Source: Polytrichum commune (taxonomy: Eukaryota; Streptophyta; Polytrichopsida; Polytrichales; Polytrichaceae). Taken from it: 64,000 bases of DNA. The stretch covers positions 19,096,001 through 19,160,000 of the forward strand of contig OX485806.1 of NCBI GenBank assembly GCA_950295325.1, in the 5' to 3' direction. Of this stretch, positions 1-64,000 are shown in pieces. The first letter of the stretch is position 1. Each line of letters starts with the position of its first letter. The notes below the pieces were generated by a model. That model made no database searches and was not told where the DNA came from. It saw only the letters and a program-made list of their open reading frames with translations. The translations under genes and the position numbers were made by a program.

Positions 1-1
1 T

Positions 2-346
2 GGAAGGATCACAGCTGCACCCTCCAACACCATTCTAGTAGACGATTGCCCTTACAAATCTGTTTGCAATCCGGACGAGTGTGGTATCTTTCCCAACCCA
101 TTCACATCCAATCGGGTGCAAGACGCAGACATGACAAAGGTCCTCCTTCCTTACTTTCAATCATTGTTCTACTCACCAATGTCCGATGCACGCGAATTTG
201 TGGTTAGCCGTAGGTTTGGGCAACAACCTGTACGGCATAACGATGCAGTCAAGGTGGCAGTTTTGAAATCCAACGGGCTTGAAGAAACCGACTCGGAAAT
301 TGTAGAAAAATTGCAAATCGATCGAATAGAAGTAGCAAATAAATAA
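2..346 (+). CDS. FCP1/NLI-interacting-factor-like phosphatase, 3' part (partial at window edge)
   Basis: This is the C-terminal end of a protein whose start lies left of the window. The frame is open from base 2 to a TAA at 344-346. It contains NTILVDDCPYKSVCNP, which matches the acidic HAD motif IV (double Asp) of FCP1-homology (NIF) phosphatases, followed by a hydrophobic segment and a short basic tail. FCP1-domain proteins are Mg-dependent Ser/Thr phosphatases, often acting on nuclear substrates such as the RNA polymerase II tail. The same block, LIDDSPTKSVLNP, occurs in the opposite-strand gene at 1877-2644, so the two are paralogues in convergent orientation. The first few codons could be intron, because AG precedes base 15. 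Family assignment is good; the substrate is unknown. Confidence 0.7.
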   Translation, partial: GRITAAPSNTILVDDCPYKSVCNPDECGIFPNPFTSNRVQDADMTKVLLPYFQSLFYSPMSDAREFVVSRRFGQQPVRHNDAVKVAVLKSNGLEETDSEIVEKLQIDRIEVANK

Positions 347-793
347 GTAGGATTGTATGTCTAGTAACATTGAACACTATATTCGGTATTTGGAGACTTT
401 TTGTTGATTATGAGACTATATAAGGATGCACCTTTCAAAATTGGACCAGTAATGACGACTAAAAATTCCATATGTATAATGGTATGCTACTATTATTATA
501 CATAAAGGCATGGAAGTGAACAAAAATGTGAGGCATACATGAAAATAGTTGCGTATGAAATCACAACTCGTTATGAATGGAAGGGAAGGTGCGAAGAATG
601 AATGGAAGTTGAATGAATTAATTGGGATTGAAATACAATTATAATGGAAATACCATCAATGTCTTGAGTAACTTGGAATAGCATAGAAAGTAAGCACTTA
701 AATATGTTCTACACCTAAGCCCATTTAGGGAGTCCGTCCCACTAGTACGCTTCTAGACGTCACACTAGTCCGACCCATTATTTTTTTTTGCGG
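347..793. other. AT-rich spacer between convergent genes
   Basis: This stretch lies downstream of the + strand FCP1-like gene. It is AT-rich with no convincing coding frame, RNA gene or repeat. It probably holds the 3' UTR and polyadenylation signals of that gene. Confidence 0.4.
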
Positions 794-1830
794 CTAAGCC
801 CTTTTTTTTGGCGGCCTCCATGGCTCTAAAAATCTCAGGCCCACGACTGTATCCTTGTGTGTTGCCTGGACAGGAATATGTGTCGTTCTTGCATGTTTCA
901 GGACGCGCTCCCGAATTGTAAGAGGTGGTATTATAAGTAGAATGCGAGGGTGTTTGCGAAAGGGAACGTCTTGCGCTTCTCCGGAGGGCCAGACAACGAT
1001 CGGACTCGGAAGATGCGGCCTTGAGGGCGTGCCTATCCAAGGAGGACGTGGAGGAGGGCCGGGCACCAAGCGAGCGGGTAACCACCTGCGAAACAACGTC
1101 ATAGGAAGATAAGAATAGGAATGGAGTGGGGAAAATAATGAGGGCGGTTTGGGATGGGCGCTCGTAAAGAGAACGGCACGCAAACGGAAGACAAGGAAAG
1201 CAAAAGCGAGAAAGGGGTTCAGGGTTGAGGAGGGCACCTTGGCTTTGGGGACGTCCATGCGGGGAACGGTGGGAACGAGGGGGGCGTCGACGGGAGCATC
1301 CGGAGCCGATGGAACTATTGCAATTATGTTGGATGGCGGGGGGGAGTCGAGGCGTGGAGGGCCCACGATCGCGGAGGACGTTGCGGGGGGAGGAACGGAG
1401 TCGGCGGGGGAGGTGTGGCAACGGGGGCCTTCCATGCGGAGACACCGGCTCGGCCCGCGACGAGCGACGGCGTCGTCCCTCGAGGGCGAGAGGTGTCCCA
1501 AACGAACGAGCGTCCGTTTCTCCTTGGAGAGGGGGGAGGGCGACGGGGCGTAGGCGCGGGCGACAAGTGGTGGGGGCGGGCTGTTGACGACGCCGTCGTC
1601 GATGCCGACGTCGCGGGAGTAATCCACGGCCGAGGCCGCGTCGACCGCCGAGAACTGGTAGAGGGATGGCATTTGGAAGCCCGTGACGTCGCGGGAAGGG
1701 GAGGCAGGGGGCGAGAGGGGACGGGAAGGGCCGTCGACCACAGGGGCGTCGCATATGGGGGCAGACTATGGGCAAGAACAACAACAACAACAATCACAAC
1801 AACAAAAGACATCCAAAAACGAAGCAAGCA
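794..1830 (-). other. GC-rich block open in several frames, Pro/Ser/Ala-rich if coding
   Basis: Three overlapping frames are open on the minus strand and several on the plus strand, which is expected when GC is high and stop codons are rare. The frame 1741-794 would give a Pro/Ser-rich, low-complexity protein without a recognisable domain. A pyrimidine/TTG-rich run followed by CCCATAG near 1770-1800 could be a splice acceptor for a minus-strand exon. It lies just downstream of the stop of the minus-strand FCP1-like exon. I cannot tell a real disordered protein from a chance open frame. Confidence 0.25.
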
Positions 1831-1876
1831 TTAGTAAATGTGAACCACATGATACAAGCAAAGACATGGAGGCATT

Positions 1877-2644
1877 TCAAATCAATTTATTGAGTTTGGC
1901 GAGCCTCATGATGCTCTTGAATACATTATCGCGGGGGCTTAGCGCCGCATTGCCGAAGGGGTTGGACCTAACAAAAAATGGGATGCTACCGGCGTGGAGC
2001 ACGAGCCTTCTAAGGTAGGGGGCTAGCCTATCGACCAAAAATGTGTCTTGCCTATCGCCGGTCCAAGTGTCCGGGAAGATGACGTTGCCCGGGGGGTTCA
2101 AGACACTCTTGGTGGGGCTGTCGTCGATGAGGACGGTGTTCTCTGGAGTCGGCCACCACCCGTGCGGCGTCCCTTGCAGACGGGGGACGCCTCGCCAGAG
2201 TCTCGAGCGGAGGACCTTGAGGAACTGTTGTCCTCCGCCCCGACCGCCAAACTTGGGCACCGGTTGACCTTTCTCGTCGAGCAGCTCGTCGCAGTCCTCT
2301 TGGCCGAGGACGAGGCAAGGGCTCGGGAGATCGCGGAACAAGAAGTGCACGATGGGCTCGGTGTTCTCCATGACCATGGAGCTCCACACAATGACGTGAG
2401 CGAACTCGACCACCTCGCGAAGGAAGTCACGCAAGCCGGGACGGGCGCGGACAGCCTTGCGGTTAATGAGGGTGTCGAGCTCGCCGTCGTAGTCCCTTTC
2501 GTCGGGGTGACGGAAGGGACGCGTGGGGACCCTTGGGATGTGTTGGGTGTGACACAACACCCCGTTGAGGTCAAAAACGATGAAAGGTTTGTTCCGGGTG
2601 GGAGGTCCACTGGTAGAGGGGTTGCGACCAATCTCCGGGGGGTC
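1877..2644 (-). CDS. FCP1/NLI-interacting-factor-like phosphatase (C-terminal exon)
   Basis: The minus-strand frame runs from a probable splice acceptor (TTCATCACAG just before 2644) to TGA at 1879-1877, giving 255 residues. There is no Met before the catalytic motif, so an upstream exon is needed; I could not find it. Motif I is FDLNGVL (residues 24-30). The nucleophile Asp is present, but the second Asp of the DxD pair is Asn, as I recall for some plant FCP1-like proteins. A motif II-like VIVWSSM and the acidic motif LIDDSPTKS follow. The family acts as Mg-dependent protein phosphatases; the Asn may lower activity. It converges with its paralogue at 2-346. Base composition is much more GC-rich than that paralogue. 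Confidence 0.7.
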   Translation of the reverse strand, partial: DPPEIGRNPSTSGPPTRNKPFIVFDLNGVLCHTQHIPRVPTRPFRHPDERDYDGELDTLINRKAVRARPGLRDFLREVVEFAHVIVWSSMVMENTEPIVHFLFRDLPSPCLVLGQEDCDELLDEKGQPVPKFGGRGGGQQFLKVLRSRLWRGVPRLQGTPHGWWPTPENTVLIDDSPTKSVLNPPGNVIFPDTWTGDRQDTFLVDRLAPYLRRLVLHAGSIPFFVRSNPFGNAALSPRDNVFKSIMRLAKLNKLI

Positions 2645-2778
2645 CTGTGATGAACAACTCGACTAGTTTAATTCTATGATCCAATAATGAAATTTTGCGT
2701 AGAAAATGAAGACGGTGCATTATGGGGAAAGACGAGGAAGTGAGGAGAGTGCAAGGAAAATGTGCTCAAGGGCACACT

Positions 2779-4818
2779 TGCGAACGAGCGTTCGTGAATG
2801 AAGGCTGCGGGGGCGGTGCGCATCATTTACGAGCGCTCGTTCGTGAGCGCGGCTACACGTACATTTACGAGCGGTCGTTCGCGAATGAGGTGGACAGTGG
2901 GTCGCAGCCTTTCACGAACGAGCGTTCGCGAATGAGGTGGGTATGCAAGAATGAACATAATCTCATCAACATATACAACATACGAGAAGGGGTCGAGGGC
3001 AGAGAATTTGAAGCAACGCGATGCAGATAACATAGGCTCATATATTAATCCGTTGAATATTTACATTTCTCACGTGATAGTCTATCACATTTTCCTAAGG
3101 CAAAATGATGCCGTGTCCTACAAAACTGTTCGGCCCTAAGGGGGACCGCTGAAGAGGGCTCTCGCAAGGCCACTGGATGTCGATGAAGAGAAAAACATCG
3201 CGATGTTAGAGAGGTTACGAACGCGCGTTCGTTAAAAAATGGTATTCTCAGAGGAGAGTTACCTCGTCATCGGGGGGAGGGGTAGCGGCGCTGGACCGAG
3301 CAGCAGGTCCCTCCTCAACGATTAACGAACGCGCGTTCGTAACCTCCCCAGCTACAGCCGCCTCTGTCTCCATGGCCTCTGCCTCACGCTCCGGTTGAGA
3401 GGCCTGTGTCGCCTGGATGCGCAGTGCGTCTTCTTCCTCGGCGCCCAGGTCGAGCGCGTCCATCCTGACATCCTCCATCCACGCCGCATGGGTTTCTTCC
3501 ACGTCCATCCCATGCACCCCTGGTGCGTCATTGGGGCTCCCCTGCGTGTCCTCCACAATGACCATGTCAGTGTGTCGCGCAGAGTCATCGCCATGTCTGT
3601 CTACTACCCTGGGGACGACGGTGAAAGACGATGCATCGGTGTATGAGGGCAGTCCTACCCTTGAAGGGGGAGGGATGAGGACTGGAGGACCTGAAGATTC
3701 ACGAACGCGCGTTCGTAAATCCTCGTCCTCCTGGATGGCCGCCGCCACAGCATCGTGGGAGGTGGTCGAGGGAACCTCTGGTGGCGGAGGAGTGCCAACA
3801 GGCGTGGGGTGGGGCGCCTGCTGGCGGGAAGGCCCTCCGGTGAACATGCCCGGTGGAGGGGATTGGGAGGGGTATCCTCCAGTGAAGGGGTAGGCCGGCT
3901 GGGGGGGCGCCGAGAAGCTCTGCATACGCTGGAGCATGGCGAGGATGGCGTCCGTCTTCTCGTTCGACTGCCTCAGCTCCTCCTGAATTGCGAACATTTT
4001 CTTGGCATTCTCCTCTGCCGCCTTCGCCATGTCCTCCTTCATCTTTTGCTCGAGCTTGGCGTTAAGCTCGGCGACGGACAACGCCTCCTCTTTGACCCTC
4101 TTGTTTTTGTCAAAGTCTACCCCCAGCTCGACCATGATCTCCATGTCGCCCTCGTCCTCATCGGAGACCTCGATGATTGCCCCCGGAGGCAGCTCCACGT
4201 AGGGGGTCTTCTTCATCCTCCGCCTCGTGTTGCGGTACTGGTCCAACGTCGGTCGGGACCGTTGGTCCAGAAGGTCGAGGTTCTCCATCTTGGGAACCAC
4301 GATCGGCCTGGGCGACACGGATGTCGAGCATCCCCCGGGAGTGCCGAATGCCTCCGCTCCAGACGTTCTCGCGGGGAGGACATCTTGGGTTGTCCCCGCC
4401 GACGACCCCGTGTATCCACCCGGAGTCCCTTGCACGTCGGATGGATTTCCCGACGGCGCCAAAATGCGGAGAGGAGTGACGTCCAAGGATCGGAGGATCG
4501 CCTCGACGTTGTAGGAGGGCGCGGGCTCGTCGTCGTCCGTCTCCATGGCGGGCATGCCTTCGTCGACGGGCATGTTGATGTCCGTCCTCGGGAGGGACAT
4601 GTCCTCCAGGTCCATCGTGGAGGCCTTCGCCCTGTGCACGTGGAAGTCCTCCTCGTCGATGGCTTCAATGAAGCTGTTGACGACCAGCCCCAGCATCTGA
4701 GATTCAAGCAAATACGTTAGAAAATACGAACGTGCGTTCGTAAACATCAACGACGAGAAACAATGTCATCAAACCCAAGACAAGTTGAGGTGAACTTTAC
4801 GAACGAGCGTTCGTAAAT
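2779..4818. repeat. Palindromic 22-bp repeat family, cluster A (9 copies)
   Basis: The consensus is half-site TTTACGAACG, two variable bases, then the reverse complement of the half-site. Copies sit at about 2779-2797, 2826-2846, 2864-2886 and 2910-2931 (these four degenerate), then 3214-3235, 3322-3343, 3698-3719, 4723-4744 and 4797-4818. The copies at 3322 and 3698 lie inside the last exon of the minus-strand gene and are translated. Those at 4723 and 4797 lie in its intron 2. The rest are 3' of the gene. Confidence 0.9.
2860..3345. repeat. 3' end of the ParB/methyltransferase-like locus, duplicated at 12310-12790
   Basis: This segment holds two palindrome copies, the gene's 3' flank and its last coding bases. 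It aligns in direct orientation with 12310-12790. Shared landmarks are a GTGGGTCGCA-type stretch near 2900, 'GTGATAGT.TATC' near 3075, 'CCTACAAAAC' near 3118, 'GCGCTGG.CCGA.CAGCAG' near 3290 and the palindromes between them. I judge identity at about 70 percent by eye. Confidence 0.75.
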
Positions 4819-7579
4819 ATTAGTTGGAGAGCTTACCATCGCAGCGTACATGAACTTGCTGCCGCCACAAACGTTGTACACGGTCTCTCCGCTTATTGCC
4901 ACGCTCTGCAAAACGGAGACGTAGAACTCCAACCTGAGTTCCATCGCCGGGAAGACAGTGTACAAGGTCTCCTGCAGCAGATCCTTGGGAGGGGGATGGG
5001 GGATGCTGTAGATCTTCTTGAACGTAGTGTTCGCCTTGACAGGGGCTCGCCCATTCCGCAGCGCGTTGTACGTCAAGAAGACGAGGCTGACCGCCCCCAC
5101 CTGTTTGTTCCCCCTGGCCTCGTTGATGGCCACGATCCCTTCCGTCTTGGCGGGCACGTAAGTGCTGTGGAAGATGCTGTACTCAAATTTGATCGACTTC
5201 TCGTACAGGTCGACTACAGCAGAGAGCTTCTCCTGCTCGACTATCCACAGCCAAACGTGAGGCTCCCTCATGTCCGGAGACTTGTGCTCCTTGAACTTGG
5301 CCATGAAGGGGTCGTAGAAAGGTATGTCCTTCCCCCCCTGCCTCGACGCACCGGGGATCCCCCTGAAATCGATCAGGGCAAATGGGCACCCCCGTCGATC
5401 CTCCCTCACCTCGGCCCTGCTCATGGTCCGGTCCCACTTGGAAAATGTCACCCTCTCCACTCCTTTTGTCAACAGACAAAATCTGGCCACTCCTTCGAAT
5501 GTGGCCAACCTCTTCCGCGTCAAAAAGCTTCTGTATTGCTCCACCTCCTGGGGATCCGTCTCGGTTTTCTTTGTCCTCTTGTTCCCCTTCTGCTTCAAAA
5601 TGGAGGCGTGCTCCTTGACAAGACAACGCATTGAGGGTCCGGAGATGTTGTAGTCGACCTTGAACATCTTCCAGCTGGCCCAATTAATGTCTCCGTCGGC
5701 TAGGATGAGTGCGTACTCTGGTATTAGGGCGCTCAACTCCCTCATTGCAGCAGTCTTCAGCTTGCGGTGTTCGCACCATTCCTTGATGGAATACGTGCCG
5801 GGCTTGTGTCTTGGCCTCTTCAAAAATATCTTCGGGTATGGGATGGTTTTTCCCACAGTGTTCCCAAGAAGATGCACCGCGCACCTCTGCAACTCGGACT
5901 CTGTTAACCCTTGAAGGGACCTGAAGAACTCCCTCAGTAGTGGAGGGGCCTCCCCGGTCTTCTCCGCGCTGTACTTCTCCTCGGTGTCGGGGTTGACCAG
6001 ATCGCCCGAGCTGTGCGCATCAAAAAATTGTGTCCACAACTCCCAAGTGTCCCTGTTGCAACAGATGAGGCGGAGCTCACCCTTGAGCTCCAGGACAGAC
6101 TTGGTTGTTGTAGACTTCATGTCGATGGAGGAGAACTTGTCCACCATCGCGTCGCAGAATGCCTGCAGCAAGAAAAACATCAGTAACGCACAAAATACGA
6201 ACGCACGTTCGTAAGTTTGAATGTCAAAGAACTTGAAAATTTGAATGTCAAAGATATTTACGAACGTTCGTTCGTAAACTCACCTTCCATTGTGGAGACG
6301 GCGTCTTCGCGTTCTCCCTTTCTTCAGGGGGGCACCCGTGGGCGACCCAGACGTCCCTTGCAGCCACTATGTTGGCTGCCCACGACGCCTCGAAGGCCTT
6401 GATTTTGTTGCCGGAGTTGAGGAAGGTGGATATCTTCCGCAGCTTGTCCCAATCGTCCGACCACACCAAGAACGCCTTCCAGTAGCGCAAGTCCTCCTTC
6501 AGCTCATGCTGGAAGTTGTCGTCCTTGAGAATTATTTGGGACGCCTCCAAGCTGTGTTGGCCGTCTATGATCCAGAACTCTCCATTCTGGATCCGTGGCC
6601 AGTCCTTCTCCGTCGGACGGGATGTCAGCCCCTTCGGCATGACGCAGACGGTCTGCCTGTCCCACTTGACGTTGTTCATTAGATTATTTATCTGCCACTT
6701 CACACCACCGCTTTCGCGAGAGCGAACCACCCATTTGTTGGGGGACATCTCGCACTTGAAGCAGTCCACGTTGAATGTGAAGTGGCGTCCCATGGGCCAG
6801 CAATCCTTCGAGTAGTTGTTGAAGTCTCGAAGGATCCTCGTGGCCTTCACAGCGTCAGGGTTCTCACCCTTTTTCAAGGGGGTGGGCATTACGACAGGCG
6901 AGGTCACCTCTGCGGTCTCCGTTACTCCCGATTTCTCCATCTCCTCCCTTGTCCTCTTCAATGGCGTGGAGTGTCTACTGGGGCCCTCCGTCGCCCTGCT
7001 AGCGGAAGGCACAGGCCTGGGTGCACTTCTAGATCCTCCTGCCCCTGATGTGGATGGTTTCCTGGGGCTCTTCTTCTTCTTGTTTGCCTCAGTGACCACA
7101 CTGTTGTATTTGGAGATGTTCAATGCAAGGGCGGTCAATTTCCTTGCAGTCCAGTATGGGCTCAACGCATATTTGGAGAAGAGGCCGTCCAGGTCGAAGT
7201 GCTTGGCATCTTCCGCTACGTTATTGGTGGCGTATTGGTAGGAGAAGGTATTTTTCTGAAAATGCAACAAGAGGTTGATATGATCCTTCTTGTTCTTCAT
7301 GTCCAGAATTACATACTCCCCCTGGGCCTCTATGGACTCTATCTCCCACGTCTTCATTTGAACCCACTGTTCGGGCTGGTCCGGTCTTGTCTCCAGCTCG
7401 TAGGTGAAGCGCATGCAGAAGAGGCCGTCCCCGATCTTCTCTGGCAGTGCCGTCCACTCCCCCATGAAGTCTTCCTTGGGGACATAGTTGTCGTTGCCGT
7501 TATCGTCTAACACCGACTCTGGGAGGCCATCGACCTTCACCGCGAACATCTCAATGGCGCTTCTGCTTGATCTTGCCAT
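3248..7579 (-). CDS. Large ParB-like / degenerate DNA-methyltransferase-like protein, three exons
   Basis: Three minus-strand exons, 7579-6284, 6162-4837 and 4696-3248, join in phase 0 through good sites (AAG|GTGAGT, TGCAG|GC, ATG|GTAAGC, CTCAG|AT) to give 1356 residues. Residues about 336-347 read IIDGQHSLEAS and are followed by an FLNSGNK motif, as in ParB-type N-terminal domains. Exon 2 has the layout of an N6-adenine methyltransferase: ALIDFRG where DPPW/Y is expected (about 694-700), HVWLWIVEQ (about 734) and a glycine-rich TVYNVCGGSKFMYAAM at its end like the SAM-binding motif. The missing DPPW suggests no catalysis. Exon 3 carries an IIEVSDEDE SUMO-binding-like patch (about 1048), a coiled coil (about 1072-1134) and a Pro-rich tail. 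A basic NLS-like run is at about 166-174. An acceptor-like TTGCAG directly before the ATG hints at a 5' UTR intron. The domain calls are inference. Confidence 0.6.
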
Positions 7580-8239
7580 CTGCAACAGAATATAAACAAT
7601 TAGTGACTTTACGAACGAACGTTCGTAAGTGACATGCATATCCCACAGACTACGCAGTGTTAATGCGTCTTTGCAATTGATGTAATTATATTTACGAACG
7701 TTCGCTCGTAAATGAGGGGTTGCAAGATCATATAAATTTTTAGTATTGAGTTTACGAACGAGCGTTCGTAAAAGATATGAAGATCAAAGAGACTACTTGT
7801 CATGAATGTGTTTGTAATATATTTGGTTATTTTTACGAACGATCGTTCGTAAAAGATATAGGTTTTATAGGTTTGGATTCATTTACGAACGTGCGTTCGT
7901 AAGTATGTCCATTTGGTCTATCTTTTCGGATATTTGGTTGATTTATCTTTTGTAAGTACATGTGATTTGTCTTATTGGTGTTCGCAAAATTGTATTTGTT
8001 CTTTAGATATTCATAGAGGTTCATATTTAAGTTAAGGTTCCTTCTGAGTGATATTTTGAGTATATTTACGAACGTGCGTTCGTAAATATAGATCATTTCA
8101 AAGAACGTGGAGTGCGTATTTACGAACGCACGTTCGTAAATGGAGGTTCGGTATGCAGTGTATGTCCATTTACGAACGAGCGTTCGTAAATGGAGGTGGG
8201 TATGCAGTGTATGTCCATTTACGAACGAGCGTTCGTATA
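6193..8239. repeat. Palindromic 22-bp repeat family, cluster B (11 copies)
   Basis: Copies lie at about 6194-6215 and 6257-6278 (both in intron 1 of the minus-strand gene), 7608-7629 (just upstream of its ATG), 7691-7712, 7751-7772, 7832-7853, 7882-7903, 8065-8086, 8119-8140, 8169-8190 and 8218-8239. The last three are spaced 49-50 bp apart and share the spacer 'TATGCAGTGTATGTCCA', so they are a short tandem duplication. The central two bases vary (CA, TT, AA, AG, AT, TG) while the arms stay almost perfect. Confidence 0.9.
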
Positions 8240-8778
8240 TGTGATGGTTTTGGGATCCCCTGTCCGTACATATATGTATTCGTGTATATACGAATACGTA
8301 TATATACGTATATGTATATAACTCACTTATTAGCTACTCTGCTTGCAGCCGTGCCTGCAAAATTTTGGTCAGAATGATGCAATTCTTCAATCATAAAGCA
8401 ATTGAGATGCAGAATGAGATGCAGAATGAAACATGAAGAAAAGAGTGATAGTTCACATTGCATGTAACAAAAGAAATTGAATTCAAGAAGCAACATTTTC
8501 AGAATGTGAGAGGAGTTGGAAAGGATAACAAATTACATTGAAATGCTGCACACTGCAATCCCTGCTTCTTCTCTTAAGTTTCTGAAAATCCCAGAAATCC
8601 TCACAACTGCACACTCAATTGCCTTTCAAATGCACACTCAGATAACTCTCTAATGCAGACCTCAAGCCTTCACAGCTTATATACAAACCCTAGTATACTC
8701 CTATGTACACAAAACTCACAACCTTGTAGCTCTCAAGCTTCTGAACTCTTAAGCAAACCCTAAACTCTCAAGCTTCCC
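8240..8778. other. AT-rich spacer without a recognisable gene
   Basis: It opens with an AT-rich hairpin-prone stretch (GTATTCG...CGAATAC at about 8277-8300 within TATA/CGTATA runs). The rest is non-coding. It interrupts the palindrome-bearing region, which resumes at 11588. Confidence 0.4.
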
Positions 8779-9110
8779 TAAACTCTCAAGCTTCACTTCT
8801 GAAGCTTCCCTAAACTCTCAAGCTTCACTTCTGAAGCTTCCTTAAACTCTCAAGCTTCAACTCTGAAGCTTCCTTAAACTCTGAAGCTTCAACTCTGAAG
8901 CTTCCTTAAACTCTCAAGCTTCTAAAGATCACCCTCAAGCTCTCAATCCGAAACTCTGAAGCTTTCCTACTCAAGCTCTCAAGCTTTTGAAACTCACAAA
9001 CTCTCACACTGAAAGCTTTCACAAACTCACAAGCTTTCACAATGAAAGCTTTCACAAACTCAAAAGCTTTCACACAAGCTCTCAATCTGAAATCTCTCAA
9101 AACTTGCAAC
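8779..9110. repeat. Minisatellite, 32-bp unit rich in AAGCTT
   Basis: Starts of TAAACTCT at 8779, 8811, 8843, 8875 and 8907 give an exact 32-bp period. The unit combines CTCAAGCTTC with CTGAAGCTTCC. From about 8940 to 9110 the array decays into related units built on GAAAGCTTTCACAAACTC. Short open frames here are products of the repeat. Confidence 0.85.
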
Positions 9111-9291
9111 AAAACTAATTTAAAACTTCAAGACTAAAAAAAGCAAGAGCTTCGCTCTCTAAACGCTCCGCTCCTCCTCTCCTCGAAATGACAAATGAGG
9201 AGAAGAGGAAGGGGCGCGGGGAGGTAGGTGCGCCGCTAGGGTTTCCCAGCACCTGCCACGTGGCACAACTCCACTGGCTAGGGTTGGGAGA

Positions 9292-9367
9292 GAGATGGGA
9301 TGGGATGGTATGGGAGGTGATGGGAAGGGATGGGATGGGATGGGATGCGATGGGAGATGGGAGATGG
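9292..9367. repeat. GGGAT pentanucleotide microsatellite
   Basis: An imperfect run of ATGGG/GGGAT units follows a GC-rich stretch at 9170-9290. No gene is visible around it. Confidence 0.8.
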
Positions 9368-9919
9368 TTGTATATTGGAACCCTTCATGTTATTCTCATG
9401 CTTTGACATATTTATATGTAATGGACGCGTTTAAGGCATTAACTTGACAAGCTTAGTTCAAATACATGAATTTTACTCATTTTATTTCCTTAGTACCTCT
9501 ACATTTGGATTCCTTGTAAACATATTTTAGGAAAATATGCTCAGTTAATTCGTAATAAACAATGCATGTCACTCCCTAGGTTGTCAATGTAGAATCCACC
9601 CCCAAAGATATATATCTGGTGTTTTAAAATATAGTTTATGTAAGAGCTAGATATCTTTCAATTAATTCGATGGTTCCTCAAATAAATATTACATGCAAAA
9701 AAGAATTCATAATAATATGAGATTGCGCAGAGTTGCTATACGATAGGATGTCAATTCAAGTTCTAATATTAGGTGTTAGCTTGAACTAATGCATTTCTGG
9801 AGTGGTCAACTATTTTGCTAGCATCAACTACGAGCTTGCGATGAATGAAGTTAATGCAATTACAAGGGTTTTTGAGGAGTCAATATTGTTTGTGTGTGTA
9901 ATGTATCCTAGTAACAATC

Positions 9920-10027
9920 TAAAACCTAAACCCAAATACCACATACACAACTTTCACAAACCCTAAACCCCTAAACCCTACCCCCAAACCCTTACCCTAA
10001 ACCCTAACCGCAAACCCTAAACCCTAC
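9920..10027. repeat. Interstitial degenerate plant telomeric repeat (CCCTAAA)n
   Basis: About a dozen CCCTAAA, CCCTAAC and ACCCCTAAA units with spacing errors lie between about 9920 and 10027. An isolated CCAAACCCTAAAA occurs near 10454. The motif is the standard plant telomere repeat, here internal and diverged. Confidence 0.8.
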
Positions 10028-11163
10028 ATCCCTGCATCTTTTTATCTTACCAACCTTTCTTATATGTGGCCATGTTGTTTTCTGAGGGCAGGTCAAATTG
10101 GTCTACCAATGTTGGTTGGATGGAGAATGCTTAATTCCGTTCATAACAACTATAATAATTGATAATGATGGCAATTGTCAATTTCACATTCCAAATTAAT
10201 AGATTTGAGATAAAACTTTGGTTTAAGTGATAAGTGAAATTTCAAATATTCCCACTTTCACCTTAATAGTTCTGAGTGAAATTTCATCACACAATCCACG
10301 ATCTTATTATAATAACATGCATGTCTTAAGACTTCAATTTATATCAACACTTTAAGCTATGATGATGCACATCCTTCTCATAGGATGCAAAACATATATT
10401 AATTGTAAGTACATACTATTGTATGCACCATTCCAAATTAATAGTGCATTTCCCCAAACCCTAAAAGTCTATTTCCAATAGGACCTCAACTCATTTAATC
10501 ATGTGTCAACTTAAACTAACAATCGAACAATGCATTCCACTATAAATATCACCAATGATCTAATAAACATTTAACCAATGTGTATCCGTACCCTTACAAC
10601 AAGTGGACGAAAATTCAATTTCCAATAGGACGTCAAACACATAATAATTGTAACTATGATTCAACGTTACGGTAGCTAGTATGGTTTCAAGTCTCAATGA
10701 TCATTACGCTATCATACTATGCAGCATTACAAATTGATTAATCCTTCCTACTCATGCCATTTTAATTCCTTATTTTCACACCTAGATACCATTTGAAAGA
10801 AGACCTAACTTACATATATTATTAGGTATAATTAGTTCATAGTGTCTTCAATCTACCATAGTGCAAGCCATTATGGATTAACCCGATTTTTTAGTTGTAT
10901 TCATGCACTTGGTGACCATATTACGGTCATTTTTTGATGTGAAACATATGATACCTATAATTTTAGGGGCGTCCGCAACATGTTTCTTAGCCACTCTGAC
11001 CTCATTGTGTGTGTGTGTATATATGTGTATATATATATATATATATATCTATGACTTCGACATTCATAACTTTATTAGGCATCAATTGTCAATTAACTTG
11101 GACTTCATACCTTAGTCGCAAATCATTAAATATTCAATGTTAACCATCTCTATATTTAGACAT

Positions 11164-11197
<34 letters not shown>

Positions 11198-11587
11198 CGT
11201 ATATACATATATTTCGATGAGACCTTGGTCACAACTAAGGTGTGCAACCGATTTATATATTTTTAATATGTTGGCGTGCATGCAAGGCATGTTCCATACA
11301 TGACAATGCTATTTATATAATTCCGCATGGATGGAATGGGAGATTGTTAGGTCAAAGAAGGCGGCGGGAATCTGCTTTTTAAAGAGCATCCAAGGGATTT
11401 TGAACCAGCGGGGTGAAGTACTTAAAGCTCTTCCCCCCACAACAAAGCTCTTTTCAGCGGCACATGCAAGTGTGCGCTCTACAGACCTCACCAAACGCGC
11501 TCAAGCCATTTCGTGTGCGCCAACCCTACACCACCCATGTACAGTACAGGCTGTACCTACCGCATATACCGCCGTAAATACCGGAAC
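10028..11587. other. AT-rich spacer with dinucleotide microsatellites
   Basis: No gene was found. TG/TA microsatellites lie at about 11005-11050 and 11165-11200. A short non-AT-rich stretch at 11330-11587 leads into the next palindrome cluster; its open frame (11331-11630) shows no known domain. Confidence 0.5.
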
Positions 11588-12662
11588 TTTACGAACGCAC
11601 GTTCGTAAAGATGAAGAGCTTCAGGTTTAGACAAACGATTCGGACCTGGACATGGCAAGGATTTACGAACGCGCGTTCGTAAATTCCACATGAGAGCATG
11701 TTCTGGATTGGGCTACTCATATGAATAATCACATGCACGTAATCCATCTCAGTTATTTACGAACGTGCGTTCGTAAATATGCCTTCGAGGACCATGCAGA
11801 CATATTTGACCCTTATCTATTGGTACCTGATGGTCGGTAATTTACGAACGTGCGTTCGTAAATCCCACAGGAGATCATGTTTTGGATTGAGCTACTCATG
11901 GATAGTCACATGTACATCATCCATGGCATTTATTTACGAACGTGCGTTCGTAAATATGCCTTCGAGTTTCATACATACATATTTGACCCTTGTCTATTGG
12001 TACCTGTTGGTCGGTAATTTACGAACGTGCGTTCATAAATCCCACATGAGAGCATGTTCTGGATTGAGGTACTCATATGGTTAGTCACATGCACTTAATC
12101 CATGACAGTCATTTACGAACGTGCGTTCGTAAATATGCCTTCGAGGATCATACATACTTATTTGACCCGTATCTATTGTTACCTGATGGTCGGGAATTTA
12201 CGAACGTTCGTTCGTAAATACATGTCATTATTGTCTACGCATCCAGCAACACATCTTCATTCATGCACATCAGTATGGCAGTAATTTACGAACACAGAAT
12301 AGCAAGAAAAATATGCTCATCGCTCGTCCGTGAAGGATGTGAACACGGGGTCGCACCCATTTACGAACGTCCGTTCGTAAATGGGTAGGTACGCAAAAGT
12401 CAACATAATCAAATTCACAATATGGAGGTGCTCAGTGTTCAAAATATTGTTGGAGTTGATTCAGGCATCATCTGCAGATTTGCTAATTTTGTGCGTATGG
12501 ACAAGTGTTCTCTTGTGATAGTATATCGCGCAGGTTCCTAAGTCAACATGGTACTTTGACCTACAAAACCGATATTCCTCAGGGTGCTCTCATTTGAGGG
12601 ATCTCGAAGGCCGCCGGATGTACATGGAGAAGTTACTGAGGTCACGAACGCGCGTTCGTAAA
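11588..12662. repeat. Palindromic repeat cluster C, including a ~178-bp tandem array
   Basis: Palindromes lie at 11588-11609, 11662-11683, 11756-11777, 11841-11862, 11933-11954, 12018-12039 (one arm base changed), 12112-12133, 12197-12218, 12360-12381 and about 12642-12662, with a half-site near 12285. Between 11662 and 12218 the spacing alternates at about 94 and 85 bp. This defines three tandem units of about 178 bp, each with two palindromes and two alternating spacers ('...GAGAGCATGTTCTGGATTG...' and '...GCCTTCGAGG...'). The spacers differ visibly between units while the palindrome arms stay nearly invariant. Confidence 0.9.
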
Positions 12663-12790
12663 TGCATGTGGCGTTCTCGGATTTCTGATTTCGTCGTCGG
12701 TTGTATGTGGACAGGCGCTGGTCCGAACAGCAGGGCCCTCCTGGACGACTAACGAGTGTTCTCCTCTTTGTCCATGTATTGTTTACATTA
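12310..12790. repeat. Decayed second copy of the 3' end of the ParB/methyltransferase-like locus
   Basis: It aligns with 2860-3345 in the same orientation, including the palindrome before 'GTAGGTACGCAAAAGT', the GTGATAGTATATC stretch and the block around 12720-12760. The reading frame of the gene's C-terminus is not kept. The similarity stops where the DUF7869-like unit begins, near 12800. Confidence 0.7.
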
Positions 12791-12807
12791 GTGAACAACC
12801 TAGACGT

Positions 12808-15800
12808 ATGCTTAAAACGTTTTTTTGGGACGCGCGTTCGTCTTTGTGCGTGAGGTTCTCCAATGGTGCACCAAAATTTGTTTGTCAATTTTGGGCCATT
12901 TATCTCCACATATATTCTATCCTCTCTTGTATGCATTGCGGTGGTGGTTGGGTTGATCATGTCCTGGTGGTTGGTATAGGCTGTATGGCGTTGCATGTGG
13001 GTGATAGTTCATTGGAGTTGTCGACGTATGCATCGTCATCCGATGCTGAATGTGAACTGTCTTCCCCGTCGGCAGATAGTAATGGTGTGCCAAACGTGAG
13101 GGGGGTGTTTGTGGATACATCCTCCCATGAATCTTTGGAAGTCCACGAACAATCTCTGCATTCCGGAGATGACCACGATGACATTCCGTTGTGTGCCGGT
13201 TTCGGGAGGGAGCAATGGGTTGGCCTTGATGTCGTTCTATTCAACGAGGTTGGTGTCCCGGTGGCAGATGGTATATGTAGAAACTCCAATCCCCGTGATT
13301 GTGTCGATGCCAACGCCCTAGGTCTCGATGATGTTGGCGTGTGCATCTTGAACTCTTTGCTTCCGGTAGAGTTCCCGGTGACATGGAGATTTTCCTTGCG
13401 TCGATGGCCGCTTCGTCGAGTTCTACATGAGGAAGTGAGTTTGTGGGATCATGAGCGGCGGCATAAGCAAACACAATTAGCTTTGTTGGCCACAACACGT
13501 CCTCGCAAAGGCCTCCGTAGATATGATTCAAACCGTGTGCCTCGCGGAGATAAGGAGCGTCGACGGGATCGGCTTTTGGGGGACGAATCTATCCGTCTAG
13601 TGTCCGGCAAGGATTGTTGCGCGAGGAAATGTTGCCAATTTTTCCCGCGGGAGAAAATTAGATCTCTGCGTCAAGAGATGTGGCTTGCGGATTTTCGTAT
13701 GAGGTCGGCTAAGAAACTCGAGGTCCACAAAAATTTGCACCTTGATACCCATGGGCATAAGGTGGTGACACTTGAGAATGTTGATGTGTGTTGTACAGCG
13801 TGGTATACCATCCACGCCGTCTCCAAGGCTGACTTTTATAGGTTTCGAAAATATTCATCATTGGGTCGCCGCTCTCGATTTCATGGCAACTCGGGCACAA
13901 AGAAACCTAGGGAGGCTACACTGCAAGCGTCCGCGACACTATCCACCATCATAGTGCCATTGGCCGATGCAATGCCCCACAAGACGAGGACATTGTCGTC
14001 AGGGGAGAAGGTTGTTCAAATGGTGTTGCCCACGGGCACAAAATGGAAGAACATCTTAACGGACATCAATGAAGTGGGTCGCATAGCGGGATGTGGGCCC
14101 ATTTCTTTGTCCAAGTTGAGTGTGATTAAAAACCAGCAGTTTGCGTAATACATTCTGAAAAGACCCGGGGACAAGTTCGCTAGATGTACGACGTGTGAAA
14201 AATACAAAGGTCTTCGAGACGCCCACCCCATAGGCACTGAATCTCATTCCAGACACCAGAAAAAATATATTGAACATGTCAACAATCAAGAGGCACACCG
14301 TCAAGATTACTATAAGAATCGTGCTCTATCCATAATGAGGCCCACAGAGGTTCTAACAGTCATCCATGATAAAATGGACCACGCCAAAACCGCATGCCCT
14401 TGTTATGCACGCAAAATAAAGGCCACGGATGGTCTCTTCAAGTTGCCCGTAGCTGTCACAGGTTTGTATGAAATCACAACTACGTGTTTAAAGTCTATCA
14501 AATTTTCTTGGATGTGTTTGGCAAATGTCCAACTCCATACATCCGTTTAGTGGTTATTTGATTATTTTGGTCACGCATCGTTTGTTTTTTCCAGGTATGA
14601 TTGCCCACGGCCATGGGGACGTAAAGTATGCCCATTATGGTTTGGATTTTTACCCTGGGGATGCTAACCACACGGTGGGTTCATTTGCAAAACTGTTGCG
14701 CGATCTTGAGAAGCCACCGGTACATTCTTCCCGTGCACTTTTTGATGGTTGTGGAACCACATCCCTTTATGAGGCAGTGCTTTTGGGGAAGGAGGTTTGT
14801 ATGTCGTCATTGCCAGAACCACCCGGAGAGCCCATTTGTGCAAAACCATTGCCTCCAACTCTCCACGTTCAACTTGATAATTGTGCGAAGGACAACAAAT
14901 GTCGATACGTATTTTGTTTTTGGTCATTGCTCGTGGCGAAATGAATCTTCAAGGAGGTGTTTGTGTCTTTCTTGATGGTGGGACATACACACGACGACAT
15001 TGATGCATCATTCGGACGGTGGAGCATGAAGTTGCATGAAGAAGATTTTCCAACCATACCTCTTCTTATGAAATCATATATGAATTTGGACCATATGCCA
15101 GTAATTCCGCACTTGATTGAGGAAGTACCAAATTTCAAGGCCTTCATCAAGCCATACATGTTGAAGGGAGGGGACCGTTTGGTGGGGCATACCAAAGCAC
15201 AACAATTCCGATTTTATATGAGGGACGATGGTCTCCCGGCCATGCAATTCAAGCTTTTGTGCACATCTCCTAATTGGGGCCCGGATGATGGTATACTCGT
15301 ATGGCGTCAAGACAATGATGGGAAATGTTTGGTCCCGGATGGGGAACCAAAGCCTTGCAAACCCGAACCCATGAGGAATGGGCCGGAAATCATCAAAGGC
15401 ATATCCGGATTCATTGAATATTGGAAAGAGTTGTGCGAGGAGGACATCACAAGACGTGTTAGAGATACCCATGAACCGTTGATCGCGTATTGGGATCGCA
15501 TTCGCTCAGCCTTGATGACACTTGGTGGCGACACCCGTACGACTTTGACGCAAGGATTTTGGCCACAAAGTCGTTTGACGGTTGTCGAGTCCGATACTAT
15601 GTTTTTCAGCAATGGAGACGTTCGTGAAGAGTTCGCAATGGACGAGCATTACGTTGGCCCTGCCCGCAATCGACCGGCACCGTCGTTTCGTGTAGGTGTT
15701 GATTGCCATGAAGGGTATTTGGTCCTCGTACGAGCTGGGGATGAGGAGCATCCCAAGCCAATTTGGTTGGTAAAAGCATTGTCTTCACCCAATTTTGTTC

Positions 15801-16114
15801 GAACTAGCCCCAACTTTCGTCAAATTGAGGTGGAATATTGTCGTCCAAGCACTAAAGACCACAACGTGCTCCGCACTTATTTAGGTTGGGACACCAAAAA
15901 GAATTTTAAGTGGACAGTGGACTCAGCGTACACACCGGTTTGGATAAACACGGATACTATACTTTGTGCTTGGAAGCCGCGCAAAGGTTCCAACACAGAA
16001 GCAATGACCATCCCCCAAAAACATATACATTTTGCCAAAGACAACTTGGCACGTATTGCAGCTGCGGAAAATGACGCCGAGAATGGATATGAAGCGGAAG
16101 ATGGAGATGGGTAA
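12808..16114 (+). mobile_element. DUF7869-like transposon protein, copy 1 (two in-frame stops)
   Basis: One frame runs from about 12808 to 16114, broken by TAA at 14146-14148 and TGA at 14941-14943. A GT-AG intron fits at 14462-14594 (GTCACAG|GTTTG to TTTTCCAG). The N-terminal part has a Cys cluster (CCARKCCQFF) before an LRQEMW motif, then CTTCEKY. The core reads LDNCAKDNK, then FVSFLMVGHTHDDIDASFGR, then a long conserved C-terminal region. I recognise this layout as the DUF7869 family of repeat-associated proteins, probably RNase-H-fold DDE-like nucleases. At both stops copy 2 has sense codons (GAA and GGC), so the breaks arose in this copy. The family name is from memory and needs a profile search. 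Confidence 0.65.
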
Positions 16115-17171
16115 ACATAACATAGGTGAAAGTTAACGGCGGGAAAAAACATTAGTACTTAGTAGTCTTGGTTTTTAATAGACTTAGTAGACTTGTCACA
16201 CTCCATTGTGGTATACGTTTGGGATGTGCCATCCAAAACCATAAGAACCTTACTTATGGGATGCGCACCCCAAACTCTATAATGACATAAACCATTTGTT
16301 TTTTATATTCGCTTGTTATTTTCCACATGGAGTTCACGTTTTCATTATAATTGCAATTTTCTATTTTTAGTATTAGGAATATTCTTTACGTGCGAATTTT
16401 TAAATTGTCATGTTCTTGATGTTCCCAACATTCCATATGCCCACAATATTGGCATCCCAAACTATGGGCATATTTTATTTTGAGACTTTCAAAAGTCTCC
16501 GATTAACGAATATAGTGTTATTGTATTTTATGGTATCTTCAGTTTCCTCCTGCTGGGTACACACCATCCAGTTCCACGCCATCAGCTTTTGCGTGCCCCA
16601 CTTCGGGGCTCTCACGCGGTCCAATAGAGGCGAAACAAGTTTCAGAGTCGCACAACCCAATGGAGGTTTCACCAGTGAAGAACAACTTGCACCATGTGCA
16701 ATGGACAGATGGATCAACTCTGGTAATTTATTATTGTGTCATTTATTATTATAGTGTCATTTATTGTTTCGACAACGTTATTGTGTAAAGGTTATTGTAA
16801 TATCAAACACACATTTCATTACCAATTCAGGGTCATTAGCATAAGTATACTTGAATCTGTATAAATCCAGACTCGCTTAAACGTGCATGTGTACGCAATT
16901 TTGGTTCAGTTGCTACCGCATATGCGAGTTATGAAATCATGACAAGTTGCAAACATATATATGTATGGGTGTATATGTGTATGGGTGTATATCTGTATAT
17001 GTGTGTATATGTGTATGGGTGTATATGTGTATGGGTGCATATGTGTATATGTGTATGGGTGGATATGTGTATATGTGTATGGGTGTATATGTGTCTATGA
17101 GTGTATATGTATGCACGAGTGTATGTAAATTAGTAAGCCAAATAAATGCGTGTCACTTTGTCACCGTGCAG
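16115..17171. other. Spacer with a possible small exon and a microsatellite
   Basis: A short block near 16470-16520 (GATTAACGAATATAGTGTT) recurs downstream of copy 2 at about 33770, so it belongs to the transposon-like unit. A plus-strand open segment at about 16548-16721 ends at CTCTG|GTAATTT and could be an exon. A TGTATATG/TGTATGGG microsatellite fills about 16947-17125. Confidence 0.45.
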
Positions 17172-17630
17172 GGTGTTGATCTCAATATGGAACCCGCAGT
17201 GGAAGATTGTGCATCCCCTTGTGAAACATTGCCCGTCCTGCGCTCTATCTCTACACGCGACCACCAAATCTCCCTCATTGAATCAAGGGGTGTTCACATG
17301 TTACGTGCGGGATTGGCGAGCATTGGCAAAACTTATGACCCACAACCTATCACGACCACAGTGCCAACGATACTTTTGAACGCGCAAGGTGTTGACTTCA
17401 ATATGAAACCATTGGGACCACCTTCCACCCGCGAGCATCAAATAGAGCTTATTGAGTCAAGAGGTCCTAATTCAAGAGGCGTCAATCTATTGCATGCGGG
17501 GTTGGCTGACCTCGCGACACACACAGAGCACGGTCCGCAAACGGTTAGCCTCCCCTTGGAAGGCCCAAAACACCACAATCAATGTGATGGACAGATGATT
17601 TGTCTGTACCTTAAATATGCTAGAAGTTAA
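17172..17630 (+). CDS. Unrecognised protein exon with internal duplication
   Basis: The exon begins after a good acceptor (ACCGTGCAG|GGTGTTGAT) and ends at TAA 17628-17630, coding about 152 residues. It contains two repeats of roughly 40-75 residues, each with GVD-N-M-P, then STR-HQI-LIESRG, then L-AGLA. I do not recognise a family. It lies between the DUF7869-like unit and another duplicated ORF on the same strand, so it may be an accessory gene of the same element. The upstream open frame through the TGTATATG microsatellite is not coding. Confidence 0.35.
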   Translation, partial: GVDLNMEPAVEDCASPCETLPVLRSISTRDHQISLIESRGVHMLRAGLASIGKTYDPQPITTTVPTILLNAQGVDFNMKPLGPPSTREHQIELIESRGPNSRGVNLLHAGLADLATHTEHGPQTVSLPLEGPKHHNQCDGQMICLYLKYARS

Positions 17631-18473
17631 ACAATCCCGTGACCAATTGTGCGGGCATTCATATGTGTACACAATATTTAGTGCAACACTCAATATATAA
17701 AAGTGGCCAGACACTCCCAATACCCAACACATTGTCTTATATCAAGTCGGTTCACATGTCAACCATGCTCTCATTTTGCTTACCATATCCACTTGCTTGT
17801 TTGCACCCAATGTATGGTTCTTGCTTGTCCTTCATAAATCCATCATCGAGCACTCCCCCATGCATGGGTGGAACATGTAGTGCATAAACGATACGGCGGA
17901 AGCTCCATGTGAATGTTTTCGTTCTATCTTGCATAACTGCTTCATGGGAAGCTGCCCCTTCATGTAACCTATTTGTCCTGCCCAAACTCTTCTGTGACTG
18001 GACACAACGCGTAGGGCGCCTTTGTCTTGAATGCACACTCCCAGAGGAACAACCCATGTGTGCACCATGTAAATCCGCCCTTAAGGTATAGACACCCTAT
18101 AACCGATAACGATCCCATCACCGACAAGTAGAGTAGCTCATAAACGCGCATGGCTTTACTAGAAGTCGTTATGAATATATATAAAACGCGAGGACAATAT
18201 GACTGTGGAGGGGAAGTTGTTTCCCATAGATATTGTCGGTCATGTGTGAAGCTATGTGTTGGTAATGGGCTTTGACCGACTTTCGCACAAAGAAATTTTA
18301 CACAATCAATTTTGAAAAAAGGGTCATTATTCATGAACCTTATTTTCCTACGCACAAAAAATAACTCCTCCTTGATATTCCAAGATATGCTATGCTGAAA
18401 TGCTTAAGTTTTCGGTTATAGGTATCTGTACCTCACATGTTGAAGCGTTATTCACACTTGTTCGTACTATTCA
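17631..18473. other. Spacer
   Basis: No convincing gene is seen. Short open frames on both strands overlap and lack motifs. Confidence 0.4.
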
Positions 18474-19388
18474 ATGCCGTGTCAGGATGCCCCTCCCAAC
18501 CCGGCCAGTTCCCCCCCAGCTCCCCAGCCAACTGGGTTCGGGGAGGTCATTGCGAGAATGCAAACAGCTGAACTGGAACGCCCGCTAGGCCTCCCAATGG
18601 AAAGGAGGAGTATGGACGACGAGTTTAACAACTTAGCTTCAGATATTGATGTGTGCATGGAACGGTTCATGCAACTACAATCATTTATGACCACTGCTTT
18701 AGATAGATATAAAGGATGCCGCTTGGTTGGAATGGATGCACACATGCTTGGGAGATTGGTGGTATACAGTGCCGATATAGGGCTCACCATCCCACAAGTG
18801 GAGGCACTCCAACAACGTCTCCCAGAGTTGCACTTAATAGAGAACGATATGTGGAAAGCTACTCAAGCAATCGAGCCCCATTTAGATGACTTACTCCGCC
18901 GTGATTCAGAAGACATGTTGAACCATGTCTATGACATCACGGATGAGAACCTCCCAATCACACCATTGTTGCAAGCCTGTCATATTGCCGATCCACAGAA
19001 TGATGAAGGAGACCCAGTGGAACCCACAATGGGGGAGCGTAACATTGATTACGAGTTTTACTACTTAGCATCGCAGATCCATGACGTAACGCGCGAGTTT
19101 ATGGGACTACAGAGGACCATGACAACTGCTCTACAGAGATATACGGGCACTCTTTTGCTCGGCGATCGCATACACCGACTTTGTATGTTGGTGTTAGCGG
19201 CAGAACACATTGGCTTTGACTCTCAGCAAAAAACCTATCTTGGGAGCAAAATACCGGACTTGGCTTACATGGAGAAAGTTACATGGGAGCAATCTCGGGA
19301 AATCAAACCTCACTTGCCAAACATCTTTGAGTCCATGGCCAAACAGGACTCCACAATTTGCGAAAGCCAAGGCACAAATGTAGAGTAA
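18474..19388 (+). CDS. Unrecognised 304-aa helical protein with two ~95-residue repeats
   Basis: The frame is intact from ATG 18474 to TAA 19388. After a Pro-rich N-terminus come two homologous repeats at about residues 45-140 and 187-285. Each follows D-EF-LAS-I, then MTTAL-RY-G, then a predicted helical middle, then a short acidic stretch and a W-(A/S)-(Q/R)-I-PHL ending. No known domain is evident. The repeats look mainly alpha-helical, and the ORF is longer than expected by chance in this AT-rich region. It lies 2.3 kb downstream of the DUF7869-like unit on the same strand, so it may be that element's accessory protein, but a host gene is possible. Confidence 0.5.
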   Translation: MPCQDAPPNPASSPPAPQPTGFGEVIARMQTAELERPLGLPMERRSMDDEFNNLASDIDVCMERFMQLQSFMTTALDRYKGCRLVGMDAHMLGRLVVYSADIGLTIPQVEALQQRLPELHLIENDMWKATQAIEPHLDDLLRRDSEDMLNHVYDITDENLPITPLLQACHIADPQNDEGDPVEPTMGERNIDYEFYYLASQIHDVTREFMGLQRTMTTALQRYTGTLLLGDRIHRLCMLVLAAEHIGFDSQQKTYLGSKIPDLAYMEKVTWEQSREIKPHLPNIFESMAKQDSTICESQGTNVE

Positions 19389-19682
19389 TTTAAGTTATGG
19401 CATGTTACAGGCATTTATAGCACAATATTCAATCGAGTGGACGCCTCCTAGCATAGAATTGGTGTTTCAATGAAGAGGATTGTGGGTGCAAACCTCCTGT
19501 TGTGTGACAGTCTATGCAAAAGCCCATTGGAAGCAAAGAGTATTTGTCTCGCATGGGCAGGTCCATCCAAAGTGTCCACGAGTTCCCAATGAGTTCCCAA
19601 TGAGTTCCCCATGAGTTCCCCACATACATCCCAGAAGTCCCAAAATCATCCTAAAGTCCCATAATGTTTAATATCGCGTTTA

Positions 19683-19822
19683 GTGTGTTCGTTCATGTGG
19701 GCCAAGAGAATATAACCATGGGATGCCCTAATCTAGTGCAAGGAGACTCATATTAAGTATGAATTGCAATAGGTTAGGACATCACATGGTTATATTCTCA
19801 GGGCTCACATGAACAAACGCAC
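19683..19822. mobile_element. MITE, first of a tandem pair
   Basis: It is 140 bp with long imperfect inverted ends: GTGTGTTCGTTCATGTGGGC on the left against the complement of GCTCACATGAACAAACGCAC on the right. The inversion continues inward through AGAATATAACCATGGGATG. No coding capacity. It repeats at 19892. Confidence 0.75.
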
Positions 19823-19891
19823 ATTGCATAATAATGTTATGTTAGAATACATACAACTTAGTCAATAGAAATTTCTCAACATTATTAAGTA

Positions 19892-20032
19892 GTGTGTTCG
19901 TTCACGCGGGCTGTGAGAATATAACCATGGGATGCCCCAACCTAATGCAAAGAGACTCATAATAAGTATGAATCCGCATTAGGTTAGGACATCACATGGT
20001 TAAATTCTCAGGGCTCACATGAACAATCGCAC
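19892..20032. mobile_element. MITE, second of a tandem pair
   Basis: It starts 209 bp after the first copy, and about 70 bp of flanking sequence ('TTAGAATACATACA.CTTAGTCA') is duplicated with it. The pair therefore arose by tandem duplication rather than by two insertions. Confidence 0.75.
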
Positions 20033-20099
20033 ATTGCTTAATAATTTTATGTTAGAATACATACAGCTTAGTCACTAAAAATTTCTCAACATTGAATGA

Positions 20100-20310
20100 T
20101 TCTACATATTGTTATCACATAGGTTTTAGGGTTCTCACAATAGGTTCATATTATCCGCGTTGGTGTATTTGGACGAAGGCCACACGAACACAAGTCCTTG
20201 CTGCCACAAATTATGACGTGTGTGCCTCCCATACAAGACTCACCTGGTCCGAAGTGCAATGGGGCAGGCCCTCCACCTTGCAAATCGTGGATTCACCCCA
20301 CCCAGGTAAG
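20100..20310. repeat. Dispersed repeat shared with 35690-35870
   Basis: Both places share 'CTGCCACAAATTATGACGTG', a following GCCTCCCA, GAAGTGCAA(A)TGGGGCAGG and a final 'CAGGTAAGTGA.TTC'. No function is evident. The shared sequence ends at a splice-donor-like GTAAGTG. Confidence 0.65.
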
Positions 20311-20329
20311 TGAATTCGTCAACGTTTAA

Positions 20330-21278
20330 AGATAATATATGATTCCAATAATCCATCAACATGTTCGAACCCTATGGGTTGTTCTACATAGCAAGCCACA
20401 TAGTTTGATACAATTCAGGAGCCTCTCAAGCTTGGATTCAATCAATCCCTCAGTTGTACACCACTTAACTTACACTTCAAGCTATGTACCTAAGAAGTTT
20501 AATGTTTTTTTCTAGAGGACGAGGTGTTGAATCTTCAAAACCTTGGACCATGAACCAATTTGTGGTCATATTGAAGTAGAAACATGTGGGATATTTGTCA
20601 TAATCTCTTCATGAGTGACAAACCATAGCAAGTGGTCATAGGATTGGTGTGAGGTTGAGCAACCTTTTATACAAGCATAAACCAGGTTGAAATCCACGAT
20701 TTTGTTTCTCAAAATTGTAAATTGTAAAGTATGGGATGAACTAGGGTCAAAGCCCTCTAATAGTCGCTTGTTTGAGTGCCCAGAAAGTCTTGGAGGACTT
20801 CTTTGAGTTTTAGGTGCCAACATGTTACATCTTCATATAACTCAAAATCTTCTCATTTTTTTGGTCACCTATGTGCACATGCATCTCTTTGCTCTTTTGC
20901 ACCACTTGTGCATTTCCAAATTAGAATCAAACTCAAGACTAGAACTCAAAATTTTCTCAAAGTTTTGTTGCCTTGGAATAGAGCAAAACAACTTTCCTCC
21001 CTAGTTTTTGTTTAGGACTCTGACACGAGTGTGGGAAGTGGCAAATAGGAGAGATTCCTTAAGAAACTTGAGTTGGTCCCCACTTTTGGTGACTGTATGG
21101 TTAAACTCTATTGGCTAATATGAAGAGCCTTCCAAGAACTTGCAGGACCAATTATGTTCTATAAAATTCTTACAGTAGCCAAAGCTCCCCTTTATTGCAA
21201 GTGGTACACTTGATATATATACATAGCACGACTTCCTTGCAAATCAAGGCTGAATGTCTCCAATAATTGCAACTATGT
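20330..21278. other. Spacer, 3' flank of the aldo-keto reductase gene
   Basis: AT-rich with no supported gene. Part of it should be the 3' UTR of the minus-strand gene ending at 21279. Confidence 0.4.
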
Positions 21279-26339
<5,061 letters not shown>

Positions 26340-27960
26340 TGGTTTTTCAACCTTGTAGTTGAGCAATATTATTATTGTTTTCTTACCACCTAATATTACA
26401 AGTGCGGTACAACCCTTGTACAGGGAATAATTTCTTCATCCAAAGTTTAGTGTAAGAAGAAGCTTTTGGAATGGGTCTCAATCAATTTCATTCTTATACT
26501 ATTCACCATGACTTGAGGAAACTAATGCCTAATGAAACACATGTTATTATGTGGTGCTCTCAAGTGTGGATAGAGATGAATCTCTCAAATCATACCACGG
26601 GGAGGTCACTTAGTGCATTTTAAAAACGACGTGCGGCATAATATAGGGAGGATTAAAATCATTTGACATAAAAATTATAAAAGAATTCCAAATAATGAAG
26701 GGTCCATTAAAAGTACATAAGCCCATTACAAGTAAAATAGATAGGTATAAAATATGGACCATTCCCTTTTAGTAAAAATAATATAGGGGCTGAAAATAAG
26801 GATCTTAGGATGTATGTTTAGTAGAATCAATTTCGTACGCATGCCTCACGAGGGATGGATGAAAAATTACTCATCATTCACCCAAAAATGGATGAAATTG
26901 GAAGCCTAACTCTATGCCCGACTTCTCTTGGTGGTTTTTCTCCCCTTCTCTTTTGAAACTCTTCAACCCGATTGTAGGGCGCCCATTTGTGCACAACATT
27001 TGAGCCTCACCGTTGTGTTTAGGGTTTATGGAGCGGGTGTTGTGTTTGTGAACACACACACAATCTTGTTGTGTTTGTAAACACACACTCAATCATGTTG
27101 TGTTCCATCCTAAGTCTTCTTTTTGTATTTTCACTTTAAGTTTTTGTACTTGGTTTTTGCAATGGTACGTAATTTTTATATTTTTTTGTTGCCATGCTTT
27201 TCCTATCACTTTTGCATTGCATACATTCTTAAATTCAGTTTTTTTAATTAAAAGGAATATAGACTACAAAAAAATTCAATGACATGGGCATTATAAGTAA
27301 TGGTAGGGTACAAAAAAATAGGCCATTTTAGAATATTATGTAATTATAGGGAGCTTTTAATTCGTGCCTTGGAGGTAAATAGCCCCTAAACAAATACCCC
27401 TCCGCCGCGTGTGGTACACAAAAATCCTACTGAGTGACCTCCCCGTGAATCATACGAAACAATTAGAGGATGTCCATGATTTTACCTAGAGACTGGAGTG
27501 CCGATTTTTTCCGTGGATGATGAACATGAGAAATTGAGAATGAAAGAAACAACAAATGAATTGGCAAGTCTCATTTCCCCTTTGAATCTTGAAAGCATAA
27601 AAATGCTTATTGAAGAATATGTGCAATTGGTAGGAGAAGAAATTGTTGATGCAGGTTGTAGCATGGTTGAGTTGGTGGATATGGCATGAGATAGAGAAAT
27701 CAATTTGGGTTTAGATTGGATGAAGAGTCAATGAAGGGAATTGATGTGGACGACCAGCCAACACCAATAGTGAAGCTTCCTCAAGCCCGTGAGTATGCCA
27801 ATTACTATCAACTTTTGCAAGGGAGCATCCTACGGAGTTTTCAGCTATAGGTGTCATGAACATGCAATCTTTTATGAATAAATTGAACAAGATTCCAATT
27901 TCCAACATCAACAAACATCATCAAAAAAACAACGAATTCTTACTTTATTAATGTGTGTAT
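26340..27960 (+). pseudogene. pogo/Tigger-like transposase remnant, split by a later insertion
   Basis: From about 26359 the plus strand reads LSNIIIVFLPPNITSAVQPL, the hallmark end of the DDE_1 (pogo/Tigger/CENP-B) transposase domain. Stops and frameshifts follow. After the insertion at 26596-27447 the acidic C-terminal region resumes (LIEEYVQLVGEEIVDAG), and a final frame near 27920 gives KKTTNSYF, like the PCNA-binding tail of pogo-type transposases. The N-terminal DNA-binding part is absent. It is non-functional. Confidence 0.7.
26596..27447. mobile_element. Non-autonomous DNA transposon (852 bp) with 8-bp target duplication
   Basis: The ends are inverted repeats: CACGGGGAGGTCACTTAGT on the left against the complement of ACTGAGTGACCTCCCCGTG on the right, with weaker similarity continuing inward. 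It is flanked by a perfect direct repeat AATCATAC at 26588-26595 and 27448-27455. No transposase is encoded. An 8-bp duplication fits the hAT superfamily best, though other superfamilies also make 8 bp. The intact duplication suggests a fairly recent insertion. Confidence 0.88.
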
Positions 27961-29107
27961 GGTGAAGACACCATCACGGGACTATATCCTTTTTTAACTC
28001 CATATTTCTTTAATAAAAATGTTCTTTGATCCTTGTGTACATTCGTTGTGTATACAAAATGACATTTTACATTGAAATATGCCATGTTCTTGAAAAACCT
28101 CGATAGGACGACATTTGTGGTTAAAATGTCATATTATGCAAAATACAACATTCACATAATATGACTTTTTTGTGCAACCAAACATGTCATATTAAAGGCA
28201 GAGAACAACATATTGGATTGATTAACCAATATATTCTAATATTATATTATATTTTTCTCAAGGCAGGCTGCCAAGTTGATTGGGAAGTCAACCAATCTAC
28301 TCATATGGAGCAATGAGATTCATCAATATTTTCCCCTATAGCACGGGAACGTCACTAGCTATATATTTTTATAAACCACGTGTAGTCATGGCTAATTAAA
28401 GATTATTTTAAATATAAATTTCTTGAATAATTGGCACTTATTAGTAGATAAAATGGTATTGAGGTATTTTTCAAGACCCCCATAAGTAAATATATTATAC
28501 ACCATGAACCTATTTTATAGACTTAATTTTATTTGTGAACTGTACTATTTATCAAATTCTTTAAATATTGATATAAATTGACGTTGTTTTGTAACAAAAC
28601 AACAACAATACATTAATAAAACTTTCAACTAATATGCAACCTTTCATTACATGGGTCCTTTAAATTCATGAGGACAATTTGGAGGAGATACGGTATACTT
28701 GCTATTTGATCTTTGAGTCACACTCTTGGAAGAATGCAAGTGACACAATAACAATTGGTAGAAACAATAGATTGTGGGACTTGGACATTCATTCCCATTA
28801 ACTATCGTCCTCATGGTTGTGTTGAACAATAACTTGTTTTCCTAATTGTTTTGGAAAGAGAGAATTGTAATTTGATGAATGTTGATGTTGGAGGATTCTA
28901 TGGTTGGGTTATGTGGACCAACGTGGTTACATAGAGCTTCTACTTGAAAGTGAAAGTGAGTTACTTCATGTGTCGTGTATTTTGGTAAGTGAGATTCCGG
29001 CACATGCATGTCCCATTTCCTTCTTCCTTTTGGGGTCGGTTGTCCAACTTTCTCCTAGATGCCAAATATCTTGACCCAACTTTCTAGTTAATGAAACATC
29101 ACCTTTT
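27961..29107. other. AT-rich spacer with a hairpin
   Basis: No gene was found. A foldback GTCATATTATG...CATAATATGAC lies at about 28129-28164, perhaps part of a small MITE starting near 28045. Confidence 0.4.
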
Positions 29108-30600
29108 TTGTCTTCAAAAATCTCAGAAAGACTACCAGGCTACCAAAACATACTTAGAGCCGAACTCAATGCAATTCTCATTGCCGTTAAAAATATACAA
29201 CTCACTAAAATAGACACACACATATTTACATATAGCCTTAACAGCATATATCTAATTAGCAACCACATCCACCGCCCAACATCACAACACCACCACCCAG
29301 ACAAATTACTCATAGCAGCAATAGTACGACATATATACTGGACCCCACACAAAATACACATACATAAAGTACGGGCTCATACAGGCATCACCGGAAATGA
29401 AATAGCAGATGCACTAGCAAACGAAGGAACTACCAAAGAAAAACCGAATACCACCCCACGTATACACACTGCCCACTCGACCCCATACTGGCTAGCAAGC
29501 TGCCCAACAGCCACACACGACGGAGCCATCCGTAACTTACGTACATTCATAACCAAAGAACACGAAACAAATGAAGCAGGACTAGCCAAACATAAATTCC
29601 CATACGTAGACAAATGGCTATCCAATACCCAAATAAACCAAAAACTCTCCAACCATTTTTGGCAAGACGAGAAAATCCCGGATACCCAAATCATCCAAAC
29701 ACTCAAATTCAGATACGCCCAATATATGGGTAACCACAAGAAAAACATATTTTGGCCTATCACACACCCAAACCCCAATTGCACGCTATGCCATAAAAAT
29801 GAACGTGACACATGGCCTCACCTACTATCCACATGTGAGCACCCATTCCTTAAAGGACTTAGAATTGCACGACACAACAAAGCAGTACATCTCATCGCCC
29901 AAACATTACAAGCCAACAAAAATACCAGATTCTTTACACTAACAAACACAGGTCACTTTAATAACCAACCACAAGAACAAACAGTACCGGAATGGCTGCT
30001 CCAATGCACTTGCCACCCAAACCCATGCCAATGCCTCGCCAAACTAAGACCGGACATCCTATGCATACTCGGAGCACCAAAACAAATACAACCACCTATA
30101 TCACCCTCTCCCGAACATACGATCCAATTCATTGAATTCACATACTGCCATGATAGATTCCCAGAACAAGCCATCACACACAAACATGCCAAATATGACC
30201 CACTAAATAACATCATCCAAAACAACGGTTGGAAAACCAACCCCCTCATAACCATCACGGCAGGAGTAAGAGGAGCCATACACGAACACTCCATTGAAAA
30301 TCTCACAAAAATAAACATCCCAAAATCAAATATCAAAAAATTGATGAAAGAAATACACCAAAACGCCATCAAATACCTTACCTACTTAGTACTAAATAAA
30401 AGAAAACTAGACAACAAACAACAACCCGTACCCCCTCCTAATTAAAGATAGCTTGTTGTATTAAAACCCTAGAGCCCACCTCCCCACAGGAGGCATAAAA
30501 CCATACACTGCATCACGGAATACCGTGATCAGTGCATGGCTAACGGGCTCGCATTCACGCTGGTATCATATACTAGCGTTACTTTTTCTTTTTCTTTTCT
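29108..30600 (+). mobile_element. 5'-truncated LINE retrotransposon: RNase H and zinc-knuckle 3' end of ORF2
   Basis: The frame 29108-30445 (445 aa) is uninterrupted. The N-terminal part is a type I RNase H domain: AELNAIL holds the catalytic Glu, and KVRAHTGITGNEIADALA holds the last catalytic Asp. The first Asp strand is lost by truncation. The expected TDS is TYS (codon 29231-29233), so a second Asp is gone and activity is unlikely. Then come a CTLCHK...HLLSTCEHP zinc motif (zf-RVT type) and a CTCHPNPCQC cluster. The reverse transcriptase is absent, as in typical 5'-truncated insertions. The coding strand is A/C-rich and poor in G. Three hairpins follow the stop, at 30479-30493, 30512-30529 and 30557-30579, then a (TTTTC)n tail instead of poly(A). 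Confidence 0.8.
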
Positions 30601-30879
30601 TTTCTTCAAGGGGTGGACAATATTAGGATAGTGCAAGTTATGGAATCTTGAAATAGTCACGTTTGTCTAGTGCTGCCATATTATTAGCCATCTTCTTTGA
30701 GACCTTAGTAATAGGAAAATAACATATTTCACCTTCATAGACACACAATCAAGCGATATGGATAAATTAGTGTTAAGGAATCTCCAACTGACACTTTAAA
30801 AATGTTCTCTTAATTATTGGTTTTTCATTTTTTTTGGGAGAACTAAGTCATGTATAATTATCCGACATGCAAAGCTCGA
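30601..30879. other. Spacer between LINE tail and pogo remnant
   Basis: Short AT-rich stretch with no supported feature. Confidence 0.4.
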
Positions 30880-31480
30880 CAACAATGGTGCATGACATTT
30901 AGCATCACCAAGCTTTACTGTAGGTGGAGCAACATCATCCACATCTACTTATGTAGATCAACATTAAGATCAAAGTCTTGTACATAATCGATTCCCAAAG
31001 CAACATCCACCAACTCATCAGTACTCAATTCTAGCTCAATAATCTTTAGTCCTTCCATCTGAATGTAAGTCTCAATTGACATCTCATCATCACCCAATCG
31101 CTTTGCTTTGAAATCAGAGCACCAAGTTCATCTTATTATTCTTTCATTCTATTCTTCTCCCTTTCATCAACTAGGGCAAAACAACATTCCATGTTGCGGG
31201 TACTATACATGCCATCCTCCAACAGTTCATGACTATTTGTGCATTCAACTCACTCCATATTTCATAACTCCACATGATATCATGTCTAATGTTGGGCACC
31301 ATCTTCCTTAAGTCCTTTAATATAACGTCATCATACTGTGATAAAGTCCATTGCAAAAGTTTCTTCTTGTAGTGAATTTTAAAAGATGTTATTATACCTT
31401 GATCCAAAGGTTGAACTACGCTTGTAACATTGGGAGGAAGGAATATCAAAGCCATGTTGCTCAATTCAAGGGTTGGAAAA
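30880..31480 (-). pseudogene. pogo/Tigger-like transposase remnant
   Basis: The minus strand reads LSNMALIFLPPNVTSVVQPL, then DQGIITSFKIHYKKKLLQW, which is diagnostic of the DDE_1 transposase C-terminus. Further down, near 31070-30960, an acidic stretch (STDELVDVALGID) continues the family's tail after stops. It is head-to-head with the DUF7869-like copy 2, whose similarity begins about 20 bp away. It belongs to the same family as the remnant at 26340. Confidence 0.75.
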
Positions 31481-31499
31481 CCACGCGAATATACAGGCA

Positions 31500-33420
31500 T
31501 GAAATGGAAAAAACATATTGTTGGGCGTAAACGCAGTTGGCGAGAAGGCTGGGTTGGACCCAATTTCGTTGTCAAAATTGAGTGCAATAAAAAATCAAAC
31601 TTTAGCGAATACATCACAAAAAGACAAGGCAACAAATTTGCATGTTGTTCCAAATGCGAGAAGTTGAAATGCCTTCAAGATGCACACACGATGGGGACAT
31701 AATCCTATGCAGCACATCAAATAAACTATTTCAAGTATGTGAACATGCAACACGCACACCATAATGATTACTACACAAATCGAGCTTTGTCCATCTCTAG
31801 GCCCTTGAAGGTCCTTACAATCATCCATGACAAAATGGACCATGCCAAAACAGCCTCACCATGTTTTGTAAATCGAATAAAAGCCACGGATGGCTTTTCT
31901 AAGCTACATGTATCGGTTACAGGTGAATTTGAAAACAATTGCATTGCATTACCTAAACACAATTTTGTGCTTCTAGGGTTGTACTTGGGGCCATGGATGT
32001 ACACCATGTGAATTTATTTTTTATAGTTGAATATTAAACCGTTGGGTTGGCATTGCATGAATGATTATACATGGACATGGTGATGTCAAGTCTGCTCATT
32101 ACGCTCTCGATTTGTATCCGGCGGATTCAAACCACACGATAGGGTCATTTGCAAAGTTTTTACGTGATTTGGAGAAACCTCCGTCTTATTCTTCAAGATT
32201 GTTATTTGAAAACTCAGGGTCAACACCTCTATATGAAGCTGTCTTGGATGGAAAAGATGTATGCATGCACTCGTTGCCGGAGCCACCAAGTGAAGATGTG
32301 ATTGCCACGAATTTGCCCCCAACTATGCGTGTACAATTGGATAATTGTACCAAGGACAATAAAAGTAGATATGTTTTTGCATATTGGTCGTTGTTGGTTG
32401 CGAGAGGCATTTTTAAGGAAGTGTTTTTGTCATTTTTGTTGGTAGGACACACGCACGATAATATTGATGCATCTTTTGGGCGGTGGAGCATGAAGTTGCG
32501 AGAAGATGATTTTCCAACAATCCCATTGTTGATGAAGTTGTACATGAATTTGGAGAACGTCCCCATATGATTGAGGAGGTTCCCGACTTCAAGGCATTTA
32601 TAGAACCGTATATTCGAAGTGGAGCTCACCGATTGATCGGGCATACGAAAGCACAACAATTTCGGTTCTACATGCATGACGATGGTGTCCCCACCATGCA
32701 ATACAAGTTGTTGTGCACGACACAAGACTTGAGCCCACCGGAGGGTCTCCTTGTATGGCACGTTGATAGGGAGAGAATGACGATGTAGCCAGACGGAGAG
32801 CCCAAGCCTTGCAAACCAATACCCATGAAGAATTTGGAGGATATTGTTAAAGGCATATCAGGCTTCATACAATATTGGGAGAGTTTGAGGGTAGCGGATG
32901 TTGGTGCATCGTGTTGGCTTCGTTACGGAAGTTGGATACAGTATTGGACACGTGTTCGTGGCGCCTTGGCAAACCTTCACCAAGATACACCCCTTACTTT
33001 GAGGTATGGGTTTTGGCCACAAACACGTGTCAATGTACAAGCTTCGGAAGCTAGTCTTTTGGGAAATGGAGAGGTTCGAGAGGAGTTTGATGTAGACGAC
33101 CATTACGTCGGGCCTACTAGTAGTCGTCCCCCACCATCTTTCCGCATTGCAGTGGATTGTCATGAAGGCTATATACTTATTTTGCGTCCTGAAGATGAGA
33201 CATATGCAAAGCCAGTGTGGGTGGTAAGAGTTTTGTCCAAATCAAATTTTGTAATTTCCAGCCCTCATTTTCGGCAAATTGAGGTGGAGTACTACCGACC
33301 GATGGCACATATTAGTCATATGTGTGCTCCGCAAAATAAAAGTAGAGTGTGGGTTGAACTTAGGAACGCTCCAACTCCATTGGGATTGGATGAATATCCA
33401 TATACATTATTTCATAACAA
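31500..33420 (+). mobile_element. DUF7869-like transposon protein, copy 2 (decayed)
   Basis: It aligns with 14035-16000 of copy 1 along its whole length: CCSKCEKLK, the TIIHDKMDHAKTA stretch, HGHGDVKSAHYALDLYP, LDNCTKDNKSRYVF, SFLLVGHTHDNIDASFGR, and the C-terminal DDHYVGPTSSRPPPSFR region. The N-terminal third is missing. Frameshifts and stops occur near 31700, 32010-32050, 32570 and 32786. The acceptor of the intron seen in copy 1 is not conserved. It supplies the sense codons missing in copy 1. Confidence 0.7.
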
Positions 33421-36400
33421 ATGTGATTATTATTTTATTATTTTGTTTGGGACTAAATTGTTGGGTTGAATGGATATGCATTTTTTGCACAACGCTTCCA
33501 AGGTCGTAGTATCTATATTTTACAGAACATGCTAATAATAACCATTATACTATATGATTTCTTTCGTAAGGTTCGTTTCAAGTGCTCTACCCTTGTGGTT
33601 CTATTGGTGAAGCTAGTTTCAAGTGCTCTACCCAATGTGTTTATATCGCCAACCATTGATTTTGGGATATTACAGTGATAATATATTTGAGATTGTTGAC
33701 AATATAATTTCGGCCGAATTCACGTTGTTGTGGTCCATATATTAATTTGAGACAAGAGAAAGTCCCAAATTAACGAATATAGTGTTCTAACAAGGTTAGG
33801 CTGTAACGGAATTTAGAGAATATACGAATATACCTCAAATCAACAAAGAAAAACCGAAAGATGTCAACACGTAACTGGTTGGACTTAGAAACAACACTTA
33901 AGATCTCGACTGATTATGCCCAAAAAACCTCTGCAGACATTGATCCAAACTTGGTCACTCTGGGTTACTGATCTTTTGGACATCCTCTCCTGTTCTTACT
34001 CGATGTTCGCCGACATTGTAAGTTACTATTATTGGGTTTGAGGGAGACGTAATTTACAGACTCGAATATGATAAGTTTCATATCTTGCTGAATTCCGGAT
34101 AACGTTATTAAGCCCACGTGTGCGGGACCCCTTCCCAAGGAATACTGGGTCAGTTTCAAGAATAACGGGCCACTCCTCACCGAATTAAGGCTAAAAATCC
34201 TGGAATCTTACCTAATTGCTAGTAGCTTTCATGTTCTTATCAACTACTAGAAAGCGAATACCTATTGGTCCGAGTGTATTTGGCAACCATCTTGTGAACG
34301 TAACTAGAGTAGTAGTTATTCATTTGCGTATAGCAAAGTGCGGAATTGATTGGCTTTGAAATGTGTGGAGAAATTGGTGCGAATTATACCAACTTGCCAT
34401 TGGCATGGAACCGGGTGGGCTCAAACGCGGATGCATGGTATCTTGGCAACATGATTTCCGTGATTCTAATTAATACACCGACCCCATTGAAAGTAGCAAT
34501 CTCCCCTCAAGAGTGTTGGAGTTCTCATAGAGGCATCATGGAGTGCTAGTGGAATGGTAGTGATGGTGGGCACGGACGTGGACCTCAAAGGGTGAAGGTA
34601 GTATTGACGCCTTTGTATTTGATGGGATGATGGTGAAAACTAGGTTCTGAGTAAATTTAAACCTATCCCAAACTCATGCTTGTATTTTGGACATTATGAA
34701 ATACAACACAAGTTTTGCTGGTGGACCTTGTGATAGAAGTGACAGAAACCAATTGCTGATGTCGAGTGCATCTCTTGTGTAAACACATTGTTGTTGCATT
34801 ATAGTGTGTTATTTATAAGATATGCAAATTTAAAGGGATCATTGTTTCAACGCATTCAAGCTTCTCAAAGTATTCTTAATAAATGTCCGTGTTTTTAATT
34901 TCTTTCTATTTCGACATGTTTTATCTCTCTTTTATAGATATGGCAGTCTGTTTTATTTTATTCTTGTTATGTTTCTTAACTAGTACGAGCATGTGCCATC
35001 CGGGCCCTTTGCACTCATGCATAACAACACACCACTTTATCATGGTCCCCCTACCATTTTAGAATGGTGGGGAACGGCGGGGCAATAGCCTCACCACCAC
35101 CACCACCATCACGTTGTCCATTGTATGTAGATGTTTCACATTTCATGTAGAATTTTTGTTGGTTGTTGAATCATTTGGGTTGTTTTCTATGGTAAGAGCA
35201 GGTGGTCCAATCTCTTTCAAGCACGTCTCATTACTAACTATTACAGGCTCGTTAGGGGTTTGGGGTGAAAAAGGGGGAGATGTATAATTATACACACAGG
35301 TGCCACAGGACAAGATAACATGGATCCAAGCTAGTAGATTACAAGGCAGAGCTGAGAACGGTTGCAGCTTCAATGGATTCAGAAAGTTCATTCCAGAGTG
35401 GCATCTGCATTTTCACTTTCCAAATGCCATGATTTTGAATGTCATAGTTCAATCTTGCCCAACATAAGAATCAATCTCAGTTCCTCCAGGCTTGCATAGC
35501 TTTTGTCAACAATTTGGGCTACAAAAAGCAGAAGAATTTCATCACCATGAACGCTGATCCCACAACCCCCCACCCATTACACACACATGACAAAGTACTC
35601 GCTTCGTCACAAGCTTATTAACCAACAATCAGGTAGTCCAGATTAAGTTTGCAATGAATGAGGGTCAGGGAGCCAGATTAAGTTTGCTATGGGTAAGGTA
35701 ATGGCTGCGCAAACGCAAGGCCCACTGCCACAAATTATGACGTGTATGCCTCCCAAGGGAAGATACTAGAGTCACCCGGCCTGAAGTGCAAATGGGGCAG
35801 GCTCGACGAGGCCATCCACATTTAGGATCATGAATTCACCCCGCGCAGGTAAGTGAGTTCATTTGTCGACTGGAGCACTATTGTACCTGAGATCTTCAAT
35901 CAGGCTTTTGCAAAGAATGTGGATTTCTCTACACAGGAAGCTTAGGATTCCTGTGTAGAGCCAGGAGGATCTCAAACTTGGGTTGGGACGATCTCCTAGC
36001 TGCATCATACGACTTTTCATAACCTACATATTTGATTTTGCTCTGGTGAGTGAAATCCCTTCTGTAGACAATGACACAGCTTCTGCTGTGGAAGTCGAAT
36101 CGCGAGAAGTCACGGTTGTCAGTTTCTGCTCACTATGGGTTGAAATCATGTTGGGGGGATATCTGGACCTCCTGGTGATGAAAATCCATCCTTGAGCTCC
36201 TCGTGTACCAAGAGTTTGAAATCAAAGCCAATAACTCATCATCAGCATGAGGGTAGCAAGGATGGGACAATACACTTCAAACAAATCATTTGGTACTAAG
36301 CTTATACACCTCCAGAAAAGGCTGTAATAACCGACGTTTTCTCAAATGACATTATTCCGGCCTTGGGCAGATCAACCTTGGAGTTCCCATGGGATCTGAG

Positions 36401-37005
36401 TTAAGGCCTTAGGTTTAAGCCACCCCTCCACAATGGCAACCGATGAGCACAGAACGGAACACTCAAACTAGTGCATTGGTGCTACATCATAGTGTATCTA
36501 AAACCAGTAGAATGTGCTTCTACATCCCATTATCAGAACACAAAGCTGGGGAAAATCAATGGATATCGCAACCTTGTCAAAACACCAGAACTTGGATCTC
36601 AACATGAAACTAAACCTCAAAGGGGGCATGATTCACTAACGAAATCAATTGTACATGACCTCTTTCACAAGAGACAATAGACGAGGTTGATGGAGGTGCT
36701 TAGCACCATGCTATTTAAAAGAGAGAAATGATGTCAATTGCAGGTTGGCACAAAAAAAGAAGTGCTACCAAGACTAAGTACACTAAGTGTAGGCATGTGC
36801 ATACAAATTAATGTCAAGGGCCATCCCTGCTCCGTCCGCTCAACATTCTGTGGTTGACAACTCACTGTTTGGAAGTTTGGAACGGGGATTACCAGTGCGA
36901 TCACCATTAAACCTTTCCACAATGTATAGTTGTTTTAATGTGACAGCAAAACCAAGACGTCTACACCTTAAAAAGGGGAAGGGGGAGAAAATCCCAGTTT
37001 CATCA
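33421..37005. other. Spacer with transposon-derived and dispersed repeat segments
   Basis: A short block at about 33745-33785 matches the 3' non-coding part of copy 1 (16470-16520). The segment 35690-35870 matches 20100-20310. A short stretch near 35190-35230 (GTCCAATCTCTTTCA) recurs near 55430. Short open frames (for example 33860-33970 and 35983-36195 on +) show no domain. The last few hundred bases are the 3' flank of the CRTISO-like gene. Confidence 0.5.
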
Positions 37006-40000
37006 CTAGAGCCCAATTGCGTCCAGGAGCTTCGTATGGTCTGAGAGGGAGGCGAGAGTATTAGCAGTAACAAGCCCACTGGCAGCCACTGCTGGAATCC
37101 CAATGCCCGGGAACGTCGAATCTCCACAGCAGTAAAGGCCGTCAATGGGAGTGGATGGCATTGGAAACATGCCCTTCCCAGCTCGGATGGCAGGACCGTA
37201 TGTGCCGCGTTTCCGCCTCAAATATCTCTCATGCGTGAGTGGTGTACCCACAAGTTTCACTTCACATTTCTCCCGTGCAAATCCAGGTCCAAGTGCTTTC
37301 TCCACAGCTTTCCACAGCACCTGATATAGGTCGTGGGCACATGTGAGTTAGACAAATGGGATCAAGGCCAAACTCCAGACAACCATAGTGTAGGATTTTG
37401 ATCGTTTCAGTGTTTCCCGCAAGAAGAGGAAGAGAAGACTAGAGGTCAATGAGAACACACAACTGATTCATTGAAATAAATTAGGATCAAGCCCAAACTC
37501 TAGAATATCATGTGTGGAATTTATCATGGTTTCAGTGTTGGCCCAAAGGAAAGGGAACAAAGCGCAGAGGCGAAGATTAGAGATCGGTCAGAACACAGCA
37601 ACTAATTCATTGCAATAAAAGTCGGTATTGAGGCCAAACTCCAGAATATCACACTCTGGAATTTATCATGGAATTTATCATCGTTTCAGTCTTGGCCGAA
37701 AGGAAAAGGAAGAAATTCAGGGAAAGAATTAAAAGATCAGCCAAAAGACAGAAACCGATCCATTGCAATAAAAGCTAAGATCAAGGCCAAACTCCAGAAA
37801 ACTAGTGTGAATTAACATGGTTTCAGTATTGGCCCAAAGGAAAAGGAGAAACAGCAAAGGAGAATATAAAAAATCGTTTGAACACAGCGACTGATTCATT
37901 GCAATAAAAGTTGGGAACGAACCAACACTCCAGAGAATCTTAGTGTGGAATTTATCATGATTTTAATGTTAGCCCACAGGGAAAGGAGAAGAAGCAGAGG
38001 AGATGATGAAACGAACCTCAGAGCGCTCAGCTTTCAGCTTCCGGTAGGCTGTACTTTTGCGGTCAAGGCCTGCCCAGATGTTGTAAGGCTCTGTGCCAGG
38101 TGTGTAGGCATGCAACACATGCTTGCCCGGAGGTGCCAGGGAAGGGTCAAGTACACTTGGGATGGAAATGAGGACCACATTTTGGGGAGAGTCCACCCCA
38201 AGTGCCCAGTCGTTCACCACAATGTAATGAATTTCAAGGTCTGCTGGCAAATCCTGCACACAAAATTGGGCAACAAACTTCATGTGATTGTAAAACACTA
38301 GGAAAATCAAATAATGATGTGTCAATCTAAAGCTATGGATATTATGTTGAAGCCGATTCCACATTACCAATGTTCTTTACAATAGAGATAAGAAAAAACA
38401 AACAAAACTCAAATTTAGAACCCCTCTTCATCCCAGACTCTGCAATCAAACCGCCCACAGAGAAGACCAGATATTCAGACCCCACATTGAAACTACATTT
38501 AGTATCACATCTTGCATTGAGGAGGAAATTTCCAGTACCTTGGCGTCGATTCCAAGGTGAAGATGCATGAAAGAATCGCACTGGGGTGTATCAGTAGCTC
38601 GCCTTTGCAGCTCCTCTGGGATGGCATCTACAGGGAGCATAGGCACTGTGTCCCATGTTGAAGCATTGCTGATCACCGCTTTACGAGCTCGAATAACCTG
38701 CACTGTCAGAATTTATTCAATAACTTGTCATACCACCATCTCCATCCAGTAGCTTCACAAGGAATTTGATGCAATAGCCTCTTCATATAGTCTTGGAACT
38801 ATGCACACTGAAATATGCGCACACATCATAATACACGTTTTCCATTCTCATATATTATTGCGGGCATGTTGTAATGTAAGGAGGCCAACATACTATGGTT
38901 ACCTAACATGCAAGCTAGACAACAGAGTTCTGCTGAGGCCAAGACGTGTATTTTCAATTGAATTGTGATTGACAAGAATCAGCAACACGCTTCACCTCTT
39001 CCACGTGCAAAAGCGGATCAGGTTGCCACCAGTGTTGGATTGGCATCACCTTTTTTGATACCACAAGGGAACATATAATGAGGATTCTACATTTTACATT
39101 ATACCAATAGGGTACAGGTTTTTTAAGGGTAATTTTGTTTGTGATACAATTAGGGACTCTATATCATCCAGAAATGTTCGTACCTAGGTGAATTTATCCT
39201 AGAACCAATATGGTATTTGGATGGCACTGACCCAAATAATGACTTGGGTATACAAAGATTCATTCATCTTTCTAATACCCACCAAGTACCAATAAACGAC
39301 CAGTATTACAATCTTCACCCCAATAGAGTAGGTTCTGTGATACCATTCTTGATATTGTGTACTGATACCACACATTCACCTACATACCGGTCCAATATTG
39401 GGTGCCACCTGCAATCATTTTCTAAACAAACCGATCCTACAATGGTTGAACTCCCACCTGACCATTTCGCAGCTTAACACCCACTGCCCGCCCTCCTTCA
39501 ACAAGGATGGAATCCACATGCGAGTTGAGCGCAAGACGGCCATTGTGTTTTCGCAAGCCACGCACAAGCGCATCAACAATAGCCCCAGTGCCGCCTCGCG
39601 GGTACTCCAGCACACACCCTGGTTTGTACCATTCTCCAAACATGTAGACCTATTCATGACCAGATTCATTAATTCCTTCAAATCATGCAGGTAGTTTCAG
39701 AACAAAGCAATTCTTTTTCCGACGAGCACCCACTTGACATCAATAAGAAAACAATTGTACAGAAGCTTAAACCCAAGGCTAACTCGGATCCCATGGGAAC
39801 TCCAGGAGAGAACCACCCAAAGCCAAAACAGTGCTTGAATGGGTGACCTTCCTAACACTTGATTGTCCAGGGCACATTACCTCTATGGCCCACCCGATGG
39901 AGGTATCCGGGTGAACCAAATATTTTCAACCAACCATATGTTAACTTAGGGGTTTACACTGAGGGGATAGGTGCAGGCCAGCCTGTCCGTGACCAATCAA

Positions 40001-43000
40001 GCTTTTCACATTTGAAAGGAGACAGTCGGCTTAACGTCCTCTATTTGTAATGATGCCCTTTTCGGGGTTACATATACAGTTGAACCAATTCAAAGATAAA
40101 GCAACATCAAAATTCATGCCGATGCGACACTGGAGTCAACTCTTCATAAAAAAATTGGCATGTGAATCCTTTCAAAGGCATATAACACTTACCACTTCTG
40201 CTGCCAGTGTTCCATCAGCTTTGACACCGGAAAGAAGAAATGACAGAAGGTCCACCCAGTTCCGCACAAATGGGTCCTTAATATTAAGCGAATCCACAAT
40301 CTCTGAAAATGGCCCCAGCAATTTCCCAGCGCCCATTGCACCTTGTGGCCCCATTCGGAGAAATGTCTGGAACAAGGCTGGGCCGTAGCGTGCCAACGCT
40401 GTAACTAGTACCCCCCAGTCAGTGCGTATCGCAGCAGGAGGCAAGGCCATGGCGGCTGCTGACAATGGGAGAACAGCATCCTGTTCAGTAGCAAAACATG
40501 GCTTAACAACATACAACCCACATTGAAAGACAATAAAGTAATAAAATAATAATATCTACGTTATAGCTACTAAGGTATGTGGGCCTTATGTGATCAATCT
40601 TCTCAATTGGAGAATTACCTCCATTTGAGTGGTATGCGGCAAGGCTGGTTAAGAAGGGACACTAAAAGTCACGTGTTGTGATGAAAATTGGTTTATATGC
40701 CCAAAATATAGACACCATTCTTAGTTCGATACTTAATACAATTGGGAGGGTCTGTGTGATCATTTTGAGAATTGAGAATCTTCACTTTGACCTTCTATAA
40801 CTTTTGCATCTGAACTCCAGTTCTGAAACTACAAATGACATATTGCATGATTCGCAATTGCTAACCGCATGAGACAATTCCAAAGCAGCTCCAACGGCCT
40901 GAAATTGTCTGTGAAGTCGGAAGTGCCCACAATAGGGCCTTAGCACAGACATGAGTCATTGTTCGTATTTGTCATTACCCAATGTACTTCACTGTAAATA
41001 CACAGAGTGCACCGAATCACTTCCAAGAAACCATATGTTGTACACACTTTTAACTGGTCCTCCAGATGAGGATGTTGTAACCCACAACAACTATTGACCT
41101 TGAATTTCCAGGCCCACAAGACTACAGTGTCCATCAATTGATCTCTTGTGAAGGTGACTTAACCATTTCAGAAGCAGAAAATCAACACCTTTCACAAGCT
41201 AGTCATTAAACCCCAGCCCTGAAGGTAGGAGGTTTAGAGCCATGAATATCGCTCCACGAATCTATTCCGGGAAAATATTCCAGCCATTCCAGGTTCTCGG
41301 AATTGTAACTCCTGCAAGGATTCTCGAGGAACTAAATTGATCTTATGTTGCAGACCTATGTGTCATGGTTCACAACTTACTTGGAGCTTGCGCCAATCGT
41401 CCACCGCATTTTTCCCAGCAATTTGCTGTAAATCCTGCATAGTTCATGTGAAATATGCATACAGATTAGACAAGCAGCTGCAGGTAAGGGGACTCCTGAA
41501 CAGGGCCAATTGGCGTGAAGGAGATTTTTGAGAAAACAAAGGATGTGAGTTACTGGCTACACACCTTGTAGAATTCAGTAGGGCCAATCCGGGAGAGAAA
41601 TTGGCCTTCCGGGACGTGCACCATCCATGAATTGTATTGCACGCAATCCACCGACTCGCCAAGGGCATCGAGAACCTGAACACTTCAAACCCATTCAATC
41701 GTCAGAAACCAACTTTTAAATGTTGATGAATAGGTGAAATGATAAGCAGAATGAAATCCTTAATTTAGTGGACTTCTCATCTGGAGTTGGTCCCTTATAA
41801 TTTCCCACTGGTTGTTTTGCATACAATATCAATATTTTCTATCCTCGGACCTAGTGTTTGAATTTGAATGGCGAGAAACCTGTTTTGGTTCATCGAGGGC
41901 CAAACTCATTTTACAGTATTCTCCCGTTTAGTATTCTCCCATTTAAGTACGCACTTTGAACCGGAGTTGTTGGTGCGCACTTAGTTGGTAGGTGCGTACT
42001 TTACAAATTTTCATCGAACCAGAAGAAATGAGCGGTTTTCTAAACACCGATGACGCAAACACCGAAGAATATTGTGTTGTTATGCTGGAGGACGTTGATG
42101 AAACTCTGGAAACGATGCGAATTGAAGAAGAACCACCTATCGTTGACAAAATCCAACCTATCGAGACATTTGTTGAATCTAAAAGTGTTACCAACTTCAA
42201 AGGCTTTGAAGCTCTACACAACACTGTCCTCGACATCAACGACCAATTGCTTTGCTCCGATGTTCAAACGGAAGCTAGACAGATGTATGATGAATTGCGA
42301 CGATCGTTTGAGACATTTCAATGAAATCTTAACAAACAGGCATTGAATGTCAAGCGTAAAAAATACATGCATTTGCGGCAAATGACTCTACATGACATGT
42401 TCAAACAATAAAGCATGAACCTTGATTTTTATCAAAACATTGCGCACTTAACCAGGATGCGTATTTATGCGGGAGATTACTGTAGTACCTCTTGGCATGG
42501 CAAAATGAGTTTCACTCTTCAACGAACCAATATAGAATGTTCTTCATGCAAACCTCAACACTACCTCCAAGCATGCACAAGAACTTACCGAACATGGCAG
42601 GTGTTGTATGCAAAACAACCAACTCCCGACCAAGTCACGTTGAGTACGAGGATAACCCTAATGTCCTTTAACCTTATTATGACATTCTCCCAGCTAGAGG
42701 ACATTCTCAACGACCCTTCAACTGTGAGCGCCACGTTGGGGTACGTTGCATATATTCAGAAAATACAAAAGTTGGGGTAGAGATTGACAAAATTTACTTG
42801 CGCTAAGGGATTGGCCTGTGGTCCACGCGATGAAAGACCTGAAAATAGTGAAGGCCCTGAATCGAAGTAGTATCCTTTGATGTTGAAGGAGTGGGCAGCT
42901 CCACCAGGAATATCATGGCTCTCCAACACAAGAACGTCCTGGCCATACCGAGCAAGCAAACCACCGCAACACAGCCCCCCCACTCCACTTCCTATGACCA

Positions 43001-43181
43001 CAATATCGGCCTCTGCCTTCTCTGCGGAAATTTCACCATATAAACCCAGTATGAGATGCTCGTGAGAATGAGATGAAACCCTTTTTGTTGTTGGTCTAGC
43101 TTCGCAATGAACACTCTTCACAACTTTGTAGTGCATTCTGTTGCAGGTCCTACATCTCCCAAAACCCATTGCCATGGCCAA
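37006..43181 (-). CDS. CRTISO/retinol-saturase-like FAD oxidoreductase, plastid-type, eight exons
   Basis: Exons 43181-42798, 41675-41565, 41434-41381, 40480-40193, 39649-39458, 38697-38539, 38253-38017 and 37320-37006 sum to 1740 nt, or 579 residues. All seven introns are GT-AG and phase 0. The N-terminus is basic and Cys/Ser-containing, compatible with a plastid transit peptide. The FAD-binding Rossmann motif VVIGSGVGGLCCGG is at 61-74, followed by ESHDIPGGAAHSF and FDSGPSLFSGL. The C-terminal flavin-contacting motif LYCCGDSTFPGIGIPA is at about 537-552. This is the carotenoid isomerase / phytoene desaturase-like family. It is closer to the less-studied plant CRTISO-like branch than to CRTISO itself, so the substrate is uncertain. 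The gene looks intact. Intron 1 hosts a pogo remnant and intron 7 a minisatellite. Confidence 0.9.
37362..38010. repeat. Minisatellite of ~130-bp units filling intron 7
   Basis: Five diverged units share 'AAGGCCAAACTCCAGA', 'GGAATTTATCATGGTTTCAG', TTGGCCCAAAGGAAA and TTCATTGCAATAAAAG. They occupy almost the whole intron (37321-38016). Confidence 0.85.
39870..40140. repeat. Dispersed repeat in intron 4, related to 52445-52770
   Basis: Shared landmarks in the same order are GGTATCC.GGTGAACCA.ATATTTT, 'GATAGGTGCA', TGATGCCC.TTTC.GG.TTA and 'AAAGATGAAGCAACA.CA'. The copy at 52.4 kb has extra inserted sequence. Confidence 0.7.
41946..42411 (+). pseudogene. pogo/Tigger-like transposase C-terminal remnant in intron 1 of the CRTISO-like gene
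   Basis: The plus-strand frame 41992-42324 gives an acidic sequence (VMLEDVDETLETMRIEEEP) and then FEALHNTVLDIN. After a one-base frame change it gives KKYMHLRQMTLHDMFKQ and a stop. This resembles the acidic C-terminus and PCNA-binding tail (QxTLxxFF-like) of pogo-type transposases. An inverted repeat AAGTACGCAC / GTGCGTACTT brackets 41946-42001. It is antisense to the host gene. Confidence 0.5.
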
Positions 43182-43530
43182 GAATCTGCGAACGGGGTTA
43201 GGTGTCAGCCATTTGTCTCCTCACTATCTTCGAATGTCTGGTGACATTTACATGAATTCATTGCCCCGTCACAAACTTAACCATCTTCACTACTTTGTAC
43301 TGCATTCTATTGCAGATGAATGTTACAACCATGGCCAAGAATTTGCGAACAGTGTTAGATCAAAGCCATTTTCTCAGCACTATCTTGGAAGGTCTGTTGA
43401 AATTCGCATAAACTGAACACTCTTTGTTGCAGGTCCTACATCTCCCAAAATCAATCGACATGACCAAGTAATTGTGGACAGGGTAAGGTGTCAGCCATTT
43501 TTCTCAGCACTATCTATCAATGCCTGGTGA
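43122..43530. repeat. Three tandem copies of the start region of the CRTISO-like gene
   Basis: Units begin near 43122, 43302 and 43418. They share TTTGTA.TGCATTCT.TTGCAG, GTCCTACATCTCCCAAAA, 'ATGGCCAAGAAT.TGCGAAC' and AGCCATTTT/GTCTC. Unit 1 contains the gene's ATG (43181); units 2 and 3 lie upstream in the promoter or 5' UTR. Confidence 0.75.
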
Positions 43531-43538
43531 GAAAACCT

Positions 43539-44058
43539 TTATTGTGTAAATTGATTTTTTTCTTGAAATCTTATAATTCTCGTCTGAAAACTGGCGCTAC
43601 TGATGGTGGTGGCCATTTCAAACTGTGGCTCTGATTGCATCACTACAAATTGCAAGAAAATCACCATGGATGTTGTTCGTGTGGTGTTTTTGGTTGCTAC
43701 AGAATTGACCCCCCAAGCTTGATTGGTTCCAGCTATGGTGTCCATACCTATTGTTGCAGATTCTGGAATGCTTACATCGGCCAGCTTTTCTCCCACTACA
43801 GCCCTCACCACTCCAAATTTCGGCGCCTTGGAGACCTCATTCCTTGTCTCATGTCCTAATTCCTGCACAGCCAATGAGGCACTGCGACGAAGCGACGAAA
43901 TTTCAGACGGGGATTTTCGGCCGCAGCTTGCCTGGGTTGTGCCAATTGGCATCATACATCTCTGGATGCCACCAACTCTTTCCACCAGAGCCGACGTTGT
44001 TGCACAAAATTTCATACCCATGGTGGAGACGGCGCAACAACTGGGCATGGAAGAGTGA
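43539..44058. other. Unresolved open region upstream of the CRTISO-like gene
   Basis: A 169-codon minus-strand frame (44048-43539) and a 111-codon plus-strand frame (43723-44058) overlap. GC is higher than in the surroundings. Neither product shows a domain I recognise. If coding, the plus frame would lie head-to-head with the CRTISO-like gene and could share its promoter. A short exon of an unseen gene is also possible. Confidence 0.25.
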
Positions 44059-47000
44059 AGCTACATTACAACTAGATAGGTTGCAAATGCACGAATATGT
44101 CCGATTGAAAATTTTGCATAAATGGGGGACGAATCTGTGTACGAGGTAATGGCCGGAGAAACTTAGCAGTGCGATGAACCATCTACAGTGGTTGAAATTG
44201 ATGAATTCCCGCAGAATTGTGGAGGTAAACTAAACTTTCAAAAAGTGTTAAAAGGTTGTGTGCTTTGTAGAACTTCGAGTGACTGGTTGGGCATAAGATT
44301 GCAGAGGAAAGGTAAGTGAATCTGTGAAGGTCCACGTTGGTCTGCAGAGCACCTCAAATCTGAAGTCCATTTCTCTAGATTAATCATCTCTTTTTTTGCT
44401 TTTGATGAAAAGGTCCCTCCCACTATTCCAGGGCTCTCCTAAAATTCTTGTGGAAAGTAATTATAAGATTGTGAAGTTTCTCGGAGAAGAGATAAACAAT
44501 ACGTTTATGCAGTACGGTTGTGGGGAACTGTGGACCACTCATATCCAAGTAGAGCTCTGGGCGATTTCTGATTTCTAACCTGGAGTGGGCTACTACTAGG
44601 TACCTGCACCTATACCAAAAGAAACGACAAAATCCAGCACCCAAAATGTGCATGTCCACCATTTGATCAACAGGTGTAACTAGAAATAACAATTGCATGA
44701 ATCTTAGGAAGAGCTGCCATGTTCAGGTTTTGAGCAGATAGATTGTAACTTATTTATGAGGTGAGTCATTAAGGAAGAATTGGTCTAAAGGAGACCTCGA
44801 ATTTAGGTGACTCAAGCAGTTTGTAGTGGATGCGTGCCAGACAAGAAATGGGAATAGAAGTTGGTATGTATGATTGACAAACTAAGAAACTGACATGCAG
44901 ATTTGTATCCATCACCATTTCTTCCTCCAAGTTGGAAACAGTACATTCTGGTTTGTTAGTGAGTTTCAACCCTCACATTTACGCAACCTAAAAGCATGCA
45001 GACTGTATAATCTCCCTCTCCTAGGTTAGAGTAGCTTGTATGTATAAGTAGAATGAAAAAAAAACATCATTTCACATTGCCAGCACTATAGTTTATGGAG
45101 TTTGAGAATGCCTAATACTTGGAACTTTTGGCAAGTCACAGCCAATTGCCATGTTAGTTAGGCCTCAAATGATGAATCTGAATCCCCCAACATTTATGCA
45201 ATATCCGTGCTAATACTCATGTTGGTTATGCCTGAAATGGTGAGTCTGAAACCCAAATTTTTGTTCAATATTTGTGCTAATATGACAACTCACAGAAGAT
45301 TTTCTGTGCCTAATGAGAAGTCCAGGTAGGACAAAAGTGTGTCAGCTAAATGCCCTAACCAGAAGGAAAAAGGCTTCTCTGGCAATGAGCTACAATCAAG
45401 GAACTGACAAGACTAGAACTTCTGCAGTGTCATCATTTACATCTTATTAACACAGAACTGTCTGCCATCAGGTGAATGGCAGCACAGTTTCAAAATTTGC
45501 AAGAACAATTACATAGGAGCTGTCTCTGAAAGGTCTAGGATATACACACTTGTCAAAATTCAAAATCAAATTGTGGGTGCTAGATGAACCTCCAGGATTG
45601 TCCTGGTCATAAAATCTCAGGGAACAGAACCAGAGCATGAGCAAGCTCAAGTCGAGTATGTATTGATCTGTCGCAGCTACCTAGAAGTTAGATATCATTT
45701 GCGTAAAGTTCAACCATTACATTTATCAATGAAAGAAAAAAGGTGTGCTCTACCATCCTCACGCCATGAGGATATATTGAAAATAACAAAATGCTATAAT
45801 CTTTTATAGCCTCCATAATACCAAAGAAGCAGAATTCAAAGTTTGGAAGTATAGGTCGTTTATGGAAACAAAATGTTTCATACGTGCAATTTGCATTTCA
45901 GTTCGAACCCTTGTTTTATACCCCTGTTCCTCAGTCTGTACTCATGCCTTCAGGTCAACCGACTAAGTCAGATATTTGCCAATACTGTAGCCCTATTTAA
46001 AGGGCATTGACATGGTTTAAATAAGTGGAGAAAATGCACTCTTTGAAGAACACTCTTCGGCCACCACGTCTTGCTCACAGAACAAATTCTCGTTGCAAAA
46101 CAGGAGAAGGTACATATGAGAAATTATGCAGACAATTTTGCAAAAACCCAATTTAATTGCTATCTACCAAGAATTAACGTGATAGGTATTTACTCGAGAA
46201 TTGCGGTCCTATATGATATAATGTAACATAAACCTACGCAGAAATCTTCAAGCCTCCGCGCATTACTTAGACAATCTTGACTCTTGTTTCGATAGCGAAG
46301 CAAGTTACGATGATTCAAGCAACACTAATTGCTTGAAACATTGATTCCATCAAATCCCAGAAGCATAACAAGTTAAACAGAGCAACATCAACCACCATCA
46401 CATGCATAGTGTTTGTATTACCTCTCTACCTCAAACCGGTGTTCATGCTTGACATGCCCAGCCTTGGACAGCTTGACCTACCGAGCTACTTGAGGTTTGC
46501 AGAATATCCCCAAGACCCAAAAGTCCCAACATTTATATTTCTGTACAAAGTCCAAGCTTTATTTTGTTCTGCTTTACACAAGGACTGTTAGGTAGACGTC
46601 TTTGTGCACTAACATCAGTTCCCACAAGCACTTCGCCAGACCTTGAAACATCATCATCATCGTCAAAAGGGGACGGACCACCGACCATGACTTCTCAAGT
46701 CATCTACCCAGAAGGTAAATATATAACATCAAATTCAAATGGTTGCATTGGGAAAATTCAAGAAAAAGGTTCGGATCAACCACATATTTCATAAGAGGTT
46801 TTGTTCATAAGTTTTCCATGATGGAGAGATGGCCATATCTACAAAAAACAAACACAGCCACAATAATAAAATCTGAAATTGAAGCAGCAACGCTTGCTGC
46901 TACAACTTCCTTCATCAAAAGCATGGGGGCGGCTTAGAGCATGCATCCATCCTAACCAACACGAAGAAGAAGAAGAAAAAAAAAAAAAAAAAGACTTAAA

Positions 47001-47059
47001 GCATCACCCTAAGTTGATGTTGATATTCATGATGTTTCCATCATCATCCCCCTATCACC
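44059..47059. other. AT-rich spacer without a supported gene
   Basis: No long frame has recognisable motifs. A ~75-bp tandem duplication lies near 45110-45260. A poly-A run is at 46975-46993. The last few hundred bases are the 3' flank of the HVA22-like gene. Confidence 0.45.
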
Positions 47060-47545
47060 TCACTGCGCGTGGTTGGTTTTCCTGGCATCCTCCAGGGCTG
47101 CGCTGATGAGTTTTTCGAAGGCACCGGGTCCGCTCTCATCGATGTATGTCGCAACTAAGGAGCGGGCTTCAGGGCTGATGGATGCCAACCACTTGCGCTG
47201 TGCATCTGACAGCTTCTGGTCGATCGTACCCGACGCTGCGTAGAAGTAGGGACGCACGTAACGCTCGTAAAGGATGATTCCACCTCGGAACTGAGGCAAC
47301 ACCAACCATGCCGCCACCAGCAGCTTCACATACGAGTACAACGGGATCCATGCAAAAACAGGGGCAGCCGCCATTTCCAACAACGTTACGAAAGAGTATA
47401 AAACCCAGTAGGTTAGCCATTGCTGGTCATCCTCCTTGAATGGAGACTCTATGGCCATGATGGATGCATACAATGGATACAACAACATCACCACTGGACC
47501 TGCCAGTGCGTTCGCTCGGAGCGCCAGAGCCCAAAACCACCCCAT
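47060..47545 (-). CDS. HVA22 / TB2-DP1 (REEP-like) membrane-shaping protein, intronless
   Basis: The frame is complete in one exon, 161 residues. It has the family signature LLYPLYASIMAIESPFKEDDQQWLTYW split over about residues 21-47, then hydrophobic hairpin segments and LPQFRGG, then a hydrophilic C-terminal region ending in a helix. HVA22/REEP5 proteins curve tubular ER membranes; plant members are often ABA- or stress-induced and act in vesicle traffic. Plant HVA22 genes normally have introns, so the lack of any here may point to a retrogene. A GC-rich, CT-repeat-containing region lies directly upstream, which would serve as 5' UTR and promoter. Start chosen at the only Met before the conserved region. 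Confidence 0.92.
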   Translation of the reverse strand: MGWFWALALRANALAGPVVMLLYPLYASIMAIESPFKEDDQQWLTYWVLYSFVTLLEMAAAPVFAWIPLYSYVKLLVAAWLVLPQFRGGIILYERYVRPYFYAASGTIDQKLSDAQRKWLASISPEARSLVATYIDESGPGAFEKLISAALEDARKTNHAQ

Positions 47546-48200
47546 AGCTCTTCTCTTCTCTTCTCTTCTCTTCTCTTCTCTTCTCTTCTCTTCTCTTCCC
47601 TAAACTGTTCCTTTCCTCCAAACCCTACACACCAGCAGATACCTTGCAAAACAATAGAGAAAAATTAAACACGATCTCGCGAGCCCTGGGAGCTCGCGGA
47701 GCTGAGAAGGAGACGATGCAAACCCTGGAAACCCTTGGTGGCAGTTGGCGATGTGAAGCGAACGCTACAGGGCACCGTTTGAGGAGAGGTAAAGAAGGGA
47801 GAAGGCGGCGGAGGAGCAAGCTTGCGATGAGATGCGTGGCGGGTGAGATGGAGGCGGGAGGAGCGAGAGAGGAGAGAAGAGTGCGGCGAGGATGCGACGT
47901 CGGGGAGGGGGAGGGGAGGGGAAGGGAAGGCAAGGGGGAGGGAGTTCAGAGAAGTGGGCGGAAGGGGAAGGGCCCGGGGTGGCGGGGGACGGGCCGGGTG
48001 TTGGTGGCAGGGATGCCCGAGGGGCCAATGGGCGACCAGGTCCTGCCACGCGGCGGGCTGGGGACCGGTCACTTGGATGCCAAGTCAGCTGCCACGTCGG
48101 AGAGCCTGGGTACGTCACTGCGTCGGGAACAACGGCCGGAATGCTGCCCCTCCCACATGAGGAGGGAGTGGATGGATGGATGGAAGACGAGTCTTCGACG
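47546..48200 (-). promoter_or_regulatory. GC-rich upstream region of the HVA22-like gene with TTCTC repeat
   Basis: About ten TTCTC units (47551-47598) start six bases upstream of the ATG; on the gene's strand they read GAGAA. Beyond them lies a GC-rich, purine-rich block to about 48170, contrasting with AT-rich spacer on both sides. The perfect inverted stretch GAGCTCGCGGAGCT-like sequence is near 47690. Open frames across this block on both strands are low-complexity and probably not coding. No TATA box could be assigned. Confidence 0.5.
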
Positions 48201-50560
48201 TGTTACTCCTTTGGTAAGATGAATTCACAGAAGTGCACACTCAATTTCATGATTTTACAAACCCATTTAGCAATTGGTCCTACCAAATTCATTGGAATCA
48301 TGAACCAAGTTCATTATATAGACAGCCAATTTAACATGAATTTTCAACCAATTTCATTTCATTTTTTGAATAATTTCATGATTTGGTACCCATATTCACA
48401 ACTTCACAAAATCGATTTCATAAATTATATAACTTTATCTCACACAAAACTCGTTATGCGTTTTTCTCACGCGGCCAACACTCTTCCCACAATCAAATCC
48501 ATAATCACATTACATTCTCAAGTCCACTAGATTGCACACTACATTGGGTTTGTTTTTCATTGCTTAGGTGCACTATCATGAAATTGAGACATTTCACATG
48601 TCTAGTAGGTTTAGGTTCATGAACTAATTTAAAAGGTGCATGAAATTGGTAGAATATTGTAGTGACATTGGTTTGGAAGGTTCATGAACTAGCTTGGAAT
48701 CTTCATAACTTTGAGTTTGCACATATGTGAGGGCCGCTTCACACACAAACCAAAAGCCGTGACCATGAAATTGTGAGAGCCCATAAGAAAGTGTCCAAAG
48801 GCGTCCCAAGACACGTCCAAGATCATGTAGTGTGAAGCCATATGTGACCGGGCCCTCAACCAAATGCTATTTCAACAAATTTCTATTCATTTGGGGTCCT
48901 CACACATGATAAAATATAAATAAATCAATGGTTGTGAGATTTTGGAATTCCATAGTCTCCCAATTTTGTGTTAAGCCTACCTCCAAGAAATGGTTTTGGA
49001 AAATAGTCCACGTGACCATGAAACATGCTCCATTTGATGCCATGTAGGAATCTATGTAGAGTTTACATCCATCTTGCATTCACGTACTCCGTTGGTCCCT
49101 CAAGCGTAGTGTGAAGCAATTTGGACCAGCTCCGCCGTTTCCACCAATGAGAGGGCTTGAAGTACAATGGTCACAGGCCCTCAGTCTCATGTGTGAAGTG
49201 GCCTTGAAGTCATCTTACCAAAGGAGCAATAAGTTGGTCTAATAAGGTCATGTCTCGTATGGACGTTATTAGGTAGTTGTTCCCTCTTGAAACCACAATG
49301 GCCAAGGGCTCCTTTACGGATTCGCATGTAAACTCATCTAGTCATGCCCCTTGTAAAAGTTTATCTCCTTTAGGTTTGTGGTTTATTTAATTTGATTAGT
49401 CTCAATTTATAATTCAATTTGGGCCTTCCCATTTTTTATTTTTTGAGGGGGAGGGGGGGGGGGAGGAGGGTCACTTCATATTTAAGAACCCATAAACCTA
49501 TGCATGATGTTAGGTAGTTCCATCCTGGAAATTTGTGAGTGCTTGAATGTTGTCCCTCCCACATGAGAGGGGAGGGATGGATGGATGGATGGATGGAATG
49601 AAGATTCTTCAACATAAGTTATTAATTGGTTTAAGAAGGTCCATGTCGTAGGGACGTTGTTAGTCATCACATTACTTAGTGTGTGGTTCTTGTTTTGTGG
49701 GCCCTCACAATATAACAGTGGGATGCTCGAAAAGCTACGCAGAGAGACTCAAATTCATATTAAACTCCCAACCTCTCACTGTTATAATTTGAGGGTACAC
49801 GTTGCTAATAAAGTTATGATACTATAGTTGTCTCTAGAAACCACAATGGCTAATGATTAACTTACATATACACATGGAAACTCATCCCATCACGACTTTC
49901 TCTCATGTAGGTTTGTGGTTGATTTCATTTGATTGGTCTTAGTGTCTATGTTAACTTGGGATTCCAATGTTATTTTGGAGCAAAAATTTATACTTAAGAA
50001 ATACATTATCTATGAACCTTGAATGTTGTTAGATAGTTCCATCATGAAAATCACTAGGGCCGGAATAGTGCCCCTCCCATGCGAGGGGAAAGGAAGGAGG
50101 GGAGGAAGGCACAAAGAAACAAAGGAAGGAAGACTTTTTGACATATTGAGTTGGTTTGAGAAGGTTCGTGTTGTACATATGTTATAAGGTACGTGTTCCC
50201 TCCATGTTCCCTCCGGGGAACCTCCAAGGATTTACCTATGGTGAATTCACATGTAAACTCCTTCCGACATGGACGAAAGGACTCTAGTAGAAAATTATAT
50301 AGTAATTTTTTGTTGCCCATGTCATGGTCGGTGTCATTGAAACAAACTCTTTATCCTCGCGGTTAATCCAATTGGATTCTAATGTTATTTTGGGGATCAT
50401 ATTCATTTGAAGTTTAAGTAAATTCCACAGTTTTATGGACATCGTTAGATATTTCCCTTCATAAACTCCCCACAAACCAATGGATGTTGGTCAGGTAGTT
50501 CCCTCTTGGGAATCGTGAGGGTTGGATTCGTCACCATGTAAACCTATCCGTTATAGATGA
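48140..50560. repeat. Decayed large repeat units (~550-600 bp period)
   Basis: Related blocks recur: GAAT.(C/T)TG.CCCTCCCACATGAG with GGATGGATGGATGG at 48140, 49545 and (degenerate) 50070; TTGG.(C/T)TAAGAAGGTC near 49225, 49630 and 50150; TAGTT(C/G).CTCT.GAAACCACAATGGC near 49275 and 49825; and 'ATGTAAACTCAT' to 'TAGGTTTGTGGTT' near 49330, 49880 and 50240. They are in the same order but heavily diverged. A poly-G tract lies at 49446-49468. Confidence 0.6.
49679..49802. mobile_element. MITE related to the pair at 19683-20032
   Basis: About 124 bp with inverted ends: TGTGGGCCCTCACAATATAACAGTGGGA-like sequence on the left against the complement of the CACTGTTATAATTTGAGGG end. It shares the middle (GAGACTCA.ATT.ATATTAA) with the 19.7 kb MITEs. 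Confidence 0.55.
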
Positions 50561-53500
50561 GAGCACTCTAGTATAAACCTCACAATATAGAGAGACAATA
50601 AGCTTGTATTAATTTTTATGATTAAATGTACAATAGGTTAAAGCCTCCACGTATTATCAAAACTATGTCTCAATCCATTGAAGCTACTCCTCCCATCCAT
50701 GATTTCAAAGTCAAAAATTGGTCAATTTTGGATGTCATGGGCATTCAAGGGTCAATCCAATGGGTCTCCTTATGGATTGTCTCTAACTCGCAACAACCCA
50801 TGGCATGTGCCATTTTTCTCTTCAAGTTGCCAATAATCAAGAGGAGTTATTGAATAAAGTACCAATCTATGCAACCCCCCCCCCACCCCCAAAAACACAC
50901 ACACACAAAGCTAATCTTGTCTTGATCTTTCATACGCCTCGATAGGAAATGTCATGTCTATTATAGAGTATTGATAAAATAGTGACAACATACATCCCTT
51001 ACAAAAAGGGTTATGTTAATCTCGTTACCAGTCTTCATAATCGTTTCTTCACATCATTATTCTCATGAGAATGAGATATATTATAACAAAGGAATTTTAA
51101 ACATGATATAGTATATGCATATCAAGAATAGTATAGGTCATAGTCATCACAATCCATCATACATTAAGTTTTTACTGTCCAATGAGTTAGTATAGGAGAT
51201 GCAAAAAGACTTTATCAGTTGCCACCTATCGTTTCCATGATGTGTGAGGAACTCACACATAAAGTGATACTTATTCATACATGTATCCAAGTATGTATCA
51301 AATTCATTTTTCCATAATTTGAAAGTATACATAGCATTGTTGAAGGTGGAGCAACATATTGCTCGTAGTCGTAGAAATGTAATACTAGAAGGAATAAGGT
51401 TGTAATATGCCTACAAGGTTGGTCTGTAGTGGGAGAAGAGATATCCCATATTGATTGTATGAACCAAGTTGAAAATGACCAAAACCAAAACGCCACAGTT
51501 AAGCTTAGCAATGTTTTGATCTCCGAAGGCAAAAGAAAAAATCAATTTAGAGAGTATTCATAGGGTGCTTGTTGTTTGAAGAAACAATTAATGACATGTA
51601 CAATGGAAGTCCAATTTTGAGGGGTTGTTTGAGATTAGTCAAAACTACCTTCATAGTTTTCCGCTTTTATTGAGAGAATTGTTGTATAGTTTGCCTTCTA
51701 TATTTGTTAACAATAAGGAGTGGAAATTTTCTTAACACATAGAGAACGTTAACACTTTATCATATGCATAGTTCAACGAGCAAGAAGATAATACTCATAA
51801 ATGTAACACACATGAAATATTACTGTAACATTAAAGGAAGTTTCAAAATACAAATAAGGAGTTTCACTCCTCCATTTCCATTCCTCTAGGATGGAAGAAG
51901 GCACTTGTAGAGGCGTGCTTGAGTTATTTCACATGGGGGAGATCAATTTTTTTTCTCAATTTTTTCTAGTTTCTTTTTAAATGCATAACATTAGTAGATC
52001 TTTGCTCAAGACAATGATGTGAAGTTTGAAGAGGAGACAACGCATGCTTGTAACACACATGAGTTACATGTTCAATGTCATCCTCTTCCTCAAAAAAACT
52101 CTCAACCACCGTAGGAGACTTGGAAGGCAAATTTTGGACAAGCATAATTCGCTTGTTAGATGTCAAATTCAACATTAAACAATCCACTAAAATTGTATTT
52201 TCAATGGTTGTCTAATGGTATGTAATTTAACCTACAAATTTGAAAGTCAAAAGCAACATTCTCAAGAATTTGAACACTCTCAAGAAAACTCTCAACCACC
52301 GCATGAGACTTGAAAGGCAAATTTTGGACAAGCATAACTCATAGAAGAGGTTCTCGCCTATGCCCATGCTCTCCAAGATTATCACAAAGTATGTTAGTAG
52401 GGCATACATCATGTGTCAACAAACATGTTACTTGTTATTGATGTCAACAATGGGTATCCAGGTGAACCATATATTTTAACCAAAGAGAGAGACAAGAACA
52501 ATGTCAATCGTTTGTGTTGGCGTGAATAAGGGACATTGCACCTTGATCATAGCCACAAGGATTGTTTTTAACAAATTGTGTGGCAATGCATGGGCTTGCT
52601 CTTTGGGGAGATAGGTGCAAGTTGGCATGTTTGCGGCCATTCAAAGTGTTCACCTTTGACAAAATATATATAGTCCTCAAGGGCCTTTTAATCCTTGTGA
52701 TGCCCCTTTCAGGATTAACTTAAAGATGAAGCAACACCATATTTCATGTTGGTGGCAACAATGGATCCATGTTTCTTTCCTTCCTTCTTTTTCATGAATC
52801 TTATGTGTTGTGCTCCAACTCATAGTTGATCGCTCATCTAAAAGTAGAAGGGTTATTAGAATTGGTCACACCTTTGCATCCATGGAGATGTGATATCTTC
52901 CATATTTCTCATGTTTTGTCCATGATTTGAGTGCTTATGACTAAAAACCAACTCGAGTAGGGGAACGACTCACCTCATCCGTGGCTCGCTATCCACTCTC
53001 CTCTCATTGGCTGTCTAATTCATAATGAAGTCAATTATATGACTCAAATTATTCAAGGGCTAGTTTTCTTGCCTCTCAACTTGGGCTAGGATTAGACACC
53101 CACCTCTTTGAGTTGGGCCTCCACCAACATTATCTATGTAAATAAAACTTAATAAAACATGACCTCCATACGTTTGTGATTAATTCATCTCAACTGAATT
53201 CCTCCAAACTAATTTGAATCCTATGGTGCAAATCCCGTTCTCAAATCATCTAAAACGAACAACTACATACTATGATGGAAAGAGTGGAGTTATGGCCACG
53301 GTCCTTGACTTGTGTACTAAAACACACTCAACTACAAATAAGAATGCACCAATTGTCAAGCCTTTCTTTTACTAAATCATTGTGTTTCATCAATAAATTT
53401 TCAAACTAGCAATCTAGAGATGTGTGATTTGATGGGTACGATGCCATATTCGTCAACTACGAATCAATTTTTATCCTCACCACTTTGACATTATTTTAAA

Positions 53501-56500
53501 ACGAGTATTGAAACACCTTACAACACTAGTTATTGACGATATAACTACCATGGAAAATTGACAATGGCATGAATGGCGATGAGGTTCTCAATCACAACTT
53601 CATCCACATGTGTTCATTCGATGCCATACGAGGAGGTTTGGTAGGGCCAAACAAAGTGCATTAGCAAACGCATTCTTGCATTGGAGTGGCCTCCAATAAA
53701 GTCGAGGCTCCTTCAATTGAAACCTTGGCATAGAAAGAATCAACAACATTGAATGTAGGTGGTGGGGGGGCCGTTAAGAAGTAGTACGACCGAGGTCCTT
53801 GAAGTAGATATGCATCCAACCCAATTGCGCCACATCAACGACCAAAAAGACTTAATGGGTTGTAATTGATTCAGGATATTATTTTTTGTACTCCAAATTA
53901 TGAAGCCATCAATCCTCCTTATTTGCCAAGCTTTCGAGATGTTGCCGTGTGTCGGCGCCGACTGTACTCGGGCATGGAGCCATCGGCACAAAGATGGAAC
54001 CGGTCATCAAAATAACTACACTAAATATGATGTTTAGTGTCACTTACTATTTCGGAGATACACATTCCTATATATATATATAAACTATTAATTTGTTTTT
54101 TTACTAAGTAACAATGTCAATGTTTTATAATGTTCAAACAACCAATTTGACCTTTGTTGGTGAAAAACGAGCTATACATCAAACAGTTATGGCGTTGCGT
54201 AATTTCAAATAGTACATGACTCTAAATATCATAGCTAGTGTAGTGAGTTCTAACAATCGACATGACGACCTTAACCATCAAAATCATCAAATAACTGTCA
54301 CACTACACCAATATGTGCCATCAGGTTGCCCCACGCTAATATATAGATGTTCCACACTATTCTGAATTGTTATCACCACAATAACAACACACATAAATTG
54401 GGTTCATGTTGTGGTCTTTATACAAACGAATCAGCAATGCTACAAGTTCTGTAATTCGATTGGTCCAAAGTAGTTTGCAACTTTTTGCATGGGTAAAGAG
54501 GCAACCTATTCGCAAAGATAACGTAATTGCACGTATCGGTGTAAAGTACCATGCATTTGGGACCAATCGTGTTCCCGATGTGTACTATGCTATGTGTGGA
54601 AGGGGGCGGGGAGGATGAAACTTGGCCAACACAAAGTTCATGGCGAGTGGGAGGAGAATGTGTTCTTAGATTTAACATGGGTTATTTAGGGGTGACAATC
54701 TACTACTAGGCATTCAACAAGTGGATATCTCTCCTTGAAGTAACCAAATCCATAGTAAATGTGGTGCTCGTCTTGAATACTTACTTTTAGTTGCAATAGT
54801 CTCATTCATTTTTGTCATGAACAAACCCTCAACCTTGTGGAGACGTTGAATACATGTGCATAAACAACAAGATCGCCTCCTATAACACTTAGTCATTTGG
54901 TGTAGTGACCATCTAAAAATTAATTACTCCTCGTTTTGATACTTGACGAGTGAAGTTGGGATCTTTGGATTTGCCCTTTCAAAACCTACATTTGATACCC
55001 TACTCACAACTAGAAGTGAAAGAACGAGAACCTAGCTACACAAACAAGTGATTGAGGTTTCAAGAGTTATTATGTTATTGAGGGAAGTAGCCACTACGAG
55101 CTACCACCTCGCCGCATGAACATTCTTTGGGTTTGGACCTTGGAGGGTAAGTAATGGGAGCGGAGCTGAACAAGGTAGATGGGTCTTAAATGGTTATTTT
55201 TTCTCCAATCATCCCACTTCTCCCAGGATACGATACACGTGATTAGTACAAGATGGTTAGCAAATCCAAATTGAGGCCGTTGTCACTTCCCTCGTGATTT
55301 TCAAAGCTCACATGAATATCTTACTTGTTACCAGGGTGAAGATTCTCGTGCTCATTAAATGGTCATATAGGCCCCTCCAATTAGGTTGACCATGAAACCT
55401 TCAATGGTTATCGTATTATGAGCATGTAGTCCAATCTCTTTCAGACACATATCATTCTAATATCCATTCTTGGAGTCGCACCTAACTATTACCACTCAAA
55501 TATAGGTGTCCGATTTAGGCACATCTACGTTAGGTACCATGAATATGTACTAAGAGGTTGCCTTATTCTTCTTATTCATGAAGTCGGGTGGGACCATTTC
55601 AAAGCACAACATATGTGCATCGGGGGTTCCAACTTCCAACTTCCTAGAGATGTGTAGCCTTCCCTTGGGCCGAATCCCACATTGGGCCTACCGTACTTAA
55701 ATTTGTCATCATATAACTTCTTAACCCTAAATGTCTAGGCATCCAAAAAGTGGATGCATGGTTTTAAATAGCCACATCTCGGTCAAAGCTCAACAACGTG
55801 AAAAGTTTTTTTTTTTGAGAAAGATGTACTTGGTGTTGAAGAGTATCCGTTGGTTGATAGAACCAAAGTGTGTATATACAATATTCTATGTTATATTTTA
55901 CGCCACTTTCTATTTGAGAAATCCGTAGTAATATTGCAACTTCAAAAACATGTTATAATCGAAACACTCCAACGCATCCACAGGCATGTTATAGTCGATT
56001 GCAAAGTTTTATTGTCATAAGGAGTAGATGTACGTTTGCAATGTATATTTTGCTTACGAGTCTCTTGAAATTTAGAAGCATTTTGTATTTCATCATTACT
56101 ATTCATCTTACTACATTGATATAAGCTAATTAGGATTCAAGTCAATGTAAAGTTATATATGAGTTTTGGACACAATGAAATTGTATATGTGCATTTTTAT
56201 TGACAAATTCCATTATAAAATGGTTAAAAAGTAATAAAAAGAACCTCCTAGATTTGTATTGCATTTCTTGTTATGTACACATTCTAAGTGCATGCATGTT
56301 GTGTTACTTGTGACAAAATACATTTTTAGAATGATCATTCTACCACATCATAACATTACTTAGCAAATTGATGACAGTCTCTCCTCAAAGAAAGAGGTTG
56401 TGGTTAGAAAAATTTGATAAATTATGGTTGCTTGTTGAAAACTCTACAGTACATAGCTTGAGTGCTCCATATATATGAGGGAGTTGGAATTGTCAGGGAA

Positions 56501-56781
56501 TTGTGCTCTCATTCGAAACCTAGTCCCACAAAATGCAGTCAAGGGGCTAAGTAACGTTGTGATCATTTCTTAAGATATATATGGTTAAAATGATCACTAT
56601 ACTCTCATGATTTCTTCCCCCAAATAACGTGGTTTGCAATTCATTGCCTCGACTATGCAAAAAGTACACTCAATTGCATAACATTTGAACAAATATTCAG
56701 TCCATATATACTGAAATCTTAGTAATCCAAACTCGTTGGTTGTACTTTACAACCACTCCTAGACATACCATTATTCAAACA
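50561..56781. other. Gene-poor AT-rich spacer
   Basis: No supported gene. It contains a C-rich/AC microsatellite (50873-50907), an internal duplication of 'AACTCTCAACCACCG' to GGACAAGCATAA (52092-52150 and 52277-52340), the relative of the intron-4 repeat (52445-52770), and the relative of 25636-25800 (55165-55330). Short open frames around 53740-53991 and 54406-54618 lack recognisable domains. Confidence 0.5.
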
Positions 56782-56892
56782 CATAACAATGTTCCGTATG
56801 ACTGACAATATTCCATAGAATAATCCCCACATTCAGACTAAATATGAAAGATATTTCGTGGAATATTGTCAATCCCACAAAACATTGTTATG
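56782..56892. mobile_element. Short MITE (~111 bp)
   Basis: The ends CATAACAATGTT and AACATTGTTATG are exact complements. The inversion continues inward through GACAATATTCCA / TGGAATATTGTC. The right half recurs at 25399-25455. Confidence 0.65.
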
Positions 56893-57535
56893 GATCTGAA
56901 TAATGTTACGAAACCCTAGTCCGTTCTCTCTCTACATAAACAACACATATATTTAAATTGCATAATGCATTCTCTATTAAAGTGCTTTAGTGTCTCCCGT
57001 CTTTAGGGGCGAGGGGTTTCGGCAACCAATCGGAATGCTGACTTCCCATTGGTCCTTGCTGAATCCTCACCCCAACTTTTTTCTTTTCTTGTTCTTGTGT
57101 GGTTGAGCCCAAAGCAGGTTAAGTAACTGGAAGTTGCAACCCTGCCAAGTTGGAGCCAATGGCTATGGGTATGCAAATCTACGGAATCCCAAGTTTCAAG
57201 ATTACAAATCTACACACACCCAAGACAAGCATATCACCTTGAACCAACATTATGTAACTTGTGGGTACATTTGAAAACCATAGATGTACAAATACGGTAC
57301 ATGATGTTGGTTTTAGTTCAATGTAGACGTTGGGTACATGCACGTTGAGTAGAACGACCCACTATACTGGGCCGCATTATTGGATTTTCTTTCACACTAA
57401 AGTTCATGCTAAGGGATAATGTGGGCACGCACTATTTTTCAACCAATAGTTTTGAGTATATAAGATAATAAATATTGAGGACCACATCAAAGGAGCAAGG
57501 GAATTATAGAGTGTATCTCTCGTCCAATCAACGTA
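56893..57535. other. Spacer
   Basis: No gene, RNA or repeat recognised. Confidence 0.4.
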
Positions 57536-59113
57536 AACTGACTCTCAAAACTGAGTCAATCAACAAAATAGCAGATTTCGGGAAGCCATATGTGGAAGAT
57601 TATTGATCTTTTCGCCAAACTGAAAATTGGGTCAAATGCGCAATCAAGCTAGCTATCGTCCTCCTAGATTTAAGCTTGACTACTATAGCAATGAGATAGA
57701 AATAGCATTTTGAGTGAACTTTGGTCTATTAACTCGATCTTGGAATTGTTTTCATCACTCACCTTTGATTGCAAGAATAAGTTCACAACGCCGCCTAGGG
57801 TTCTTCCTCTCACTTCAACTTAGTAGTGTGGTCTCTTAGGATATTTTCTCTTATAGTTGTGAGGGTTTTCTTTGCCCATGAGAGCATTACTAGAGGATAA
57901 AAGGCTGAATGCTATAACCTTGTTGTAGCATGGGCATGGCACACGTGAAGTGTCAAAATTGTTGGGTATCTCTCAACCTACATGTTGTAGGATAATTAAA
58001 GAGTGTGTTCCTCGCGTAGAGCCTCGAGAGGAGGGTGCCCAAGAAACATCACACATGCTCAACGACGAGCGTATGTAAAAGCCATCACAGTTGGTGGACT
58101 AGATAATGATTTGGACATGAGGAATGCTTTGAGTGAGCACCAACACAATGAGACATGCATTTCATGAAGCAGGTCTTGGGTCATTAAAGCAGCGTAAGAA
58201 GCCGTTTCTCACGGCCAAGAATGTGCGCTCCACGTTGGAATTTGCTCAACGTCATCAACATCAGACTATCCATGATTGGTGTAGGGTGTTTTTTAGTGAG
58301 GAGCCTACGATCAATTAATTCAATCTAATGATCGTGCTTGGTGTCAGGCAAGGGATGGAGAATCTCGATTGCAAGCTCATCATGTGAGTTAGATAGTTAA
58401 ACATGAAGATGGTGCAATTTTTGTGTTGGTTGTATGACTTACCATGGCATGAATTACATGTGCAACATAGAGGAGAAGATGACACATGTTATGTATCTTA
58501 CACGTATCTTAGCATTCTTCAAGATGGGGTCATGAAGACAATCAAATGGTATTGTTTCAACCATTCTCATGTCATATTTTAGCATGATAATGACCCTAAA
58601 CATACTGCAAAATTAATCAAGCAATGGTTGGCAATACATATTTTTTACGTACTTACTTGGCATCCTCAATCGCGTAACCTAAATCTAATGGAGCATGTGT
58701 GGGCGCTTGTGAAACAGAAATTAAATGAGTATCCAACACCGGCCAAATGAATGCATCAATTGTGGGAGTATGTGCAAGCTTCTTTTCACTCCATCACTCC
58801 TCAATAGTGTCAAAAGCTCTATCATAGAATGCCAATTGTATCCAAGTTGTTTTGGCTTCTAAAGGAGGGTGGACAAATTATGATCTATAGGTAGATGTAA
58901 GTTACAAAACCGAATCAATTTATATAGTTCTCTTCAAATCCTTGTTTCTTCATGTGTAGTTTCACAATAAACACGAGACTTTGGAAATGATGTACTAGAC
59001 TATGATTATTAACTTACATAAGTGAAAGTTTGTATGTTGTTGTTTTTATTTGCTTGACATTGTGCATGAAAATCGATGTAGCGAATCAATTAACTCAGTT
59101 TTGAGAGTCAATG
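57536..59113 (+). mobile_element. Tc1/mariner-like transposon with terminal inverted repeats, transposase decayed
   Basis: The ends share an inverted TGACTCTCAAAACTGAGT, extended to about 25 bp with mismatches, and are flanked by TA at 57534-57535 and 59114-59115, the target these elements duplicate. Inside, the plus strand carries a Tc1-type transposase in broken frames: EVSKLLGISQPTCCRII (helix-turn-helix, near 57955), MRHAFHEAGLGSLKQRKKP (58148), HDWCRVFFSEEPTI (first catalytic Asp replaced in D-E context), HDNDPKHTAKLIKQWL (58585) and NLNLMEHVWALVKQKL (third acidic position, near 58680). Stops and frameshifts separate these blocks, so it is inactive. Length 1578 bp is normal for the superfamily. 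Confidence 0.88.
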
Positions 59114-60438
59114 TAGGTTTGTGGTTGTATCATATCAAACGACTTGAATTACACTAACTTGGGTCTTGAAAGTTGATTTTAGTTTCAAATCAACTAAAAG
59201 AATTCACCTTTGGGTTGCATACTATTTTGGGGTTCTATGTTGGATGAATGAGATGTGTGCTTGTATGTAATAACTCCCTCGCTCCCATCTCAAGTGTCGT
59301 ATTGCAAATAACATGTATTATACTAACAACAATAATAGTAATTTATTGGTATATCGAAATTTCAAGATGTATATGTGTTTGTAATGTATTTTTAAGTTGG
59401 AATATAATGTATGATTATGATGCTATATTAGTATGGATTGGGCCATGTTAAATTGTGTGGATCACACTATACTACCATTGGCCATTGAAGACCACATTAT
59501 AGATATGACCACAATATTTATCATAATTGATGCAACTATATAATGCATTCATCATGAATAAAAAGCAACGATATAAAATCCCCTTGTAGGTTTGTGATTA
59601 ATTCATCCAAATTGGATCTTATCGAATTAAACCACATGTTCCACTGCTTGTGCAAGCCCCTATCAACTCATTTAAGTTTCAACCTTGCGGGTCACATATT
59701 TTTCAATTATGCTATGTGCCACCAAATTGGAGTCTAATTAGGAAAGATTACCATTTGGAGAACACATTGCTATAACATTTTACCGAGAGTATCATTTTTT
59801 ACCCAAATAACATAATTAGTTAGTATGCATACTGAAGAATATGATATAACTTAGTTGATTATAAACAATAATTTTGGTAAAAAATTATAGCACCACATAA
59901 CTCCAAATGGTAACCCACACTAATTAGAAAAAATAGTGTACTTGCAAAGTTTCAATTTTAAGTACATAAAGCACTTGATATTAACCCTTTAGAACACCAA
60001 TACGTCTTCTCATGCCTACAAACCTAAATAAATATTGGAGTTGATTTTTTAATTGGTTTATTTTATTCAATATAGATTAAACACAGCCCACTACAAAGGA
60101 GGAAGTGCAAATCTAACCATATTTGAGAGGTTGGAGCTTTGTGATAGCTAAGTAAACTCATCCATCATGAATGAAGGGACCTTGTTAAAAACAAACCTAC
60201 ATGTAAGGGCCAATTCATTCCAACTAAGTCCCACTAGACTAATTTGAGGTTTCCAATGTATTTTATGAAATTAAATATTCAAAAATACAAAATTGCCAAG
60301 CAAGAAACTTGTTCACTACAATGGACTTTGACTTTCCCAATAGATGACTTTACATAGTCATCATGAAACTTTAGTCTTGTATGCTAACTATTGATAAGTT
60401 AGCATGGTACATGTTTGAATGTAAGACACTTAGGGCTG
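59114..60438. other. AT-rich spacer
   Basis: No supported gene. Segments such as 'TAGGTTTGTG.TT.ATTCATC' near 59586 recur elsewhere in the window (53170, 49920) and look like old repeat debris. Confidence 0.45.
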
Positions 60439-60958
60439 GTTTACACCATGGACCATGCAATTGGACCATGGGAGATGGCCTTTTTCCAAGGTCTAATTTC
60501 TTTAAAAAAAAAAAAAATCACAAAACCTTTGGGCCTCTCTCACTAGGTGTAAACCGAATGTGGACCAAGAGGACTGACCATGCACCCAAAAGTGAATGTG
60601 TTGCTATTTTTAATATATGTCCAAAATGGGCAGTTTTGCAAAAAATCAAGTTTGATCATTCTTTTGTCTTTTGTCTTTGTCTTCACTTCCCACCAAAAAA
60701 ATCATTAAAATTTTATTATAGAAATATTTATTTGTCGTGGGCCCTTGTCTTTTTCTATCATATCACCTCTTTTGCCTCTCTCACCGCAAAACCCGTTGGA
60801 CCATGTCAGTGCATAATGTAGTCGTTAACATATGTCTTTTGGGGACCTCAAACTCCATGGTCACTCTGACATTTTTTCCTTGGTGTAAACCAAAGTGGTC
60901 CTGGGACGAGTACAACAACCAATCACAAATTTAAAAGGACTTGGTCCTTGGTGTAAAC
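60439..60958. mobile_element. MITE-like element (520 bp) with GTTTACACC inverted ends
   Basis: The left end GTTTACACCATGGACCATG and the complement of the right end (GTTTACACCAAGGACCAAG) match at 17 of 19 positions. Two further internal copies of GGTGTAAACC lie at about 60546 and 60882. The exact border and target duplication are unclear. The open frame 60381-60821 is not supported as coding. Confidence 0.55.
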
Positions 60959-62790
60959 ATCTCCTTATACAAACATTACAACTTAAGTACTTGTAGTTTT
61001 TTCTCTTACATATATTATGCATGTTTCAATTGGGAATTGATGGAACTAAAACCATCAAAATAAGATGAGCCACATTTGACAAACATGCAACTAAGAGCCG
61101 TTTTACGCACTTGACCAAGGGCCATGAAAAAATTGATTAGGGTTTCAATGGTCATGGTCAACATTCCGAAGATGATGACCAAGAGAAATGCACATCACTT
61201 TTTGAGAGCTCTCATTACGGGACATAGTCTAAAGTGGACTTAGACCTAGATGTAGTATTTCAATGAATTGAGAAGACAATGTAAAATTAAATTCATATCA
61301 TAAAATAAACTTAACCATATTACATATATTTGTAAAATAAACAAACCACTGGATATAATTCTTTCCCATGACATGGTTGTCATGTTTTTTGTTGAGGTAG
61401 TTTATTCTCAGGTTCTCTTGCTGCAAAATCTAGGTTATCAACAATAATTATTTATTCATGAACATTAATTACTTCATATCACTTTCTCATCCATTTTCAA
61501 ACTTGCTAATGGGTGCAAGCATGGCCAGGTGTACCAAAAAAATGCTATGGTATACAAAAACCATATATTTTTGGTCAAACGGCTAAAAGTAACAACAAAA
61601 TATTGTTACATTGGAATTTTTCCACGGTGACCTTTATTATTGTGTTAAATACTCAAATATAAAATATCAAGATGAGATCTTCAAAAGTCATCATTATCAT
61701 TGATGCTCAAAAGAGATGGCTATATCTAGTTTTGGACGTAAATTTCACGACCTTAAATATCTCAAAGTTGGATTTTTTTTCCATATTCCTTGAATTCATT
61801 ATAAACTTGAGGGCATCGTTACAAAATTTTATAGAAAAATGAATTTAATGCAAATTTCTCATATTTTAAACAAATTTTAGACGGTTACTTGTTCTATATC
61901 ACCTACTTGCACACCACTTACATTGTCTTCTAAACTATGTTGTCTTTTCTTGAAAAACATTTGTCAACATGAGTTGTTGGGATTTGTAGATCAATGTGTT
62001 TTTTGAAACTTTTTCTTCATAGATTTCAAAATTAATGTATACTTTTGAGTCACTTTCACTTAGACCTGTGCAAGGTTCAAGAGCTATTCACTTGATTATG
62101 CTTGCACCCTACCCCATGATCACATTTATTTTTGATGATCTTATGTAAAATGAATTGGGACTACCGCTCATTTCTCAACCAAGAAAAGAGTTCCGAAAGC
62201 GGTGGTCAATGGTCATGATCACTATTCACTAGTTTAACACATGCCCTAAAAACAACAACACTTAATCTTAACTACCTCCGTACGACGTATTGAGGCCATA
62301 ATGGGGCCTATTAGAGCTTAAAGGCTTAAAAGGCTAATCGGGATTCAGTCATCACTAACCTTAAGAAAATGTCAGGCCAAGGCGACTTCGCCATGGCTCA
62401 GCTGACCCAGGATCCTTGATTTTGAATCTAAATCTCCGTCGTCCTAAAACCAAGGACACCGTCATTAATCCATGTAATGATTGACAGTTTAAGATTTGTG
62501 ACACAAAACTTAAGTACTTCTGTTGTGAAATTAAAGGATGTCACTTTACACCCTAATGTTTGTGTATACCTATAACTGACGGAATAAGCATTAAGCATAC
62601 TTGTTATTCTCAAAAGTATCATATTCCCATACTTTCTTTCCCCCCCGCAAGATCATGAGGATTCCATCACACAAAAGAACACATCGTTTGGACATTGTAT
62701 GCAAAAGTTGTAAGGGTTTGCAATTTAAATTGTGGGTTATCTTGAACCGATACCATGCACGTTTCAGACATTGTACGTTTTCATAATCAA
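60959..62790. other. AT-rich spacer
   Basis: No gene, RNA gene or clear repeat recognised. Confidence 0.45.
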
Positions 62791-62792
62791 TA

Positions 62793-63145
62793 GGGGTTGT
62801 CACACCTCTTTCTTCCCATTCTCGGAGAATGGATAATGGGGACGTGGCACACTCTCCTTGAATGGTGGAGGGCCCATTCTCAGAGAAAGGAGAATGGAGA
62901 ATGGAGAAAACTTCTTGTGCGAAGGTTTTACTGTTTTTCACATGGGGTCGCTTCTTTTTGTTGCGGCGGGGCTTTAGTTTACCACATGCGGGCGGCAATG
63001 GTAATTCCCATTCTCCATTCTCCACAGGCCACAAAGGAGTGTCACACCTTTCTCCATGGAGAAGCTATCCTATTGGCTCCTCTTTTTCCTCATTCTCCAT
63101 TCTCCATTCTCCATTCTCCATTCTCCGAGAAGGTGTGACAACCCC
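62793..63145. mobile_element. Foldback MITE (353 bp) with TA target duplication
   Basis: The ends GGGGTTGTCACACC and GGTGTGACAACCCC are exact complements, flanked by TA on both sides (62791-62792 and 63146-63147). Internally it carries many GGAGAAT / ATTCTCC units in opposite orientation, so the whole element can fold. Open frames through it on both strands come from this repeat. TA duplication suggests a Tc1/mariner-type source. Confidence 0.8.
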
Positions 63146-63147
63146 TA

Positions 63148-64000
63148 ATGTGTATCTAATGTGCAAGATTTGTAGGTGTTCGTGTGAAGGCTTGTGTTGG
63201 TTTTGCGTATACATACTTAGGCAATAGATAAGCTTTCTACAATGCACTCTCTCCACCCGGGTCTCTAAAGAGTTGGTGGAGGCCAACCCGAATTTTCTTG
63301 TTTTGGGAATGAAGTTGAGATGAGTATTGGATAGTTATACAGTAGGGCAAGTATGCAAGAAGGGGTTAGGTTGGTGGCACCAAATGGTGATCACCGACTA
63401 GTAGATGTAGTATCCCCACCATACATAGTCCAATTTTGGCATGACCAACGGCTAGGATTTTGAAATCATGCAAAACCTTGTTGTCATGTTTGTTCGTGCA
63501 TAAAAAACTTGACGACGAGCACCACAATGTGTGAGTACATGAGGTATGTGGATAGAACTGCATGTGTACAAATTCATGCAGACGTCTAGGTTTCCTTGAA
63601 ACCTAGTTCCATGTTCTTGGAACTAACTAGAATTTTATTGAACACGATGCATTTAAGGGGAAGGGAGAATAATTGTTCCCCACATCTACCAACATGGAGG
63701 GTGAAAATGTGATCAATCTGTAGAGCTAGGGAAGTGTTATTTTCAGCCAATTCAACACCAAAATTGAGGTCAAACACACAAATTAATCTACTAGGGTTCA
63801 TTTACGATGAATCAACAATAGACCTATAGGGGCGCAAATTTTACCACACCCTTGACGGTAGGTGGTGGGAAACAAGATATGGCAAAGGAAGCCATGGCAA
63901 GGAATACAAAGGTAAGAATGAAGGGCCCAAGTGAGGAGATATCTTTGTCCAACACCTATCATTGGGGCTGCAAAGAAAATATGCCACTATAAGTTTATTG
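63148..64000. other. Spacer to window end
   Basis: No supported gene or repeat. Confidence 0.4.

Follow-up and report, generated by a model that had tools for sequence, protein, structure and literature searches.

Lineage-specific palindromic sites within a large DNA transposon family of Polytrichum commune: candidate binding sites for an element-encoded protein

A stretch of 64 kb from the genome of Polytrichum commune (C4:19096001–19160000, hereafter the window, to which all positions given without a contig refer) raises the question of why some 30 near-identical 22-bp palindromes should lie so close together. Scanning the whole window for TTTACGAACG-NN-CGTTCGTAAA at up to three mismatches, we counted 30 palindromes, all within 2777–12662 and 15 of them exact, with no match in 100 dinucleotide shuffles (chance expectation of zero), in agreement with a preliminary description that had reported about 30 copies at one place in the window. 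The same description had noticed none in the rest of the window, and this is borne out: outside 2777–12662 there is no palindrome at up to three mismatches, and raising the tolerance to seven adds only matches with six or seven mismatches. The central dinucleotide is variable, with 10 kinds among the 30 palindromes.

These palindromes are internal parts of a complete DNA transposon of about 16.1 kb (373–16519), which we assign to an A lineage and whose limits were set by the BLAST ends common to its copies (371–373 and 16519–16521). As read from the sequence, the element begins with the left terminal inverted repeat AACACTATATTCG (373–385, plus strand), ends with the right one (16507–16519, minus strand) and is flanked by the target-site duplication ATTG on the left (369–372) and on the right (16520–16523); two further elements carry the 4-bp duplications TATG (C1:639–648 kb) and AAGT (C1:610–629 kb). 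The palindromes therefore mark no single gene locus but an element that is present in many dispersed copies. Because the element ends lie at 373 and 16519, we dropped the reading of a 65% direct duplication (2872–3328 and 12321–12755) as long terminal repeats. A description of the element was not found in the literature searched, that is, in the accessible text of one open-licence collection.

Three genes make up the coding content of the element. One, for a NIF-like phosphatase (listed ORF at 1877–2560, minus strand; Pfam NIF, 2e-13), has homologues in other copies, as has the DUF7869 gene region (12808–16114, plus strand; Pfam DUF7869, 1.8e-16 and 3.4e-14 in two ORFs), which encodes a candidate transposase and in the window copy carries at least one in-frame stop (14942–14944). 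Between them, on the minus strand, lies a gene for a predicted protein of 1356 amino acids (3248–7579; splice model with two introns and predicted exons 7579–6284, 6162–4837 and 4696–3248), which we named DGQH after its IIDGQHS motif. An HVA22-family gene is also present in the window, which is consistent with a plant genome but would not by itself prove one. Text search of the same kind of source (one open-licence collection) found no papers on DUF7869, and the best match of a DUF7869 alignment to the PDB had an E-value of 0.53.

DGQH itself matched no family above threshold in Pfam, NCBIfam, PHROGs or PDB searches, which gave sub-threshold matches only, and profile searches recognised no DNA-binding domain in the protein. 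One such sub-threshold match, HAUS-augmin3 (E 0.001–0.003), falls on the acidic, coiled-coil-like third exon. A likeness of the end of exon 2 to a beta-class DNA methyltransferase was seen by eye only, and the reading of exon 2 as a decayed methyltransferase was rejected, profile searches giving no significant match; a single-sequence structure model of exon 1 was useless (pLDDT 34). Exon 1 alone yielded 1082 first-look candidates in the genome, of which 97 copies were scored, and FW[IL]IDGQHS with its close variants, searched as a codon pattern, gave 489 genome matches against none for the reversed control. DGQHS is present in all members of our alignment (A1) that span the position, with S replacing the R of DGQHR. 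In viral contigs the pattern scan gave no match and the protein scan 12 stretches, none of them confirmed; a search of phage proteins gave a single match (E 6).

Relative to these genes, seven palindromes are found around the 3' end of DGQH and from there towards NIF, namely four between the two genes, each with three mismatches (2777–2932, starting at 2777, 2826, 2864 and 2911), one directly past the DGQH stop codon (3214–3235) and two within the coding sequence (3322–3343 and 3698–3719), the latter of which is unchanged in a diverged copy. Each DGQH intron holds two, in intron 2 at 4723 and 4796 (4723–4817) and in intron 1 at 6194 and 6257 (6194–6278), where the palindrome at 6257 adjoins the 5' splice site. 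Nine more are found upstream of the DGQH start codon (7608–8239), and ten upstream of the DUF7869 gene: eight at 11588–12218, most of them tandemly repeated with a period of about 177 bp, one with 15-bp symmetric arms (12360–12381) and a final one at 12641–12662. The ends of the element are free of sites over the outer 2.4 kb on the left and 3.9 kb on the right.

Genome-wide (407.8 Mb in 64 contigs), the exact A palindrome has 2909 copies and its reversed control none, so the motif is not confined to a single locus. Nor is it evenly dispersed among the places listed, since all 86 of these fall in five stretches of contig C1 that all bear pieces of the A element; the even dispersal considered in the preliminary description was not seen among these places. 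The spacing is rigid: against the 2909 copies with two central bases, a centre of 0–1 bases and one of 3–14 bases occur once each. One element (C1:639–648 kb) has both ends, the TATG duplication and 43 A palindromes at up to three mismatches, along with fragments of NIF and DUF7869; it gave no DGQH match at E 1e-3 and would therefore need the protein to be supplied in trans. CpG retention in DUF7869 regions (0.88 in the window element, 0.76 in a relative without palindromes) showed no clear separation and, not being discriminating, was dropped as proof of hypomethylation.

A decayed DGQH homologue at C1:2474–2481 kb, 39% identical in exon 1, bears another palindrome, GTTTGGGTCG-NN-CGACCCAAAC, which occurs 9231 times in exact form across the genome, against none for its control. 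The B lineage that it defines is represented in full by an element at C1:610757–628840, which contains the same three genes as the A element and whose DGQH has both intron positions as in A, with identities of 34% in exon 1, 37% in exon 2 and 30% in a later stretch. DGQH diverges more between A and B than do DUF7869 (52–62% identity) and NIF (42%). The B element carries 40 B palindromes at up to two mismatches and no A palindrome, with 17 sites upstream of DUF7869 (in a 78-bp array), 13 upstream of DGQH, four in intron 1, three in intron 2 and three at the 3' end, a layout that corresponds in each region to that of the A element. Of the 489 pattern matches, the first 100 listed served for a further sample of 13 loci that differ in their codon variants. 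Six were of the A clade (50–92% identical to A) and carried A palindromes, which had decayed at two of these loci, and five of the B clade with B palindromes; two truncated loci had neither, and none of the 13 had mixed types. Across everything that was fetched, no sequence contained two palindrome types at up to three mismatches.

A third palindrome came from more distant relatives. In the DNA round the window element lies a decayed fragment of a more distant DGQH lineage (profile match, E 4e-5), which holds no palindromes; searching with this fragment gave 67 genome matches in several identity bands, of which five short intron-2 stretches were read for palindromes. In the 74% band, such a stretch contained GTTCCTCTCG-NN-CGAGAGGAAC within a longer inverted repeat, and this palindrome has 71 copies in the genome (control, none). 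Among the 50 sites listed of these 71, 47 lie by DGQH loci of the 66–74% band and the other three have no such locus nearby. Counted by locus within the listed range, sites occur at 9 of the 13 loci of the 66–74% band (8 of 8 at 73–74%) and at none of the 32 in other bands, while four of the 13 have no third-type site among the 50 listed. The sites lie 86 bp past the exon-2 match (six loci), 1.5–1.7 kb upstream (intron 1 by position), 4–7 kb upstream and, as arrays, 12–33 kb upstream of DGQH loci. A repeated palindrome was absent from the other four of the five short stretches, three being without any and one bearing a palindrome of three copies; the latter, CTTCCAGTCG-NN-CGACTGGAAG, was rejected as a fourth site type, having only three genome copies, each of which lies within 1 kb of one of three DGQH loci of the 65% band. 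Since part of the distant stretches lack a repeated palindrome, the palindrome habit is shown for three lineages, not for all.

The three half-sites TTTACGAACG, GTTTGGGTCG and GTTCCTCTCG share their length, the two-base centre, TT at positions 2–3 and CG beside the centre, and are otherwise mostly different. Such a pattern would be expected if related dimeric DNA-binding proteins kept a fixed frame while their specificity changed.

To what extent the sites and the gene are constrained was judged mainly against the copy of a diverged subfamily at C1:2228–2248 kb. Between the two DGQH genes, dS is 1.2 and dN/dS 0.095, with 0.009 at residues 256–432 (dS saturated) and 0.44 at residues 1141–1356; against three closer copies, dN/dS of the whole gene is 0.21–0.44. 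These ratios indicate that DGQH evolves under purifying selection. In the same comparison, which takes in 26 palindromes after exclusion of four that had over six gaps, and in which some few of those retained face no palindrome, identity is 457/514 in the arms (89%), 491/846 in the flanks (58%, alignment noise included) and 37/52 in the centres, and the palindromes of introns 1 and 2 are kept while the surrounding intron sequence has diverged. As judged from these alignments, the arms have outlasted the divergence of synonymous sites, introns and promoters. Within the window, the spacers of the 177-bp tandem units differ at 7–13 of 63–72 positions and the arms at 0–1 of 20. Between close copies, changes in the arms and elsewhere (5/400 versus 60/5880, 7/260 versus 124/3641, 3/200 versus 36/1301 and 4/180 versus 154/1821) give a mixed picture, so that constraint on the arms is clear only at larger distances. 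The contrast drawn in the preliminary description between near-invariant arms and freely varying centres and spacers therefore holds for the diverged copy and the tandem units, although not uniformly for close copies.

Among 214 distinct A palindromes from the fetched loci we found 194 one-sided and 19 two-sided changes (14 of the 19 complementary), where 10.4 two-sided changes are expected under independence; 158 B palindromes, a set that takes in a few subterminal look-alikes with four mismatches, gave 72 one-sided and four two-sided changes (1.5 predicted). The tallies indicate that the sequence of the arms is conserved beyond mere pairing capacity, and the prevalence of one-sided changes together with the mild symmetric excess in A would be compatible with a symmetric binding site as well as with some copying from one arm to the other.

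Several explanations may be put forward for such sites. Were the DUF7869 protein, the presumed transposase, to bind them for synapsis or strand transfer, it would share with DGQH the properties of being element-encoded and lineage-variable (52–62% identity), and the many palindromes of the element that has no DGQH coding sequence would be accounted for. The sites, however, avoid the ends of the complete A element, as described above, and also those of the complete B element (none within 5.3 and 2.7 kb at up to two mismatches, with three four-mismatch look-alikes near one end); they are located in introns and upstream of genes, and they change completely between lineages while the DUF7869 gene diverges less than DGQH. 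We thus regard a role in transposition as unlikely. A host transcription factor or silencing protein, which the elements would exploit or suffer, could likewise enforce rigid spacing and strict arms; yet the 86 listed A sites (of 2909) are all in element stretches, so that no host use is seen there, and several palindromes in one genome would require a separate host protein for each lineage, which makes this explanation quite improbable.

A function as hairpins of RNA or DNA, in splicing, as small RNA or as cruciforms, rather than as sequence read by a protein, is suggested by their being inverted repeats, some of them intronic, by symmetric arms that in some copies extend further than in controls (at least three extra pairs in 25 of 214 A copies versus about 8 in re-paired controls) and by the mild excess of two-sided, mostly complementary changes in A. 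Against it, the centre almost always has two bases, one-sided changes dominate (194 of 213 changed pairs in A and 72 of 76 in B) and sites also occur in intergenic arrays, and we consider a hairpin function very improbable. The preliminary description had offered two interpretations, a binding site and a tiny self-spreading palindrome, for the latter of which the abundance of copies and their variable spacers might speak. No indel of at least 8 bp contains a palindrome core in four comparisons of copies that are 92–99% identical (tandem arrays being compared in one), the 86 listed A copies lie in element stretches, and copies multiply together with their spacers and flanks as tandem units. Self-spreading is accordingly hardly credible, and it is the binding-site interpretation that fits, given the rigid 10+2+10 form, the mostly one-sided changes and the lineage-specific palindromes at matching positions.

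We therefore favour the view that the palindromes are probably operator-like binding sites for a protein of the same transposon family, DGQH being the likely one, and that they may serve self-recognition, activation or anti-silencing. That they bind some element-encoded protein is the part of which we are most confident. That this protein is DGQH also seems probable, if less assured: the sites are concentrated within its gene and close to it, the gene is under purifying selection, and it diverges more between lineages than the other two, which would make it the best candidate, while NIF, DUF7869 and DGQH all diverge between lineages, so that linkage with the site type does not single it out. 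A symmetric, presumably dimeric protein would contact the 10-bp half-sites of the rigid palindrome. With sites before all three genes and in the DGQH introns, the bound protein would label the element as self and sustain its transcription or hold off silencing, as VANC proteins do for VANDAL elements of Arabidopsis; anti-silencing or activation as the purpose, which is argued from this analogy, is possible but held with reserve. Each of the three lineages would pair its own protein version with its own palindrome, and protein acting in trans would serve non-autonomous copies such as that at C1:639–648 kb. On a more specific and still tentative reading, almost as plausible as not, lineage-specific DGQH and the palindrome frame KTT-N5-CG-NN-CG-N5-AAM would form a private address code that regulates or protects only its own lineage and its non-autonomous dependants, the outer TT and inner CG being fixed and about five bases giving specificity.

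The closest known parallel is the VANC system, in which, according to the portions of the sources available, binding and anti-silencing have been demonstrated (PMC5735166, PMC10398659) and motifs lie in introns and upstream regions, are tandemly amplified and are family-specific (PMC5735166). Binding of the palindromes described here is, by comparison, inferred from sequence. As far as those portions go, the two systems share short lineage-specific sites that lie inside the element, are frequent in introns and in front of genes and often form tandem repeats; in each, divergence is faster in the presumed regulator than in the presumed transposase. An element-specific motif that is dense in introns and non-coding stretches, tandemly amplified and different between lineages was found here in three lineages. 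VANC sites, as far as the accessible text describes them, are 8–9 bp long, mainly non-coding and arrayed in one orientation, and that main text contains no word that starts with 'palindrom' (PMC5735166); the sites described here differ in being 22-bp palindromes with rigid spacing, two of them coding. The coding location of two window sites counts against a VANC-like reading. Among the proteins searched, Pfam gave no match to DUF1985, a domain of VANC proteins, or to DUF287 and none to a MULE transposase (VANA), in whose place DUF7869 is found. The system thus looks as if it works like VANC/VANDAL without being a member, its proteins being unrelated by the searches that were run.

Two further comparisons are of interest. 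CACTA (EnSpm) elements have ends that start with CACTA and a 3-bp target duplication, and their regulatory protein TnpA binds repeated motifs. The present elements resemble them in being large, in having several genes and in terminal repeats that hold CACTATA, but their ends start with AACACTA, the target duplications are of 4 bp in three elements, the sites are internal whereas CACTA motifs are subterminal, and no TNP2-type transposase was matched by Pfam in the element ORFs scanned. ParB is known to bind palindromic sites. The IIDGQHS motif of DGQH is similar to, though not identical with, the DGQHR or DGQQR motifs reported, in the part of the source available, for the ParB/Srx-fold proteins DndB and GmrS (PMC4619093). 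In profile comparison of DGQH with ParB/Srx families no profile attained the threshold, the best match being GmrSD_N at E 0.034 (range 0.034–0.13), with 14.7 bits against a cut-off of 33.2.

Taken together, the feature is wider than the preliminary description had supposed, extending to lineage-specific palindromic sites across a large DNA transposon family. That related elements bear palindromes alike in design but not in sequence, at corresponding positions, is as expected if each family tags itself for its own protein. VANC provides the known example of transposons evolving their own sequence-specific anti-silencing proteins with matching sites; if the proposed reading is true, the present elements would represent a second such system, with unrelated proteins and another site geometry, and the strategy would have arisen more than once. 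Three site types that occupy corresponding positions in related elements of one genome constitute a natural experiment on shifting DNA-binding specificity, for which the same reading predicts that three protein versions would bind three palindromes with no cross-binding.

Several A palindromes, the 22-bp sites (10+2+10) of the A-lineage elements, display symmetry exceeding 22 bp, with arms of up to 17 bp, as seen at window positions 8061-8090, 8165-8194 and 12355-12386 and likewise in two other genomic stretches (L032 and L039). At least three extra pairs were present in 25 of the 214 distinct A copies, a count possibly inflated by near-duplicates, compared to approximately 8 in re-paired controls. 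At the CpG positions of the A half-site (5, 6, 9 and 10), 56 of the 61 changes in palindrome cores across the compared loci were C-to-T or G-to-A, a bias that decay of methylated copies would be expected to produce.

Imperfect palindromes resembling the site of the B lineage, with 4-5 mismatches, were observed subterminally near element ends (window 16217-16238; C1:2483027-2483634; C1:628458-628677). Near B-type ends these are arranged in units of ~98 bp, and they could possibly represent transposase sites. Two further palindromes, with arms GGCGCTGTCC and GGACTTCCAT, recur as a pair ~475 bp apart (C1:2260-2290 kb and C1:2450-2482 kb) and apparently belong to another repeat. Copies of an inverted-repeat element (window 19681-20093 and 49676-49763) are unrelated in sequence to the 22-bp palindromes.

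A second DUF7869 copy (window 31493-33786; 66% DNA identity), whose right end resembles those of B elements, is probably truncated; neither palindromes nor a DGQH match were found around it in the window.

Within DGQH, the residues flanking intron 2 (NVxGGSK..AAM; window 4837-5450 and the start of exon 3, minus strand) bear a by-eye likeness to a decayed DNA methyltransferase SAM-binding motif, and profile searches provided no support for such a motif there.

The insertion site of the window element adjoins the remnant of a third-lineage element (C4:19076001-19096000, stretches L020-L021, and window 1-343), which carries an exon-2/exon-3 DGQH fragment and, at the end of L021 and in window 1-343, a NIF gene (33% identical). 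Between these two lies a long ORF for a retroelement polyprotein, which on visual inspection resembles Ty3/gypsy. The window element's own NIF-like phosphatase gene lies at 1877-2560 (minus strand). At the place of the DxDx motif usual in this phosphatase family, the remnant's NIF-like protein shows FDLNG, so copies of this kind may lack activity.
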